Assembly (NCBI GenBank): GCA_963920765.1
Contig: OY987248.1
Location: 1,121,001-1,185,000, forward strand
DNA length: 64,000 nt
Direction of reading: 5' to 3'
DNA from: Ulota crispa
Lineage: Eukaryota > Streptophyta > Bryopsida > Orthotrichales > Orthotrichaceae
Below, piece by piece: positions 1 through 64,000 of the stretch; the first letter of the stretch is position 1; each line of letters begins with the position of its first letter. The position numbers were made by a program, and so were the translations under genes. Under the pieces are notes generated by a model, which saw nothing but the letters and a program-made list of their open reading frames with translations, was not told where the DNA came from and did no database searches.

Positions 1-1085
1 GTTTGTTTTGGATTTTTGAAGTTATTGTTTTTTGTTAGGGACTTTGAATGCAAGCCTCGTCATAAGTAACAAAAATACGTTGAAAATTGTATTACTATAG
101 CTATTGGGGAGCAAAAATATGTTGAATATTGTATTATTGTAGGAGTTGAAATTATACTCCTCATCAAGACATTTTTCATGTACTTGTATTCAAAAAAATT
201 ACTTCGTTGCCAGATTACTACCTACTCTTTTCACTCAATGCCATACGTTTTCTCCTTGCAAATAAAACCAATCGCCTATTTGACTTTGTGTCTTTCAAAC
301 AAGGAGCCGTAGTGGATGATGACCAAAAACAAAAAAAAATACCTTGGTCCGGAGGATTTGAGACTCGCCATCACTGTTTGGCACGACCCTCCCAGGGTGG
401 TTTCCTCAAGCAGGCCACGATTTCTCCACCAATTGACCTTGGCATAGACGTGCCACAAGATCCCTAAAGACCAGCAACTAGTTATATGGGCGAGCTCGAC
501 GATTAATTCTCTGCCGTGCTTGAATGTAGGGCAAAAGCCAAGTCAACCGCATGGCATCTGGATAGGATCTTGAGCTAATGAAATTTAGAAATAGATGCAT
601 GCTCGGAATAAATTGAAAACTCATCTCGCTACGAACGAAGAACGTCTTTGTAGGTCATTGTCTCCAGAGACAAATGTGGCAAGGTCGCTCTGAAATTTGA
701 GCGGGACGATCACCGGTGAAGATGAGGAGCATAAAAATAACCTTTGACCTCGCTCACTGAGCGTGTTGAAGGCACCGGTGGAGATGCTCTAATACAGCAA
801 CATCCTTTAGGGGTCCTTGTTCACTATCAATGTGGGTATCAAACATAGACTCTTTGTCAGTCTTCTCCTCAGCCCACGTCACCAAATTCCACGTCACAGG
901 TCAAGGTCAAGCCACCCTCTTGGCAGACACGCAAATAGGCAACCACTCCAGAAGATTCTAGACAACAGCAAAAACAAAAAGCCCCATCAATGTACTGGCA
1001 TAACCGGCATTCCGTGTATTGTCAGCCGGTTGAGATTGTCAATAAATCCAGTTGAATCTGAAACTACCGGTAAGAAAAGGAGGTG
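1..1085. other. Gene-free stretch with no recognisable coding content
   Basis: Frames here are short, overlap on both strands and match nothing I recognise. The only structured piece is one transposon terminus at 771-792, listed separately. I see no exon-like pattern of splice sites and no promoter. Confidence 0.5.
771..792 (+). mobile_element. Right end of a PIF/Harbinger-type MITE
   Basis: CACCGGTGGAGATGCTC is followed by TAA. It matches the right terminus of the complete elements at 45661-45974 and 41354-41670, which also end GAGATGNTC-TAA. I could not find a convincing left terminus upstream; a weaker partial palindrome with CACCGGTG lies near 710. This is therefore an isolated or degraded end. 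Confidence 0.5.
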
Positions 1086-1462
1086 ACTAGGGAGACACCC
1101 CCAGTTGCTAGGAAGACACCCCTATGGCTAACCTATTAATTTTAGATTACTATTACATTGAAATATGAAATAAAATTAAAACAATATTTTAGCGCATTTT
1201 TTGCATTTGTAAGAGTTGCAAACATATATCTGATTTGTGACATGGTCAAGAGTTAAACTTATAAATGATAGAAGTGACGAGTTTAACTTTTGACCATGTC
1301 ACAAATGAGACATATTTGTTATATGTTTGCAGCGCTTGCAGATGCATATGTGCGCTAAAACATTGTTTTGATTTTTTTCATATTTCAATGTAATACAATC
1401 TTAGATTTAATAGGTTGGGTTATAGGGGTGTCTCTCTAGCAACTGGAGGGTGTCTCCCTAGT
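1086..1462. mobile_element. Foldback MITE of about 377 bp
   Basis: The two halves are inverted copies. The left starts ACTAGGGAGACACC and the right ends GGTGTCTCCCTAGT. The pairing continues inward for well over 100 bases on each side, including ACATGGTCAA/TTGACCATGT flanking the centre. The palindromic TA next to the GGGAGACACC terminus is compatible with a TA target duplication (Tc1/mariner-like), but CTA is also possible. There is no coding capacity. Confidence 0.8.
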
Positions 1463-1589
1463 TTAACATTTACAAAAAAACTCATGTTGCAACCTGTCTA
1501 TTCAATAGTCAAATGACATGTTTACCTAATATTTGGAAGATGAAAGGACATTCTTAATGAACCTTATCAGATAGCTCATAATTTGTATT

Positions 1590-2528
1590 TTAACCCCTAA
1601 AGACCTAAGTAGTTTTTTTTAGTGAAAGTCAGTGTTAACTATCACTTTGGGGGGAATGAGTAGAAAAGTAGGAAATAAGGTTTGTTTTGCAAATCCAATT
1701 ATAGGATCTTGCCTTAGACTAGACGAGGTACTTGTGGGAAAAATCAGGTCATTCTAGATGGAGAGGAGGGAGATATTTACATCTAAAGTGAAAAAAAAGG
1801 TTTCTTCTTGTGCTGTCCAAAAATTTCAAAAGCCTTTGTCCACACTGACATGAAAAAATTACTCTACACAAAGTTGAGGTTTATTTTTTCCATGTAGTAG
1901 ACCAAGTTAGGTATGTGTGGGAGAATTTTCAAATCAATTGGAACTATATGACACATGGGGAAAATATTAAGTAAAAAGAAGTAGAGAATGAGTCAAATCA
2001 CTAAATTGTTAAGAATTTAATTATTAAAATGAAAAATAAAAATCCCAACGGTTATAATGTTGTGATAAACAATCTACTTCCTTAGGTTTAGCTTTTTTTT
2101 CCAAAATATTAAAAATTGTGGAAAATAAAAGACTTCAAAGTTTATTTTAGAGTAGAGAATCCATGGCTGCCCACAAACTAAAAACATCTCATAACTTTCA
2201 TCTCATTGATTGAAGTTGAATGATATCAAAGCTTCCAACATATAAAAAAATCTAAAGAACCAATTTCAGATTTCTATTTTTAGAAAATACAAATTTTAAA
2301 GAAGTTTTTGGGCTGTCCAGATTGCCTTCCCTCCTTGGGCAGCAGAAATTCTTGCATATCTTCTTCGTCAAACGTCATAATGACAAAAAAAAAAAGATTC
2401 CCGAGTAGGTCTTGGGATTCCCCACCTTCAATAAAAGTTTAAAAAAATCACAAAAACTAAGTTAGCTAAGGTACATGCCCAAAATCTTAATTGTCCCCCC
2501 AGGGGACAGTTGGGCCTTTAGGGATTAA
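1590..2528. mobile_element. TTAA-flanked MITE, family A copy 1
   Basis: The element starts TTAACCCCTAAAGACC and ends GGGCCTTTAGGGATTAA. It shares its interior with copy 2 at 24309-25263, for example the AGGATCTTGCC...TAGACTA motif and the CTCATAACTTTCATCTCAT motif. A CCCC...GGGG hairpin lies just inside the right end at about 2495-2512. It is non-autonomous. The TTAA duplication plus CCC terminus is piggyBac-like. Confidence 0.85.
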
Positions 2529-3697
2529 ATTGAATACAAAGGGGTGGGGAGGGGGAGACAAAAAGACATTTGAAATGAACCCTTTTGAATATTTTTTAGA
2601 TTTAAATATGAAATTTAAACTTAGAAGAAGTATAGATTGACATGAAAAGATACATTTGATTATTGAGCCCCATTGAATAATTTCTGATGTGAACTTGAAA
2701 TTCAATTTCAAATAATAAGGAGGTAAATGAAAGGGCATGTTTCATTTACCTTGATAAATGGTTCAGATTTTATAAAAAAGTGTGTTCTTGAATATACAAG
2801 CAAACTCATAATAGTTTGGATGGAACATAAGATATGCTCAAGCCTTCATTTACCTCGGTAAATGGGTTTACAAGACTCGTCATTCCCTATGAAAATCCGG
2901 CCAGATATTTCAAAAATAATCAATTATCAGGTACAGGAAATATCCGGTCTAATCCAGGAATCATCGGTTGAGAACGGGAATCACCGGGCCTCACCCCCGG
3001 CAAAAGAACATGGTGCTTTCTAGAACAAGTCAAGCCTGATGTGTTGCCGGGTCTAGCACTTTTGGATTCTAGCTATTCCATCCCATGCTATGGCTATAAT
3101 ATGGCATGGCATTACTCCACTTTCCAAAAGTTCTAGATTCCACTCTACGCTTACTTGGCAGCCTGCCGGAAACGTGCTTCCTCTTACAATCCATTTACGC
3201 CAGCTGTACTTCATTCATCCACTCTTCCATATTGGCCTCCTATTCATCCGAAACTTTGTGTTCGCGGACCGGATACAAATCATCGTTCATTCGTTGCTGG
3301 AACTCGGGTTTGGATTGGGGGAGGACCTGGTAAACGACATGCTGGTGGACGGTAGTCCACCAAGTCTATTTATCTTTTCCCTTTTTTTCAAAGATTTCGA
3401 AGAGTGGCACAAAAAAAAAATTGGTGAAGCCATTTGAATGTTCACATGTATTTCAAAAGTATTTTGTACTACTTTGGCAATTCCGTCTAATACTTCTTTG
3501 AAAACGGGAGCTCATTTAGTGATAAAGTTCTTAGATTTGGACCCATTTATAGTTGTACCCTACCCAAAAAATAAAAAGCTATTCGTTTTTACCTTATGGG
3601 TACACACTTTGCTCCAAGTGACAAGGGCCATAAGTTTTTCAAAATTTTAAGTAGCCAAGAGGATGAAAATCGGGATGTAGGACTTCATACTTAACTG
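2529..3697. other. Gene-free stretch with overlapping short frames
   Basis: Overlapping + strand frames of 66-115 codons at about 3090-3437 are AT/GC-composition artefacts in three frames and match no family I know. Two short palindromes reading CATTTACC...GGTAAATG lie near 2740 and 2850. I see nothing else. Confidence 0.45.
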
Positions 3698-4680
3698 TTA
3701 ACCCCTCATCGCCTAAGGACAAAGGACCAAAGAGGCCTAAAAGCATCCTTGTTTTGTAATTGTTATAAGTCTTAATGCTAGTGGATTATGATGATCTCAA
3801 TTGTACAATTTTATAGTGTGCATGTTGCATATGATGTGGATTAAATTTGGGATCATTTGGTCACATAGATTGAAAGATTATGATGTTTTAGTTTTGAAAA
3901 AAGATGCTAAAATTTTCCTAAAAACACATTTGGAGGTGAAATTTGGTTTTTAAACTTACTCAAATGAAAGAAAATGAAAATGTGAAGTGATTCAAACCAA
4001 TATGCAAACACATTGGTGAAATAAAACATCAATCAACATACCCATTTTGTTTGCAGTATTGTTTTGAAATGTTAAAAAATAGTGAAAAAAGTAGCAATAA
4101 ATTACATCTTTGGCAAGCCTCCCTTGTCTAAAATGCTTCTCTTTCATTTATAACTTCTTGGATTGATATGAAATTTTAACCATAACTAAACTAGTATGTG
4201 CAACTTTTTCAATTACAAATATTGAAAACAAAGTTTCTATGAAGAAGTTATAAGCCACCAAAGTTCACTATAATGCAAAAATGTGTGGATATTGAACTTT
4301 GAGTTGCTCTTAAACATTCAAGAAAATTTGGATTGGCATGAAAATTTACCACAATTACTAGGCTTTAAGGGGAACAAAACTTAACAAGAAAATTTTGAAA
4401 TCAAGTGTTTGATGAAAAAGGTACAAACTCCAAAAGTTGCAGCCATCACAATACATTGTGGTGAACTTAAATTGACCTTGCAAACTTTGAATGGCTTTCA
4501 CCAACTTATTATGTTTTAGATTGATCTTAAAATTCTATCATAGACACTAGACTAGTATGCGCAACTTTGATGACAAATTTTATTGAATTTGGATAATAAA
4601 TGTAAAAGTTACAACACTTCAAATTGGAGTGATGGATTGCTATTGGACACTTTCCATCCCCTTAAGCAAGAAGGGGTTAA
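3698..4680. mobile_element. TTAA-flanked MITE, family B
   Basis: The element starts TTAACCCCTCATCGCCTAAG. The reverse complement of its right end reads TTAACCCCTTCTTGCTTAAG, so the terminal repeats match over about 20 bp with a few differences. The interior contains several degenerate restatements of a module (GATTGATATGAAATTTTA, then CTAAACTAGTATGTGCAACTTT) at about 4150, 4330 and 4530, suggesting internal duplication. Confidence 0.75.
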
Positions 4681-4769
4681 TGTTAAACGCCAAAGATAAT
4701 GTTTTTTGTCCCTTGGATAACAAAAAAATCCTTTATAGGATGGAAAGAAGCTGTTTTTCATCTAACTTT

Positions 4770-5010
4770 TTTAGAAGTGATCATAAATATATGGTCCATC
4801 ATGGGAGGCAAAAAACAATCTCACCAAGTATTCTCATAATACTGGATAAGCCAAATTGTGAGAAGATTCACAAAGATAATATTAGGTCCCTTGTTGCTCT
4901 TCTTACAATTTCAAGAGGGCACCATGCACTATTGACTTTTTCAACTTTTGAAAACATTATTATAATAGCCGGGCACTTACCACACTACTATATAGTATTA
5001 TAAAAGAGCA
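4770..5010 (+). repeat. Dispersed repeat, copy 1 of 2
   Basis: This segment aligns colinearly with 41055-41290. Shared words include TGGTCCATCATGG, AGGCAAAA, TTGTGAGAAGATTCA and a block ending in CAATTTCA followed by AGGGCA. A 124-codon open frame covers copy 1, but the matching frame is not kept in copy 2, so the frame is not evidence of a protein. The class of the repeat is unknown. Confidence 0.6.
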
Positions 5011-5093
5011 GTCACTTTGATTAGCCCAACATTTAGGGGTTACAACTATCTATCAACTCATTACAAATTGCCTACATGCACTAGAAAGAAATA

Positions 5094-5239
5094 GGGGTAT
5101 TCACGACTGCGCGAATGTGACTTCCACTGTGCAAACGCGACTTCCAGCAGTCGCGTCTTAGTTATTTTTGACCAAAAATGGCTGGGACGTGACTAGGCAC
5201 TACTGCTAGAAATCACGTTCCTGCAATTATGGATACCCC
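5094..5239. mobile_element. Small inverted-repeat element (146 bp)
   Basis: The left end GGGGTATTCACGACTGC pairs with the reverse complement of the right end, GGGGTATCCATAATTGC, and pairing resumes at GTGACTTC/GTGATTTC. The terminus resembles that of the element at 56370-56798 (GGGGTAGTCACGGC). The target duplication is unclear. Confidence 0.5.
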
Positions 5240-5451
5240 ATTTCCTTATAGTGATGGTATCATTTTTTGGAAGATCTAATGTCCTATAAGTCACTCTTTG
5301 TTCCAAGAAATTGGGAGCATCACGAAAGAAATATCAAGTGCATGAACCAATTCCTCAAAAATATTGTTAGAAATGTTCAAAATTTTGTTTGTGTCTCTTT
5401 TTTACTCCTGTTATAAAGCAACGAAGTGAGGATATGAAGGCTGAACTGACG

Positions 5452-5505
5452 TGGATCACAGTGTGAAAAAACCCCTTGCGGGGGAAAACTTGGATCACAG
5501 TGTGA
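5452..5505 (+). repeat. 15-bp direct repeat around a 24-bp hairpin
   Basis: TGGATCACAGTGTGA occurs at 5452-5466 and again at 5491-5505. Between the copies lies a 24-base segment with the hairpin CCCCTTGCGGGG. The layout looks like a tiny insertion with a long target duplication, or a local duplication. Confidence 0.6.
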
Positions 5506-5826
5506 GCTCCCATTAAAAGATACTTTATTGGGGAATTACATGATGACGTGGAGTTGAGCCAGTCTTCCTCTTTGGGCCCCCATTTGCTGGTCAGCCATGC
5601 ACGACGTGATTGCTAGATTGTGTACGGCAGAATGTGAAGTACATTCTTTTGTTAGATCTTTTCCCCTTTTTCTTCCTAAGTATTTTAAAGTAGTATGAGA
5701 CGCTTTTCATAATTTACTATCATATAGAGCAATGTACGGGGAGTACTGGCATTTAGTTGCGAGCTAGCCGGTTGATTTTGAGAATTGTCTAATTGAATTC
5801 AAAAATTTAAGGAAAAAATTGGCCAT

Positions 5827-6366
5827 TTAACCCCTAAGTGTCCAATCGACCATTTTCTGGTCGGTGTCTGTTTTTTTTCGGGCTATCCAAGACCAAAATT
5901 TTTTTTTTCAAAAAAACATTTTTTTTCTGTAATAGAAAATCAAGTCTACTTTCCAACTTAACTTGAATTGTGTCAATTTAAGTTAAACTCCTCCAAGGAG
6001 AATTTTTCAAAGACAAACACTTCAATATTTGCTAGTGTTGTAGAATTTACTATTTCTAAAAACTAATGATGTTCCCAAAAGATATCATTTTTGAAGTTTA
6101 GGATAGAAATTCTATTTTCAACCAATCATACCAAATTTTGAAATCTATGAGTAAAATTTGTAATTTTGGTGAATATTAAATGGTAAATGCTTCTAAATTC
6201 ATTAAATAAGAGTAAAAACTTTTTTTGAGTATTTGACCATATGGATAAATGCTAAACATCATGATTCTTATTTTCTCTTTTGAAACAAACTTCATTGAAG
6301 TTACAAGAGTAATTTTTTTGAATACATTTATGTTTTGCCCTTACCCCTTGAGTGTTTAGGGGTTAA
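5827..6366. mobile_element. TTAA-flanked MITE, family C (540 bp)
   Basis: The left end is TTAACCCCTAAGTGTCCAA. The right end read in reverse complement is TTAACCCCTAAACACTCAAG. TTAA lies at both outer edges. The interior is AT-rich and non-coding. It is separated from the next TTAA element by only 35 bp. Confidence 0.75.
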
Positions 6367-6401
6367 GAGGAAAAAAAAGAATATTTTGTGTTTCTACAAG
6401 C

Positions 6402-7169
6402 TTAACCCTTGAGCGCCCAGAGTTTTTTCACCAAAATGAGGGTTTCCGGAGACCTACAACTTTGATACATCATATCTCAGTCAAGTAGATGATCCACAAA
6501 AAGTGACCATTGAAAACAATGGAACACCTACTTGGAAAAGGGCTTGCAAATTTTGGGAACAATTGATCGTGGGAGATGGGAGATCATAACATTTGATTGA
6601 ACAACACATGATGGCAAAATCTAATTTTTTGTGCATGTAATTACTATTTATTGATTTTTACAAAATTCCATAAGCCTTTGATTCATCTCAATTTTTGTGA
6701 GTAGCAAGATTAGATGTGAATGCACACACTTGCAAATTATCAAAAATTGTACTTCTTTGAATGCTAAGTTTGAGGGCTTCAAACTGCAATGGCAAGGAAA
6801 ACAATGTCCGGCAAAGTCGGTGAGAAGTACCTTGAAAAGGGTTTAGAACATGTTTGTACCCTTGCTAATGAACTCCTTGCTACCATACCACAAAATACAT
6901 TGCAAGGAAGTTTGCAAGGGATATTGACCGATTGTAACCTATAAGATGCAAGTTGCCACCTCGCCGTGTATGGTGTTCCATGCAATCATGACTCCCTAGC
7001 TACTTGTACAACACTTGACTTGATTTGTCATTACTTTACTTGCAAGGACCACTTGAATACCTTGATAATTGTAATTTAGTTCAAAATCAAAAAATTTGAT
7101 TTGGTAGCCCAAATAGCCCAATGAAATCCCAAGCGACGGGATCCCGGCTGTGGGGCGCTCAAGGGTTAA
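6402..7169 (+). mobile_element. TTAA-flanked MITE, family D copy 1
   Basis: The termini are TTAACCCTTGAGCGCCC and its inverse GGGCGCTCAAGGGTTAA. The right 300 bp is clearly homologous, in inverted orientation, to the element that begins at 63703 (shared words include GTATTCAAGTGGTCCTTG and GTTGTACAAGTAGCTAGGGA). The terminus differs from the CCCCTAAAGG families but keeps TTAA-CCC. The small frames here are non-coding shadows. Confidence 0.85.
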
Positions 7170-7893
7170 TTGGGAGTATACTCTAGACAACCGATTGGCC
7201 TAAGAGAATGTAAAATATTGGCCCAAAAAAATTCCCCAGACTGTGATATAGAGAGCTTACTTGCACTTCACCAAAAAAGCACACTAGGTTGCCCCACGTT
7301 TATTTGCTCAATGTACACTACTTTTATCTTTATTGTTGTAATGTTAATAACTTTTATAGAATTGTTTTAGCTGCAACATTCATACACAGCAAAGATTAAG
7401 AAAAAATCATGCAGATTGTTAAAAGTAATATGATTTGCACATCCTAAGGTAGGAGTCTTGAACTCCATCAGGGCACTAAAACCGCTCACCTCCCCAAATG
7501 ATCTCCGCCAGTACATGTCTCATTCATAGCCTTTCCAAAATGTACAGCAAACGTACATTTGAGGAAGTGGGTGGTTTTAGAGCCCTATGACCTTTCCACT
7601 TCAAAATTTCATAACTAATTCCACATTGCTCTCAAAAATACAAAATAACTTGAATTAGATGCCAATTCCACTTGTCTTTCAAGGAAAATTTAATGAAAAA
7701 TACTTCAAGAAGTTTCACCTCCCCAAAATTTTGTTTCAGCCCTTAAATGGTCGGTTTATGAGCCTCTTACCTTAATTCTATGTTCTCTTGTAATGAGTCA
7801 TCACGCATCATTCATGTGTAAGAAAATTAACTCATATTACACCCAAGTAACTTCAAATGGAGGTGAGGCAACCTAAATTGACAAGCAATTTGA
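7170..7893. other. Gene-free spacer
   Basis: AT-rich DNA without recognisable genes, apart from the small foldback at 7470-7586. Confidence 0.5.
7470..7586. mobile_element. Small foldback element (117 bp)
   Basis: AGGGCACTAAAACCGCTCAC pairs with the reverse complement of the right end, AGGGCTCTAAAACCACCCAC. The pairing continues through CTTCCTC/CTCCCC to near the centre (ACATTTG/CAAATG). There is no coding capacity. The target duplication could not be assigned. Confidence 0.6.
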
Positions 7894-8028
7894 TTAGCCC
7901 CTAAAGGACCATGGCCTTCATTTTGTCAAAAGACACTCAAAATTGCCACCTGTATAGCAAAGAGTAAAAAAGTTTGAAAATTGGTCATTTTGCATATCTA
8001 ACCATAAGATCTTGTACTAGACTAGTAT

Positions 8029-8038
8029 GAAAATGTGT
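8029..8038 (+). repeat. Left 10-bp target-site duplication of the MULE
   Basis: GAAAATGTGT immediately precedes the left terminal repeat (GGGAGATGCTATTTTG). It is repeated perfectly at 21118-21127. A 9-11-bp duplication is typical of Mutator-like elements. Confidence 0.9.
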
Positions 8039-11000
8039 GGGAGATGCTATTTTGTGAGCCGTGAGCCATGAGCTGAAATTTTTTGGGAATAAATAAAAAG
8101 GGCCTAAGACCATGGGCAAACAAATTAATGAAGTTGTAAAGCCGTGTAGAGAAAGACCTACAACTATGTTTAGAAAGAGGTAAATGCATATTAGGTGACC
8201 ACGATATAAATAATATGACACTTGCTGTACATACAATATCATTCACAGGTAGATTATTTATCATTAACTGGTTAGGGCATTAGAATGAAAAAGCTTGAAC
8301 TCTATTAACTAGCTCTGTTAATTGAATCACCAAGTATTACAAGATTGGTTGGGGCGTATAAGCAAAGGTGAAAGGTTTAGAGCCTTCAACAACTCCAAGC
8401 AAAAATAAGAATATTGTTCTTGCAATTTAGAGAAAAAATGCATGAGGGCTAAAAACCTCAAAGTAAAAGGGTGAGAATGTAGTATCTCACTGTATTGCAA
8501 CAGGGTCCGACAAATCCATCAAAGTAGTGGCAACAATAAAAGAAGGGTGGAAGTGAATGGATAAAGGAAAATGATCAAGGGTGCACGTCCCATATCAGTG
8601 GAGTTAGGAGGTGAAACTATATCTTCACCTATCCCATCACTAGCTGAGATGTCCATGTACAATAAGACATCAGGATCTCCCTTAAACTTCCTAGGCTCAC
8701 TAATAGCACCATCTGTGGCCTCCTCCCACTGAGCTTGAGCTTCTGCATATGAACGTAACAAGAAGGTCGAATTGGAGCTAGAATTGCTAATAGAACTGTC
8801 CAGGCTTGGAGACAAGTGCCCGCCTTCTACATCTGAGCTATAAAAACAAACATTCAATATATCAAATTGATATAAAAAGGCAAAAAAAGCACAGAGTGGC
8901 TTTAATCAAAGAAAAATGCAAACTTACATACAGAATGAGTTATCATCCACAGGAAGAATGATTGCTGTGATGTCCTCAATCTCCTTGTCTTCAATGGTGA
9001 CCATTGAATCAAGATGCGGTTTCTTGGCAGTACTAGGAGCAGCCACAGTTAGTAGAGGTTTCAAAACGTGGCGAAAGACAACCTCATCATTGACTAATGC
9101 CACCAACCGCTTGTCCGCCGCCCTACAAGCCTCAATGGAAGCTCTTGCAAAATCCACAAACAAACACATCTCTGTAATAGTGACAAATATAAACATAAAC
9201 AACCATTACCTAAGCAGCAAAGAGGAGAAAAATTACAAAAGCAGTGTAGATTTAGGATAAGGAACTAACTTGTTGCCGTTGTGCTATTGACAACAATGTC
9301 GCCAGGTTGAGTTGCAGACTTAATCAGCATTTGGAAGAATCAGGCATCCTTCTTCCGCGCCCTTTGCAACGGCTTGCCATTGTGCATCACTTGTGTGTCC
9401 ATTGTCACACAATTGTGTAACATGTTGTCCTTTGCTAGATCAAGTCCAGCATCTTCAAGCTCAAGAACAAACTAGAATTGAAATCCAGTAGGTGAAGGGA
9501 CCTCCAGGTCACGAGCCAAGAGCTTCACAAGATATAGCATGGTCTGCAAAAGGAACACATGAAAAAATAAGCATTCACATAATGCAGATAGAGATGAAAA
9601 TAATACATAGAAGTATGGCCTAAGGTCAAAACCTCACCCAATCGGATAAGTCTTTAGGGTCCATGAGGTGCATTCAATTCACTCTTGTAAATTGTTTGTG
9701 CACTTTGAATTGATAAGTAGTGAGGCAATCTGGAAATAAAGCCATAGACAAGGAATAAGAATGGCAGAGAATCAATGCACCATTGTTGTGCAAGAAATTC
9801 CGAGCAAAATCAAACATTGACTCCAAAAATAACAACTTTTGCACATTCTACAAATGGATAGAGGACGCAAGACAAGATATGCTAGGCACAGCTAACCCCT
9901 TTGGCATATCAGCAATGATCAAATCTATAGCACTGCGCTTGCCAACCACGCCATGAAAAGCCCTTGAGCATTTGCTCATATGTTGTATAGGCAATGTAAA
10001 TGACTTAGACTTGAGCCAAGTAAACAACAGTAGCAAAGAAGGACAAAATGAAGAAGACTTGAGGATATTAGGGCATTATCGCATCAATAAAGGCTTTCAT
10101 ATCAAGAAACTCTGGAGGAAATTGGTTGAACTCATTTTGGTGAGCCTTAAAGGAAGCCAAAGAACCATGAATGACAAACTCTTGCGGCTTTGAAGACGTT
10201 GATCCAATCTCCGGAAAAGCTGGAGTAGGGTGTACATCAAAACTTGCATTTGAATATGTAAGGCTTGAGGCAGGACGCTTGAACTTGCCAATGGACTGAG
10301 AACCAACCAAAGACGAGCCTGGGGAGGTTGGTCCCAGTAGGTTGAACAACTAAGTAGCTGCAATGACCCTAGCGCTCCTCCTTGACCCAAAACCAGATGC
10401 CTGACTACCTTTTCTACCGCCTTATCCGTTGCCTTCTTTGCCTTCAAAGCAGCAGCTGCCTCTCGCTTAGCAATAGCTTTTGCTTCTTTCACCTACCGCG
10501 CACGCGTCTTCTCTACCACCTTCTTCCTTTGAGTAAGTATTTTTGCTATTGTTTAGGGTCCATATGTGCAATACTGGCCACTTCATTGTCAATATCCTTA
10601 TTCTGGCCGGAAGGATGAGTGTCAATAGCATCAAGTGCTGCTTTCAACACAAGCTCCTTAGGGGGACATGTGCTGTAAGCGCACTCAAGGTACTAGTACC
10701 CAGCCTTGAGATGCACTACAGACCAGTTTGTGCACACCTTAGAAACATACATGCAATCTTTGGAAGTAGGGTCTATCCACGTGGAGAAGAACATAGGCAA
10801 TTGCAATTCCAACAAAACACCCTTTGCCACAAGTTCATACTTATAGTACTTGTAAAAATCAAACTCACTATTTAGATGGAATTTTAGAAATCCTATACAT
10901 CATAAGAATCATACCACAGAACTCCAAAATAAATATTAATCAAGCAAACAAACTTGTAAAGCACTTGTTCCACAGCTAAATTTGTGAGGAGTTGGTCCGC

Positions 11001-11681
11001 AAAAGGCTTTGACCTTGAGTAAGCATTCACACCCTTAAAGAATGAAATGGAGCCTATATCCCAAAGCTTCAATTGCCAAGACAAGACATACTCTCCAATG
11101 GTCAAGGGCGGAGGGTTGACTGCATCCTTCAAGACAATTTTGTCCTTCTCCATGACCCCAGAACTCAAATCCATTAAGGAGTCCTCCAGCTGTACAAATA
11201 GAGAAGGTCAAATAAAAGCAAAATGGCCCGAGAAAATAGAAACCTCCACTAAGACAATGCAATATGTAAATACTAAAGAATTATACAAATGTGCGTACTT
11301 AAGAAGAACATCATACCCCTGCATAGAAACACGCCTTATTAAGCCAGCTCTTCAGGTTGAGCTCAGTAACTGGCTTAGCAAAAAATCGATAAGCCTTTTG
11401 AGATTGATCACTAGAATTCCAGCATCTCATCCAATGCAACTTGTGATTCGGCGCGGCATGTACTATTGCCACCAATTGAAGTTTCTCCAGTGTCATCTCA
11501 ATTATTGAGACATTTGTGCTCCACTGCAGAGCAACCTATAATGAAATAAGACCACAAGTAAGGCAACCAGCAAAAAGGTACATACCATGACGATGAGAAT
11601 TGGAGATAAAAAAAGCAAAAACAAATGAATGATACCTACAACAACTAAAAAGAAAAATTAAGTGCCGGCAAAAACCAAGAG

Positions 11682-12241
11682 CCCTTTGGTTGCTGCTGGT
11701 GAGGCTTCGGGCCCAAAGCCCCACCAGCAACAGCCAAAGGGATCGGTGCCGTTGCACAGAGCCTCCAAGTGGCTGCTACAACGGAGGGACCACACGCAGC
11801 GGCGGCAAGCCCCTTGGCTGCTGCTGGTGGGGCTTCGAGCCCAAAGCCTCACCAGCAGCAACCAAGGGGCTCTTCAAAGCAATTCGTTTACAAAATTTCC
11901 ATGCACAATGGACGATTGAGCAAAAGCTTGGTACAAGCCGCAAGCCCCATGGGATGATATGGCAATGTCTTTGGCTCCAAAACCATGACTTTAGATGCCA
12001 AGAGGTTCTACACATACATGGATTGCCCGATGAATGGTTTGCACATTGAAACTTACGCGCGAGCCTCTTGGCACACGTAGCAGAGCCTTCTGACCCAAAG
12101 GCGCTACTGAGTGCGCCAAAGGGCTCACGGACACGTCCTACTACACGCGTGGCAAGAAGGGCCCGCGAGCCCCTTGGCGCACGCAACAGCGCCTTTGGGT
12201 CGTGCCAAGGGGCTCGCGAGCGGGCCCTGCCGCATGCGTGG
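11682..12241. repeat. Cluster of four GC-rich hairpins of about 60 bp inside the MULE
   Basis: Hairpins lie at 11682-11741, 11809-11870, 12061-12126 and 12164-12218; the last extends to 12143-12241. Each has outer arms of the form CCCCTTGG/CCAAGGGG (or CCTTTGG) and a centre with GCCTTTGG/CCAAAGGC-like sequence. They sit between recognisable exons of the - strand gene, apparently in introns. Two related hairpins lie at 18725-18916. Confidence 0.7.
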
Positions 12242-14876
12242 TGTGGCGTGTTTGCAAGCGGCCTTGCTCACGCAAGCGCTCTTTCAGGTCCTATTACGTC
12301 GTGCAAATGTTTGACAGCACAAGCCCAAGGAGTCGCCCTTGATATGCATCACGATAGAGCCTTCTCAAATTTGGAAAGGACTACAACATACAAAATGATT
12401 GACTACATGGACGTGCTTGTGCTCACCTCATCCAAGAAGCCATCCTCTAAAGCAAGATTTGCTACTGCGACATATTTTCCAAATGACCCCTTCAGATTGG
12501 CTTGTTTTGCTGCTGCTGCACTCCACAGGATGATCATTGCTGCTGCCTCTGTCTTCTCCTCAACGGGGGGATCACTCCAGTACTGATGTACTATGTTATT
12601 TGCAGCGTCTGCAATCTCATGCTATAGACCAGGACCAGAGATTGAGTGCCTGCAAATTCAGTAACACAGGGAGTAATTTACTTACAAACCACAAAGCAAA
12701 TTGTAAGTTCATTATGATGATGCACTCACCCAAAATGCAACGCTAATGAAGACGTTAGTCAGGAGTGAATACCATGTCTTCTCCCTATGGGGATTGCCAA
12801 TGCATTTTGAGTATTTTGTTGCAGTCAGGTTGGGCTTCAAGCTTTCCAGAGACTCCATTCCCAAGGATTTTATCCGATGCAAGGTGTTCATCAGGTTGTT
12901 CTTCACAAATGAAGTCTCCACGCCTTTGTTATGGAGAATCACAGTATTGCGTAAGGATGAGAGGCGTTTGCATACCTTATTGGCCAATGTATGGGTTGAA
13001 GAAGTGAACAATAGAACTCTTAAGCTAACTCACCGGTTTACGTCATGCATGACGTTCATCAAGAGGCCTATTTTGCCGCAAGTATCCAAGCAGATGGAGT
13101 CTATCAAACTATGCCACGCAAATTCATTTGAATGTAGCCTTTTGATATAGGCCATCCATGACTTGTGATGGTGGTTTCCATTGCAAATAAAAACATGTAT
13201 TTTGCTAAATATTTCAAGTCTGGTGTGGCAGCTAGAAACTCCTTGAATATGTCACTCTTGGCTGTCCAATGCAGTCCCCAAATCTGTAGGTCCTCAGGTG
13301 TATAATGCCTCTCCCCGCTAGTTTCATTCGTGGTCAAGACATAAAATACGCTGCTCCCAATTCAGTAGCCATGAGCAAAGTAATGCTCCAACTTTGTGAC
13401 ATCCGCTGAGAGTGTAGGGCAAATAAGAGGGAGGGTTATCATTTGGCATAAGGGTATGTTAAATCTAGAAAGCGCCTTTGGCAAGATTCGCATGTCCTCA
13501 ATTGCTTGCACAGAATTCACAAGTTGTTGCTGCCGGAACTCCTCATCTCCAATTTGATCCTCAACTGGCTCTATTTCTTGCTAAGCGGATGAGGTTGCTT
13601 CTTCCGACGGTGCCATACTTGGCACAATCTTGGCCTCGGCCAATGGTAGGTGCTGCTTCATGGTTACGGCAATTCTCTGCAAAACCACATGCCTAGATTT
13701 GTCAGACAAAAGCCTTCACAGAAAGCTGAAGAACCAAACTTTAAAGAGTACACCATAATGAGAAAAATCATTAGGACTTCATCACGTGATGGTCTTGGTT
13801 GTTGCTAAAGCTATCAACCTCAATCTAAACCTAACAGAACCTTTAGAGACAGAATTTGGTTTAGGGTTGCGTTAGGAATCTTTGCAATACATTTATTACT
13901 GTTTGACAAATGCAACATTATAGAAAATAACAGAGAAAGAAATGCTGCAGCTCCTTCATAGCTGCCAGCAAGCCTTAGGTGCTAAAGGTTGTTTTACCAT
14001 TGCCAAGGAGATGTTGACATTGAAATCCTAACCCTATTTCATGATGTAGTAGAATGAAATTCTAGCATTTAAATTCCAATGCCTACTTGTTCTAAACTCA
14101 ATTTGAAGCAGCACAAATTTGGACGTGGGAGTAAAAGCTTGTAGAAATGTTGACAGTAGATATCTGAGGTGGATTGCAGCCTTGATCCAATGTGAAATTT
14201 GTGATGCTTTCTCTCCCCTTTGCAACTTCAAGACCAACTAAATACGATGCACTTGATGACCATGGCCCTTGCACGGCAGCTGACACCACTGTCCCATTGC
14301 AAATTTGGGACAATCAAGGAGTGACGTGAGTGAAATTGCCAACAAGCTAAGAGGTGAGTGTCTTTTGTGGAGCCAAATGACAAAACCAACTTTCAAGCAC
14401 AACACCAACAAACTAATTGCAAAAGCTTAAATCATTGCAATGCTCAATGAAAAGAAGATTACACTTTCATTTTGCACTAAAATCCTAAATGTCTCCGTCA
14501 CTCAAACCATTGTGTAGCAGCAGCAGCGAGTGACTATGAAGGGCCGAGGCGCTGAAAGATATTGAAACCTAGTAAGGCCAATGCTTGACGGCAAGCGCAT
14601 CCAAGGTTATTTAGTAGGCGCAGGTGGTGAGCATAAACAAGCGTGGCATGCGAGCACAAAGTCGTGATGCCCACGTGCTGGCAAAGCAAAACTAGAGCGT
14701 GTGCAAGTGGCGAGTACAAGGAAAAAAACCATGCGAAGGCGAGAGGGTTGTGGCGAAGGAGAAGATGCACCTGCAGTAGTACGCAACATGCACCAGCAGC
14801 AGGCAGCGAGAGAGGCTCCTGAAGCAATTGCTAGGCTACGGCAATGACTAGGCTACGGCAGGTCGGTGTGAGAGGG

Positions 14877-14893
14877 AAAACCCTAAACCCTAA
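14877..14893 (+). promoter_or_regulatory. Plant telo-box-like motif
   Basis: AAAACCCTAAACCCTAAC contains two units of the plant telomere-type repeat. It lies in the long first intron of the - strand MULE gene, about 1 kb downstream of its start. Such boxes are common near plant promoters. A short interstitial telomere patch is the alternative. Confidence 0.4.
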
Positions 14894-15931
14894 CTTTCTC
14901 CAACTTTCTAGGGCGGTGCTAGAGGGAGTAGAATGAGGAGGACGTGGCCGCCGCATGGACCTGGGCGGTGAAGGGAGTTGGGCGGCACGCAAATCTCAGT
15001 GGTGCAAAGACCTTGCAAGCGTAGAGATGTAGGCAGTGGCAACGACTGGCAAGGGCAAGGTCACCTAAACACTTGGTGGTCACCCACCATCGATTCAAAA
15101 GACGGAGGAGCACTAAATCTTAGGCTCGTCCAACTTCATCACCGAGAATAGGAGTCAACCGCAATGGTAGGACAGAGGCAATGTCTAAAATAGCTGCTCT
15201 AGTAGACAATTGAACTTCAATTATTGTTTAGCTTTGTTCCATCATATCTTGTTTGAATCTACAACTTCAACCTGTTTGAGAGTTGGTTAGTGTTGGAGCA
15301 CATTTGATAACGCCCTACAATAAGAAGTTCATGTACAATATTGTGGAGGACTACTTTGAATATTTTGTAATGAATATTATCAATAGTATTGGAAATGAGT
15401 GATTGCAGAGATTACAATAATCCAAAAAGTTGTAGCTTTCACTTAGCTAATGTGCTACTTTGTCAAAGGGTTATGGTTATATGATAAATGCAAACCTACA
15501 TAGTCAAAGCGGAGCTACTCATTTGCTGCTATTATGCAGTATGGACGCAACCAATACTAACAAAGTAGTCCTACTATAACTTCTCACCGTAGAAATGATC
15601 AACACAATTAGAGTCAATGATGTCCACTTACCAAACAAGCAGAGCTACCCTTGTTATCACCAGCGTTTGGCAGCTTTAAAGGACTACTGCGTACAACTTG
15701 GATCTCAGCAATCTCAGTCACTTGCCGCAACCTCCGGCGTATATAGTGCTTGTCCTGCGGGTCACCATTGTTGTCTTCCTCTTGAACTTCAAACAATATA
15801 GTATGCAGTGATTGTTCATCAACTCTTGCACTTGCGGAACTAAACTCTCGGTGTAATTTAGCCCTTTGAATGCCTTTAGCACTAGTAAAAAGCAGCCTGG
15901 ATTTCCGCTTTGGTTTCCTCTCTCCTGTCAT

Positions 15932-16427
15932 GATTAGCAAATAGTTTGTCTGAATGCGCGTAGAGGGTGCTGTTCAAGTATTGGACTTGTTTGGAGGCGG
16001 GCTGACGTATTTAAGAACTCCAAGTGGTGAACTACGGCAAGGTCTGGTGATCGCTATTGATATTTTAAAAGTACAATAAGTATGTCTGCACCTTTATGAG
16101 AGTTAGTAATCTGCTGTTGCTGTTGTTATAAATGGATGGTAGTGTCCATGTGGCAGCTCTGAGAATACCCACATCTACTTTGACGTCAACATGTCAGCTT
16201 TGCTTTGCTATTTCCAACGTTTGTCAGAAGCCGCCATTGTCATTTTCATAACTTCCAAATCCTAAACTGCTATTCTGATTCCAGGCTCAAAGCCTTGTCA
16301 AAAACCCTTAACATTGAACCATCGCCAAATATTTTTGGAAGTGGACCTCAAACAGCTTCCTTATTGATGGTGTCTATTGTTGTGCTTGCCACTTACCTCT
16401 TACTCAGAGGAGAACATCTTATTTTGA
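15932..16427. promoter_or_regulatory. Divergent spacer between the two MULE genes
   Basis: The - strand gene appears to start at 15931 (or 15940) and the first sizeable + strand transposase frame begins near 16428. About 500 bp therefore separates two genes read outward and must hold both promoters. I cannot assign a TATA box or start site with confidence. Confidence 0.4.
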
Positions 16428-19400
16428 TTGTTGATTAGCCTGTATACTTCATTTGCGGCTATTCTTGCAAGTTTTGTTGTCATTGTAATGGGCAACCTCC
16501 TTCTTCTTCATCAGGCTTTGACCATGGCGCTTGTTTATCACCACCCTTCTGATGTTCCTATTCTTTTTCTTGCCAAAAATGGATGCTTTGTAGTCATCTC
16601 GGCATGTAGATTATCTCTCTGTTTTTCTTTGACGTTAGAATCCATGCACATAGATGAAGAGGTCCATGATGCTGCGACTGGGGCACTACTTTACTTTGTT
16701 GGCCAACTGCCAGATGCTAGCACTAGAGTGAAATAGTGGTCTCTTCCCCCTAGACGGTATAGAGTGTCTGGTGTTGGTGCAACTGTCATAGATGTTCCTA
16801 TTGCTATTGTTCCGACCTCTACTCCGACGGTTGCAAGCACGGACACAATAGTGCTCTTTGCCATTAAAATTGAGCCTGGTCTAGAAGACGTTCATATTCT
16901 GAGTAACGAATTAGATGGCAACTCTCTTGTGATTGTGCATACCCCCATTGAAACGTCTCAAAGCTCATTGCCGGATGGGCTAGTTAGATCAGAGAATTAC
17001 AGATTTGATAGTGACCCCCCTTCACTACCTCTCCTCACTCTTAGCATTGTTGATTTGCTTAAGCATACTCTAGCCTCAAAAGGCTCACGTAGTGTCTTTA
17101 AGAATTTAGATTATAGTGTCATCCTGATTGTGAAGGTGGAATTTCTCCTTGCCACTTTCAACAGGGATGTCATATTTGAGCTTCCACCTTTACTTGACAC
17201 ACCTTCACAATCATCTGCTCGTAGAATGCACAAAATGGATAAATATCATGATGGTCACGCTTGGACAAAGACAATTACTTCTAACATCTGTAACATCCTT
17301 GGCTTGAATTTTTGAACGTCTATTTGAGTTGGCCATTTGCGCTGTTCTTATCGAGCCTGTCCATATTTAGATCATGTCCATCAATCGTAAGATGTAAACG
17401 AGACGGAGTGGAAAGGTTCTACAGAGCTGCTTTTTTCAGTGGGTGGTGTCACACTATCTGGATCTACAGTAATTTGCAAAATGTGCAAGTCTATCCCTGT
17501 TTACGTGGCAGCTTGCAACGCCCGAGTATACTATGTTTTTGTTAGACAGCAACAGAGTCAAACTTGTGTTCACCTAGGAACGCATAGCCATGTTGTAAAA
17601 GAGGGTATTCAGTGTGATAGGGCAGCTCAAACATCATCTTTGCTTTGGCAACAAGTAGAGAAAACCCCCTTTGCAAAAACTTCTTCAATTGTGCTGGAAG
17701 CTACAAAGGAGTTATTTGGCGAGATCCTTTTGCGGGTTGATGGGGAGGAGGCCAACGCATTTAACATCAAGGAACTTTGGCCAATTCTAAAGAAGTGTAG
17801 GTCAATGTCTTCTCTCAATGTTAGAAATGAAGTTGCTTCATTTTGTGATTTGCACTAATATGGTATTATGGATAGTATCACAAAGTTACGGGGTTTAAGC
17901 CGTTAGGCTTTTGTTCAAGACAATTTATTTCTTGGTCAAATGATAGACAAGGTAAAAGTATTTGTATTCAAAATGTCAGAGGTTGGGCTCAAAAGTGGAG
18001 TGGACTTGGTTCGCCGCATGCAGCACAGTGGAGATTTTCAAGACGCTTGGATGATGTTTGATCACGTTAAACGCGTGAAGGAGTGGACAACAATGGCGTG
18101 CCATGTGTACAACTTGGTGTATTGTTGAGTAATGACCATTGCAGTTTGCAACATGCAATCTGAAGATGCTATTGCGCGAATGGTGTTATGGAAGAACTTG
18201 AATGCCGTTTGTGAACGGAATGGAGTGAGTGCTCCTAATTTCAAGTGCTTCATGGCAGATAGCGCTCAAGCAAACTGGAATGTTCTTTGTTGAGTGTAAG
18301 GAAGTGGTGATGTCTTTGTACCTATGGTGGATTGGGAACGCACTTATTTGTTTCACAAGGCACAATCATTAGAAAAACATACCAAAGCTGACATTTGTGC
18401 TGACTTGCAACATCAACACAAACAATTGTGTAAGCAATATAAGAATTTGTCATCCATACCTGAAGCAGAGACTAGATATCTTGCTATCCGTGCGTGGTGG
18501 CATTCTTCAAGTGCTGCAAACTCACTGTCGTTACCTTGTTTGGAGTTGTGGTTAGCGTTTTGGCATTTCCAATATTGCCGGTGGGGTGGCTTTATGGATT
18601 TGGTAAATTACTTCTAAATTCCAGTATTTTATCATGTATTGCTGCAATTTGTACCGTCTATGACTAGGGGGTTCATTTTCTAGCAGCAAAAATGAAGAGT
18701 ATGCGCAGTTTCAAGTAATGGCCAATCCCCTTGGAGCTGTCGAGGTAGCCTTTGGATCCAAAGTCTATCTTTTTGGCTACAAGGGGATGATGAAAACACA
18801 GAACTTTGTGTTCAAATTTCAGAATTTGTCGATCTCCTTGGAGCTCCGGGTAGAGCCTTGGAGCTCCGAGTAGAGCCTTCGGTTCAGAAGGTCATGTTCC
18901 CGGCTCCAAGGGGATAGCAACTTTCATGTCAGGACCATTTTCTCATCTCTACTTCGCACGCAGCAATGTCAAGTAAGTTAATTCTGTAGGTGTTCATGGG
19001 CTACTGGTTAATATACAATGAAATATGAGGTTTGTTACACCCAATCATTTGGACCACCCCTTTCATCCTATCATGTGATTGTATTCTTCTACCTGTGCAG
19101 TAATTGAACAAGGCTGAGTTGGCTGAAATGCCAGCGTACAATTTGGCGGAATCAATTCACAGCAAGTGGCAGCATCAGTCAGGGGACCGCGGAGAGGATT
19201 TATACACGGCCACCATAGATGACTTCATACGCGCATTCATGCAAGTAGTGCAGTATCACAGGTTTGTTTCTTCATGGAAGTAATGGAGGTTGTGGCCCTG
19301 ACAAGGCAAAGTTGAAAATGCAAGTTGCCAGAAGTTTTGCAATTTGTACAGGCAATCCATCTAAGCTCACTGTTGTTGTGGATCTTATACCTGATGCCCA

Positions 19401-20559
19401 GCAATTTTGCACAAAGAACCTACATCTTGAAAGATAGGTGGTTTTTGGTTCTCTTAAATGGAAGGCAAATATACCCTTGGGATTAGAGTTGGACTCCCAA
19501 CGACCTAACAAGGTTAACTTCTCTCATCTTTGTTTTAGAATGAAAAGAACACCCAGCCCAAGTGGTGTGGGATCTCTTAGCACTGTTCATGAGGGATTTC
19601 TAGTTCCTTTTGAACCAACAGATGTGGAAGACTCTTTGGTAGACACTGTTCAAGGTGAACCCATCATGCCCCACGTCACAAGAGTTTTGAAGACTGATTG
19701 CGACGTGAGAGAGTGGCATATTTCCAGATTGCCAAGCAATTCTGTAAAGTGTTGCTTTGCTCAGCAAGCTCATACAAAGAAGAAATGTACAGCAAAAATT
19801 GTGCAGAGCAGTTTGAGTACGGCAGCGCCAACGTATACAGGTGGGATGACCAATTACAAGAAAGACAAAGTGGAAATCACTCAGTTCTTCTTTTGCAATG
19901 ATGGTATTCATTGCTGCGTGAAGGGTACAAAACGTAAGTGGGTTGTTTCCCGCCCAAACCTTCCAATCATTTGGCCAATGAAGAGCATGACCAATTTGAA
20001 CTATAGGAAAATTTTGGCATTGGAGCATGCCGGTTTTCAATTGCCCCAATAGACAAAAATTTCTCCTTGCGGCCTATTTGGAAAGAGTTCCAGTGCATTT
20101 GATATGTTGTTGTATCTAGCACCTATTTTACCTGATGACTATCCAAAGACTAGGTCAGGTAAATCTATCAGGCAAAGTCTCCAAGGCCCAACAACCAAGC
20201 AATGCAACAACTGCGCATCTGCTAAATTTATGAAAGGTGGAATTCAGAAAGTCACACTTATTTTGCAACCTAGATTTGGCTGCATCATATCTCTGGATTC
20301 ATAGTCCAAGAACAAGGTTGAGCAGTACATGCTCACTATTAGTTCATTCCCTAAATGTTCATGCCCTTACTTTAAGGAAATGCTTAGTGGGGCACTCAAA
20401 AAACGTAGGCAATGGGCGCATTGCAAGCATCTGTACTACATAGTCACAGTAGTCTGTGGATTAGATGTAGATCGTGATCATTTTATACATGCTTCTTCAT
20501 TTAGTTTTTCAAAAATCAAGCACCTTCTTATGATTCCAGCTCTACGTATAGGTATTTGA
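16428..20559 (+). pseudogene. Decayed MULE transposase with SWIM zinc finger
   Basis: This is the transposase gene of the MULE. Conserved segments appear in the order expected: a Cys/His-rich N-terminal part with CVHLGTHSH (about 17560-17590); VDLVRRMQ...DAWMMFDHVKR (about 18010-18070); VCNMQSED (about 18145-18170, where related proteins would have an Asp); CFMADSAQANW (about 18248-18280, a DDE-type Asp block); WERTYLFH (18333-18356); and WGGFMDL (about 18583-18603). An exon at 19101-19265 and a long frame at 19438-20052 follow. The C-terminus (20329-20559) has a SWIM finger, CxC at 20356-20364 and CxH at 20422-20430. An intron of about 500 bp is likely at about 18604-19100. At least eight in-frame stops break the reading. 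Family assignment rests on these motifs plus the 10-bp target duplication. Confidence 0.75.
18725..18916. repeat. Two further MULE hairpins related to 11682-12241
   Basis: The hairpin at 18725-18788 has arms ATCCCCTTG/CAAGGGGAT and the centre CTTTGGATCCAAAG. The one at about 18832-18916 has arms CTCCTTGGAG/CTCCAAGGGG and a centre near CCTTCGGTTCAGAAGG, with an internal duplication of its left arm. Both lie in the predicted transposase intron. Confidence 0.6.
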
Positions 20560-21117
20560 GTTAGTGCCTATTTTGGTATACTTTTCACTACTAGAGCCCA
20601 ACCTTTTTTGTTGGTGCAGCTTGGCTCACATTTATAAATTATACAGATTTCCTAGAAAATGTTCCCCGTTTTTGCATGATGTGATTCATTCTTTATTACT
20701 ATGAACATGTTCTTCTAGCTTCTCTACTATATGATATATAATTACTTTATGTTGGAGACTGAATGTTTGTATATTTCTTCTTTGACCTCCAATAGATAAA
20801 TTGAATGCACTAAACCCATAATTAATATTTTCATATATTTAAATGGTCATAGGCCTTTGAAATAAACTTTGAGTTTATATTTGCAAAAATGAAATTGGTC
20901 TTAGATCCTTCAATATCCACGGCAATAGGATGTCCCCCGGTTATAGAAATGTTGAATATGTTCGCCTGGAAATTGAAAACAAAAATGAAAATAAATACAA
21001 AGTTTGATATATTTTCCTATATTTCACAAAATTGTAATCAAAAAAAATAATTCTACTCAAAAATCCCTTCTCTACGCTCATGGCTCACCATTTTACGCTT
21101 GCAAAACAGCTTATCCC

Positions 21118-21127
21118 GAAAATGTGT
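21118..21127 (+). repeat. Right 10-bp target-site duplication of the MULE
   Basis: GAAAATGTGT follows the right terminus (…GCTTATCCC) and is identical to 8029-8038. The family-E sequence resumes directly after it. Confidence 0.9.
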
Positions 21128-22114
21128 CATACAAAACTTAAGAACTTGGACGTCATAGACTGGAAGATATTTGCATTCAAAGTGTAAAAAACAAGGTTTT
21201 TGCACCTTGCCTAACTAGATTTTTTGACTTTGAACTTTTTTAACTTAAAATTTTTGCACCACCGCGTTTGGAATTCTATTATTGTGTGGTGGGAAGTTGA
21301 GTTGGGAATCTTGGGAAAAAACTTAAAACAAAAAATCATTAATTTTTGTTCTTTGAAACAAACATTAGGTAGAGAAGGTATGAGATTGAACAAAAACTTA
21401 AATTGCTAGTAACCTTGCAATGGAACTAAAACGCAATAATCCCAATGGTGAGATTGTTCTAGAAAGAAAAATTCACACTCTCCAGCAATTTTTTCTGAAT
21501 AAATGTTATACTTGCATTCAAAAATGAAGTTTATAAGTTAATTTTTCAAGAAGATGCTTGAGGTGCCCGAAAAACAACATTGTCCATAACTTTCTCATAA
21601 CTAGTCCAAATGGAATGAATCAAAGCTTCAGATGTAGACAAAGATATAATCTATGAGAAAAAAAATTAAATTTTTTTTTCAAGTTTTTATAAGAACTTTT
21701 TTTGCTGCCCCTAGTACCCAAATTTGTGCTTATTTGGTCATAACTTTTGCTCCTTGACATCAATTGGAATAAAAATTAGATTCTCCAAAAGCTAATGTGT
21801 TTTTCTATCTTCAAAAAAAGTCTCAAAAAATTAAAACAAAAATTGAGGCTGTAGGTACCTGCCCAAAATCCCATTTATCCCCATAGGGACAATGGTCTTT
21901 TAGCGGTTAGGTGTAGGACTTGAGCACATCAAAAGTGAAGATGTTTCAATCAAAATTTCAACTTTTGTAGGTAAAAAAATTGTATGCATTGATTGCAATG
22001 GGTATAAAAGATTTTTTTTTTGTTTTATTTTGTGTCCCATAGGCCGCAAGAATAGATGAGAAGGAATGAAGGAGGAATTTAACAAATGCTAAAAATTTAC
22101 AAACTTGGCGTCAC

Positions 22115-22842
22115 TTAATCCCTAAAGGACCAAAGTCCCCTCAGGGGACTTTCAGGATTTTGGGCATGTACTTATGGCTAAACTACTTTGTGTAATTTTT
22201 TGAAACTTTTATGGAAGATGGGGGATTCAAAGATCTGTATGGGCATCTAAATTTTTTCCTCATTTTGACATTTATTGAAGAAGTTAAAATTGAATTTATG
22301 AGAATTTTTGTTTGGCAAGCAGCCCAAAAATTTCTTTAAAATTTGCATATTTTAAAAATAAAAATTTGAGGTTAGTTCTTTAGACTTATGTATATGTGGG
22401 AAGTTTTTAATTATTCAATTCTAATTGATTAGATGAAAGTTATGAGAAGTTTTAGTTTGCTAGTAGGTGTGGAGAATCTCAAAACAATGCATACATGCAA
22501 ACTAAAACTTCTCATAACTTTCATCTCATCAATTAGAATTGAATGATTCAAAGCTTCCCACATATACGTTAGTCTAAAGAACTAACCACAAATTTTATTT
22601 TAAAAAAATGCAATTTTTAAAAAAGTTTTTGGGTTGCCAGCCAAACTAAGATTCTCATAAATCCAATTTTTAACTTCTTCAATAAATGTTGAAATGAGGA
22701 AAAAATTAAATGCCCATACAAATTTTTGAATTCCCCATTTCCCATAAAAGTTTCAAAAAATCACGCAAAGTAGTTTAGCCATAAGTACGTGCCCGAAATC
22801 CCATTTGTCCCCGAAAAGGGGGCTTGGTCCTTTAGGGGTTAA
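22115..22842. mobile_element. TTAA-flanked palindromic MITE, family G copy 1 (728 bp)
   Basis: Left TTAATCCCTAAAGGACCAA and right TTGGTCCTTTAGGGGTTAA. The whole left half (to about 22470) is an imperfect inverted copy of the right half (from about 22488), leaving a loop of roughly 20-30 bases. Copy 2 at 37308-38035 has exactly the same length. A transcript through it would fold into one long hairpin. Confidence 0.9.
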
Positions 22843-23095
22843 AGGGGAACTTGTGATGATTATTTTTGGAACTTATTGTAACCAACCTATTTGTTGATAC
22901 TATTATTGAGCCATGCACAAGTGTCAATATTTGATGCTAATGACTTTTTAGTTTATCCTCGAATCTGCCATTATCACCACTTTTCAAATCATATAGTCTA
23001 CTTAAGATGTAAGAAGATTCAGGACAAAAAAAAGAAAACGGTAGAAAATTACAAATCTTGAATATGGCAATTCTTCTTTTGTTCAGAAAATAGGC

Positions 23096-23836
23096 TTAAC
23101 CCCTCAAGGCCCAAGCAGCATTTTTTTTGGCAAATTAGCGATTTTGGGTAGGTCACTACCAATGGGTTTTGTATTTGTTTTTTTTTACTTTGTTTTCACA
23201 CATGAAGCAACCAAGAAGCGGTTTTAAGGCCCAACAATTTTCATAAATTTTGACTACACGGTTCAAAAGTTATTGCATGATTTGGTGTTTTCTTTGCTTG
23301 TCATGGTAGCCCGGGTAGCTTAAAAACTTTTTTAAGAATTACATTTCAAGTTTGTTATATTTTTTTAATTGGTTCTTTAGATCTACATATAGTGGGAAAC
23401 TTTGATTCATTCAATTTTTATTAATGAGATGAAAGTTATGAGAAGTTTTAGTTTTTGGATAGGTGTAGAGTCTCTCAAAACCATACCTACCAAGAAACTA
23501 AAACTTCTCATAACTTTCATCTCATTAATGGAAATTGAATGATTCAAAGCTTCCTACTTGTATATAGATAAAAGAACCAATTTAAAATACATAGCAAACT
23601 TGAAACGTAATTTATAAATAAAAAAATTGAGCTGCCCGATCTGCCCTGACAAGCAAAGAAGACACCAGATTATGCAATAATTTTTGAACCATGTAGTCAA
23701 AAGATGAAAATTGTTGGGCCTGAAAGCTGCTTCTTGGTTATTTCATGTGTGAAAAAAAAATGCAAAACCCATTTGTAGTGACCTGCACAAAATAGCTAAT
23801 TTGCCAAAAAATGCTGTTTGAGCCTTTAGGGGTTAA
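23096..23836. mobile_element. TTAA-flanked palindromic MITE, family H (741 bp)
   Basis: Left TTAACCCCTCAAGGCCCAAG and right CTTTAGGGGTTAA. Both arms run inward as inverted copies (GGCAAATTAGCGATTTT on the left, its inverse on the right) to a short loop near 23455-23490. The central arms share the CTCATAACTTTCATCTCAT module with families A and G, but the outer arms differ. Confidence 0.9.
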
Positions 23837-24122
23837 AGTAACAAGAGCTCTTTTCAAGAATTTCATAACCTGAAAGTATAATACAAATCATTTCAAAAAT
23901 GATAGTTTCTATCAAATTCTATACATTTATATATTATCGATTGCGATATTCCTAAGGCAGGTTAGGGGGTGTTTTCCTTGTCATGCATGAGGGAATCTAT
24001 TAGTGTATAAATCTAATTAATGACACCACATTTCATATTTTAAACATGGAATTTGCAATGCCAATATTTTCAGATTTCAAAACCCAGAAAGAACACTAAT
24101 AAATTTCTCTATATAAAGAAAG

Positions 24123-25470
24123 AGAATTGCTAACACAATATCTTAAATTGCTAACAGGACACCCACTGTGAGCATGAAATGTGATTTTTGTTACTGATTT
24201 TTTATTTGGATTAAAAGATGTGTTTCACTTTTATCATTCTAAGGTTATACACAAAAAAGAAAAGGTGTGCTTCAATTTGAAACTAAAAATATAGGATTTT
24301 TGAGTTACTTAACCCCTAAAGGCCCAAGCCCTTTTTTTGTGTGAAAATCACTGAAAACTGCCACTTTTGGGGGGAATAAGTAGAGTGACAAGAATTTTTT
24401 TTCTTCTAGAAATCCAACCATAGGATCTTGCCCTAGACTATGGGAGGTACTCGTGGGAAAGAAAATCAGCTCATTCTAGATGTAGAGGAGTGAGATATTG
24501 ACATCCAAAGTGAAAAAATAGTTTTTTTCCCTACTACCCTTCAAAAGCCTTTGACCACTCATATATCAAAAAAATTACTCTACGCAAAACTGAGGTTCTT
24601 TTTTCCATGTAGAAGACCAAGTTAGGTATGTGCGGGAGTCTTTTCAAATGAATTAGAGGTGTGAATCAAACTTTGTAAAATCTTGGAATGCTCTAAGGTC
24701 ATGAAATTTGCATATACACTAGGTAAAATTGGAGGATTTATGTAAAATTCAAAGATTTGAATTACTTGGATCCAAATGGTGAAAACCAAGGAATCTTAGT
24801 CTACTACAACTTGGGAAAAAAAAGTCAGAAAACAAATACACAAGGAGCTCAAAAAAGTAAAACACCAAATTTTACAAGGGGCAAAAAAAATGGAGGTTTG
24901 GGAGTCCCATACCTACCCGCAAACTAAAACTTCTCATAACTTTCATCTCATCAATCAAAATTGAATGATTCAGAGCTTCCCACATACATAAAAATCTAAA
25001 GAACCAATTTCAAATTTTTATTTAAAAAGAATGCAAACTTTTTTTTTTTTTGGGCTGCCTACTTCTCCCATGTCTTTCAGTTATTCATGCATAACTTCCT
25101 CAATAAATGTCAAAATGAAAAAGAAATTAGATGCCCACATAGATTTTTGAATTCCCCACCTTCAATAAAAGTTTCAAAAATTCACATAAAGTAGTTTAGC
25201 TGTAGGTACATGCCCGAAACCCCACTTGACCCCTGAGGGACCACTTGGACCTTTAGGGGTTAAAGCAAACATACATCAAAAAATAGTATTGGTGCAATAA
25301 TATTTCAACAAATATTTGTATTTATCATGCTTTCTTTCAAAGAGGTGGTGATGCCATAATTTACTGAATGACAGACCACTTGAATAAATAAAAAATAACA
25401 CTAAATTATCAAGTTTCATGCTCACAAGGGGTGTCCAGTTGTCATTTAGGGTGTCCCATTAGCAATTTCC
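24123..25470. mobile_element. MULE-type MITE interrupted by a family-A element
   Basis: The left end AGAATTGCTAA pairs with the reverse complement of the right end, GGAAATTGCTAA, and both arms then contain GGACACCC and GTGAGCATGAAA in inverted orientation. The flanks are TAAAGAAAG (24114-24122) and TAAAGAAAA (25471-25479), an 8/9 match suggesting a 9-bp target duplication. The TTAA element 24309-25263 was inserted later. The net length of this element is about 397 bp. Confidence 0.75.
24309..25263. mobile_element. TTAA-flanked MITE, family A copy 2 (955 bp)
   Basis: Left TTAACCCCTAAAGGCCCAAG and right GGACCTTTAGGGGTTAA. It shares internal sequence with 1590-2528, including the motif CCAACCATAGGATCTTGCCC and the CTCATAACTTTCATCTCAT block. 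A CCCCTGAGGGA hairpin lies next to the right terminal repeat. Confidence 0.9.
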
Positions 25471-26342
25471 TAAAGAAAAACTGAGTCCAACTGAGTCCAC
25501 AATGTAGTGGAAGAAAATTGCGGAATAGGATTTTAAATCTAGAAATGATTCTACTTTCTAACGCCTTAATTTAAAAATCATGTAAAATGCAGTATTGTCT
25601 CAAATGTGATGAAACAACTATTCACGGAAAGAGCACAAGAAGCAGTACAAGAGAATGATTGTCGATTTACAAGCAAAAGCTTGTCAAATGTGAAGATAGA
25701 TAACCAATTGCGGCAATTGGTAGTGGAAGAATAAGATTTATTATCACTTTATCTTCTTGCTCTATGTTCCACCTTTTCATGAGTGTTCACAAACATTACT
25801 CGGTTACTACGTAATTTTAAGCCCTAGCTTATCCACACATGAGAGAGACAAAAAAAAGAAAGAAAGGAAGACCTTCAAAAAGGAAGAATCCCTAAGTAGA
25901 CAGCAACTACCCTCCAAGGGTTTCACTCCACCTTTATTTAACTCTATTGATCATAATTTTAATATCTACACTCTTTTTTCATTTCCATCATCCTCCTCCA
26001 TCTTTAGTTATCTATTTTTCAACTCTTTATTTCTTCCAGTCTTCAACTTCAATTCTCCTCTCCTTCATTTTAATTCGTCAACATTATTATTTTTCCTTAG
26101 CACTATATTTTATTTCTATACTATTTATTTTCATCTACATATTTCTTTTCTTTTCGCTTTACTTGGATTCAAATTAGTAATAGTTTCATCACACTAGTAG
26201 AAAACTCCTTCCAAAACAACAGAAAACCAACAGTTTCTACTTGATTTGGGCACTTGCCCATGCTAATTGACTAATTTAACAGAATTCTGTAAAAAACTAC
26301 ATACGTTCTGTTGATTTGAATACCATTATCTAAATCAACAAA
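25471..26342. other. Gene-free AT-rich stretch
   Basis: A T/C-rich tract at about 25930-26180 gives long but low-complexity frames (146 and 76 codons rich in Ser, Phe, Tyr and Ile) in two overlapping registers. I regard these as composition artefacts. Confidence 0.5.
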
Positions 26343-26990
26343 AATTTTGGAATCTTTTGAGGATCTTTTGGAAATTTTTTGTGAATCTTTAAGAATCTTC
26401 AAGAATGTTTTGGGAATCATTGAGAATCTTTTCAAGATTTTTAAGAATATTTAAGAATCTTTTTGAGATTTTAGAATCTTTGAGAATCTTTTAGGAATCT
26501 TTGTGAATCTTTGGAAATCTTTCGGAATCTTTTCAAGTTTTTTTGGAATCTTTGAAAATGTCTGAGAACAATTGAGAATCTTTGAGAATCTTTGAGAATC
26601 TTTTAGGAATCTTTGAGAATCATTTGGAATCTTTGGGAATCTTTTCAAATATTTTGGAATCTTTGAGAATGTTTTAGAACAATTGAGAATCTTTGAGAAT
26701 CTTTGAGAATCTTTTAGGAATCTTTGAGAATCTTTTAGGAAGATTTGAGAATTCTTGAGAATCTTTGAGAACAGTTTGAAATTTTTGAGAATCTTTGGAA
26801 ATGTTCTAGGAATTTTGAATTTTTTTGAGAATTTTTGAAAATCTTTAAGAATAATCTTGGAATATTCTTGGAAGCTTTGAGAAGCTTTGAGAATCTTTTT
26901 TGAAATTCAAAAAATCTTTGAAAATCTCTGAGAATTTTCAAGAACCTTTTTGGAATCTTTAAGAATGTTTTTAAAATCTTTATGAAATTT
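26343..26990. repeat. Degenerate tandem repeat based on GAATCTTTGA
   Basis: The motif GAATCTTTGAGAATCTTTT and variants (GGAATCTTT, GAGAATC) recur many dozens of times with a period near 10-13 bases. Decay increases outward, and weaker units continue to about 27150. The frames on the - strand (KDSQRFSKI-type repeats) are translations of this satellite, not genes. Confidence 0.85.
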
Positions 26991-27150
26991 GTTAAGGTAC
27001 TTCAAAATACTTATAGAAATAGAATCTCTTAGACTGAATTAGAGTCCTTTAGGAGTCTTTTTGTAATTCATCAAAATACTTTGAAATATTTTTAACAAAA
27101 AAACTATCACAATAGTTTAGGTTTGTTTTTGAAATCTTTCGACAATCTTT

Positions 27151-27846
27151 TTGGACCTCATTAAAAAATTTTGAAGTTTTAAAAAATAAAAGAAGTTTTA
27201 AAAAAAACAAAATCATTTAGAAGTTTGAGTGTACATTGACTGGTTTTATTTTCTTTACTTTTCACAATTTGGTAAGATTTAAAATTAGCAGCCTTTAAAG
27301 TCAAGTAAAAACATGACCATAATAACAAAAGAATTAATAGTTTTCTATTGATTTGGATACTTTTGGACACAACTTCACTAATTCAACAAAATTTTATATA
27401 AAAAGTACAACATTTTGTTGTTTTAAATACCAAAATTTCTTTACAAAAAAATATAAAAGATGCCCCTCAGTTCTTTGAAGAAATCATATATGTCCCTTAA
27501 GGATTAAAAGTACCAAAAATATCTTTGTGTTACATGATAACCAAGTGTATAGTTTAATGCAAATTCTTACAAGAAACCAAAGGTGATTCTTACATTTCAA
27601 ATAACACAAGGATATATTTAACATTTCAAAATAGAAGAGTTTTTTTATTAATTTTCCAAAATAATAGGAGTATAATTGATATTCCTACAAAAAATAAGGA
27701 CTGCTTTTTATGTTTCACATATTTTTGGCGTAAACTTGATATTTTGAAAGACTCAAAGAGTATTTTTAGTATTTTTCCTCCTATTACTAACCAAATGAAT
27801 TAAAAAGAAACAGTCTTATAAAATATTTTTATAAGCTTTAAAATAT
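27151..27846. other. Gene-free AT-rich stretch
   Basis: No coding frame, terminal repeat or tandem repeat is convincing here. Confidence 0.4.
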
Positions 27847-28258
27847 GGGAATTGATATGTGTACCACACTCTTCCAATTACTATACCACACCACGAGGTA
27901 CATTTTAGATTTCTACCATGAAAAGGCTGAATTTGAAAATTTTGAATTCAGATTTGGACGTAGAGACCATGGTATTGTCTAGAACCATAAAAAAGGTTGC
28001 AATTCAACAACACCCAATGAAAAAGTTTAGTTAGGTAGAAAATTGTTAATTTTACTTTTGTTTGTAAAAAAAGATAAGCTTTTTCATTGGGTGTTGTTGA
28101 ATTGCAACCTTTTTTATGGTCCTAGACAATATCATGGTCTCTAAGTCCAAATTTGAATTCAAAATTCTCAAACTCAAATTTTTGATGGTAGAAATCTAAA
28201 ATTTACTCCGAGGGTGTGGTACAATAGTTCAAAGGGTGTGGTTCACATATTAATGCCC
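27847..28258. mobile_element. Foldback MITE, probably MULE-type (412 bp)
   Basis: Left GGGAATTGATATGTGTACCA pairs with the inverse of the right end, GGGCATTAATATGTGAACCA. The arms pair almost fully to a loop near 28030-28075 (for example GGTTGCAATTCAACAACACC against its inverse). Flanks TTAAAATAT (27838-27846) and TTAAAAAAT (28259-28267) suggest a degraded 9-bp target duplication. Confidence 0.75.
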
Positions 28259-28832
28259 TTAAAAAATATCCAAAACTATTCAAAAGTCTATAGAATTTTA
28301 ATTTTATAATTGTAAGGTTTTAATTCCGTAACTTTTCACGACTTCATGTTATTTGAAGCTATCAAACTATGGAGGCTATTTTAACAAAATAAGGTTTTTT
28401 TTACAAAAAAACTAACACTAAATAATAATTGTTAATGAATCCAACCTTTGCTTGCAACAATCCTTATGAGATTTGTGAATTTCAAAAAAAAATTATAAAC
28501 AAAATCAAAAGGATGGAAATAAACAATTTATTTAAAATTTCTAAACACCTTCTCTGATTTTAGCTCATAACTTTTGATAAAAAGATTGAAATCCAAAAAA
28601 AATTGTTGGAGGTGAAAGCAAAATACATTTACCAACTTTTCATAGTTCTAAGTTTTTTGAAAAAAAGTCTTTTAATGGACGGAAATAGCCTCCAAAGTCT
28701 ACTGAACTACTAAAAACATGAACATATAATGTACAAATAGAATCAAGATACCAATGTGTGCATGTGTATTTGCACATTCTCTAGTGGTCTTTGAGAATGT
28801 GCTAAAGTTGTGGAGCGTGAGGATTGAGGTGG

Positions 28833-28848
28833 AGAGTTCAAATCCCAC
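28833..28848 (+). other. B-box-like word
   Basis: GTTCAAATCCC at 28836-28846 fits the internal B box of tRNA-type promoters. The flanking bases do not form a clean T-arm and I cannot place an A box, so a SINE head is only a weak possibility. Confidence 0.2.
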
Positions 28849-28852
28849 TACC

Positions 28853-29010
28853 GGTAGCTGCCCGAGCCCCAGGGCAGCTGCATAGGAGTTCGGGCAGTTG
28901 CCCCGAGGCTCAAGCAGCTGCCCAGGAGTTTGGGCAGCTGCCCGGAGGCCCGAGAAGTTGCCTGGGAGTTTGGGCAATTGCCTAACGGCGAGGGCAGTTG
29001 CCTGTCCCCT
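28853..29010 (+). repeat. GC-rich minisatellite
   Basis: Units of about 32 bases contain GGGCAGCTGCCC or GGGCAGTTGCC followed by a variant of GAGGCCCGAG or AGGAGTTCGGGC. About five degenerate units stand out sharply from the AT-rich surroundings. Frames through it on both strands are repeat translations. Confidence 0.8.
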
Positions 29011-29513
29011 AAAAAGTTCACATTTTTGTAAAATAATAACAAATTCTATGAAAAAAAAAATTAAAATTGAAAAGAAATATAATCGAACAACATAAAATAC
29101 ATAATAGAAATCAACAACAAATTAACAAAAAATTGTAAATAATCAACAGAAAATCAACTTAACCAAATTCACAGAAAAACTCAACAATTTTTGGTTGAAA
29201 TTCTGTTGATTTTGTGCTGAATTTTCTACTAGACTGATCAATCTATCATTTAGCACAAATTTGTTTTAAATTCATTACAATTTTTTATTTTTTATATATA
29301 TTTTCTGAACCTAATTGATTCAACACTAAATATTCATGCAAACCATAATTGTTAACTATTGATAACTTTTCATTGTTGAAATTTATTACTAAGTGAGTCT
29401 AAATCCAAACCATGGACAGTTTGGAAGGCTCACACAATAACTATATTGCATACCTTTTAAGTACTTGATGTGCTTTGCAAGTGACCTCTAAATTTTGGAT
29501 GCCTAAAAAACAT

Positions 29514-29560
<47 letters not shown>

Positions 29561-29606
29561 AAATTACGGAAAGCGTTTACCCTATTGGATAACAGTAATA
29601 TTATTA
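29011..29606. other. Gene-free AT-rich stretch with a microsatellite
   Basis: Nothing is recognised apart from the (AT)n run at 29517-29556. Confidence 0.45.
29517..29556. repeat. (AT)n microsatellite, about 20 units
   Basis: Uninterrupted alternating A and T over 40 bases, followed by GTAT. Confidence 0.95.
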
Positions 29607-29953
29607 GGGAAAATTTCATGGATATCCCTGAAGTTTGCAATATTTGCATAGATAACCTGCTTTTTCAGAAATTGCACAAATACCCTTAGACCATAAATTT
29701 TAGGCATATATTTGTTGTGCTCGTACTTCCTTCATGTTTAATGTTGAAGAAGGGAATGTAATGAAACAATAAGGAAGCAACGTGTGCACAAAGAATGAAG
29801 GGAAGTAGCATACTCAAAGGAAGAAGGGAATTAGTATGCACAACAAAACAAACGCTTGAAATTTTTTGTACAAGGATATTTGTGTAATTTCTGAAAGAGC
29901 AAGAGTATCTATGCAAATATTGCAAACTTCAAGGATATCCATGAAATTTTCCC
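29607..29953. mobile_element. Inverted-repeat MITE with about 75-bp terminal repeats (347 bp)
   Basis: The left arm GGGAAAATTTCATGGATATC and the right arm are inverted copies. Pairing continues through GAAGTTTGCAATATTTGCAT. The flanks ATATTATTA and TTGTTATTA match at 7/9, consistent with a worn 9-bp duplication. A more degraded relative of the left arm lies near 47725-47810. Confidence 0.75.
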
Positions 29954-30301
29954 TTGTTATTATTATTGGTAACATTGTCATTCACATTTTTTGTGTATTT
30001 TTTAGCAAATTACATTTACTTTTATGAAACATTTTAAGCAATGTTAAAAAACCTGCACCACAAATGGCCATAGACAAGTATATAGCATACTACAATTGTC
30101 AAGCCGCCAACCTTTGAACAAGCACGTACCAACAAACCGTACCTATTTTTGACAATGTTTACAGAAAAAAAAAAAGGGTTTCTTTGGCAATTCTCTTCAT
30201 TTTGCAAAAATACATTGATCTTCTTTAATAGCTGTTGATTACATCCTTTTTATCAGATCTTCTATTTCTTCATGAAGATGATATTCCTTAACTCTTAACC
30301 T

Positions 30302-30792
30302 TTAACCCTTAACATCGCATTTTTTTAGGTGACACCAGCAGCTGAGGCCTAATCACAAGCGGTCCCTCCAAATTTTAAGAGATCTTATTGGGTCTTAGCT
30401 CTCGATGTCGCCTAAAAAAAATGCCCTAACCCTTAAACGCTAGGTTGGTCACCGTGACTAGCCCGGCTACAATTCTCTCACTGTTGAGTCATTGTTGAGA
30501 GCAAGTGCCCACCCATCAGATTGTTCCTTGAAGCTGCAAAAGTCAACAGTATATGGTGCCCTCATGAAAATGACAAGAAGGACAGTGTGGGACCTAACAC
30601 CGTGTCTCTTATTCTTCTCACAATTTTGATCAAATATAATTATGAATATATTTTGTGAGGTTGTTTTTTGGCCCATGTGTGTATGGTCACTTCTGAAAAA
30701 AATCAGACAAAAACTACTTTTTTTCTGTGCACCAAAGTATTTTTTTTAAGGCCAGCGGACGATTAACGTCAGCCTCGGCTTTTAAGGGTTAA
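30302..30792. mobile_element. TTAA-flanked MITE, family P, interrupted by a small MULE-type MITE
   Basis: The left end TTAACCCTTAA and, after the insertion, ACGC pair with the reverse complement of the right end, TTAACCCTTAAAAGC. The insertion 30313-30426 splits it 11 bases from its left edge. The net length is about 367 bp. Confidence 0.65.
30313..30426. mobile_element. Small MULE-type MITE (114 bp) with perfect 10-bp duplication
   Basis: TAACCCTTAA is repeated exactly at 30303-30312 and 30427-30436. The inner ends are inverted copies: GCATTTTTTTAGGTGAC on the left against the inverse of GTCGCCTAAAAAAAATGC on the right. It has no coding capacity. Confidence 0.75.
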
Positions 30793-31492
30793 ACAAAAAC
30801 ATGCCTTAATTCAAATCCTCTGTTATCATCAGATTGACAATTTTGGAACTTCAAATGCTCATTTCTTGCATTTTTTGAAAAAAATTGAATCCTCCATTGC
30901 CCTTCACCACATAAAGTCCCAGGATCCTCCAAAGGCACTCAAGCTGGGGTTAAAATGGACAATGAAGGTTTTGCTTTAGGCCAAATAAAAAATAGAGATC
31001 AAGGTTCAAAAGTATTTTTGAATATAAAATAATTTATTCATAAAAGCCTTACATTTAAATGTGACTCATTGTTTTAAGACTAAAGAAATTTAACCTTGTA
31101 AACAAGATTTCTCATCATTTATACCATTGGAAAATATCAAATACAAACGTGTTTCTCTAAATACACAATGCACTTCACATTTGTCACCAACCGGCTCTCT
31201 TTATATTTGTAATTCTCTCAATTGCAACGTTCTTATATGCTAAATAACTTTTTCATGAATACCATGTTTGAGATCCAATGCAATGCATGCATGCAGCGTT
31301 AGACCATAACCTCATACTTGTTATGAACTCCACGTATCTACCATCGTAATTTAAACGTGATCTTCAAATTTTCAACTTTATTGTAGGGCTCAACCACCGT
31401 CTATCATATTTTAAACTTTAAAACTTCAAACATGTATGTACGTCTTTTGGTTATGGATTGTAACAAAACAAGTTTTGCATAGAGAGAAGAGA
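30793..31492. other. Gene-free stretch
   Basis: No coding frame, repeat structure or RNA gene is recognised. Confidence 0.4.
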
Positions 31493-31732
31493 TTAACCCC
31501 TAAAGGATGCTGCCTACCAGAAGCGTTGGCTGTATGAGAATCATTTAGTACTTGAAGAAATGACTTTATGACAAATATCAAAAAATTCCAAAAAATTCTA
31601 GTTGATCAATAGTATTTTTATGACTTGGTTTGTAATTTACAACTCCAATGGGATTCATGTGCTATCTAAATATCCCATCTGCATACAATTTGGGAATGTG
31701 TATACAAAACAACAACACCCTTTAGAGGTTAA
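31493..31732. mobile_element. Short TTAA-flanked MITE, family Q (240 bp)
   Basis: Left TTAACCCCTAAAGGATGCTG. The inverse of the right end is TTAACCTCTAAAGGGTGTTG. The interior is AT-rich with no similarity that I can place to the longer families. Confidence 0.7.
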
Positions 31733-32424
31733 GAAGTTTGAGTAGGTACTTTACTCAAAAACAATCCAACTGTACAAGAAACATAGCCTCTAGTAGCAGA
31801 GCTATTTATCTACTTTTTGTTTCTAGGTATGGTTTTTCTTGTAGTGTTTGTTTGGCTTTTTTTGGTTTTTTTGGTTTGGGTGTAAGGTAGGGCTGCCCAT
31901 TCACAACCAGGGTTCTCTTCCCAACCACTAGGGTGTGCTACTTCCAACTATTCTATTTCCAAGAATTGGAATGCATGTTTTTTCCCTTTTTAAGATTAAG
32001 ACAAATGAGGTCATGACATGTGCCTTAATAGAAAGTAGGAAGTAGTGAATAAGAAGGTATTTTGGCTATGATCGGGATTAGGAGAGTCTAGTGATTGTGA
32101 ATGGGTTCAGAACACTTTATGCACTTTGAAATTTTTATACAACTCAATTTTGCATGAAAATTTCTGAAAAAAATCATGTCCCAATATTTTGTATGAAGCC
32201 ACTAAAGAAAAATTTGTGCCACATTATTGCTCTAATGTGTTGTTGTGCAGGAGCTTGAGTGATTGAGAATGGGTGGTTCTACCTTAGCTTTTTCCTTAAT
32301 GATGTTCATATGGTCTTTTTGGAATGGTGGACTTTATAATCCCTTATGTTTTTATTTCATAGATTTGGATCCGTTACATTTCAAAATTTCTATCGGTTAC
32401 TAGGGCCATTTGCAAGGGATCACT
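31733..32424. other. Gene-free stretch
   Basis: AT-rich DNA with no supported feature. Confidence 0.4.
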
Positions 32425-33360
32425 TTAACCCCTAAAGGACCATGGCCTTTATTTTGTCAAAAGACACTCAAAACTACCACATCTATGGCAAAGAGTAAAA
32501 AAGTTTGAAAATCAAGCATTTTGCATATCTGACCGTAGGAATGTAGGATCTTGTGCTAGACTACTATAAGAATGTGTCATACAAAACTCAAGAACTTGGA
32601 CGTCACAGACTAGAAGATATTTGCATTCAAAGTGTAAAAAACAAGGTTTTTGCACCTTGCCTAACTAGATTTTTTGACTTTGAACTTTTTTAACTTAAAA
32701 TTTTTGCACCACCGCGTTTGGAATTCTATTATTGTGTGGTGGGAAGTTGAGTTGGGAATCTTGGGAAAAAACTTAAAACAAAAAATCATTAATTTTTGTT
32801 CTTTGAAACAAACATTTGGTAGAAGAAGGTATGAGATTGAACAAAAACTTAAATTGCTAGTAACCTTGCAATGGAATTGAAACGCAATAATCCCAATGGT
32901 GAGATTGTTCTAGAAAGAAAAATTCACACTCTCCAGCAATTTTTTCTGAATAAATGTTATACTTGCATTCAAAAATGAAGTTTATAAGTTAATTTTTCAA
33001 GAAGATGCTTGAGGTGCCCGAAAAACAACATTGTCCATAACTTTCTCATAACTAGTCCAAATGGAATGAATCAAAGCTTCAGATGTAAACAACGATATAA
33101 TCTATGAGAAAAAAAATTAAATTTTTTTTTCAAGTTTTTATAAGAACTTTTTTTGCTGCCCCTAGTACCCAAATTTGTGCTTATTTGGTCATAACTTTTG
33201 CTCCTTGACATCAATTGGAATAAAAATTAGATTCTCCAAAAACTAATGTGTTTTTCTATTTTCAAAAAAGTCTCAAAAAATTAGAACAAAAATTGAGGTC
33301 ATAGGTACCTGCCCGAAATCCCATTTATCCCCATAGGGACAATGGTCCATTAGGGGTTAA
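32425..33360 (+). mobile_element. TTAA-flanked MITE, family E copy 2, uninterrupted (936 bp)
   Basis: TTAACCCCTAAAGGACCATG at the left and TAGGGGTTAA at the right. It is colinear with the split copy 7894-8038 plus 21128-21910 and thus serves as the empty-site reference for the MULE. It carries the TAGGATCTTG...CTAGACTA motif and the ATCCCCATAGGGA hairpin just inside the right end. Confidence 0.9.
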
Positions 33361-33757
33361 AGTAGACAACGGTCCTTGGGATCATTGGTCCCAGCAACAC
33401 CATTCATCCAAGAAGATTGCAAGACAGCACACCGGTCATGGGATAATAAATGGTTTGCATGAGACCCACGGGTATGGGAAGGGGTTTGTTGGAGCTCCAG
33501 TCCAAAGTCCGTCATGCAAACCAAATGGCAAGAAACAAAAACCCCATTTGAACCTCGGCCCTTGCCGGACCTTGGGAACTGTTCAGTCTTTGAGAACGTT
33601 TCATTCGTTCGGGAACTAGTGTCACAGAACCGTTTGAAGCAACCGGCAACGGTACCGCACTATGGGTAACTCATTCGTCCATGAGTTGGAGCGGCAAACC
33701 GAGCCCCCCATTAGCCCTTCTAACAGCTACCCTTCGCTTTGAATTTCAAATTGTTAA

Positions 33758-35090
33758 GGGCATCCCCAATGCAGCCGTAATAGATGCAGGCAGGCAAAAG
33801 TTTGTGCAGTGGTTTAACTCGTAAAGGACCAGACCTCATATTTTTAGAAACATAGCAATTTTGGGCAGGTACCTGTGATTGGAGCTTTTCATGTTTTAGG
33901 TTAAAATTTTAATAAAATGTGGGGATGAGGTTTATCTTTCATATGCACTAAATCTCATGATTATAAGTAAAAAATTATGGCATAATATGTTGTTTTTTAC
34001 GTTCGTCGGGCAGCTTGGTCAGATTTTTTAAAATCACCTTTTTCAAAATCAAATTTTTTAAATTGGTTTAGGAGATTTATGTGAATGTAGGAAGCTTCAC
34101 ATCATTCCGTTTGGATCAACAAGATGAAACTTATGAGGATTATTAGTTTGCGGGCAGTTATGGATTCTCTACTCCAAAATAAGCTTTGAAGTTCTTTATT
34201 TTACTCAATTTTCATTATTTTGGAAATTAAACAAAACCAAAGGATGAATATTGTTTATGACAACATTATGACCATTGGGATTGGCATTTATCATTTCCAT
34301 AATTAAATTCATAACAATTTTGTGTTTTGAATCATTCTCTACTTCTTTTTACTTACTAATTTTTTTCCATATGTTATAATACTCCAAATGATTTGAAACT
34401 TTTTTGACATGTACTTTACTTAGGTGGAATAAGGATTTTAGAGAAGCACCACCCACATGGCCTTTTTTCCTTAGGAATTTCACCTTCTAAAGGGTAGCTG
34501 CCCGGTTTTTCACAAGACGTTTTTGAATATTCAAACCATTCTAACTTCCAATCCACGTGGTGGAAAACTTTGAATTTTTTTCCACATCTTCTAAAACCAT
34601 AATTTTACAAGATCCTACGATCACATATGCATAAAACTATTTTTGTTTTCAAATTTGGTTGATGCTCTAAAAATGGCAGTTTTGAAGAGTTTTTGGTGAA
34701 AACTTTACTTGATCCTTTAGGGGTTAAACAGGACTTGAGCAAAAACATGGGCTCCAATGCAATAGGTAAACCATACTGCATTTATCAGGGCTCCCTACAT
34801 AAGAGCCCCTCCCCTACAAATTTTCACTATTTGGAGAGTCTTGCATACCACTCTAGCTCTGACATTGACGCAATTTCAGAGAATTTCAGATACTTTTGAC
34901 ATGAATCAGCCACACATAAGCACTTAAAAAAGACATAAACTATTAAAAACTCATGTTTAGTGAGTGTCAGAGCTTGTGTGCATTGGGGCTACTACACTGG
35001 GGAAATGCCCCTACTTTGCATCTGATGCAGAATGACACACGGTCTGACAGAGTTTTGCCTGCCTCTATTACGGCTGCATTGGAGATGCCC
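33758..35090. mobile_element. PIF/Harbinger-type MITE interrupted by a family-I element
   Basis: Left GGGCATCCCCAATGCAGCCG; the inverse of the right end is GGGCATCTCCAATGCAGCCG. Pairing extends about 40 bp into GGCAGGCAAAA. TAA lies on both sides (33755-33757 and 35091-35093). Subtracting the insertion 33814-34727 leaves about 420 bp. Confidence 0.85.
33814..34727. mobile_element. TTAA-flanked MITE, family I copy 1 (914 bp)
   Basis: The left end TTAACTCGTAAAGGACCAG carries substitutions relative to the consensus; the right is GATCCTTTAGGGGTTAA. It is 98-99% identical by eye to copy 2 at 42668-43582. It shares GGGCAGGTACCTG and the TTTACAAGATCCTACGATC motif with other families. Confidence 0.9.
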
Positions 35091-35158
35091 TAAGGGCAAT
35101 TTTCCTTTTGCTACTGGCTAGCTCGTGGCTGCCTCCTCCCGGCACCTGGCACTTGGCC

Positions 35159-35462
35159 TATATTGAATATTGCGTTTAAGTTGCCATACTAATTTCTTGA
35201 TGTTCTATTCAATATAAATAACTACTGCTCTTAAATAATTTTCATCAGTAATCATTGCAATAAGTAATTTGAGCTTGGCAACACTGATGTTGCAAAAAAA
35301 CAAAATTAGTGTTGTCCATGTCATAAATCATGCGAAATCTTAGAATCTAAAGAATTGCATCATTGCATGTGACTACAAGTGGCCCAACAATGAATCATGA
35401 GATAACTTTCTAAGGTAAGGTAACCTAATTGTCAAGGCAACCTAAATGCAATATTCAGTGTA
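35159..35462. mobile_element. Inverted-repeat MITE, family M copy 1 (304 bp)
   Basis: Left TATATTGAATATTGCGTTTA; the inverse of the right end is TACACTGAATATTGCATTTA, followed by GGTTGCC on both sides. Relatives lie at 42039-42575, 51973-52812 and 55591-56850. It has no coding capacity and the target duplication is unclear. Confidence 0.75.
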
Positions 35463-35594
35463 ATACACCTACCATATTCTAGTTACTACACAAGCCACTA
35501 TTGATTTAAGAAATAGGTGAATTTGAATATGCAAGGAGCACTAATAAAGGGGTTCACTATATTAATTTGGTATATTGTGGACTAATTATAGAAT

Positions 35595-36240
35595 CTAACC
35601 CCTAAATGTCCAAGGCCTATCTGTGCTTCTTGGAATTTCCATGAAATTGAACAATCAGCCAATTTTTTATAAATTTCATCAAGTTTTTTACAATTGGAAT
35701 CGTACAAATTTAAACTTAACATGTTAAAGATTACATGGAAAAAGAGAACACAATAATATCACTTATAGTTTGAAAGATTATAACGTTTGAACATGAGGGT
35801 GTCAAAACTGCAAAAGTGACTTGAAGTCTTCTAATCCTCATTTCACAAGTCAAGTCTAAAAATTTGGTCATCAAAAAAATACAAGGTTTAAGGGCATTGC
35901 ATGTCGAACTTTAATCAATTTATGGCTTTAAAAATCTACTCCTGTATATTTTGGACTTCTAATGTGGATTTTTCTCCAAGCTCTAATATATTTGAGGCTC
36001 ATTTTCAAGATCTTCCAACACTCGAAAACTCAAGATTGCAATGGACACCCTTGTACAAAATCTTGAGTAGAAAAATTATCAACATTCATTTTCAAAATCA
36101 GATTTTTGGTGTTAAAAGTAGATTTCAAAACAAATTGGTTTAGAAAAAGAATTACTAAAAGTTATTTTTTGATAAGGTTTTATTCATCTTTGAAGTTTTG
36201 TAAAGACCCAAATTTGGTTGCTTGAGCATTTAGGGGCTAA
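35595..36240. mobile_element. TTAA-type MITE, family J copy 1, flanked by CTAA
   Basis: The left CTAA-CCCCTAAATG and right CATTTAGGGG-CTAA form a CTAA direct repeat around perfect 10-bp terminal inverted repeats. The interior aligns with 36631-37285 and, inverted, with 44152-45653. Its 80-codon frame is not kept in the sister copy and is not considered coding. Confidence 0.85.
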
Positions 36241-36630
36241 ATCTTATTTCAAAAAAAATGGTTAAAGAGGTCAAAAAATACAAGGAGATTTTATTAACAT
36301 GTATCTCATCAATTAGATGGTGTGTGAAAGGAAATTTTACAGAGGTTTTGCCACCAAGTTGCTACTCAAGGGCGGTTGTAGGTTATGACTAGAATCGTGC
36401 TTGGAGAATAAGGACAAGAAGCATGGCACATTTTCATACTAATTAAGCAAAGGTCACCTAGCTTAATGTGAGTTGGTCTTTACACTATTCAAAGGCTTGC
36501 ACTGTTTTAAATACCTTTGTGTAGTCTGATTTCTTGATGTGTTTTTTAAAGCACATCCATCCTCAACAAACTAAGGAACTCATAGTTGTAGAACAATAAA
36601 TTAAAATCATCAGGTTGTGAAGATCATCAC

Positions 36631-37285
36631 TTAACCCCTCAGCGCCCATGCACTTTTTGGGGTTTCTCAGAATCTGCTCTTGGATGAACAAAATGGCAAC
36701 ATTTTGATAAATTGCATCAATTTTTTTAAAATTGCAATTGTACAATTTCAAACTAGATATGTTAAAGATCACATAGGAAAAGAAAATACAACAATATCAC
36801 TTATGGATTGAAAGATTATAAGATTTGATCATATGGGTGTTAAAACTGTGAAAGTGATTTAAAGTCTTTCAATCCTCTTTTCACATCTCAAATTTAAAAT
36901 TGAGGATATCAAAAAAATACAAGCATGTAAAGTACAACATGTGTAACCCTAACCAATTTACAGCTTCTTAAAATCTACTCTACAACTTTTTAAATTAAGT
37001 TTCTAATGTGATTGTTTCTCCAAGTTTTAGTGTACTTGAGGCTCATTTCCAAGAGCTCTCAACACTAGAAAATGAAGATTTGCAGTGGACACCCTTGCAC
37101 AAAATCTTAAATAGACAAATCATAGTCATTCCTTTTCAAAATCAGATTTATGATACTAAAACAAGACTTCACTAAGAATAATTTAAAAAAATAATCACTA
37201 AAATTAATCTTCAAGAAAGTTAGTCATTTCCAAATGGAAATGCAGAGGTGGACAGTTTTGGGCCCCTTGGGTGGTGAGGGGTTAA
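36631..37285. mobile_element. TTAA-flanked MITE, family J copy 2 (655 bp)
   Basis: Left TTAACCCCTCAGCGCCCATG and right GGTGAGGGGTTAA. The interior follows copy 1 (GTCAAAACTG...GTGA, TCCTC...TTTCACA, ATCAAAAAAATACAAG). Only 22 bp separate it from the family-G copy that follows. Confidence 0.8.
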
Positions 37286-37307
37286 TGGAAGGTTGAGTTT
37301 TTATATC

Positions 37308-38035
37308 TTAACCCCTAAAGGACCAAGTGTCTCCTCAGGGAACAATTGGGATTTTGGGCATGTACCTATGGTTAAATTACTTTGTGTGATTTTTTGAAAC
37401 TTTTATAGAAGATGGGGAATTCAAAGATTTGTGTGGGCATCTAATGTTTTCCTCGTTCCGATATTTATTGAAGAAGTTAAACATGAAATTATGAGAATTT
37501 TTGTTTGGAGGGCAGCCCAAAAACTTCTTTAAAAATTGAATATTTTTTAAATAAAAATTTGAGGTCGATTCTTTAGACTTACGTATATGTGGGAAGCTTT
37601 GAATCATTCAATTCTAATCAACAAGATGAAAGTTAGGAGAAGTTTTAGTTTGCAAGTAGGTGTGGAAAATCTCAAAACTATGCCTACATGCAAACTAAAA
37701 CTTCTCATAACTTTTATCTCATCAATTAGAAATGAATGGTTCAAAGCTTCCCACATATACGTAAGTGTAAAGAACTAACCTTAAATTTTCTATTTTAAAA
37801 AAATGCAATTTTGAAAGAAGTTTTTGGGTTGCCTGCCAAACAAAAATTCTCATAAATTCATTTTTAACTTCTTCAATAAACATCAAAATGAGGAAAATCT
37901 TAGATGCCCACACATATCTTTGAATTCCCCATCTTCCGTAAAAGCTTCAAAAATTACATAAAGTAGTTTAGCCATAAGTACGTGCCTAAAATCCCATTTG
38001 TCTTCCATAGGGACAAGTGGTCCTTTAGGGGTTAA
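37308..38035. mobile_element. TTAA-flanked palindromic MITE, family G copy 2 (728 bp)
   Basis: Left TTAACCCCTAAAGGACCAAG and right TGGTCCTTTAGGGGTTAA. It is a near-complete palindrome with a loop near 37660-37690, colinear with and equal in length to copy 1 at 22115-22842. Confidence 0.9.
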
Positions 38036-40681
38036 GCATGGAAGAATACAAGATTTATTTGAAAAAACAAAAATGAAATTTTTTAAATATTTTTAAATAG
38101 AAGAAAGCAAACAACGCTTAAACTTTCATCTTCCCAATTTAGATAAAAGGAACTTAGGTATATGAATGAGGGTTTTATAAATTGATTCACTTGGAAATAT
38201 TAAATGAACAAATTGACAATGACTTTTTCATTTTATTGTAGTGGATTGGGCTTGTGAATTCTATTGCAGCTTCAACTACGTAGATTTCTTGCTCTATGCT
38301 AATTCCATGCGATTTGATTGGTAATATGCTCCTAAGCACTTGTAAAAATAAACCAAAATTCTACATGAATCGTTTTATGTTTCAATAGTGAGCTGAATTT
38401 GTGCCAAGACTTGATATACACATAGAAACTCTCGTAGAAACTTTGAACCAAAGAACTGATTGTTTAACCCTTCAGTTTTGGGCTATTTTAGATTTTCAAG
38501 TAACATTCAACAACAAAAGTGAATTAAGAATAGTCACACACTTAACTTCAGTTGAATAATTAGATGTTTTCTTTTGTTTCTACAACACGAATTACTGCCA
38601 TATTCCAAGCGTGAATGATTTATAATTTTTGGCTTAAAAGTATCATATGGTTTTTCCTTCACAACCCAATTAACATGGGAAAGCCATATATTTTTGACAC
38701 CTTCTCAAACAAAGTGGGTGTCACTACCGAGGTCACTACACTCGTTATGTAACTTATGCAATGTCATCCTTCATTTGTACGAATTTTTCAGTTGAAAGCA
38801 TCTGAAGTTTTGCTAACCTTGCATTTTAGTGAAACGACAACAAGGCATGATTATATGCCATTTAATCACATTAAGTTGTCTTCTTTCAAAATCATATGAG
38901 GCTTTGGTTGCAATCCTTTTGCTCCCAATTACAAGAAAGAAAATAAAGACGGAGTTCTTTAAGCACCATAAGAGGTGCAACAAAACTCGAATTGGGTGTC
39001 ATTGGAAATAAGATGGAATTTTTCTCAAGTCATAAAATCCCTTTTATGAAAAAAAGTGTCATAATTGAAATCAGTTGAGAATTAGTTTTTGGCTAGTATT
39101 TCAATTCAATGTGAAAGTCCCAAGATCCAAATCATGCTACATAAACAACTTGACAATCAAGACTATAAAAGCAAAGGTTTGCGGCACCGGTGAAAAAGCC
39201 ACAAGTGACTATCAACCTTGCCTATTCACCTAGTATGAGGGTTTCAAAGCTAGGTACATTTTTCAATTAACTTTGGTTTTTATTTGGCACTTTTGCAAAA
39301 AGAAAACTCCATCCCTCACGGTGGTTTTGAGATAGGTTGATTGTTGTTTTTCTTGTTTTCCGAGCAAAATAACCATGCTAGCACATTTTTCACATCTTGC
39401 TAGGTGCACAAAACTGTTCAGTGTTTTTTATAAGAAGCTGTGATTTGCGTGAAATAATCATTGCCCTCTTGCAAAAATAGCTTAAGAATTTTTTTTTCCC
39501 CAAGTACCAAAACCTCTAACACCTTGATCTATTTCCACCTTGAATTCTACTAAGGTAGCAACATCCATAAGCGTTGCGTCCCCATGCCCGTCACCTGACA
39601 GTGGTAGGACTAATCAACAAAAAAACAAATGGTTGTGGGTGATTGAGTGATGGTTATGGGTGATGAAGTGATGGTTGTGGGTGACTAGCATGAGGTTTTG
39701 AGTACCCATCTCACTATTTAAGAACCAACAAGCCTTGTTTTTAGCATCTCTTACGCATGGTTTTTACAATTTTAGTGATTTTGGATTTTGAAAAATCTTT
39801 GTGAACAAATGCCTGCATTTGGAAACTTGAAATTGATGCCAATATTTTTGGTTTCCATTTCCTAACTTACAATATTTTTTTCCAAGTTAATCAAGTGTTT
39901 TACCTACTCCAAAACCCTTATTTCCACGCTTATGGGTGCGCCTACCTTACCTATACATTCTAGGGTATAAAGGTAAAGTTTTATGTTGTCCTTAAATTGA
40001 CACATATACAACAAACAAGTTTGCAAACATAAAATTGTTTGTTGTTTTATGCATTTTTGATTCTAGGACTAACATGGAAGTTTACTTTGATTGAACTATA
40101 GGAATTGGATATTGGGGAGAGGAGCAACAATTGTTCCAATCAATTTTGCTTTTCTTTTTTTGATATTTTTATGAGTGTAAAAAGGGCTCCGTCTACAATT
40201 TTGGAGTTCCATGCAAGTCACATTCAATTTGCTGGGGTGTCGTAAGACAACTTTAAAAGTTCAAAAAATCTCAAGTGAGTGTCAAATTTATGCCGAGGTG
40301 TCTTCCAGAGACAAAAAGATGGACCATGTTCCTCAACATATCTTGAGTGTGGTCCCAAGCTCCCAAGGACGAAACTTCACCAGTAATGAGGATCCAATAT
40401 AAAAACAGATGAACATTCATCCATCCGAATGAATCTTCGTTAAGATTCAATGCGGAAAACCCGTAACAGAGGATGCATATGTGGCTAAATTTAAGTTAGC
40501 CATACTTTCTCCTACCAGAACACTTATCAAAGCTACCAAAAAAGTGAATATCACTGATGAACTTTGATATTTCAGGGCATCTGGCAGCGCTTTCAAGCCA
40601 CTTACAAAAATCGCATTTGAGAACACTGGTGGGGTGTTCTCAAATATGACCCATAATCTTTGGTGCAAACGTTTTTTTGTA
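38036..40681. other. Gene-free AT-rich stretch
   Basis: About 2.6 kb without a credible gene. Short frames (60-82 codons) on both strands have no family features. A small tandem of GTGATGGTTGTGGGTGA type occurs at about 39636-39690. A lone TTAACCCTTCAG at about 38464 resembles an element end but has no partner. Confidence 0.45.
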
Positions 40682-40683
40682 TA

Positions 40684-40995
40684 AGGTATGTACACCCATA
40701 AGCGTCAAACTAAGGGTTTTGAACATGATGAGTATCAATAAACAGCTAGCAAATTATAGGATTTTATTAGGAACAAAAAAAATGAGTTTGCATTTTCAAA
40801 TGTATTATTTGGATATTATGAGAATAAGTTGTGAAATTTTAGAGAGCAAACTGCCATAGCACCCATAACCACTATTAAGATTTCATGTTCACATGTTGTA
40901 CATCCTTGTCATTACATCTATTCACTTCCATAGATTTTCCAAGATTTCAGAGGTGACAGTTATTGGGAAAGTGGTGCTTATGGGTGTACATACCT
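40684..40995. mobile_element. Tc1/mariner-type MITE (312 bp)
   Basis: AGGTATGTACACCCATAAGC at the left is a perfect inverse of the right end GCTTATGGGTGTACATACCT. TA lies at 40682-40683 and at 40996-40997. The interior is non-coding. Confidence 0.85.
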
Positions 40996-41054
40996 TAATG
41001 GATGACACAAAAAAAAATTGTTGAATGAAAAAAAAAAAATCATTTGGTTTTTAA

Positions 41055-41290
41055 AAAGTGATCTTGGAGACGTGGTCCATCATGGAAGGCAAAAGAAGTC
41101 TCATTAAATGCACTCATAATTTAGGTACCCTAGATTGTGAGAAGATTCATAAAGAAAGTGTTAAGTCCCATGTTGTCCTTCTTGCAATTTCATAAGGGCA
41201 ATAACTTACACAATGCTAGCTTATGCAGTTTTTGGCAATAACATTAAAATGTATGGACACTTTGCCACACAGCTATAGCATCAATTTGCA
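41055..41290 (+). repeat. Dispersed repeat, copy 2 of 2
   Basis: Colinear with 4770-5010 (GTGGTCCATCATGGAAGGCA, GATTGTGAGAAGATTCATAA, then CTTCTTGCAATTTCA). No terminal repeats are evident. Confidence 0.6.
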
Positions 41291-41353
41291 TGTGTGTAGC
41301 ATAGTAGTTGCCTGCTTTCAGCCGAGGTGACTAACATGTCGCTCAAGGGCTAA

Positions 41354-41670
41354 GAGCAACTCCTATAACCCTCCAAATGTCTAGGCCCCTTTGACATTGG
41401 ATGTAAAGCAATCAATTATAGTATATGTCAACCTCTACATTTACTTTCCCCTTCAAATAAACCATATTTGAGGGGGTCTCTAAGCCCTCTACAAATTATA
41501 TTTCTTGTTGTCATAACTTCTTTATTGCTTTTGGAAGTTCCTTGACTTGTGATTGGTTGGCACTATACTTAGTGGGTTGCATTGTTGAGGATACAAGTGG
41601 CCATCCACCCTTAAACACACAAAGAAGAATTGAAGGGACCTCAACAATTGTAGGGTTGCAAGAGATGTTC
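41354..41670. mobile_element. PIF/Harbinger-type MITE (317 bp)
   Basis: The left end GAGCAACTCCTATAACCC pairs with the inverse of the right end, GAACATCTCTTGCAACCC. TAA lies at 41351-41353 and 41671-41673. It is the same terminal family as 45661-45974. Confidence 0.7.
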
Positions 41671-41725
41671 TAATTTCAGCCAAAAAATTATATTGCACTA
41701 ACACTCATGCTAGTCTTAATGACTA

Positions 41726-41988
41726 TGACACCCTGCGCATACGAGATTATGGGGCCAAGGTAAAAAAGCTTAGGTTTTTCACTTGCCAAAAAATGTGAGA
41801 GTTTAGATATTTACCATCTAGAGATTGATGTCAAATTGGGATTCAAAGACTTTGCTTTAGTCTAGATCCCGGAGGAGGATACAATTGAACAACAACAAAA
41901 TAGGGGGCAAATTATTATTGTTACCCTTGCTTGGAAAAAAACGTGAGTTTTCCACCTTGGCCCTACAACCCCATATGTGTAGGGTGTC
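41726..41988. mobile_element. TA-flanked MITE (263 bp)
   Basis: TGACACCCTGCGCATA at the left pairs with the inverse of the right end, TGACACCCTACACATATGGG. GGCCAAGGT is shared further in. TA lies directly outside both ends (41724-41725, 41989-41990). Confidence 0.75.
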
Positions 41989-42038
41989 ATAATCATCAAG
42001 AACAATGTGAGTATTAGTAAAATCCCCAAAAATCTATC

Positions 42039-42575
42039 TACACCAAATATTGCGTTTAGATTGTCTTAACAATTGGGTTGCCTTACCTTGGAAAGCTAAC
42101 TTGTGACTCATTGCTTGATCACTTGGAGGTGCATGCAACTATCTAAATACTAGGATTTCACATAGTTTACAATTTGAAAATCAATAGCTTGTTTTTTTTT
42201 GCAGCTTTGTTATTGTTACCAAGCTCTTTGAAAACTGTCTATTGCAATAAATAGGGGTCAAAGTGATTGTAACAACAATAAGTATTTATGTATTTACTAG
42301 TTTACGTACCTGTTGTACCAACAAAGGCAACAAAAATATCCTTGCAATAATAGAAAATGTAAAAGGTGCAACAATAGAAAACGTAAAAGGTGCAACTTGT
42401 TAAATAAAAAAATGTAAATGGCGCAACTTACATGCATGGAATGCAACTCATAGTTGCAATCAGACTCTTTACTTTTCATCCAAAATGGGGTCTTGGGATT
42501 CTTTTATAGATATAGATATAGTGCAAATTGTTGAAAAAATAGTGTGGGGGCAGTCTAAACGCAATAGTCAGTGTA
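42039..42575. mobile_element. Inverted-repeat MITE, family M copy 2 (537 bp)
   Basis: Left TACACCAAATATTGCGTTTA and right ACGCAATAGTCAGTGTA. It is longer than copy 1. The extra sequence at roughly 42285-42520 ends in a TATAGATATAGATATAG tract, suggesting a further insertion. Confidence 0.65.
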
Positions 42576-42667
42576 AACTTTTTTGGAACGTGTGAACTAG
42601 TAATGTGATAAACCTTGAGATTTTTTTGAACATCTTAATAATTTTGAAAGCATGTGGAGTGAATTAG

Positions 42668-43582
42668 TTCACCCCTAAAGGACCAGGCCCCCTATTTTTA
42701 GAAACATAGCAATTTTGGGCAGGTACCTGTGATTGGAGCTTTTCATGTTTTAGGTTAAAATTTTAATAAAATGTGGGGACGAGGTTTATCTTTCATATGC
42801 ACTAAATCTCATGATTATAAGTAAAAAATTATGGCATAATATGTTGTTTTTTTACGTTTGTCGGGCAGCTTGGGCAGATTTTTTAAAATCACCTTTTTCA
42901 AAATCAAATTTTTTAAATTGGTTTAGGAGATTTATGTGAATGTAGGAAGCTTCACATCATTCCGTTTGGATCAACAAGATGAAACTTATGAGGATTATTA
43001 GTTTGCGGGCAGTTATGGATTCTCTACTCCAAAATAAGCTTTGAAGTTCTTTATTTTACTCAATTTTCATTATTTTGGAAATTAAACAAAACCAAAGGAT
43101 GAATATTGTTTATGACAACATTATGACCATTGGGATTGGCATTTATCATTTCCATAATTAAATTCATAACAATTTTGTGTTTTGAATCATTCTCTACTTC
43201 TTTTTACTTACTAATTTTTTTCCATATGTTATAATACTCCAAATGATTTGAAACTTTTTTGACATGTACTTTACTTAGGTGGAATAAGGATTTTAGAGAA
43301 GCACCACCCACATGGCCTTTTTTCCTTAGGAATTTCACCTTCTAAAGGGTAGCTGCCCGGTTTTTCACAAGACGTTTTTGAATATTCAAACCATTCTAAC
43401 TTCCAATCCACGTGGTGGAAAACTTTGAATTTTTTTCCACATCTTCTAAAACCATAATTTTACAAGATCCTACGATCACATATGCATAAAACTATTTTTG
43501 TTTTCAAATTTGGTTGATGCTCTAAAAATGGCAGTTTTGAAGAGTTTTTGGTGAAAACTTTACTTGATCCTTTAGGGGTTAA
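42668..43582. mobile_element. TTAA-type MITE, family I copy 2 (915 bp)
   Basis: Nearly identical to 33814-34727. The left flank reads TTCA-CCCCTAAAGGACCAG where TTAA is expected, probably a later point change. The right flank is TTAA. Confidence 0.9.
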
Positions 43583-44151
43583 AATTACGTTTGGAAATTG
43601 GGACCACTTGAGGTGGGCAGCGGAGAAGGGAATGTGGTAAAGGTGAAGGGGGCGGGGGATGGTGTCAACCGTGTGTGATTTTAGAACAGAATCTCATAAC
43701 ATTGTTAACCTTCAGTAGGGGTACCCTTTTGCTCTTCACAATATGAGGACCCCCAACAAATGGCATGAGCTAGCTCTCGCCCTCACCAATCGGTTCTCAA
43801 GATCTTTAACTGAACTCTCCCTTAGGTATCAGGGGAGAATATCCTCCCATTAGCTGGGGGAGGAACACAGCCGGTTAACAATGTTATGCTCTCCGTTATC
43901 CGCAATCGGACCAACTACCGAGGAAAAGAAAGGATGTGCATGACCACATGGTGACCTGTCAGGTGAGGTGTGGCCGCCGGCAGGGCCTCCACCATCAACC
44001 CCCACCCTGAGTATCCATTCCTATGACCGTGCTGCTCCTTCCCGAGAGGTTGCATGCTTGGGGCCTGCGGGTGCTGTCCCCCACCCTATGTGAGGGAAAA
44101 CTTTTCCTACGATGCTTTGTGTTCTAGAAGGATTTCCCGTAGCAATAAAAT
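43583..44151. other. GC-richer island with an 18-bp inverted repeat
   Basis: This stretch is clearly richer in G+C than its neighbours (for example GGGGGCGGGGGATGG). CATAACATTGTTAACC near 43691 is repeated in inverse (GGTTAACAATGTTATG) near 43874, bounding about 200 bp. No coding frame of note or known RNA gene was recognised. Confidence 0.45.
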
Positions 44152-45653
44152 TTAACCCCTAAATGCCTGCGGGGAGTTCAATAAACCTAACTAAGTTATT
44201 ATTCTTAATAGTTTACATTTTGGATTGATTCTTGGTGAAGTTTAATTTTAGGATCAACAATTTGATTTTGAAAATGATCAAATATGAGTTTTTTATTCAA
44301 GCTTTTGTACAAGGGTCTTAATTTTTTTTAGTGTTGAGAGCTCTTGGAAATAAGCCTCAAATACATTAGATCTTGGAGAATTTTTTTCATAAAACATTCA
44401 TTTGAAAAATTTGTAGAAAAGATTTTGAAAAGCTATAAAGTGATTGGGGTTATGTATGTTATTTCCTTTAACCTTATATTTGTTTGATGGTCATTTTTTT
44501 AGATCCATCAAGTGAAAAAAGGGTTCAAAGGCTTCAAGTCATTTTTTTATTTTTAACACCTTCATGATTAACCCCTAAAGGCCCAAGGAGCCCACTTTGG
44601 GCTTTATGAGAATTCGGGCAGGCTCTATTGACTTCATAATTTGGAAATTTTTCATGAAATTTTTAGGATGGATGCTACTCATCATAACCTACATGTGAAG
44701 CTTTATTTCATGTCATTCCAAAAAGTAATGCAAAAGTTATTAGGTTTTTTCAATTTCAATGTCAAATTGGGCAGCAAAAAATATATTCTAAATAGATTGA
44801 TACCTACTCAAAAAAAATTGCATCACTCAATTCCAAATAATGAGGTAAGAGTTAAAAGGAGTTTTATTTTGCGGGCAATGAAGGTAGGAAGAGGGTAGAA
44901 AAAACATATAAAGTTATCTTTTACTCTCAATTTTGACAATTTTCAAATGAAAATGAAAATTAAAGTTACTAGTTGTCTGTTAGAGCATTCTCACCATTGG
45001 GATTAACAATTTTCAAATTCTTCCAAAACTTATTAGCATATAAGTTACATCTTTCATTCATCAATACCTTTCACTTTACAATTTTTGTAAAAATGAATCC
45101 AAAGTTTTTTTTTTATTAATTTTTTTATATATGCTTTCAACCCATTTTTGAACATAATGCAAAAATTGCACAAGAAATACAACATACGTGTTTTTCTCTA
45201 AAAAGTTTGAAAAACAAAACTTCACCTTCTAAAAGGATTAGAAAAGCCTACATTTTGAAGTTTGGGCACATTGATCTTGCAATTGGTGGGGATATTCATT
45301 CTAAAATTTTGGGACAATGTAGTTGTGCAAGTCAACTAAAGGATCCTATGGTTGGATTTGTGAAAAAGTAAGTTTCAATGAATATTTTGACCCTAGTTTG
45401 GGGATTTGTATTTTGAAGCAGTTTTGGGCCTCTAAACACAAAAGAATTTTAGGGGTTAAACATTATAATCTTTCCATCCATTAGTGATACTGTTGTGTTT
45501 TCTTTTCTTGTGTGACCTTTAACATATCTAGTTTGAATTTGTGCGGTTACAATTCAAATGAACTTGATACATCTTATTAAAATGTTGCCTTTTTGTTCAA
45601 TTTGAAGCAAATTCCTAAAAGCCAAAAGAAGACCTTAGGCATTTAGGGGTTAA
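44152..45653 (-). mobile_element. TTAA-flanked MITE, family J copy 3, interrupted by family L
   Basis: Left TTAACCCCTAAATGCCTG and right GGCATTTAGGGGTTAA. It is in inverse orientation to the J copies at 35595 and 36631. Its sequence stops at CTTCATGATTAA (44571) and resumes after 45459 with ACATTATAATCTTTCC, where the sister copies are continuous. The net length is about 610 bp. Confidence 0.85.
44568..45459. mobile_element. TTAA-flanked MITE, family L, nested in family J (892 bp)
   Basis: Left TTAACCCCTAAAGGCCCAAG and right AGAATTTTAGGGGTTAA. The TTAA on each side is the duplicated target within the J element. The interior has GGATCCTATGGTTGGATTTG, the inverse of the shared CCAACCATAGGATC motif, and a GGGCTTTATGAGAATTCGGG subterminal block like other families. 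Confidence 0.9.
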
Positions 45654-45660
45654 GGTGTAA

Positions 45661-45974
45661 GAGCGTCTCCACCGGTGACTCCAACATGCTCAAATTGGAT
45701 GAAATATGCTCAAGCCCCTCTCAAAACCCTCTCTAGACACTGGGTCTTGCCGAGTCTAGCAAGGGCCCTTCAAGCCATTATTCATTCACTATTCACCCTA
45801 AGATTAGTGAGCTTTATCATCTACTTTCCTTGATAAGTGATCAACTGCTTCTTTATGGGGTGTGTTGGAGTGTAAGGCCACCTTTTGAAAGAGCATGGGT
45901 GGAGATCAAGGGGCTTGAGGGCCGGCCAAAATAGATGGAAAATCTTGAAAGTGCCCTGATCGGTGGAGATGCTC
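45661..45974. mobile_element. PIF/Harbinger-type MITE (314 bp)
   Basis: Left GAGCGTCTCCACCGGTGA; the inverse of the right end is GAGCATCTCCACCGATCA. TAA lies at 45658-45660 and 45975-45977. It begins 7 bp after the end of the J element. Confidence 0.85.
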
Positions 45975-46074
45975 TAAGGGCAATATGCACTTGGAGCGAA
46001 TGCCATGAAAACTTGAAGATGTTTTAATCATAATTTCCAACACACATATTGAAGAATAATATGTAAAACTTGTT

Positions 46075-47022
46075 TTAACCCCTAAAGGACCAAGGGTGTT
46101 TTTTGAGAAAATATCTCAGAAACTATCAACCTTTAGTGCATTGCCCAAAACTGAAAATCAAAACCATTTTTCTCAATTCCAACCGTACAAAAGTGTGAAA
46201 AACTGTTAAATTAATGTCTACAAAACATTTCAGCCCATTTGACTACAAGGTTTATAAGATTATGTTTGAAGTGAGAAAAATAATATTTTTCATTCTTGCA
46301 AAACAAGGACAATATACTTTGAGCCTTCCTAGAGTAATTTTTTTGCTTTGCACAAAATTGAGATTTTTGACTATTTATAAGTATATGCTCTTAGGTCAGC
46401 TCATGAAATATTTTAGAAGCAAAGATAGAATCTAGCTTATTCTGAATCACCATGCAATGCAAAGAGGTTAAGTGAATTGGCAATACACTAGTCATTTTTT
46501 CATGATTTCTTGTGCAATGAGGAAGTTTTTCATTTGAAATCTAAATGGTGAGAAGTTGGAGACAAACAATTGGAATATGTGAAAAAAAATTTCAAGAGCT
46601 TTGGATTTATAGATTGTAAGAGAATAGGGCTTCAAGTTAGAGGAAAGTATTTTATCTTGAAATTGCTTGAACATTGTTAACAAAGTTTGACTCCTCTTAG
46701 AATGTGATGTGAGAGCTTTATTTAATTATTTTTTTCTAAAAAATTTAGTTATATACATGCCAAATTTGAAAACTAATGAGAGTTTTATAGCATAAGATTC
46801 TCCAAAGATTTCCAAACTGCCCAAGCTACCCAAATTCTTTAGGGCAGCATAACTTTTGAAGGAGGAATCCAATTGGGAAAAAAATTACATTCTCACTTGG
46901 GGGATACATATTTACACCTTGTGTAACAATTTTGAGAACATACAATAAAAATTAAGTCCATGTGACCCTACCCAAGTTCTCAAGTGGCTTGTTGAACGAA
47001 CACTTGGTCCTTTAGGGGTTAA
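46075..47022. mobile_element. TTAA-flanked MITE, family K copy 1 (948 bp)
   Basis: Left TTAACCCCTAAAGGACCAAG and right TTGGTCCTTTAGGGGTTAA, an essentially perfect 19-bp inverted terminus. The interior aligns with 48055-48993 along its length (TTTTAGTGCATTGCCCAAAA; GCAATACACTAGTCATTTTT). Confidence 0.9.
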
Positions 47023-47082
47023 CAAATGGATTGTAATGGTGGTTGTTTCTCCCAAGTTTAAAAGCCTTAAGGCAATAGAGTT

Positions 47083-47346
47083 GGGGCTGGAAAATGTTAT
47101 TTCATGAGTGGGAATTTGTGAGTCACGAGCAGCAAGCTGAGATTTTTGTCAAAATAATAAATTTCACCTATAATTGTCTACACAAGGCCCTATAATCATG
47201 CATTTAAACTATCATCTCTTAAGAAACATGATGTCATTTTTGTTATTTCATTAATTTTGAGTTAAGAATTTGTTCTTGTTCATAGAATCTTGAATCCCTG
47301 CTCATGGTTCATCATTTTACGCTCATCAAATAGCGTAGTCTGCTCC
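47083..47346. mobile_element. Short deletion derivative related to the 13-kb MULE (264 bp)
   Basis: The right part, CTCATGGTTCATCATTTTAC followed by GCTCATCAAATAGC, matches the right terminus of the MULE. The left part has TTTGTGAGTCACGAGC like its left terminus. Both arms pair as inverted repeats (GGGGCTG…TTATTTCATGAG against GGAGCAG…CTATTTGATGAG). No coding DNA remains. The target duplication is not clear. Confidence 0.6.
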
Positions 47347-48054
47347 TAATGTAAAGACATTGATCTCAAAAGTTCAACCAATGGGAGGCAAAGATTGGAC
47401 ATTCAGGGTCTCAAAATAATCTTGACTCGTAACTCAAAGCAACCTAAGCCCTAAGACACATGAGCCTTGTTTTGTTCAATGCCCCAATGTTGTTAACTAA
47501 GTGAAAAAAGCACCCATGCTGTAATTTTAAGGCCTAATAGATAAGGGCTAGTATGGATTCTCAAGGATTTGAAGATGTCATATAACGTGCAAATTATAGG
47601 TATATTCAAACGAAGACCTTTCATCAAACTCTTTGGAACATGATATATTACCACTAGGAAATCGAATTTGGGAATTTTGAATTCGCATTTGGATTCAAGA
47701 AATTTATATTTTGATTACGGAAATAAAAAGGGAAATTTTGATGAATACTCATAAAATTTGCAATATTTGTACAAATTTCACTAGTTTTCAAGAAATTGTG
47801 TAAATATTTTTGACATACTTTTGTAATTGTGAAAATACTCTTCTTCACAATTATCAAGAGTGCATGTCACGTACTTTTGAGCCAGACTTGTGTTACAATC
47901 AACCTTTCAGGGGCCCATTATTTGTGTAGCAAACTAACGTGCCAGGTGAGATCATTCTTTCTACTTCGTAAGCATGAGCTCTCTCACGGAAAAATTCTAC
48001 AATTTACCTGTACCAGAATTATTCATAAACTTGTAGGCTTGAGGAATAAGCTAT
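47347..48054. other. Gene-free stretch
   Basis: AT-rich DNA. The segment 47725-47810 resembles the left arm of the element at 29607-29953 (GGGAAATTTTGATGAATA, TTTGCAATATTTG), without a matching right arm. Confidence 0.45.
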
Positions 48055-48993
48055 TTAATCCCTGAAGGACCATAGATGTTTTTAAGATCTCAAAAACTGC
48101 CAACTTTTAGTGCATTGCCCAAAATTGAAAATCAAAACCTTTTTTCTCAATTTCAACCGTATGAAAGTGTGTAAAACAAATAAATCAATGTGTGCAAAAA
48201 AAAAATCAGCCCATTTCATTGCGTGGATTTTAAAACCATAACATTTGCATTGAAAAAAACAACTTCTTTTCATTCTTGCAAAACAAGGTCAGTAGATTTT
48301 GAGCTCTTCTAAAGTAAATTTTTTGCTCTACATGAAAATGAGCTTTTGATTGTTTATAAGTATATTATATTACGCCAACTTGTGAAAATTTTCAATAGCA
48401 AAGATAGAATCTAGCTTATTCTAAATCGCCTTACAATGCAAAGACGTTAAGTGAATTGGCAATACACTAGTCATTTTTTCTTAATTTCTTGTGCAATGAG
48501 GAAGTCTTCAATCATTTGAAATACAAGTTGTGAAAAGTTAAAGATAAACAATTGGAATGTGTGAAAAAGAATTCAAGAGCTTTGGATTTATAAATTGAAA
48601 GATAATAAGGCCCGAAGTTAGAAGAAAGTAATTTTTCTTAAAACCGCCCAAACATAGTTAACAAAGTTTTACTCCTCTTGGGATGTGATGTGCAAGCTCT
48701 ATTTTATTTTATTTTTGATAATTGTATACCAAATTTTATTAGTTACATACATGCCAATTTTCAAAAATTGATGAGGGGTTTAGCATAAGATTCTCCAAAG
48801 ATGCCCAAATTGCATGAGCTGCCCATATTCTTTTGGGAATTATAACTTTTGAAGCGGGCATCAGATTGGGGAACAAAAATCATTTCCACTTGGGGAAATT
48901 TACACCTTGTGTAATAGTTTTGAAAACATCCAATAAAAACTAATTTTGTATGATCCTACACGAGTTCTCAAGTGTATGTTCTTTTGGGGTTAA
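48055..48993. mobile_element. TTAA-flanked MITE, family K copy 2 (939 bp)
   Basis: The left end TTAATCCCTGAAGGACCATAG and right end CTTTTGGGGTTAA are worn versions of the copy 1 termini. The interiors are colinear throughout. Confidence 0.85.
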
Positions 48994-49089
48994 AAATCAT
49001 GTGCAATTTTCAATGGGTTTTTGGGAGACCTCAAAACTTAATCATTCCACTGTGTAAGACAAGTGTAAGATAGTTAACATTACAACTTT

Positions 49090-50525
49090 AATTTAATACT
49101 AGTATAGGTACTTGTTAATTTGACAAGACACAAAATAATTTCACTCCCATCTACATTAAAAAAAAGTTCTCTACCCACACAATAAAATATTTTTTGTTTC
49201 GCAATGAAACATTTTTCATTTTTTACCCATGTGGTCCAATTTTAAGCCCAATTACGCAAAATGTCATTTTTTCTTTACCCACACAATTAAGCGTTTTTAG
49301 TTTAAACCTCTGGAGTTTGGAAAAAGGTCTTTTTGTACCCATGTAGTAAAAGGATTGCCATTATTTTTTGTTATATATATACTAGTATAGGCATCCGTCA
49401 TTCCAACGTGACATAAAATAATGTGAGGCCCAATTATGCAAAACATTTCTTTTGCAAGAAAATATTTCTTACTTTTTATCTGTGCACTCCAATTTCAAAC
49501 TTTACCCATGTTGTAAAACATTCTTCTTTGTTTACAAAACATTGCTTGCAATGAAGCATTTTTTTGTTCTATACCCATAGAGTTTTTTTACCCACGTAGA
49601 AAAAGGAACATTGTTTGTTTTCTCACGCAAAAAAATATTATATGTTTTTTACCTACACAATTTTTTTACCCACGTAGTATTTATTTACGCAATTATTTTT
49701 AATTTATTTTTATTTTTATAAGCACAATTTTGCTACAATTTTTATTGTTTACCCATGTATTTTCTAACACATAAATTTTTTACCCATACATTTTTTTCTC
49801 ATCCAAGTTTTTACTTACGTGGGTTTTCACCTATGTAAGTTTTTACCTATACAAGTTTTTTACTCAAGGAAGTTTTTACCCATGCAAGTTTATTTACCCA
49901 CACAATTAAAGGATCATGATAAAAGGATTGTCATGAGATAAATCGTATTCTTTTGGGTTTCTTTACCCACGCGGTAAAAGGATTGCCATATTGGTAAATC
50001 ATATTCTCTATTATATATAAATAGATAGGCACCCATCGGTATGATAGGACGCAAAATATTTTCCAAACGTAATTACGCAATACATTTCCTAGGCAAGAAA
50101 GTGTTTCTTACATTTTATCCGCACACTCCAGTTTCAAACTTTACCCATTTAGCAAAAACAATATTTGTTTATGTCTACAAAACATTCCTTTGTAAGCATT
50201 TTTTATTCTCTATCCACGAAGTTTTATACCTATGCAATAAAATGAACGTCATTGTTTTTCATGCAAAAAAATATTAATTATCTTTTTACTACACAACGTT
50301 TTACCCACATAGTATAATTCACACAATTATATACATATATATGCATATATTTTTACACATGCATTTTTTTTACCTATGCAGGTTTGTCCCAAGCAATTTT
50401 TATCCACACAAGTTTGTTTACCCATGCACGCGGTGAAAGGATCGCATTAACAGGATCGCCAGATTGATAAATTGTATTCTGTTATGTATATAGATATAGA
50501 TAGATAGACAGACAGATATAGATTC
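49090..50525 (+). repeat. Three successive units of an unclassified T-rich repeat
   Basis: Units begin near 49100, 49378 and 50023 with AGTATAGGCATCCGTC-like words followed by GACGCAAAATA and CAATTATGCAAAACAT. Units 2 and 3 share TTTCTTAC…TTTTATC…GCACTCCA and the word TTTACCCA throughout. Each unit ends with ACCCACGCGGTAAAAGGATTG or a variant plus a TATATA/GATA tract (ending GATAGATAGACAGACAG at about 50490-50515). This could be nested copies of a retroposed element with a GATA-type tail, or a true tandem array. Confidence 0.6.
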
Positions 50526-51972
50526 GTAGCTCAATAGCCCTCCTTGATTAACGGATCAATGAGTAAATTATAAGAGAAACCAATTCATGAGCCTTATAAA
50601 TTTCTGACAGTAGTACATACCAGTATTCCAAGATGTAGTTTTCATAATTAGCCCTAAAGCCTACAAATACTGTTAAATGTGCTAAAAGTTCTGCTAAGGG
50701 CTAAAAATACTGCTAGGTGAGCTAATAACTCAAAAATTTAAACGTTTTTTTTGAAGTTATAATAAAGTGTAGTTGGCATGTTGCTAATTTCAGCTGCATT
50801 TGCGAAAACTGGCACATGCTTTCAACAGTGAAGTTTTTAGTCCTGAGATTACTCCTTGTTGCACATGTCAAGCGCCATATTGTGGCTCTTCAAACCCACC
50901 TGAAAAATAAATACATACAGTAGTGCCTCCCTAAGATGAACCTTTATAAGGAAAAATGCGTGATTAAGATGAAGTAAATGTTTGTTCTTGGTAGTTGGGG
51001 AGCTACAAAAGCTTGTTTAATTCCAATGAATGTTTTCCTTACATGAAAAAAATATGCTGTCCGGATACCTTCATCGTATCCATGCACTACTGTACTAGAT
51101 AAAATGTATTTTAATATTAATTTTTTAATAAATCATAAGGCAAGAGTTCACATTTTTTTATTACATGCAATCTTTGAAACTAATCTCCACAACTATACTC
51201 AAGTGAACTACCAAGCATACACGAATAGTGTCATTTACCACCTAATTAAAAACTAAACCCTACATTTTCTAGCCCTTCTAATAGTATTTACATCCAAAGT
51301 TATGAAAACTGTAGAGTAAAAATAGTTGGAACGGATCTGAAAGTTTTACGTCCGATAACAATTGTTTGTCAGATTGTAAAGCCCATTTCTGAAGGCTACT
51401 TTTCGTTCCACAAGCTTTTGAACTTGTCATACTTCTGATCTTCAGTACAGAAAAGTGAAACATCAACGGACCTGTACTTTGAAATGTGAGTCTACATTAT
51501 CCCGCTGAGGATGCCCAACGGCTCCCACGGTATGTGCTGTGAGCCCCTGGTTTTGCGACCGTTAGTTTTGGCATCAAGTGGGGCCCCGATCTGGAAGGAC
51601 TGGTACCGGTCGTTAATCAGTTGCAACACCCTCCCATTTCAAATCTCCATTGATACCCGGAGTCCACATACCCGCACTACTACCTTTCGGATACCTGATC
51701 ACTGCACGGCCTGCCAGCTAGGTTATCGCCACTCATCTTGCTCTCATGTCGCTCTAGTAATTACTTCAGTTACTCAGAATAAATGCAAAGATAGCAAAAA
51801 GTAAAAAGCGTGGCAGAAAAGTTGTCCCTTCATTGGCCGAGCGCCCGACGGACTGCTTTCAAAATTTACCGTAATGGTAATTCAGGTATTCACTTTTTTA
51901 TCATAATACAGTACCTACTACGTGTGTGGTTCTTGCTGCCGCAGAAAGATCGAGTAAATTAATCAAATTGAC
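50526..51972. other. Gene-free stretch with a GC-richer island at about 51440-51830
   Basis: The island has normal-looking complexity and a 97-codon + strand frame (51511-51804) with no family features. It may be an old gene fragment or unannotated RNA. Nothing else was recognised. Confidence 0.4.
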
Positions 51973-52812
51973 TACACTAAGGGCGGCTTCACACTATGAC
52001 TGGCCAAGTTGAGAGGCCGTGGGATTGAGTGGCCAAACTTTGGTGAGAGGCCAACAAAATGGGCTGAAAATAGTTATTAAATTATTATTTTTGACACCTT
52101 TGGCTGATTTTAGTGTGAAGCCTCCAAAGGCCAAGTCCAAAGGTCAAACTTTTGGCAATGAGCTTCTACGGACTCTCAACTTGAATGGCCATAGTGTGAA
52201 GCCTCCGAAGGCCAAGCCCAAAATCCAAAGCCATAGCATTTATGAGACTTTCCAAATCCAATGGCCAAGATCTTGTAAGCTTTTGGTTATTTTATGAAAA
52301 CAATGTGATGGCTTCTCAACCATAGTTTGGGTCTCCATTTTTGCTTGACCCAAACTATTGCCGAGAGGCCGACAACTTTGGATGATAAAGTGCTGCCATG
52401 TAGACATTTGGAGGATGACGACCTTTGGAGTTTGGCCACTAGTGTGAAGGGTTAAGTGGCCGTACTTTGGGTTTCTTACAATCTGATTGGCCGACATCCT
52501 CTCGACCTTCGACCATAGTGTGAAGCCGCCCTAAATAGTGCATTGTTGCCTTACCTTGGAGTGTTACCTCATGTCTCATGGCTTGGCCACTTGGAAATGC
52601 ATGTAACTATGTAGATATTAGGATTTCACATGGTTTACCACATAGACACCGCTAATTTAACTTTTTGCACATGAGTTTTTATTGCTAAGGCTTTTGAAAG
52701 TTGCTTATTGCAATAATTATTTTTGAAAGTTATTGTAGCAGCAATAAGTATTTAAATAGTGTAAAAAGTTGAGAAATTAGTGTGAGGCAACATAAATGCA
52801 CTATTTGGTGTA
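51973..52812. mobile_element. Inverted-repeat MITE, family M copy 3, interrupted by a Harbinger-type MITE
   Basis: TACACTAA at the left edge continues after the insertion as ATAGTGCATTGTTGCC. The inverse of the right end is TACACCAAATAGTGCATTTA. The internal block CTTACCTTGGAGTGTTACCT matches the other M copies. The inserted element occupies 51981-52531. Confidence 0.75.
51981..52531. mobile_element. PIF/Harbinger-type MITE nested in family M (551 bp)
   Basis: GGGCGGCTTCACACTATG is repeated in inverse at the right end (CATAGTGTGAAGCCGCCC), a perfect 18-bp match. TAA flanks both sides (51978-51980 and 52532-52534). GTGTGAAGCCTCC recurs internally at about 52110 and 52195. Confidence 0.9.
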
Positions 52813-55590
52813 GGTTTTAAAATTCCCAAGGTTTTCAAATCAATCCTTTCCAAGCTTAACATGATTCCCTAAATGATTTTTTTCTTTTTCCTTGATCCCT
52901 AAATGTAAGCAACTTTACTCGTCTCTTGATTTTGAGAATTTGTAAAGACAGTAGACCATGACTTGGAGAAATAATACGTAAACAATACAAAACTGGTTTC
53001 TGAATACAGTTCGTAGACTTTGAAATTTGAAATTTGAAATTTGAAATACTTATGTAAGGTTGGCTTCTGCATTGTTACCACCAATGTTAACGTTTATAGA
53101 AAAAAAGATATTTGAAGTTCAAAATTTCTTCCTAAAATGATTTCCTGTCCAAAATATTGAAAATTAGAGTAGAATGGAATATTGGAAATTTAGAGTAGAA
53201 TGGTTGCAAAGGGTTCTAATTGTAAACCCCCTTGTTTGTTTGTTTTAGTTAGTTGGTTTTTTTTAATATGTTTAAGGTGGGGAAAATTGCATTGTTTGGA
53301 GATTAAGAGAGTAAGCGTAGTTTGTTTGTTGTTTGAAGAATGAACTAGAAGGTGCTCATGTGTCTTGGATGAAAATTTGGTGTTTATTGATAAGAGCGAG
53401 TGTTGAGGAAAATGTTGAAGAAAGTGCAAATCATGGAAGAACATGTATTACATTGATAATGAATGAATCATATTGCATGTGTTAATTGAAAATAATGGCT
53501 GTTTGAACATACCTAAATCTTTCAATATACACCTTGTTAGCATGAATGGGTTAAGGTTCAACAAATCAATGAATGTAAGATGTATTGCAATTGTTAAAAG
53601 CACCTATGGCATTGGCTTTGGAAATGGCATACCATTGAGGTGATCATGAATATATTTGTAAGTGTTGGTTATGAGCTTACTATGGAGTACATCCAACTAT
53701 GACGGAAAATTGAGTGACCTTGTTGTCTAATGACAATTCATAAAATTTCTAAGAAGAAAGAATGTGTTAGTTGTTTAAACACACTTGAACAATATGCTTT
53801 AGAAGGTTTTAAAAATTTCAATGATACTTAAATAGATGAAATTATATAAGGCAAAGTTGAGTTATAGTTGTACAATAATAACCATTTGCAACATTTCATT
53901 GACATTTTATTGTTTCAACTATTGAAAATTATTGCAACTCCTAGGTCATAAGTTAAACTTCACATAAAGTAGAGCTATTTCAAAACTTCTAAATTTGCTC
54001 CTTACATTGATTGAATTAAATGAAACAAAAACATACAAAATGCTACACTGATAGTTTACAAATGTGAGGATTCTCTACCTTTAAATAGCAAATGTAAGGA
54101 GGAGTATAGTGGAAGATCCAAATGATATTGCACTCTTTGAGTCCCATAACTTGTTACAATACAAACATGCCTAAGAGGCACACATCTCAATTTGGCAAGA
54201 GATTGAAATATATCACTCTTGCATGATGCACTTGAAGAAACAAGACAAGATATTCTTAGATTGTGACAAGGAATTGAAATAATGTAATGCTTTTATGCAA
54301 ACATGTCACTTAGATGTAAAAGGCAATTGTTTTCTTGCATACACATAATGCAATGCTTTGAGCACATACTATATACAATAACTATGATGATAAGGGAATT
54401 GTAAAACTCAAAAACAACAAAAAATACTATAGTGTAATTTTTTTGTTGTTTATGGGTTTTCCAATTTTGGAATCAACACAAAATTTTGTTGTAAGTATGT
54501 TTGTCATTTAGAAACAACATAACCTCTCCTATCGATGTAATTTATATGGAAAAGGCACAAGTCCTTTTTATTTAATGGAGATTTTCAATTGGTTGCCAAC
54601 ATGAACGGTTGACACCTAGTTGAAGGAATCACTTAATTCTATTTCTCTTCCTCTTTTCCTTTAGGAAATGGTGATTTTTTAAAAGCCCCTCAACTATTAT
54701 TTGATTTGTTTGTCAAACATAGAAATATCTTACAACCTGCACGTCTAAACTATAGTGATTTTTTGGATGTCCAACATTAAGAAAGAACATGTTGCAATAA
54801 ATAAATCTAAATCACTCAAATTACAAGAGAGGCTTACAAAACGTCACACAAGAGAATGGATCCTCCAACTCTTCATGCTCCTCTACACAACCATGACTAC
54901 ATTCCAATCATTGTTTTGTAAGGTAACCGCACCCATACTTGAGCGTTTAAGGGTTTAGGGTACTTTAGAGTCTCGAAAAATTCATGATTTTTTTTGGTAG
55001 GGTTAGCCTTTCAACACGTTATCATGGAACGTAATTTTTGTGCAAAAAAGTACAGTATATTATTTTATATTAAAGGGCACATTGCAGCTCATAGAGTCAT
55101 AGGGTCCCTATTAGCAGCTCTAGACTACCCTTGATACTACTTTGATGTGTTCCTATACATGTGCTTGATGGTCCCAATCCTAACCATTTCACAGCAACTT
55201 AGCAATTGACATGTGGCAAGATTTTTTTGTGCAAGTGACATTCACTGCTCCACTTTGGGTTCACAATGAGTGGTTAACACCTCAAAAGTGGGGCTCTACT
55301 TTAGGGACTGCTCACGTATGGGTGGTGTTACCTTATTAGAATATTTGCCACTAGAGATATGCATTAATGTATCCAAATTCTTCAATTGCAATCTAATATG
55401 CAAGTCACTCTTTATCTCAGTTTGCTTAGAAAATCCCTTCTCATACACACTTGTACTAGGAGGTACCATCATCACATTTCTCAAAAGAATGTGCAATCCT
55501 AACCAATTTGTAAACCACTTTAGAGTTGTGCATGCAAAAACAAATATTCCTATTTTTTTCAAATATTGGTGGCTAGTATGTTTTTTTCAA
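52813..55590. other. Gene-free AT-rich stretch
   Basis: About 2.8 kb with only short frames on both strands. A four-unit TTTGAAA tandem lies at about 53020-53047. No transposon terminus, RNA gene or exon pattern could be supported. Confidence 0.45.
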
Positions 55591-55799
55591 CTACATGTTG
55601 CATTTAGGTTGTCTTCACAATTAGGTATCATTACCCTGGAAAGTCACCTCATGACTCATTGTTTAGCCACTTGGAGGGGCATACAACTCTCTAGATTTTA
55701 GGATTTCACATGATTTACAATGTGAACTCTGCTAATTTGGTTTTTTAAAACATAGTTGTTATTGCCAAGACCTTTGAAATTTGTTTTATGCACTGAAAA

Positions 55800-56345
55800 T
55801 TAACCCCTAAAGAACTGAATGTCCTTTCAAGGGACAAATGGGATTTCAGGCATGTACCTATGTCTAAACTACTTTGTGTAATTTTTTGAAACTTTTATGG
55901 AAGATGGGGAGTTCAAAGATATGTGTGGGCATCTAATTTTTTCTTCATTCCGACATTTTTTGAAGAAGTAGATATGGCTCCATATCTATCACTAAACTTA
56001 AAATTCTCATATCTTTCATCTCATTTATTGTAAATGAGTGATTCAAAGCTTCCCATGTATACGTAAACTTAGAAAACCAATTTCAGATTTTTATTTTAAA
56101 AAAATGGAAACTTTAAAAAAGTTTTTGGGCTGCCTGGACCGCCCAACCTCCCCAAAATTTCAGAAATTCATTTTTTACTTCTTCAAAAATGTAAAAATGA
56201 AGGAAAAATTAGATGCCCACACAGATCTTTGAACTCCCCATCTTCCATAAAAGTTTCAAAAGATTACACAAAGTAGTTTAGCCATAGGTACATGCCTGAA
56301 ATCCCATTTGTCCCCTAAACAGACATTCAGTTCTTTAGGGGTTAA
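55800..56345. mobile_element. TTAA-flanked MITE, family G copy 3, shortened (546 bp)
   Basis: Left TTAACCCCTAAAGAACTGAA and right TTCAGTTCTTTAGGGGTTAA are perfect inverses over 20 bp. The TGTCCTTTCAAGGGACA hairpin follows. Compared with the 728-bp copies it lacks most of the inner left arm. Confidence 0.85.
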
Positions 56346-56369
56346 TGTAGCAGCACTGTATATTTATAT

Positions 56370-56798
56370 ACTAGGGGTAGTCACGGCACTTCTTTGTGCT
56401 CACGTGGAGAATGAGAACGCAGTGGTGTCCCGCAGCTGGTGGTAGCTAGAGCTTTGGTTATGATTAACGAGTGAAACTTCTCAGCGTCCCATTCTTCTCC
56501 AAAGGTGAAGAATGAAGTGGAGAATGAGGTAGTGTGTGAACTTCTTACCATGGTCTACTTGTTTTCCCTGCTAGTGAATCACTTTTCACGCTAGCTATTT
56601 ATGCTCCTCCAATCGCTAACTGTGCTACCTTTATCTAAGTAAACCATTCTTCATTCTCCATTCTCATTCTCCAAAACACACAAAATAGGATATCACAACA
56701 TCTTCATGAAGAATAAGCTCCTATTGACTCCTCTTCTCTCTTTACAACTACTCAATCTCCATTCTCTGAGAAGCCGTGAAGCCGTGACTACCCGTAGT
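56370..56798. mobile_element. Inverted-repeat MITE (429 bp)
   Basis: ACTAGGGGTAGTCACGGC at the left; the inverse of the right end is ACTACGGGTAGTCACGGC. The interior repeats GAGAATGAG/CTCATTCTCC-type words. The target duplication is not certain. Confidence 0.7.
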
Positions 56799-56986
56799 GT
56801 AATATGTCAAGAAATTAGTGCGGGCCAACCTAAACGCAACATTCAGTATAGTGTTTTGGACAGGTAATTTTTGCTCAATTGGTCATATAACTCCTAGATT
56901 TTTAAACAGGTAGATTTTAGGACTGGATACCAAAAAAGTTGCACTTTACTTGAGGTATATGACGTATAACCGGCAATTTTTTTTTG

Positions 56987-58817
56987 TTAAAAAGCAAATA
57001 CTGCCCCAGCCTGGGGTCCACAAGTAGAAAGCTGTTGGACCGCGGTCACAGGGGCGTCTCCTGAGACCGCGGGGGCGCCATAGAAGGCTGTTTCGGGTGC
57101 AGCAGCGGCGAGTTCTCGTGCCCTGCGGCGACGGAACGGGGCGTGTTCGTGTTCGTGCTCATCGCTGTTGCTGCAGGCCTCCATCATCTCCATCATCTCC
57201 AAAGCAGGCCAAAATTCGGCAGGTTTGCGAGCTGGATTGCGAGTGCACCAGCTCCCCTGGCAGAGGCGCGCACGCACATCCCGGAAGAATGCGAACAACG
57301 CCAGCGCAGCGCCGGAGATGCGACCGAAGTGGCCACTAAACAAGCAAAGCCAAGCGGGAACAGGAGTATCTTAAGCTTAAGCTTAAACTTACCTTGTATG
57401 TGCTCGGGTTCCATCTCTCTCTCCATCTCTTTCGGTTGCTCTGTTTTCCAAGGACCAGCACACAGCGATTTTAGCGATTTTAGTTAATCGATCTCAAACT
57501 CTTTCGAGCTCAAGGCTCAACCTCAGTCAGTCAGAAGAAGCCCGCGTCACAAACTGCTTGTACTCTTCTGTCACGTGTTACCGTACGTATTCGTGTGTTT
57601 TCTTTCACTTTTGGCGGCTGTTTGAGCGTGGATGGACGTGACGACGAAGTGCGTTGCCGGAGTTTGCTATTCTCGTCTTCCTGTGGAGTATGCTCGCGAA
57701 CCGCAGTGATGCTATGGCTCAAACGCGGTGGAAACTAGCAATTTATTTTACGTGGAGTTCGGGATCGCCTCTGTCTTGCAGGTGTGTAGTTTTCTCCATT
57801 TTTATTTGAAGTAATAATAAAAGAGTGTTGTGTAAGATTAAGCGAGAGAAATGGCTTCTGGTTACGTCTTCAGGATTTCCAGTTTAAATGGAGAGATTTC
57901 CAGTACATTGATTGCATTGAGTCGTTATTCGCTGCGCGGAGTGTTTCTGGTGTGCTACGAGCATTCGCTCTATGCGGATCTTGCCGTGTTTCCTGCGAGC
58001 TTGATTGGATCTTAGAAGATGCACACGGGGCTCTGGAGTCTCGTCGAGGTTTTGAGATAATTGGTTGATGAGTTTTTGAAATTTGCTAGAGAAGTTTCTA
58101 GCTCAATCTGCAAATGAATTTACACGAAAGCGGAATTTCTCCAAAGACGAACACGCTGCTGTTGTTGTTGATAGTGGATTCAGTTTTGAGTTTTCTCGTT
58201 TGTTTCGTGTGCGAGAGGAGTTACACGTTTACCTGTTCAAACGTGACTTAGAATATCCGTGCGAGTCTTCTCTCTTTAGTTGGAAACAGAGTCGGTGAAG
58301 GTTTTAGTCGCTGTGCTTCCTTGTCTAGGTTTTCTCCGTCTTCAATTTCGTGACCGCTATCTCGAAGAAAGACTTCTGAATCTATCGGTGGAAGAGAGAG
58401 TGAGCCCCTCGATAGAGGCAGAGTGCCGATCGGATTGGAGGAAGTCGTGTGGTTGAAAAAGTCATTGCAGAACTTGCTTTTTGAGAGCCTAAGAACTACA
58501 TGTGCTTTACTATTCCTCTTCAAGCGTGAAGCTAACGATATGACTTGCTCACAGGGTGGCGTCAGTGGTTTGATAGCATTCTCAAGCGGCGTAAAGTGCT
58601 GCATACTCTGCAACACTGCTACTCTGCGGTGAGCACCACGGGAAGAGAGGTGGCAGGGGTTGCGAAAGTTGGCACGCCTGAAGCTTGCAGAAGCACGCAC
58701 GGCCTTTTGATCGAATACCCAAGAACGAACTTAGTGATTTCGTTGCCGCCCGGCTGTCATCTAAGCAAAGCTCCCGACGGCACCATTTTGTGCCAGGGTT
58801 AGTTTTGGCGTGGAATC
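56987..58817 (+). promoter_or_regulatory. GC-richer promoter and leader region of the hydrolase gene
   Basis: G+C rises sharply from about 57000. A CT-rich tract (TCTCTCTCCATCTCTTTCGG) at about 57413-57433 is typical of plant leaders, and three AGCTTA units lie at about 57367. Open frames on both strands up to 150 codons are short and mutually overlapping. I see no family features and treat them as chance frames or upstream open frames in a long leader. Possible splice acceptors (TCTTGCAG near 57780) hint at a leader intron but I cannot fix the transcription start. Confidence 0.45.
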
Positions 58818-61620
58818 ATGGGATCCGGTAGGGGCGCCGGTAGGGGCAGCCTGGAGACTATCAAAAGATGCGGGAGGACGCTATTTTTCCTAGTGAATAT
58901 GGTGGGGTCGCTCTTTGTGTCCTCGGGCCCCTTGCTCGTCTCCATTTTGGACATCTTCGTTGTGCTCTCGGCGTTTACGTGCTGCAGATCATGTTTCTCC
59001 TTCAGGGCCGATTGGGCCACCTACAGCTTTCGGGGTTCTCTGGTGGACATCCCTCTTCTGTCCGTGGGCCGTTCCCTTGCTGCATTTTGTAAGCTTTCTA
59101 CTCAAGTGGCATTCTTCTTCAGTCATCTTCAACCAATTCAGTTATTGTGAGAAATTGTGAGGATTGTGAGCTCTCTTTACGTCCTCATCTTTTAGTAGTT
59201 TCGATTATTTACTTGTGAATTTTTTGTATACCAGGTGCGTATGCGGTTTGTGGAATCCCGAGCCTCTGCCACGGTCCTTATTTGCTGATCACGATGATCT
59301 CTGGCATAGGCACGACCGTATTTCTCTCAGTGAAAGCCTCGCTTTACAATAATTACGAAATTACGACGGGATCGCCGGTTCCATCCATGGAGAAGAGGCA
59401 TAAGATGGGCCTGCCGTTGCTGTTAGTCTCGTCAGCCATTTTCGCATTGATCCACATCGCTGTCGCGTACAAAGCACGGTGTCAAGCTCGGCGCAAGCTC
59501 TGCTTCGACAGGTCCGACATGGAAGTCTCGGCCAGCAAGAGCATGTTCCAGCGCGTGTCTCGGATCTCGTCACCAAAATCGTTCAGGAAGAATGATTTGG
59601 AGATCAACATGATCTCGAAGCTACAGCAGGATGATGATAAGGACTTGCCTGCGCATCTGCTTGCAGATTACGATAGCTTGTTTCTGGATCTGAAAGGGCT
59701 GCTGGTTCATTACAAGTCCATTAACGGGAGTGCGTTCAGTCAAGTGCCGTTGCGGAATACCTATGAGAGGCATGAATTGTTACCTCAGTACACGCGGAGC
59801 TTGTCGCACGGCAGTTTCTCCACTGGATGGAACCCTCTCATCCGGCCGCCTACTACTGGTTCAGTGCAAACGTATTCCCTCAATGCACCTCTTTTGAGTG
59901 GTGAGAATGGGTTTTCATCGTATGAATCTCCCTCTTGGGGGAGCTCCATGCCTGCTTTGAACGGATGGCCTGCAATCGTGCAGCAAACTCAGCGGTCCCC
60001 TGTGAGTAGTGGGGAGACTCTGGGGACTTCATCTGGGGTGGTATTTATGCACGGATTCGGAGGCGGAGTGTTTTCGTGGCGGCACGTCATGAGCTCTGTC
60101 GCGAGGGAGGTCGGTTGTAGAGTTGTTGCCTTTGATCGACCCGGGTGGGGATTGACTTCTCGGCCTTCAAGAATGGAGTGGGAACAGAAAGGGCTACCCA
60201 ACCCTTACGAGCTTCAGACTCAGGTCTTTTCTTCCACCTGCTTCCTCGACTCTGCGTTCCATATTTAATCATTACATTCTCCTTCTCACTGGAATTTTCA
60301 AAGCGTGCGATATCTCTTACTTCCACTTATGTTGTTGTGGTATGCAGGTTGATTTGCTCTTTGCTTTTTGTCAAGAGTTGGGATTGACCTCCGTCGTCCT
60401 TGTCGGTCATTCCGATGGAGGCCTTCTTGCTCTTATGGCTGCCGCCAAGGCTTTGAAATCCAGAGATTCCATTCAGGTTTGCTTCTAGTTCCTTCACGAA
60501 ATCGCGTTCTCGTTTTCGATCCAGGCTTTGCAACCTACGCATTGGCGGTGTGATTTCGCCATGAGTATCGAGTGGCTAATTATAATTGTTTTTCGTGCAG
60601 GTGGAAGTGAAAGGGTTAGTTCTGGTGGGTGTTAGTCTCGCCCGGGAGATCGTCCCGTCGTTCGCGCGCGTGTTGCTGCATACAACTCTCGGGCGTCACA
60701 TGTTGAGGCCACTTTTGCGTTCTGAAATTGCGCAGGTTACTACTCGCCGCGCCTGGCACGATGCTTCCAAGCTCACCTCTGAGACTTTGGACCTTTACAA
60801 GGTATATGCTCATTTCCCCTGCATCGTGTCTCCTTCCTTTTACTCGCATCCAAAGTTTTAATCAAGCATTCAGGTACTTGTTTGGTATGGGGCACTGAAA
60901 CTGGTTTCCTTCGCAGGCACCCCTTCATGTGGAAAACTGGGATAAGGCGTTGTCAGAGGTTAGCAAGGCTACCTCGGCTACTGCTGTGTTGTCCAGCTCC
61001 AGTGCAGCTGATCTAGTGCGATGTGTTGGAAGCTTGCCTGCCTTGGTCGTCGCGGGGATTCGAGACAATTTGGTGCCCATCAAATCCGCTCAGTCTCTCG
61101 CATCACAGCTTCCTGGCTCGGTACGTCTCTTTGCTCGCGTCCACGTCCGTCACTTCTAAGTATCGTAGCGGACACCATTTGCGTAACTTTTAGCATTTCA
61201 ACTGATCCGTAATTTTGTGCTTCCATTGCGAGATCTTTCAACCCCGTAGGAAATTTCCAGGCCAAAGAGCTAAATTCTTTTTTGATCAAATCCCTTCACC
61301 ATGTGTGATGATTTCTAAGTAGGTCACAGCATTATAGGAGAGGGGTTCAGATCCCTCATCGTCTTTGTATCCTTCACTTGGAAACCTCTGCATTAACGGC
61401 TTCCATCTCTGAGGTGTTTGATTTTCGGCATGGAGTTTATTCTTACTGTTCTTTCTGCCGCGTGCTGCAGAGATTAGTGGCAATACCGAGCTGCGGGCAT
61501 CTGCCGCATGAAGAAAGCCCCGGTGCAATGCTGTCTGCCATGATTCCATTTGTGTCAAGCTATCTCAGCACCGATTCAGATTCAAGTCAGGGACTGGCTT
61601 TTCCTGATCCTTTCAGGTAG
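58818..61620 (+). CDS. Plant-type alpha/beta-fold hydrolase, membrane-anchored, six exons
   Basis: Predicted hydrolase of the alpha/beta fold; the substrate is unknown. Exons: 58818-59088, 59235-60223, 60348-60476, 60601-60801, 60917-61120 and 61471-61620. All introns are GT-AG and phases agree, giving 647 residues. Residues 1-60 hold a hydrophobic segment (FFLVNMVGSLFVSSGPLLVS), followed by two more (about 95-115 and 148-168), so the enzyme is probably anchored in a membrane. The linker at 170-350 is low-complexity and Ser-rich. The catalytic domain begins near 355: oxyanion loop HGFGGG (363-368), nucleophile elbow GHSDGG with Ser442, probable acid Asp580 (GIRDN) and His608 (CGHLPHE). The architecture and size match a plant family of about 650-residue hydrolases of this type, which I recall but could not check. 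The start is the first in-frame Met and gives a basic N-terminus. No neighbour suggests a pathway. Confidence 0.9.
61340..61357 (+). other. tRNA T-arm-like word in intron 5
   Basis: GAGGGGTTCAGATCCCTC has a perfect outer stem (GAGGG/CCCTC) around a GTTCAGATC loop and fits the B box of tRNA-type promoters. It may be a remnant of a tRNA-derived SINE inside the 350-bp intron 5. No A box was placed. Confidence 0.3.
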
Positions 61621-63702
61621 CGAACGCGAGCTCCACGATTTTGTAGCTTATAGCCAGCCAGCAGCAGCAGATTACGTAGGGTTGAGAGTCCAGCCGATCT
61701 CATTCTTCCAGTGAGGAGCAGAGCGCATTCAAGGGAGAGGCGGAGAGGATGTTGCTGCAGTGATGTCCCTCACTTGTTGCCAACCAAGCTTGGCCATCCT
61801 CTCGGCCAGGCCTCGGAGGAGAGAGCTTTCGAGCAGTCGACGCCACCCTTGTATTTTTATCCGTGTAATTTAGCATCCGCGGCAGTCACCATTCGGTACC
61901 AATGAAGATTGACGGGCGTGGTAGCAGCGCTGCAGGCACGGCCTCGCCACCCTGTCTCCTGTACAACAGTATCCGGATCATAAAAGCAAAGCTAAAGCTC
62001 TTTCACTGCACATTCCTTGCTCAATAGAAGGTGGTCCATCAAGTGTCTCTCTGAGAGAGTAATTTACTGGCGAATGAGTGCCTCTCTGTCCCCTCCACAT
62101 TGGAGAATATCCGGAGGGAAGCAATTTGAGTGGCAGAAACCTGTCAGAATTTGCCAGTAAATTAAACATTGGACTCCTAAGCGCTGATTTGGGTTTTCCA
62201 AAAGGTACTGCAAACTTCAATTCGAATTTTCCAATCAATTTTTCTTAAAAGCTTTGATTTTATAAGATTTGTTAATAGGTCCTTTTAAATGGGGTAGTAC
62301 ACTCTTAAACTTGTTTCATTCAATTTTTCTTGAAAGAACTGTATGGCACAAGCAGTATCTTAGTTTAAATTACGCATGTGCAAAGCACATTTGGTCTTCA
62401 TTGGGTGCAAGGTTGGAATTAGGAGCTTCCTTTGCAGCAGTTGCATCTAATGCACTTTGATTCTTGCTTTTCAAACTCTTGCTTGTCAAGTTATGTATAT
62501 TGAAGTTGGAATCGGGGGGGAGGGATGCCCTAATTCAGTTCGCATCCTAGAATATTCTTCAATGAAAACTTCAGTATGTACCTTATCTTAGAGGAACCTT
62601 TTAGAAGAAGCGCAGTGTGAGGACAGCCCTCAGTACCTAAAACCCAATGAACTAAATCTTTGCCGTGAACTGAAATGTGCAAACAGCATTTTTATGCATC
62701 TAAATAATCTTGTCAATCTACAGAAAATTTTACGGGACCAAGGGATACCCCAGATTTTCAAGATGTTACGATGAAACATGGAGGGCAATTTAGACGAAAA
62801 ATTAAATGATGATTTTCAAAAATGAGTTGTGTAATGTGAACCATTGATCATATTCATTTGGTTAGGACCGACCATTACTTGCACTAACACTGCAAAACCC
62901 ATTTTATAACTGATTATGAAATGAATGTTATAGATTTTTGCACTATTCTTTCTTTCTTTTTATTATCATGGTAGGTTCTAATTGTGATGATTTTTGAGTA
63001 TGTTCGAGAACAATTATGAAGTAAATGGAGTCTAAATGGTCATTGTTTGAACTAAGAAAATGACTTGTTTAAAATTAAGCAAATTTTTACTCTTTTGGAT
63101 TGTAGGGTAATTGATACAAGAGTTTTTGAGGTCCATAAGTCATACACTAAGGAACAAATTCAAGATTCTAGTAACATGTGAATGAATGTGACATAATTTT
63201 TTTATGTGGATGAGACGTAGTTACATTTGTTAGTTGTTCAAAATTTGCAATCTTTGTCTAAAAGGAATTAAGAGGGCCAAATTTCCATAATGTGAACAAT
63301 GGGTAACTTCAAATCTTTGGTGTAGCAGCTACATAAAACAAATCAAGCACATTCAAACATGCTTAGAAACATTTTTTTTTTGTCTATTTTTCAAATTTGT
63401 GGCAATTTTATCATGGGATTCTTTGTGATTTTTGTGCAAGGTTTTTATAAATCAACTCATGTAAAGATGACAAAGAGAAAAACTTGCAAAAGTGAAAATT
63501 TGATTTGGAATCTTCTTACATTATAGTTTATTTTGCCTCAAAAGCTTTAGGACTACATGCTACTCAACCTCCTTGCACTCTTACTGATCAAGGGTTAAAG
63601 ACCTTGAATGAATGGCAATGGTTTCTACTTCCTATCTCTATGGTCTTCCTATTTGGATTTTCCTACCTAATATTTGACAATAAGATAGGATTTTACTCAT
63701 TT
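61621..63702. other. Hydrolase 3' flank and gene-free DNA
   Basis: The first few hundred bases are GC-richer and probably include the 3' untranslated region. The rest is AT-rich with no supported gene or repeat. No clear polyadenylation signal can be singled out. Confidence 0.4.
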
Positions 63703-64000
63703 TTAACCCTTGAGCGCCCCCAGCCAGGATCTAGTCGCTCGGGATTTCAATGGGCGCTTTGGGGGGCTGGATCTAATTTTTTGGTTTTGTACTAAACTAC
63801 AGTTATTAAGGTATTCAAGTGGTCCTTGTAAGTGATGTAATGACAAGTCAAGTCAAGTGTTGTACAAGTAGCTAGGGAGTCATGATTGCATAGAACACCA
63901 TAAGCAGCGAGGTGGCAAGGAGCATCTTACATGCTGCAATCAATCAATATCCCTTGCAAATTTCCTTGCAATGTACTTTGTGGTAGTAAGGAATTCATTG
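63703..64000 (-). mobile_element. TTAA-flanked MITE, family D copy 2, cut by the window edge
   Basis: It begins TTAACCCTTGAGCGCCCC and matches the right 300 bp of 6402-7169 in inverted orientation, with shared words such as GTATTCAAGTGGTCCTTG. The other end lies outside the window. Confidence 0.85.

Follow-up and report, generated by a model that had tools for sequence, protein, structure and literature searches.

A dead, apparently Mutator-type transposon carrying a divergent gene probably derived from a DNA amino-methyltransferase

RESULTS

Borders and insertion site of the element

In the window, the whole stretch of 64,000 nucleotides that was analyzed, a decayed transposon of 13,079 bp occupies positions 8039-21117. 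It is bounded exactly by a perfect 10-bp target-site duplication, GAAAATGTGT, the left copy of which (8029..8038) is identical to the right copy (21118..21127). Local alignment of the two ends with each other revealed imperfect terminal inverted repeats (TIRs) at 8039..8083 on the + strand and 21059..21117 on the - strand, and the alignment score of 40 was equalled by 1 of 2,000 random 60-bp pairs from the same window. The perfect duplication and inverted ends claimed for this locus in an earlier note on the sequence were therefore borne out by the exact flanks and the end alignment, and their combination at exact borders is that of a TIR (cut-and-paste) transposon. The same window also holds an unoccupied paralogous target site, which is evidence additional to the earlier note. 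This repeat of about 0.93 kb lies without an insert at 32425..33359 (+ strand), with the junction 10-mer at 32568-32577. The left flank of the element (7894-8038) matches 32425-32577 at 83% identity, the right flank (21121-21909) matches 32571-33359 at 97.5%, and the two matches join at the duplicated 10-mer. Inverted ends, duplication, and empty site together demonstrate the insertion.

The GC content is 0.40 to 0.46 in six of the seven 2-kb blocks that span the element and 0.26 to 0.38 in blocks outside both the element and the region from 56 to 62 kb. CpG loss was considered as a special mark of the element and rejected, with an observed/expected ratio of 0.47 in the element versus 0.46 and 0.36 in the flanks; that of the gene-like region is 0.88. 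Beyond the element itself, an end-sequence scan for further copies (threshold of 27) returned a single 29/40 match at 47341.

Two divergent, decayed genes

A transposase gene on the + strand and a second gene on the - strand stand head to head in the element, and both are riddled with stops. The region between them (15932..16427) is, judging by this layout, likely to be their shared promoter region. The lengths of the stop-free frames in the element do not by themselves establish coding: 8 of 200 simulations contained a stretch as long as the longest.

The transposase gene extends over several exons from approximately 16428 to 20559, as delimited by open reading frames and motifs read by eye. 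Its N-terminal part contains a zinc-finger-like region, CKMCK...CVHLGTHSH (17391..17858), which was also recognized by eye and for which a zinc-finger profile match was sought and not obtained. It is followed by the DDE region (17907..18602), with MMFDHVKR providing the first D and FMADSAQANW the second, three in-frame stops, and, at 19104..19283, the block PAYNLAESIHSKW with the third acidic residue, all assigned by eye. Read by eye, the D/D/E blocks are of the MULE style. A pattern scan located a SWIM-type zinc finger, CSC-x19-CKH, at 20356..20430; it is one of three matches to CxC-x19-CxH across the six frames of the window. A GC-rich hairpin module that is related to those of the - strand gene lies in an intron at 18725..18915. 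The SWIM profile and the MULE and FLYWCH profiles in Pfam gave no match to the decayed transposase. The Mutator-like assignment made in the earlier note thus keeps the support of the duplication, the inverted ends, and the motifs read by hand, and lacks that of a MULE profile. Target duplications of 8 to 11 bp are tabulated for MULEs in PMC6446971, and the perfect 10 bp found here fall within this range. The element is probably a Mutator-type (MULE) DNA transposon.

The - strand gene spans about 7 kb, with a first exon of its own and splice-like signals along this length, and reaches near the left end of the element. The first exon, beginning with MTGERKPKRKSR (15632..15931), comprises 100 stop-free codons and is followed by the donor GTAAGTG at 15631. 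A region that had been called ParB-like, recognizable by eye from GNHHHKSW, lies at 13034..13661 and is disrupted by one frameshift and two in-frame stops. Further exons occupy 12427..13029, with donors GTGAGT and GTGAGC at 12729 and 12426, and, approximately, 10530..11535, where stop-poor frames had no family match in Pfam. Between these two groups, the intron holds two GC-rich hairpin modules (11677..12201, consisting of 11677-11874 and 12092-12201) with predicted folds of -152 and -88 kcal/mol. The segment at 9638..9983, containing IDLIIADMPKG and FARNFLHNNGALILCHS, corresponds to methyltransferase motifs IV and V in three methyltransferase profiles. Between it and the motif X/I segment FFQMLIKSATQPGDIVVNSTTAT (9271..9543) lies an intron (9544..9637) whose donor is GTGAGG and whose acceptor is TTTTGCAG. 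The motif X/I segment aligns to positions 183-209 of 253 in the phage-family profile described below and to the equivalent part of the YhdJ profile. The frames read on the - strand place the end of the methyltransferase fold in a segment starting with SIEACRAADKRLVALVND (8928..9171); a variant join that sets this segment directly at motif I scored higher with all four profiles. The - strand peptides quoted in the earlier note were found in the order given there: IDLIIADMPKG with the D of DMPK at 9910, DFARNFLHNNGALILCHS in frame at 9847-9674, PGDIVVNS at about 9306, and RLVALVND within 9205-8924.

Evidence for a methyltransferase ancestry

When the individual pieces and the hand-joined exons were searched against Pfam, PHROGs, NCBIfam, and PDB sequences, the matches obtained were weak and unrelated, among them an ABC transporter at an E value of 0.13; none was to a methyltransferase, MULE, or ParB entry. 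PF01555 in Pfam did not match the - strand gene at E values up to 10 with HMMER's filters. The profile check proposed in the earlier note was therefore negative in Pfam, and the methyltransferase signal, a weak one, resides in tblastn and in self-built profiles, which were run with filters off. Single-sequence AlphaFold models of two contiguous pieces had mean pLDDT values of 36 and 42 and were useless for a fold search.

The tblastn query consisted of 242 amino acids of hand-joined exons with X at stops. The best of three phage records was a "putative DNA methylase" matched over 86% of the query (E value of 0.1), at a locus that itself carries PF01555 (E value of 3.6e-29); the remaining two were virion structural proteins at E values of 8 to 9. 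The sole match among plasmids was a site-specific DNA-methyltransferase (E value of 0.9). A profile of the phage family was then built from 80 IMG/VR loci and the seed, the family having been picked since one member matched the query. With this profile, the joined query outscored all 5,000 shuffles, of which two runs reported 2,633 and 2,650 sequences and gave no match for the rest. A second profile, seeded with Escherichia coli YhdJ and not selected by likeness to the query, was built without rows longer than 420 amino acids, one of its 50 loci giving no match; the joined query ranked 2 and 3 of 5,001 in two runs. As single open reading frames, the pieces led with the phage-family profile and not with the YhdJ or the combined profile.

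Independently of hand-joining, the two halves of each model were scanned over the whole window, in order and 250 to 1,200 bases apart. For two methyltransferase families the locus came out on top, first of 131 and first of 216 pairs, with the motif IV/V segment and the motif X/I segment as partners. These scores were matched by 0 of 200 and, for YhdJ, 4 of 200 simulated windows, and both together by 0 of 200; the window-wide YhdJ test on its own thus stands at about 2%. For a third family, the phage ParB-methyltransferases, the joined query ranked 30 of 5,001 (16 with the variant join). The motif IV/V segment was the best N-half match in the corresponding scan, and the motif X/I half of this profile did not find the locus in the window. 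The order IV, V, X, I is thus present on one strand, with X/I unsupported by the third family.

Together, the tblastn matches, shuffle ranks, and half-model scans support the claim that this transposon has a second gene derived from a DNA methyltransferase, and more precisely that a DNA amino-methyltransferase of the beta class (N6_N4) was the ancestor of the C-terminal part of the - strand gene, as far as sequence comparison can tell. The catalytic (D/N/S)PP(Y/F/W) is absent from the gene, which has DMPK there instead, and the AdoMet-binding FxGxG-like motif I is absent as well, with NSTTAT in its place. With both motifs changed and with stops in both genes, this copy cannot methylate. Judged by its sequence, the copy is dead and its methyltransferase a relic, not an enzyme.

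The ParB-like region and searches for relatives

A ParB profile was built from phage ParB-methyltransferases (79 of 80 loci and the seed, all one phage family). With it, the - strand gene scored no better than shuffles (rank 2,859 of 3,379 reported), and the best ParB half-model match in the gene ranked 58 of 441 within the window. The ParB half-models scored best in the window at 15885-15909 (7.1 and 9.2 bits). These matches fall on the + strand, across from the - strand gene's first exon, and were taken as chance. A library search of the ParB-like region returned Vsr (E value of 0.072, weak and unrelated), and tblastn returned one unannotated phage record (E value of 8) and, with a shorter query, no match among plasmids. 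ParB_N occurred in 0 of 45 records, which belong to 45 loci out of a viral set of 130. The profiles of one phage family, applied to a frameshifted region, hence do not support the ParB-like label, for which just the GNHHHKSW string speaks.

Pattern-based searches, which reach close relatives only, found no relative of two transposase pieces or of the methyltransferase part in IMG/VR, and none of a transposase piece or of the methyltransferase part with its preceding exons in GTDB contigs. tblastn of the transposase against plasmids gave one hypothetical protein at an E value of 2.

DISCUSSION

Accessory genes that combine ParB with an N4/N6-methyltransferase have been published in algal transposons (PMC12477816), which weakens the novelty claimed in the earlier note. 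According to the account in that paper, Sola1-1_Ec32 of the brown alga Ectocarpus is a giant transposon of 21.5 kb with relatives in green and red algae, and the accessory protein is proposed to bind and modify the transposon's own DNA. Like this accessory gene, the - strand gene lies inside its element, antisense to the transposase, and has an amino-methyltransferase part; unlike there, a ParB part is not demonstrable in the element at 8039-21117. The carriers also differ, Sola1 being 21.5 kb long in a brown alga, whereas the present element is apparently a MULE of 13 kb, probably in a land plant, and a dead copy. Since such passengers have recently been described in algal transposons, the element seems to add one more case, apparently of Mutator type, to the methyltransferase-carrying transposons and not to be a new kind; the MULE as carrier and the probable land-plant host are possibly new.

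Several other systems share some of these features. MuDR-type MULEs, with an antisense PMD, and Phytophthora SET MULEs combine 8- to 11-bp duplications with a SWIM finger, for which the present element has a candidate, and with a further gene that is often antisense; the second genes in the tables of PMC6446971 include PMD, SET, MutB, an ovarian tumour gene, and unknowns, and the word "methyltransferase" does not appear in its main text. VANDAL MULEs with VANC are similar as plant MULEs whose second gene acts on the methylation of the element. Unlike the - strand gene, VANC is an anti-silencing protein that causes methylation loss, and the accounts of PMC5735166 and PMC13317346 do not call it a methyltransferase. 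DIRS1-like elements resemble this one as eukaryotic transposons coding for a methyltransferase of unknown role and differ as retrotransposons with a tyrosine recombinase and a methyltransferase domain within pol, as reported in PMC3266345. Virus-borne DNA transposons with a methyltransferase gene are alike in cargo and differ by its Methyltransf_26 and C5-cytosine types and by an endonuclease. Eukaryotic DNA N4-cytosine methyltransferases are also represented by bdelloid N4CMT, a captured bacterial PF01555 enzyme (PMC8885841), and by Marchantia MpDN4MT1a/b (PMC8566409); unlike the - strand gene, these are host genes, which the two reports do not present as carried by transposons.

That the locus is a dead MULE-type transposon with a divergent accessory gene from a bacterial or phage N6_N4 methyltransferase, belonging to the algal accessory class, is in our judgment the probable reading of these sequence data. 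Three alternatives deserve consideration. If the methyltransferase likeness had arisen by chance, the - strand gene would be some other second gene of a MULE, such as an antisense PMD, with no relation to methyltransferases. The missing library match, the simulated windows that reached the YhdJ-based score, and the third family's failure at motifs X/I would fit this. It nevertheless seems highly improbable, given that two methyltransferase families converge on this locus with their motifs in the expected order, jointly unmatched in simulation, and that in each of two collections the joined query matched a methyltransferase best. A TIR transposon of a non-MULE superfamily with an acquired accessory methyltransferase, as Sola1 in Ectocarpus, would agree with the failure of all three transposase profiles and looks quite unlikely in the face of the 10-bp duplication, the C-terminal CxC...CxH finger, and D/D/E blocks that read by eye as MULE-style. 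Duplications of this size are tabulated for MULEs (PMC6446971). In favor of a non-MULE superfamily, the one published carrier considered in detail is Sola1 (PMC12477816). Host-gene capture by MULEs is frequent (PMC13317346), and with one copy as the sample and a decayed - strand gene, that gene could be a one-off host fragment, transduplicated in Pack-MULE style and not a permanent component of the transposon. We regard this as unlikely, because the gene, about 7 kb long, includes a first exon of its own as well as splice-like signals, is arranged divergently from the transposase, and extends near the left end, and because its antisense layout is that of the algal accessory gene (PMC12477816).

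Under the preferred reading of a MULE-type transposon with an algal-class accessory gene, the element would have moved by cut-and-paste, and the accessory gene would have been transcribed divergently from the transposase, with a beta-class N6_N4 enzyme of bacteria or phages as the source of its C-terminal part. As a putative member of the published algal class, the gene would have encoded a DNA-binding part and an N4-cytosine/N6-adenine methyltransferase part. In intact relatives, such a protein would bind the element's DNA and deposit 6mA or 4mC on it, and the mark would most likely serve escape from silencing or control of transposase access to the ends. More tentatively, and with somewhat less than even confidence, we suggest a land-plant Mutator-type lineage with a standing bacterial-type amino-methyltransferase gene that once wrote 6mA or 4mC on its own DNA, as intact relatives may still do.

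Even as a relic, the element suggests that the algal-type accessory gene is not bound to a single transposase superfamily. If the land-plant lineage is real, the algal self-methylating accessory class would have crossed transposase superfamilies and reached land plants. Intact relatives, if they exist, would offer a clean test of whether a non-host mark (6mA or 4mC) evades silencing or regulates movement, in hosts whose transposons are silenced by 5mC. They would also be, speculatively, a candidate source of the N4/N6 DNA methyltransferases found in eukaryotes, the Marchantia sperm enzymes for example.

Results

The element, a decayed transposon of 13,079 bp (positions 8039 to 21117), lies between two identical 10-bp duplicates (8029 to 8038 and 21118 to 21127) and carries imperfect inverted repeats at both ends. 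Sequence comparison revealed a paralogous target copy without the insert in the same window (32425 to 33359), where the junction is the duplicated 10-mer (AAGAATGTGT at this empty site versus GAAAATGTGT at the element). The empty paralogous site, absent from the earlier note, is the best proof of insertion; together with the exact duplication and the end repeats, it confirms that note's description of an element with a duplication and inverted ends. The target is a repeat of approximately 0.93 kb with termini TTTAACCCCTAA and TAGGGGTTAAA. Related ends and shared sequence unite four repeats: that in which the element is nested (7894 to 8038 plus 21118 to 21909), the empty-site copy (32425 to 33363), and those at 22114 to 22842, self-complementary at 85%, and 37307 to 38035. 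Their common ends are TTAACCCCTAA or TTAATCCCTAA, plus the complement. Identity to the single empty-site copy was unequal, 83% for the left flank (7894 to 8038) and 97.5% for the right (21121 to 21909), a difference for which conversion or exchange of the right flank might account.

The two genes of the element start back to back and are transcribed outward, the plus-strand gene from about 16.4 to 20.6 kb and the minus-strand gene from 15.93 down to about 8.5 kb. Both appear spliced, an indication of a eukaryotic host. A scan of the minus-strand gene listed 15 donor-like matches, and the four at 15631, 12729, 12426, and 9637 were taken as putatively real donors because each terminates an open frame. 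Both genes are disrupted: with the frame of fewest stops used for each segment, the 13 inferred segments of the minus-strand gene contained 10 in-frame stops, and three were found in the plus-strand stretch 17907 to 18602. Open frames as long as the element's longest arose in 8 of 200 simulations, and length alone is no proof of coding. One intron in each gene harbors related GC-rich hairpin modules, located at 11677 to 11874 (fold, -152 kcal/mol) and 12092 to 12201 (-88 kcal/mol) in the minus-strand gene and at 18725 to 18915 (-91 kcal/mol) in the transposase gene. They may represent nested foldback elements or give rise to hairpin RNA.

By eye, the plus-strand gene displays a zinc-finger-like N terminus, D/D/E blocks, which we take to be in the manner of MULEs, and a CxC-x19-CxH finger, a pattern that alone has three matches in the whole window. 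These motifs and the 10-bp duplication favor the earlier assignment as Mutator-like, but none of the Pfam transposase models matched the gene. On these features, the element is probably best filed as a MULE, short of proof.

Library searches of the minus-strand gene with default filters returned nothing useful. A joined query of 242 residues, assembled by hand from its methyltransferase pieces with X at stops, matched 3 of 50,697 phage records by tblastn. The top match, from Sinorhizobium phage HMSP1-Susan, is annotated as a "putative DNA methylase" and spans 86% of the query with an E value of 0.1; the remaining two were virion structural proteins (E, 8 to 9). PF01555 matches the HMSP1-Susan place with an E value of 3.6e-29; it reads ADLPYG and IKTYTNPGEIVLDNTAGSGTT versus ADMPKG and IKSATQPGDIVVNSTTAT in the window. 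Among 72,556 plasmids, the single matching record was a site-specific DNA-methyltransferase (E, 0.9).

The joined query was compared with 5000 residue shuffles using four profiles. It ranked first with a phage family (80 loci plus seed), second with a YhdJ-seeded family selected independently of likeness to the query (third with new shuffles), first with both combined, and 30th with a ParB-methyltransferase phage family. An alternative joining that brings the segment 8928 to 9171 directly to motif I ranked 1, 2, 1, and 16, respectively. The unjoined pieces, 10075 to 9851 and 9847 to 9677, were the top two of 1583 six-frame window ORFs with the phage-family profile; as single ORFs, neither was top with the YhdJ-seeded or combined profile.

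Since hand-joining can flatter a result, the window was also scanned in six frames with two profiles split into motifs IV-V and X-I, pairing ordered hits 250 to 1200 bases apart. The methyltransferase locus ranked first of 131 pairs with the first profile (12.8 bits; 5.6 bits for a pair sharing its second half and 2.7 for the next separate place) and first of 216 with the second (11.5 bits; next, 6.7). Among 200 simulated windows of matched local composition, none reached the first score, four reached the second, and none reached both together. With the third family, ParB-methyltransferase, the motif IV place was the best N-half match (1 of 616), and motif X-I was not found at the right place in the window. 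Shuffle ranks, window-wide pairs, and simulations thus bear out the claimed methyltransferase derivation, and homology to the beta-class amino-methyltransferases is very likely. Neither the catalytic tetrad nor the AdoMet loop is preserved in this copy, which therefore encodes no enzyme.

The accompanying ParB label, which rests on the string GNHHHKSW, fared less well. With the phage ParB-methyltransferase profile, the ParB-like region did not outscore shuffled sequences (rank 2859 of 3379 reported), and in a ParB half-model scan of the window, matches of the minus-strand gene lay far down (58 of 441). The best matches, at 15885 to 15909 on the plus strand (7.1 and 9.2 bits), lie opposite the first exon of the minus-strand gene and were taken as chance. 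These results do not support a ParB-like reading, although, because the region is decayed and distant, they do not disprove it either.

Elsewhere in the window, a direct repeat of 937 bp (33797 to 34728 and 42647 to 43583; 98% identical, 8.9 kb apart) has LTR-like spacing, with no TG...CA ends seen. A degenerate minisatellite with units of approximately 10 and 20 bp, containing AATCTTT, occupies 26345 to 26986. The region 56000 to 62000 is GC-rich and undepleted in CpG (observed/expected, 0.88), whereas measured stretches elsewhere in the window are CpG-poor. Its ORF at 59219 to 60268 matches alpha/beta hydrolase families and presumably resembles a land-plant protein, which makes a land plant the likely host.

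Discussion

We regard the element as a real, dead transposon, probably of MULE type, with a methyltransferase-derived accessory gene, an ancestry supported by sequence comparison. Having evidently inserted with end repeats and a duplication, its two genes head to head, it may have encoded an accessory protein able to bind the element and to mark it with 6mA or 4mC. Such a mark could plausibly have resisted or altered host silencing; equally plausibly, it could have tuned transposase action at the ends, and the two purposes are not separable here. We lean toward self-methylation in intact relatives, while silencing evasion as its main use is a tentative, somewhat doubtful proposal. The proposed resistance may be likened to that of VANDAL MULEs, in which VANC lowers methylation (PMC5735166), although VANC works by other means. 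DIRS1 elements are reported to carry a methyltransferase (PMC3266345), and fungal transposons to encode TET/JBP dioxygenases (PMC12730594).

No MULE with a DNA methyltransferase was noticed in the titles and abstract openings of the literature matches listed, and the word methyltransferase is absent from the main text of a MULE survey (PMC6446971); each is weak evidence of absence. The earlier note's author knew of no described plant MULE with such a cargo; methyltransferase-carrying transposons as a kind have been published for algae (PMC12477816). A MULE carrier and a probable land-plant host may extend that kind.
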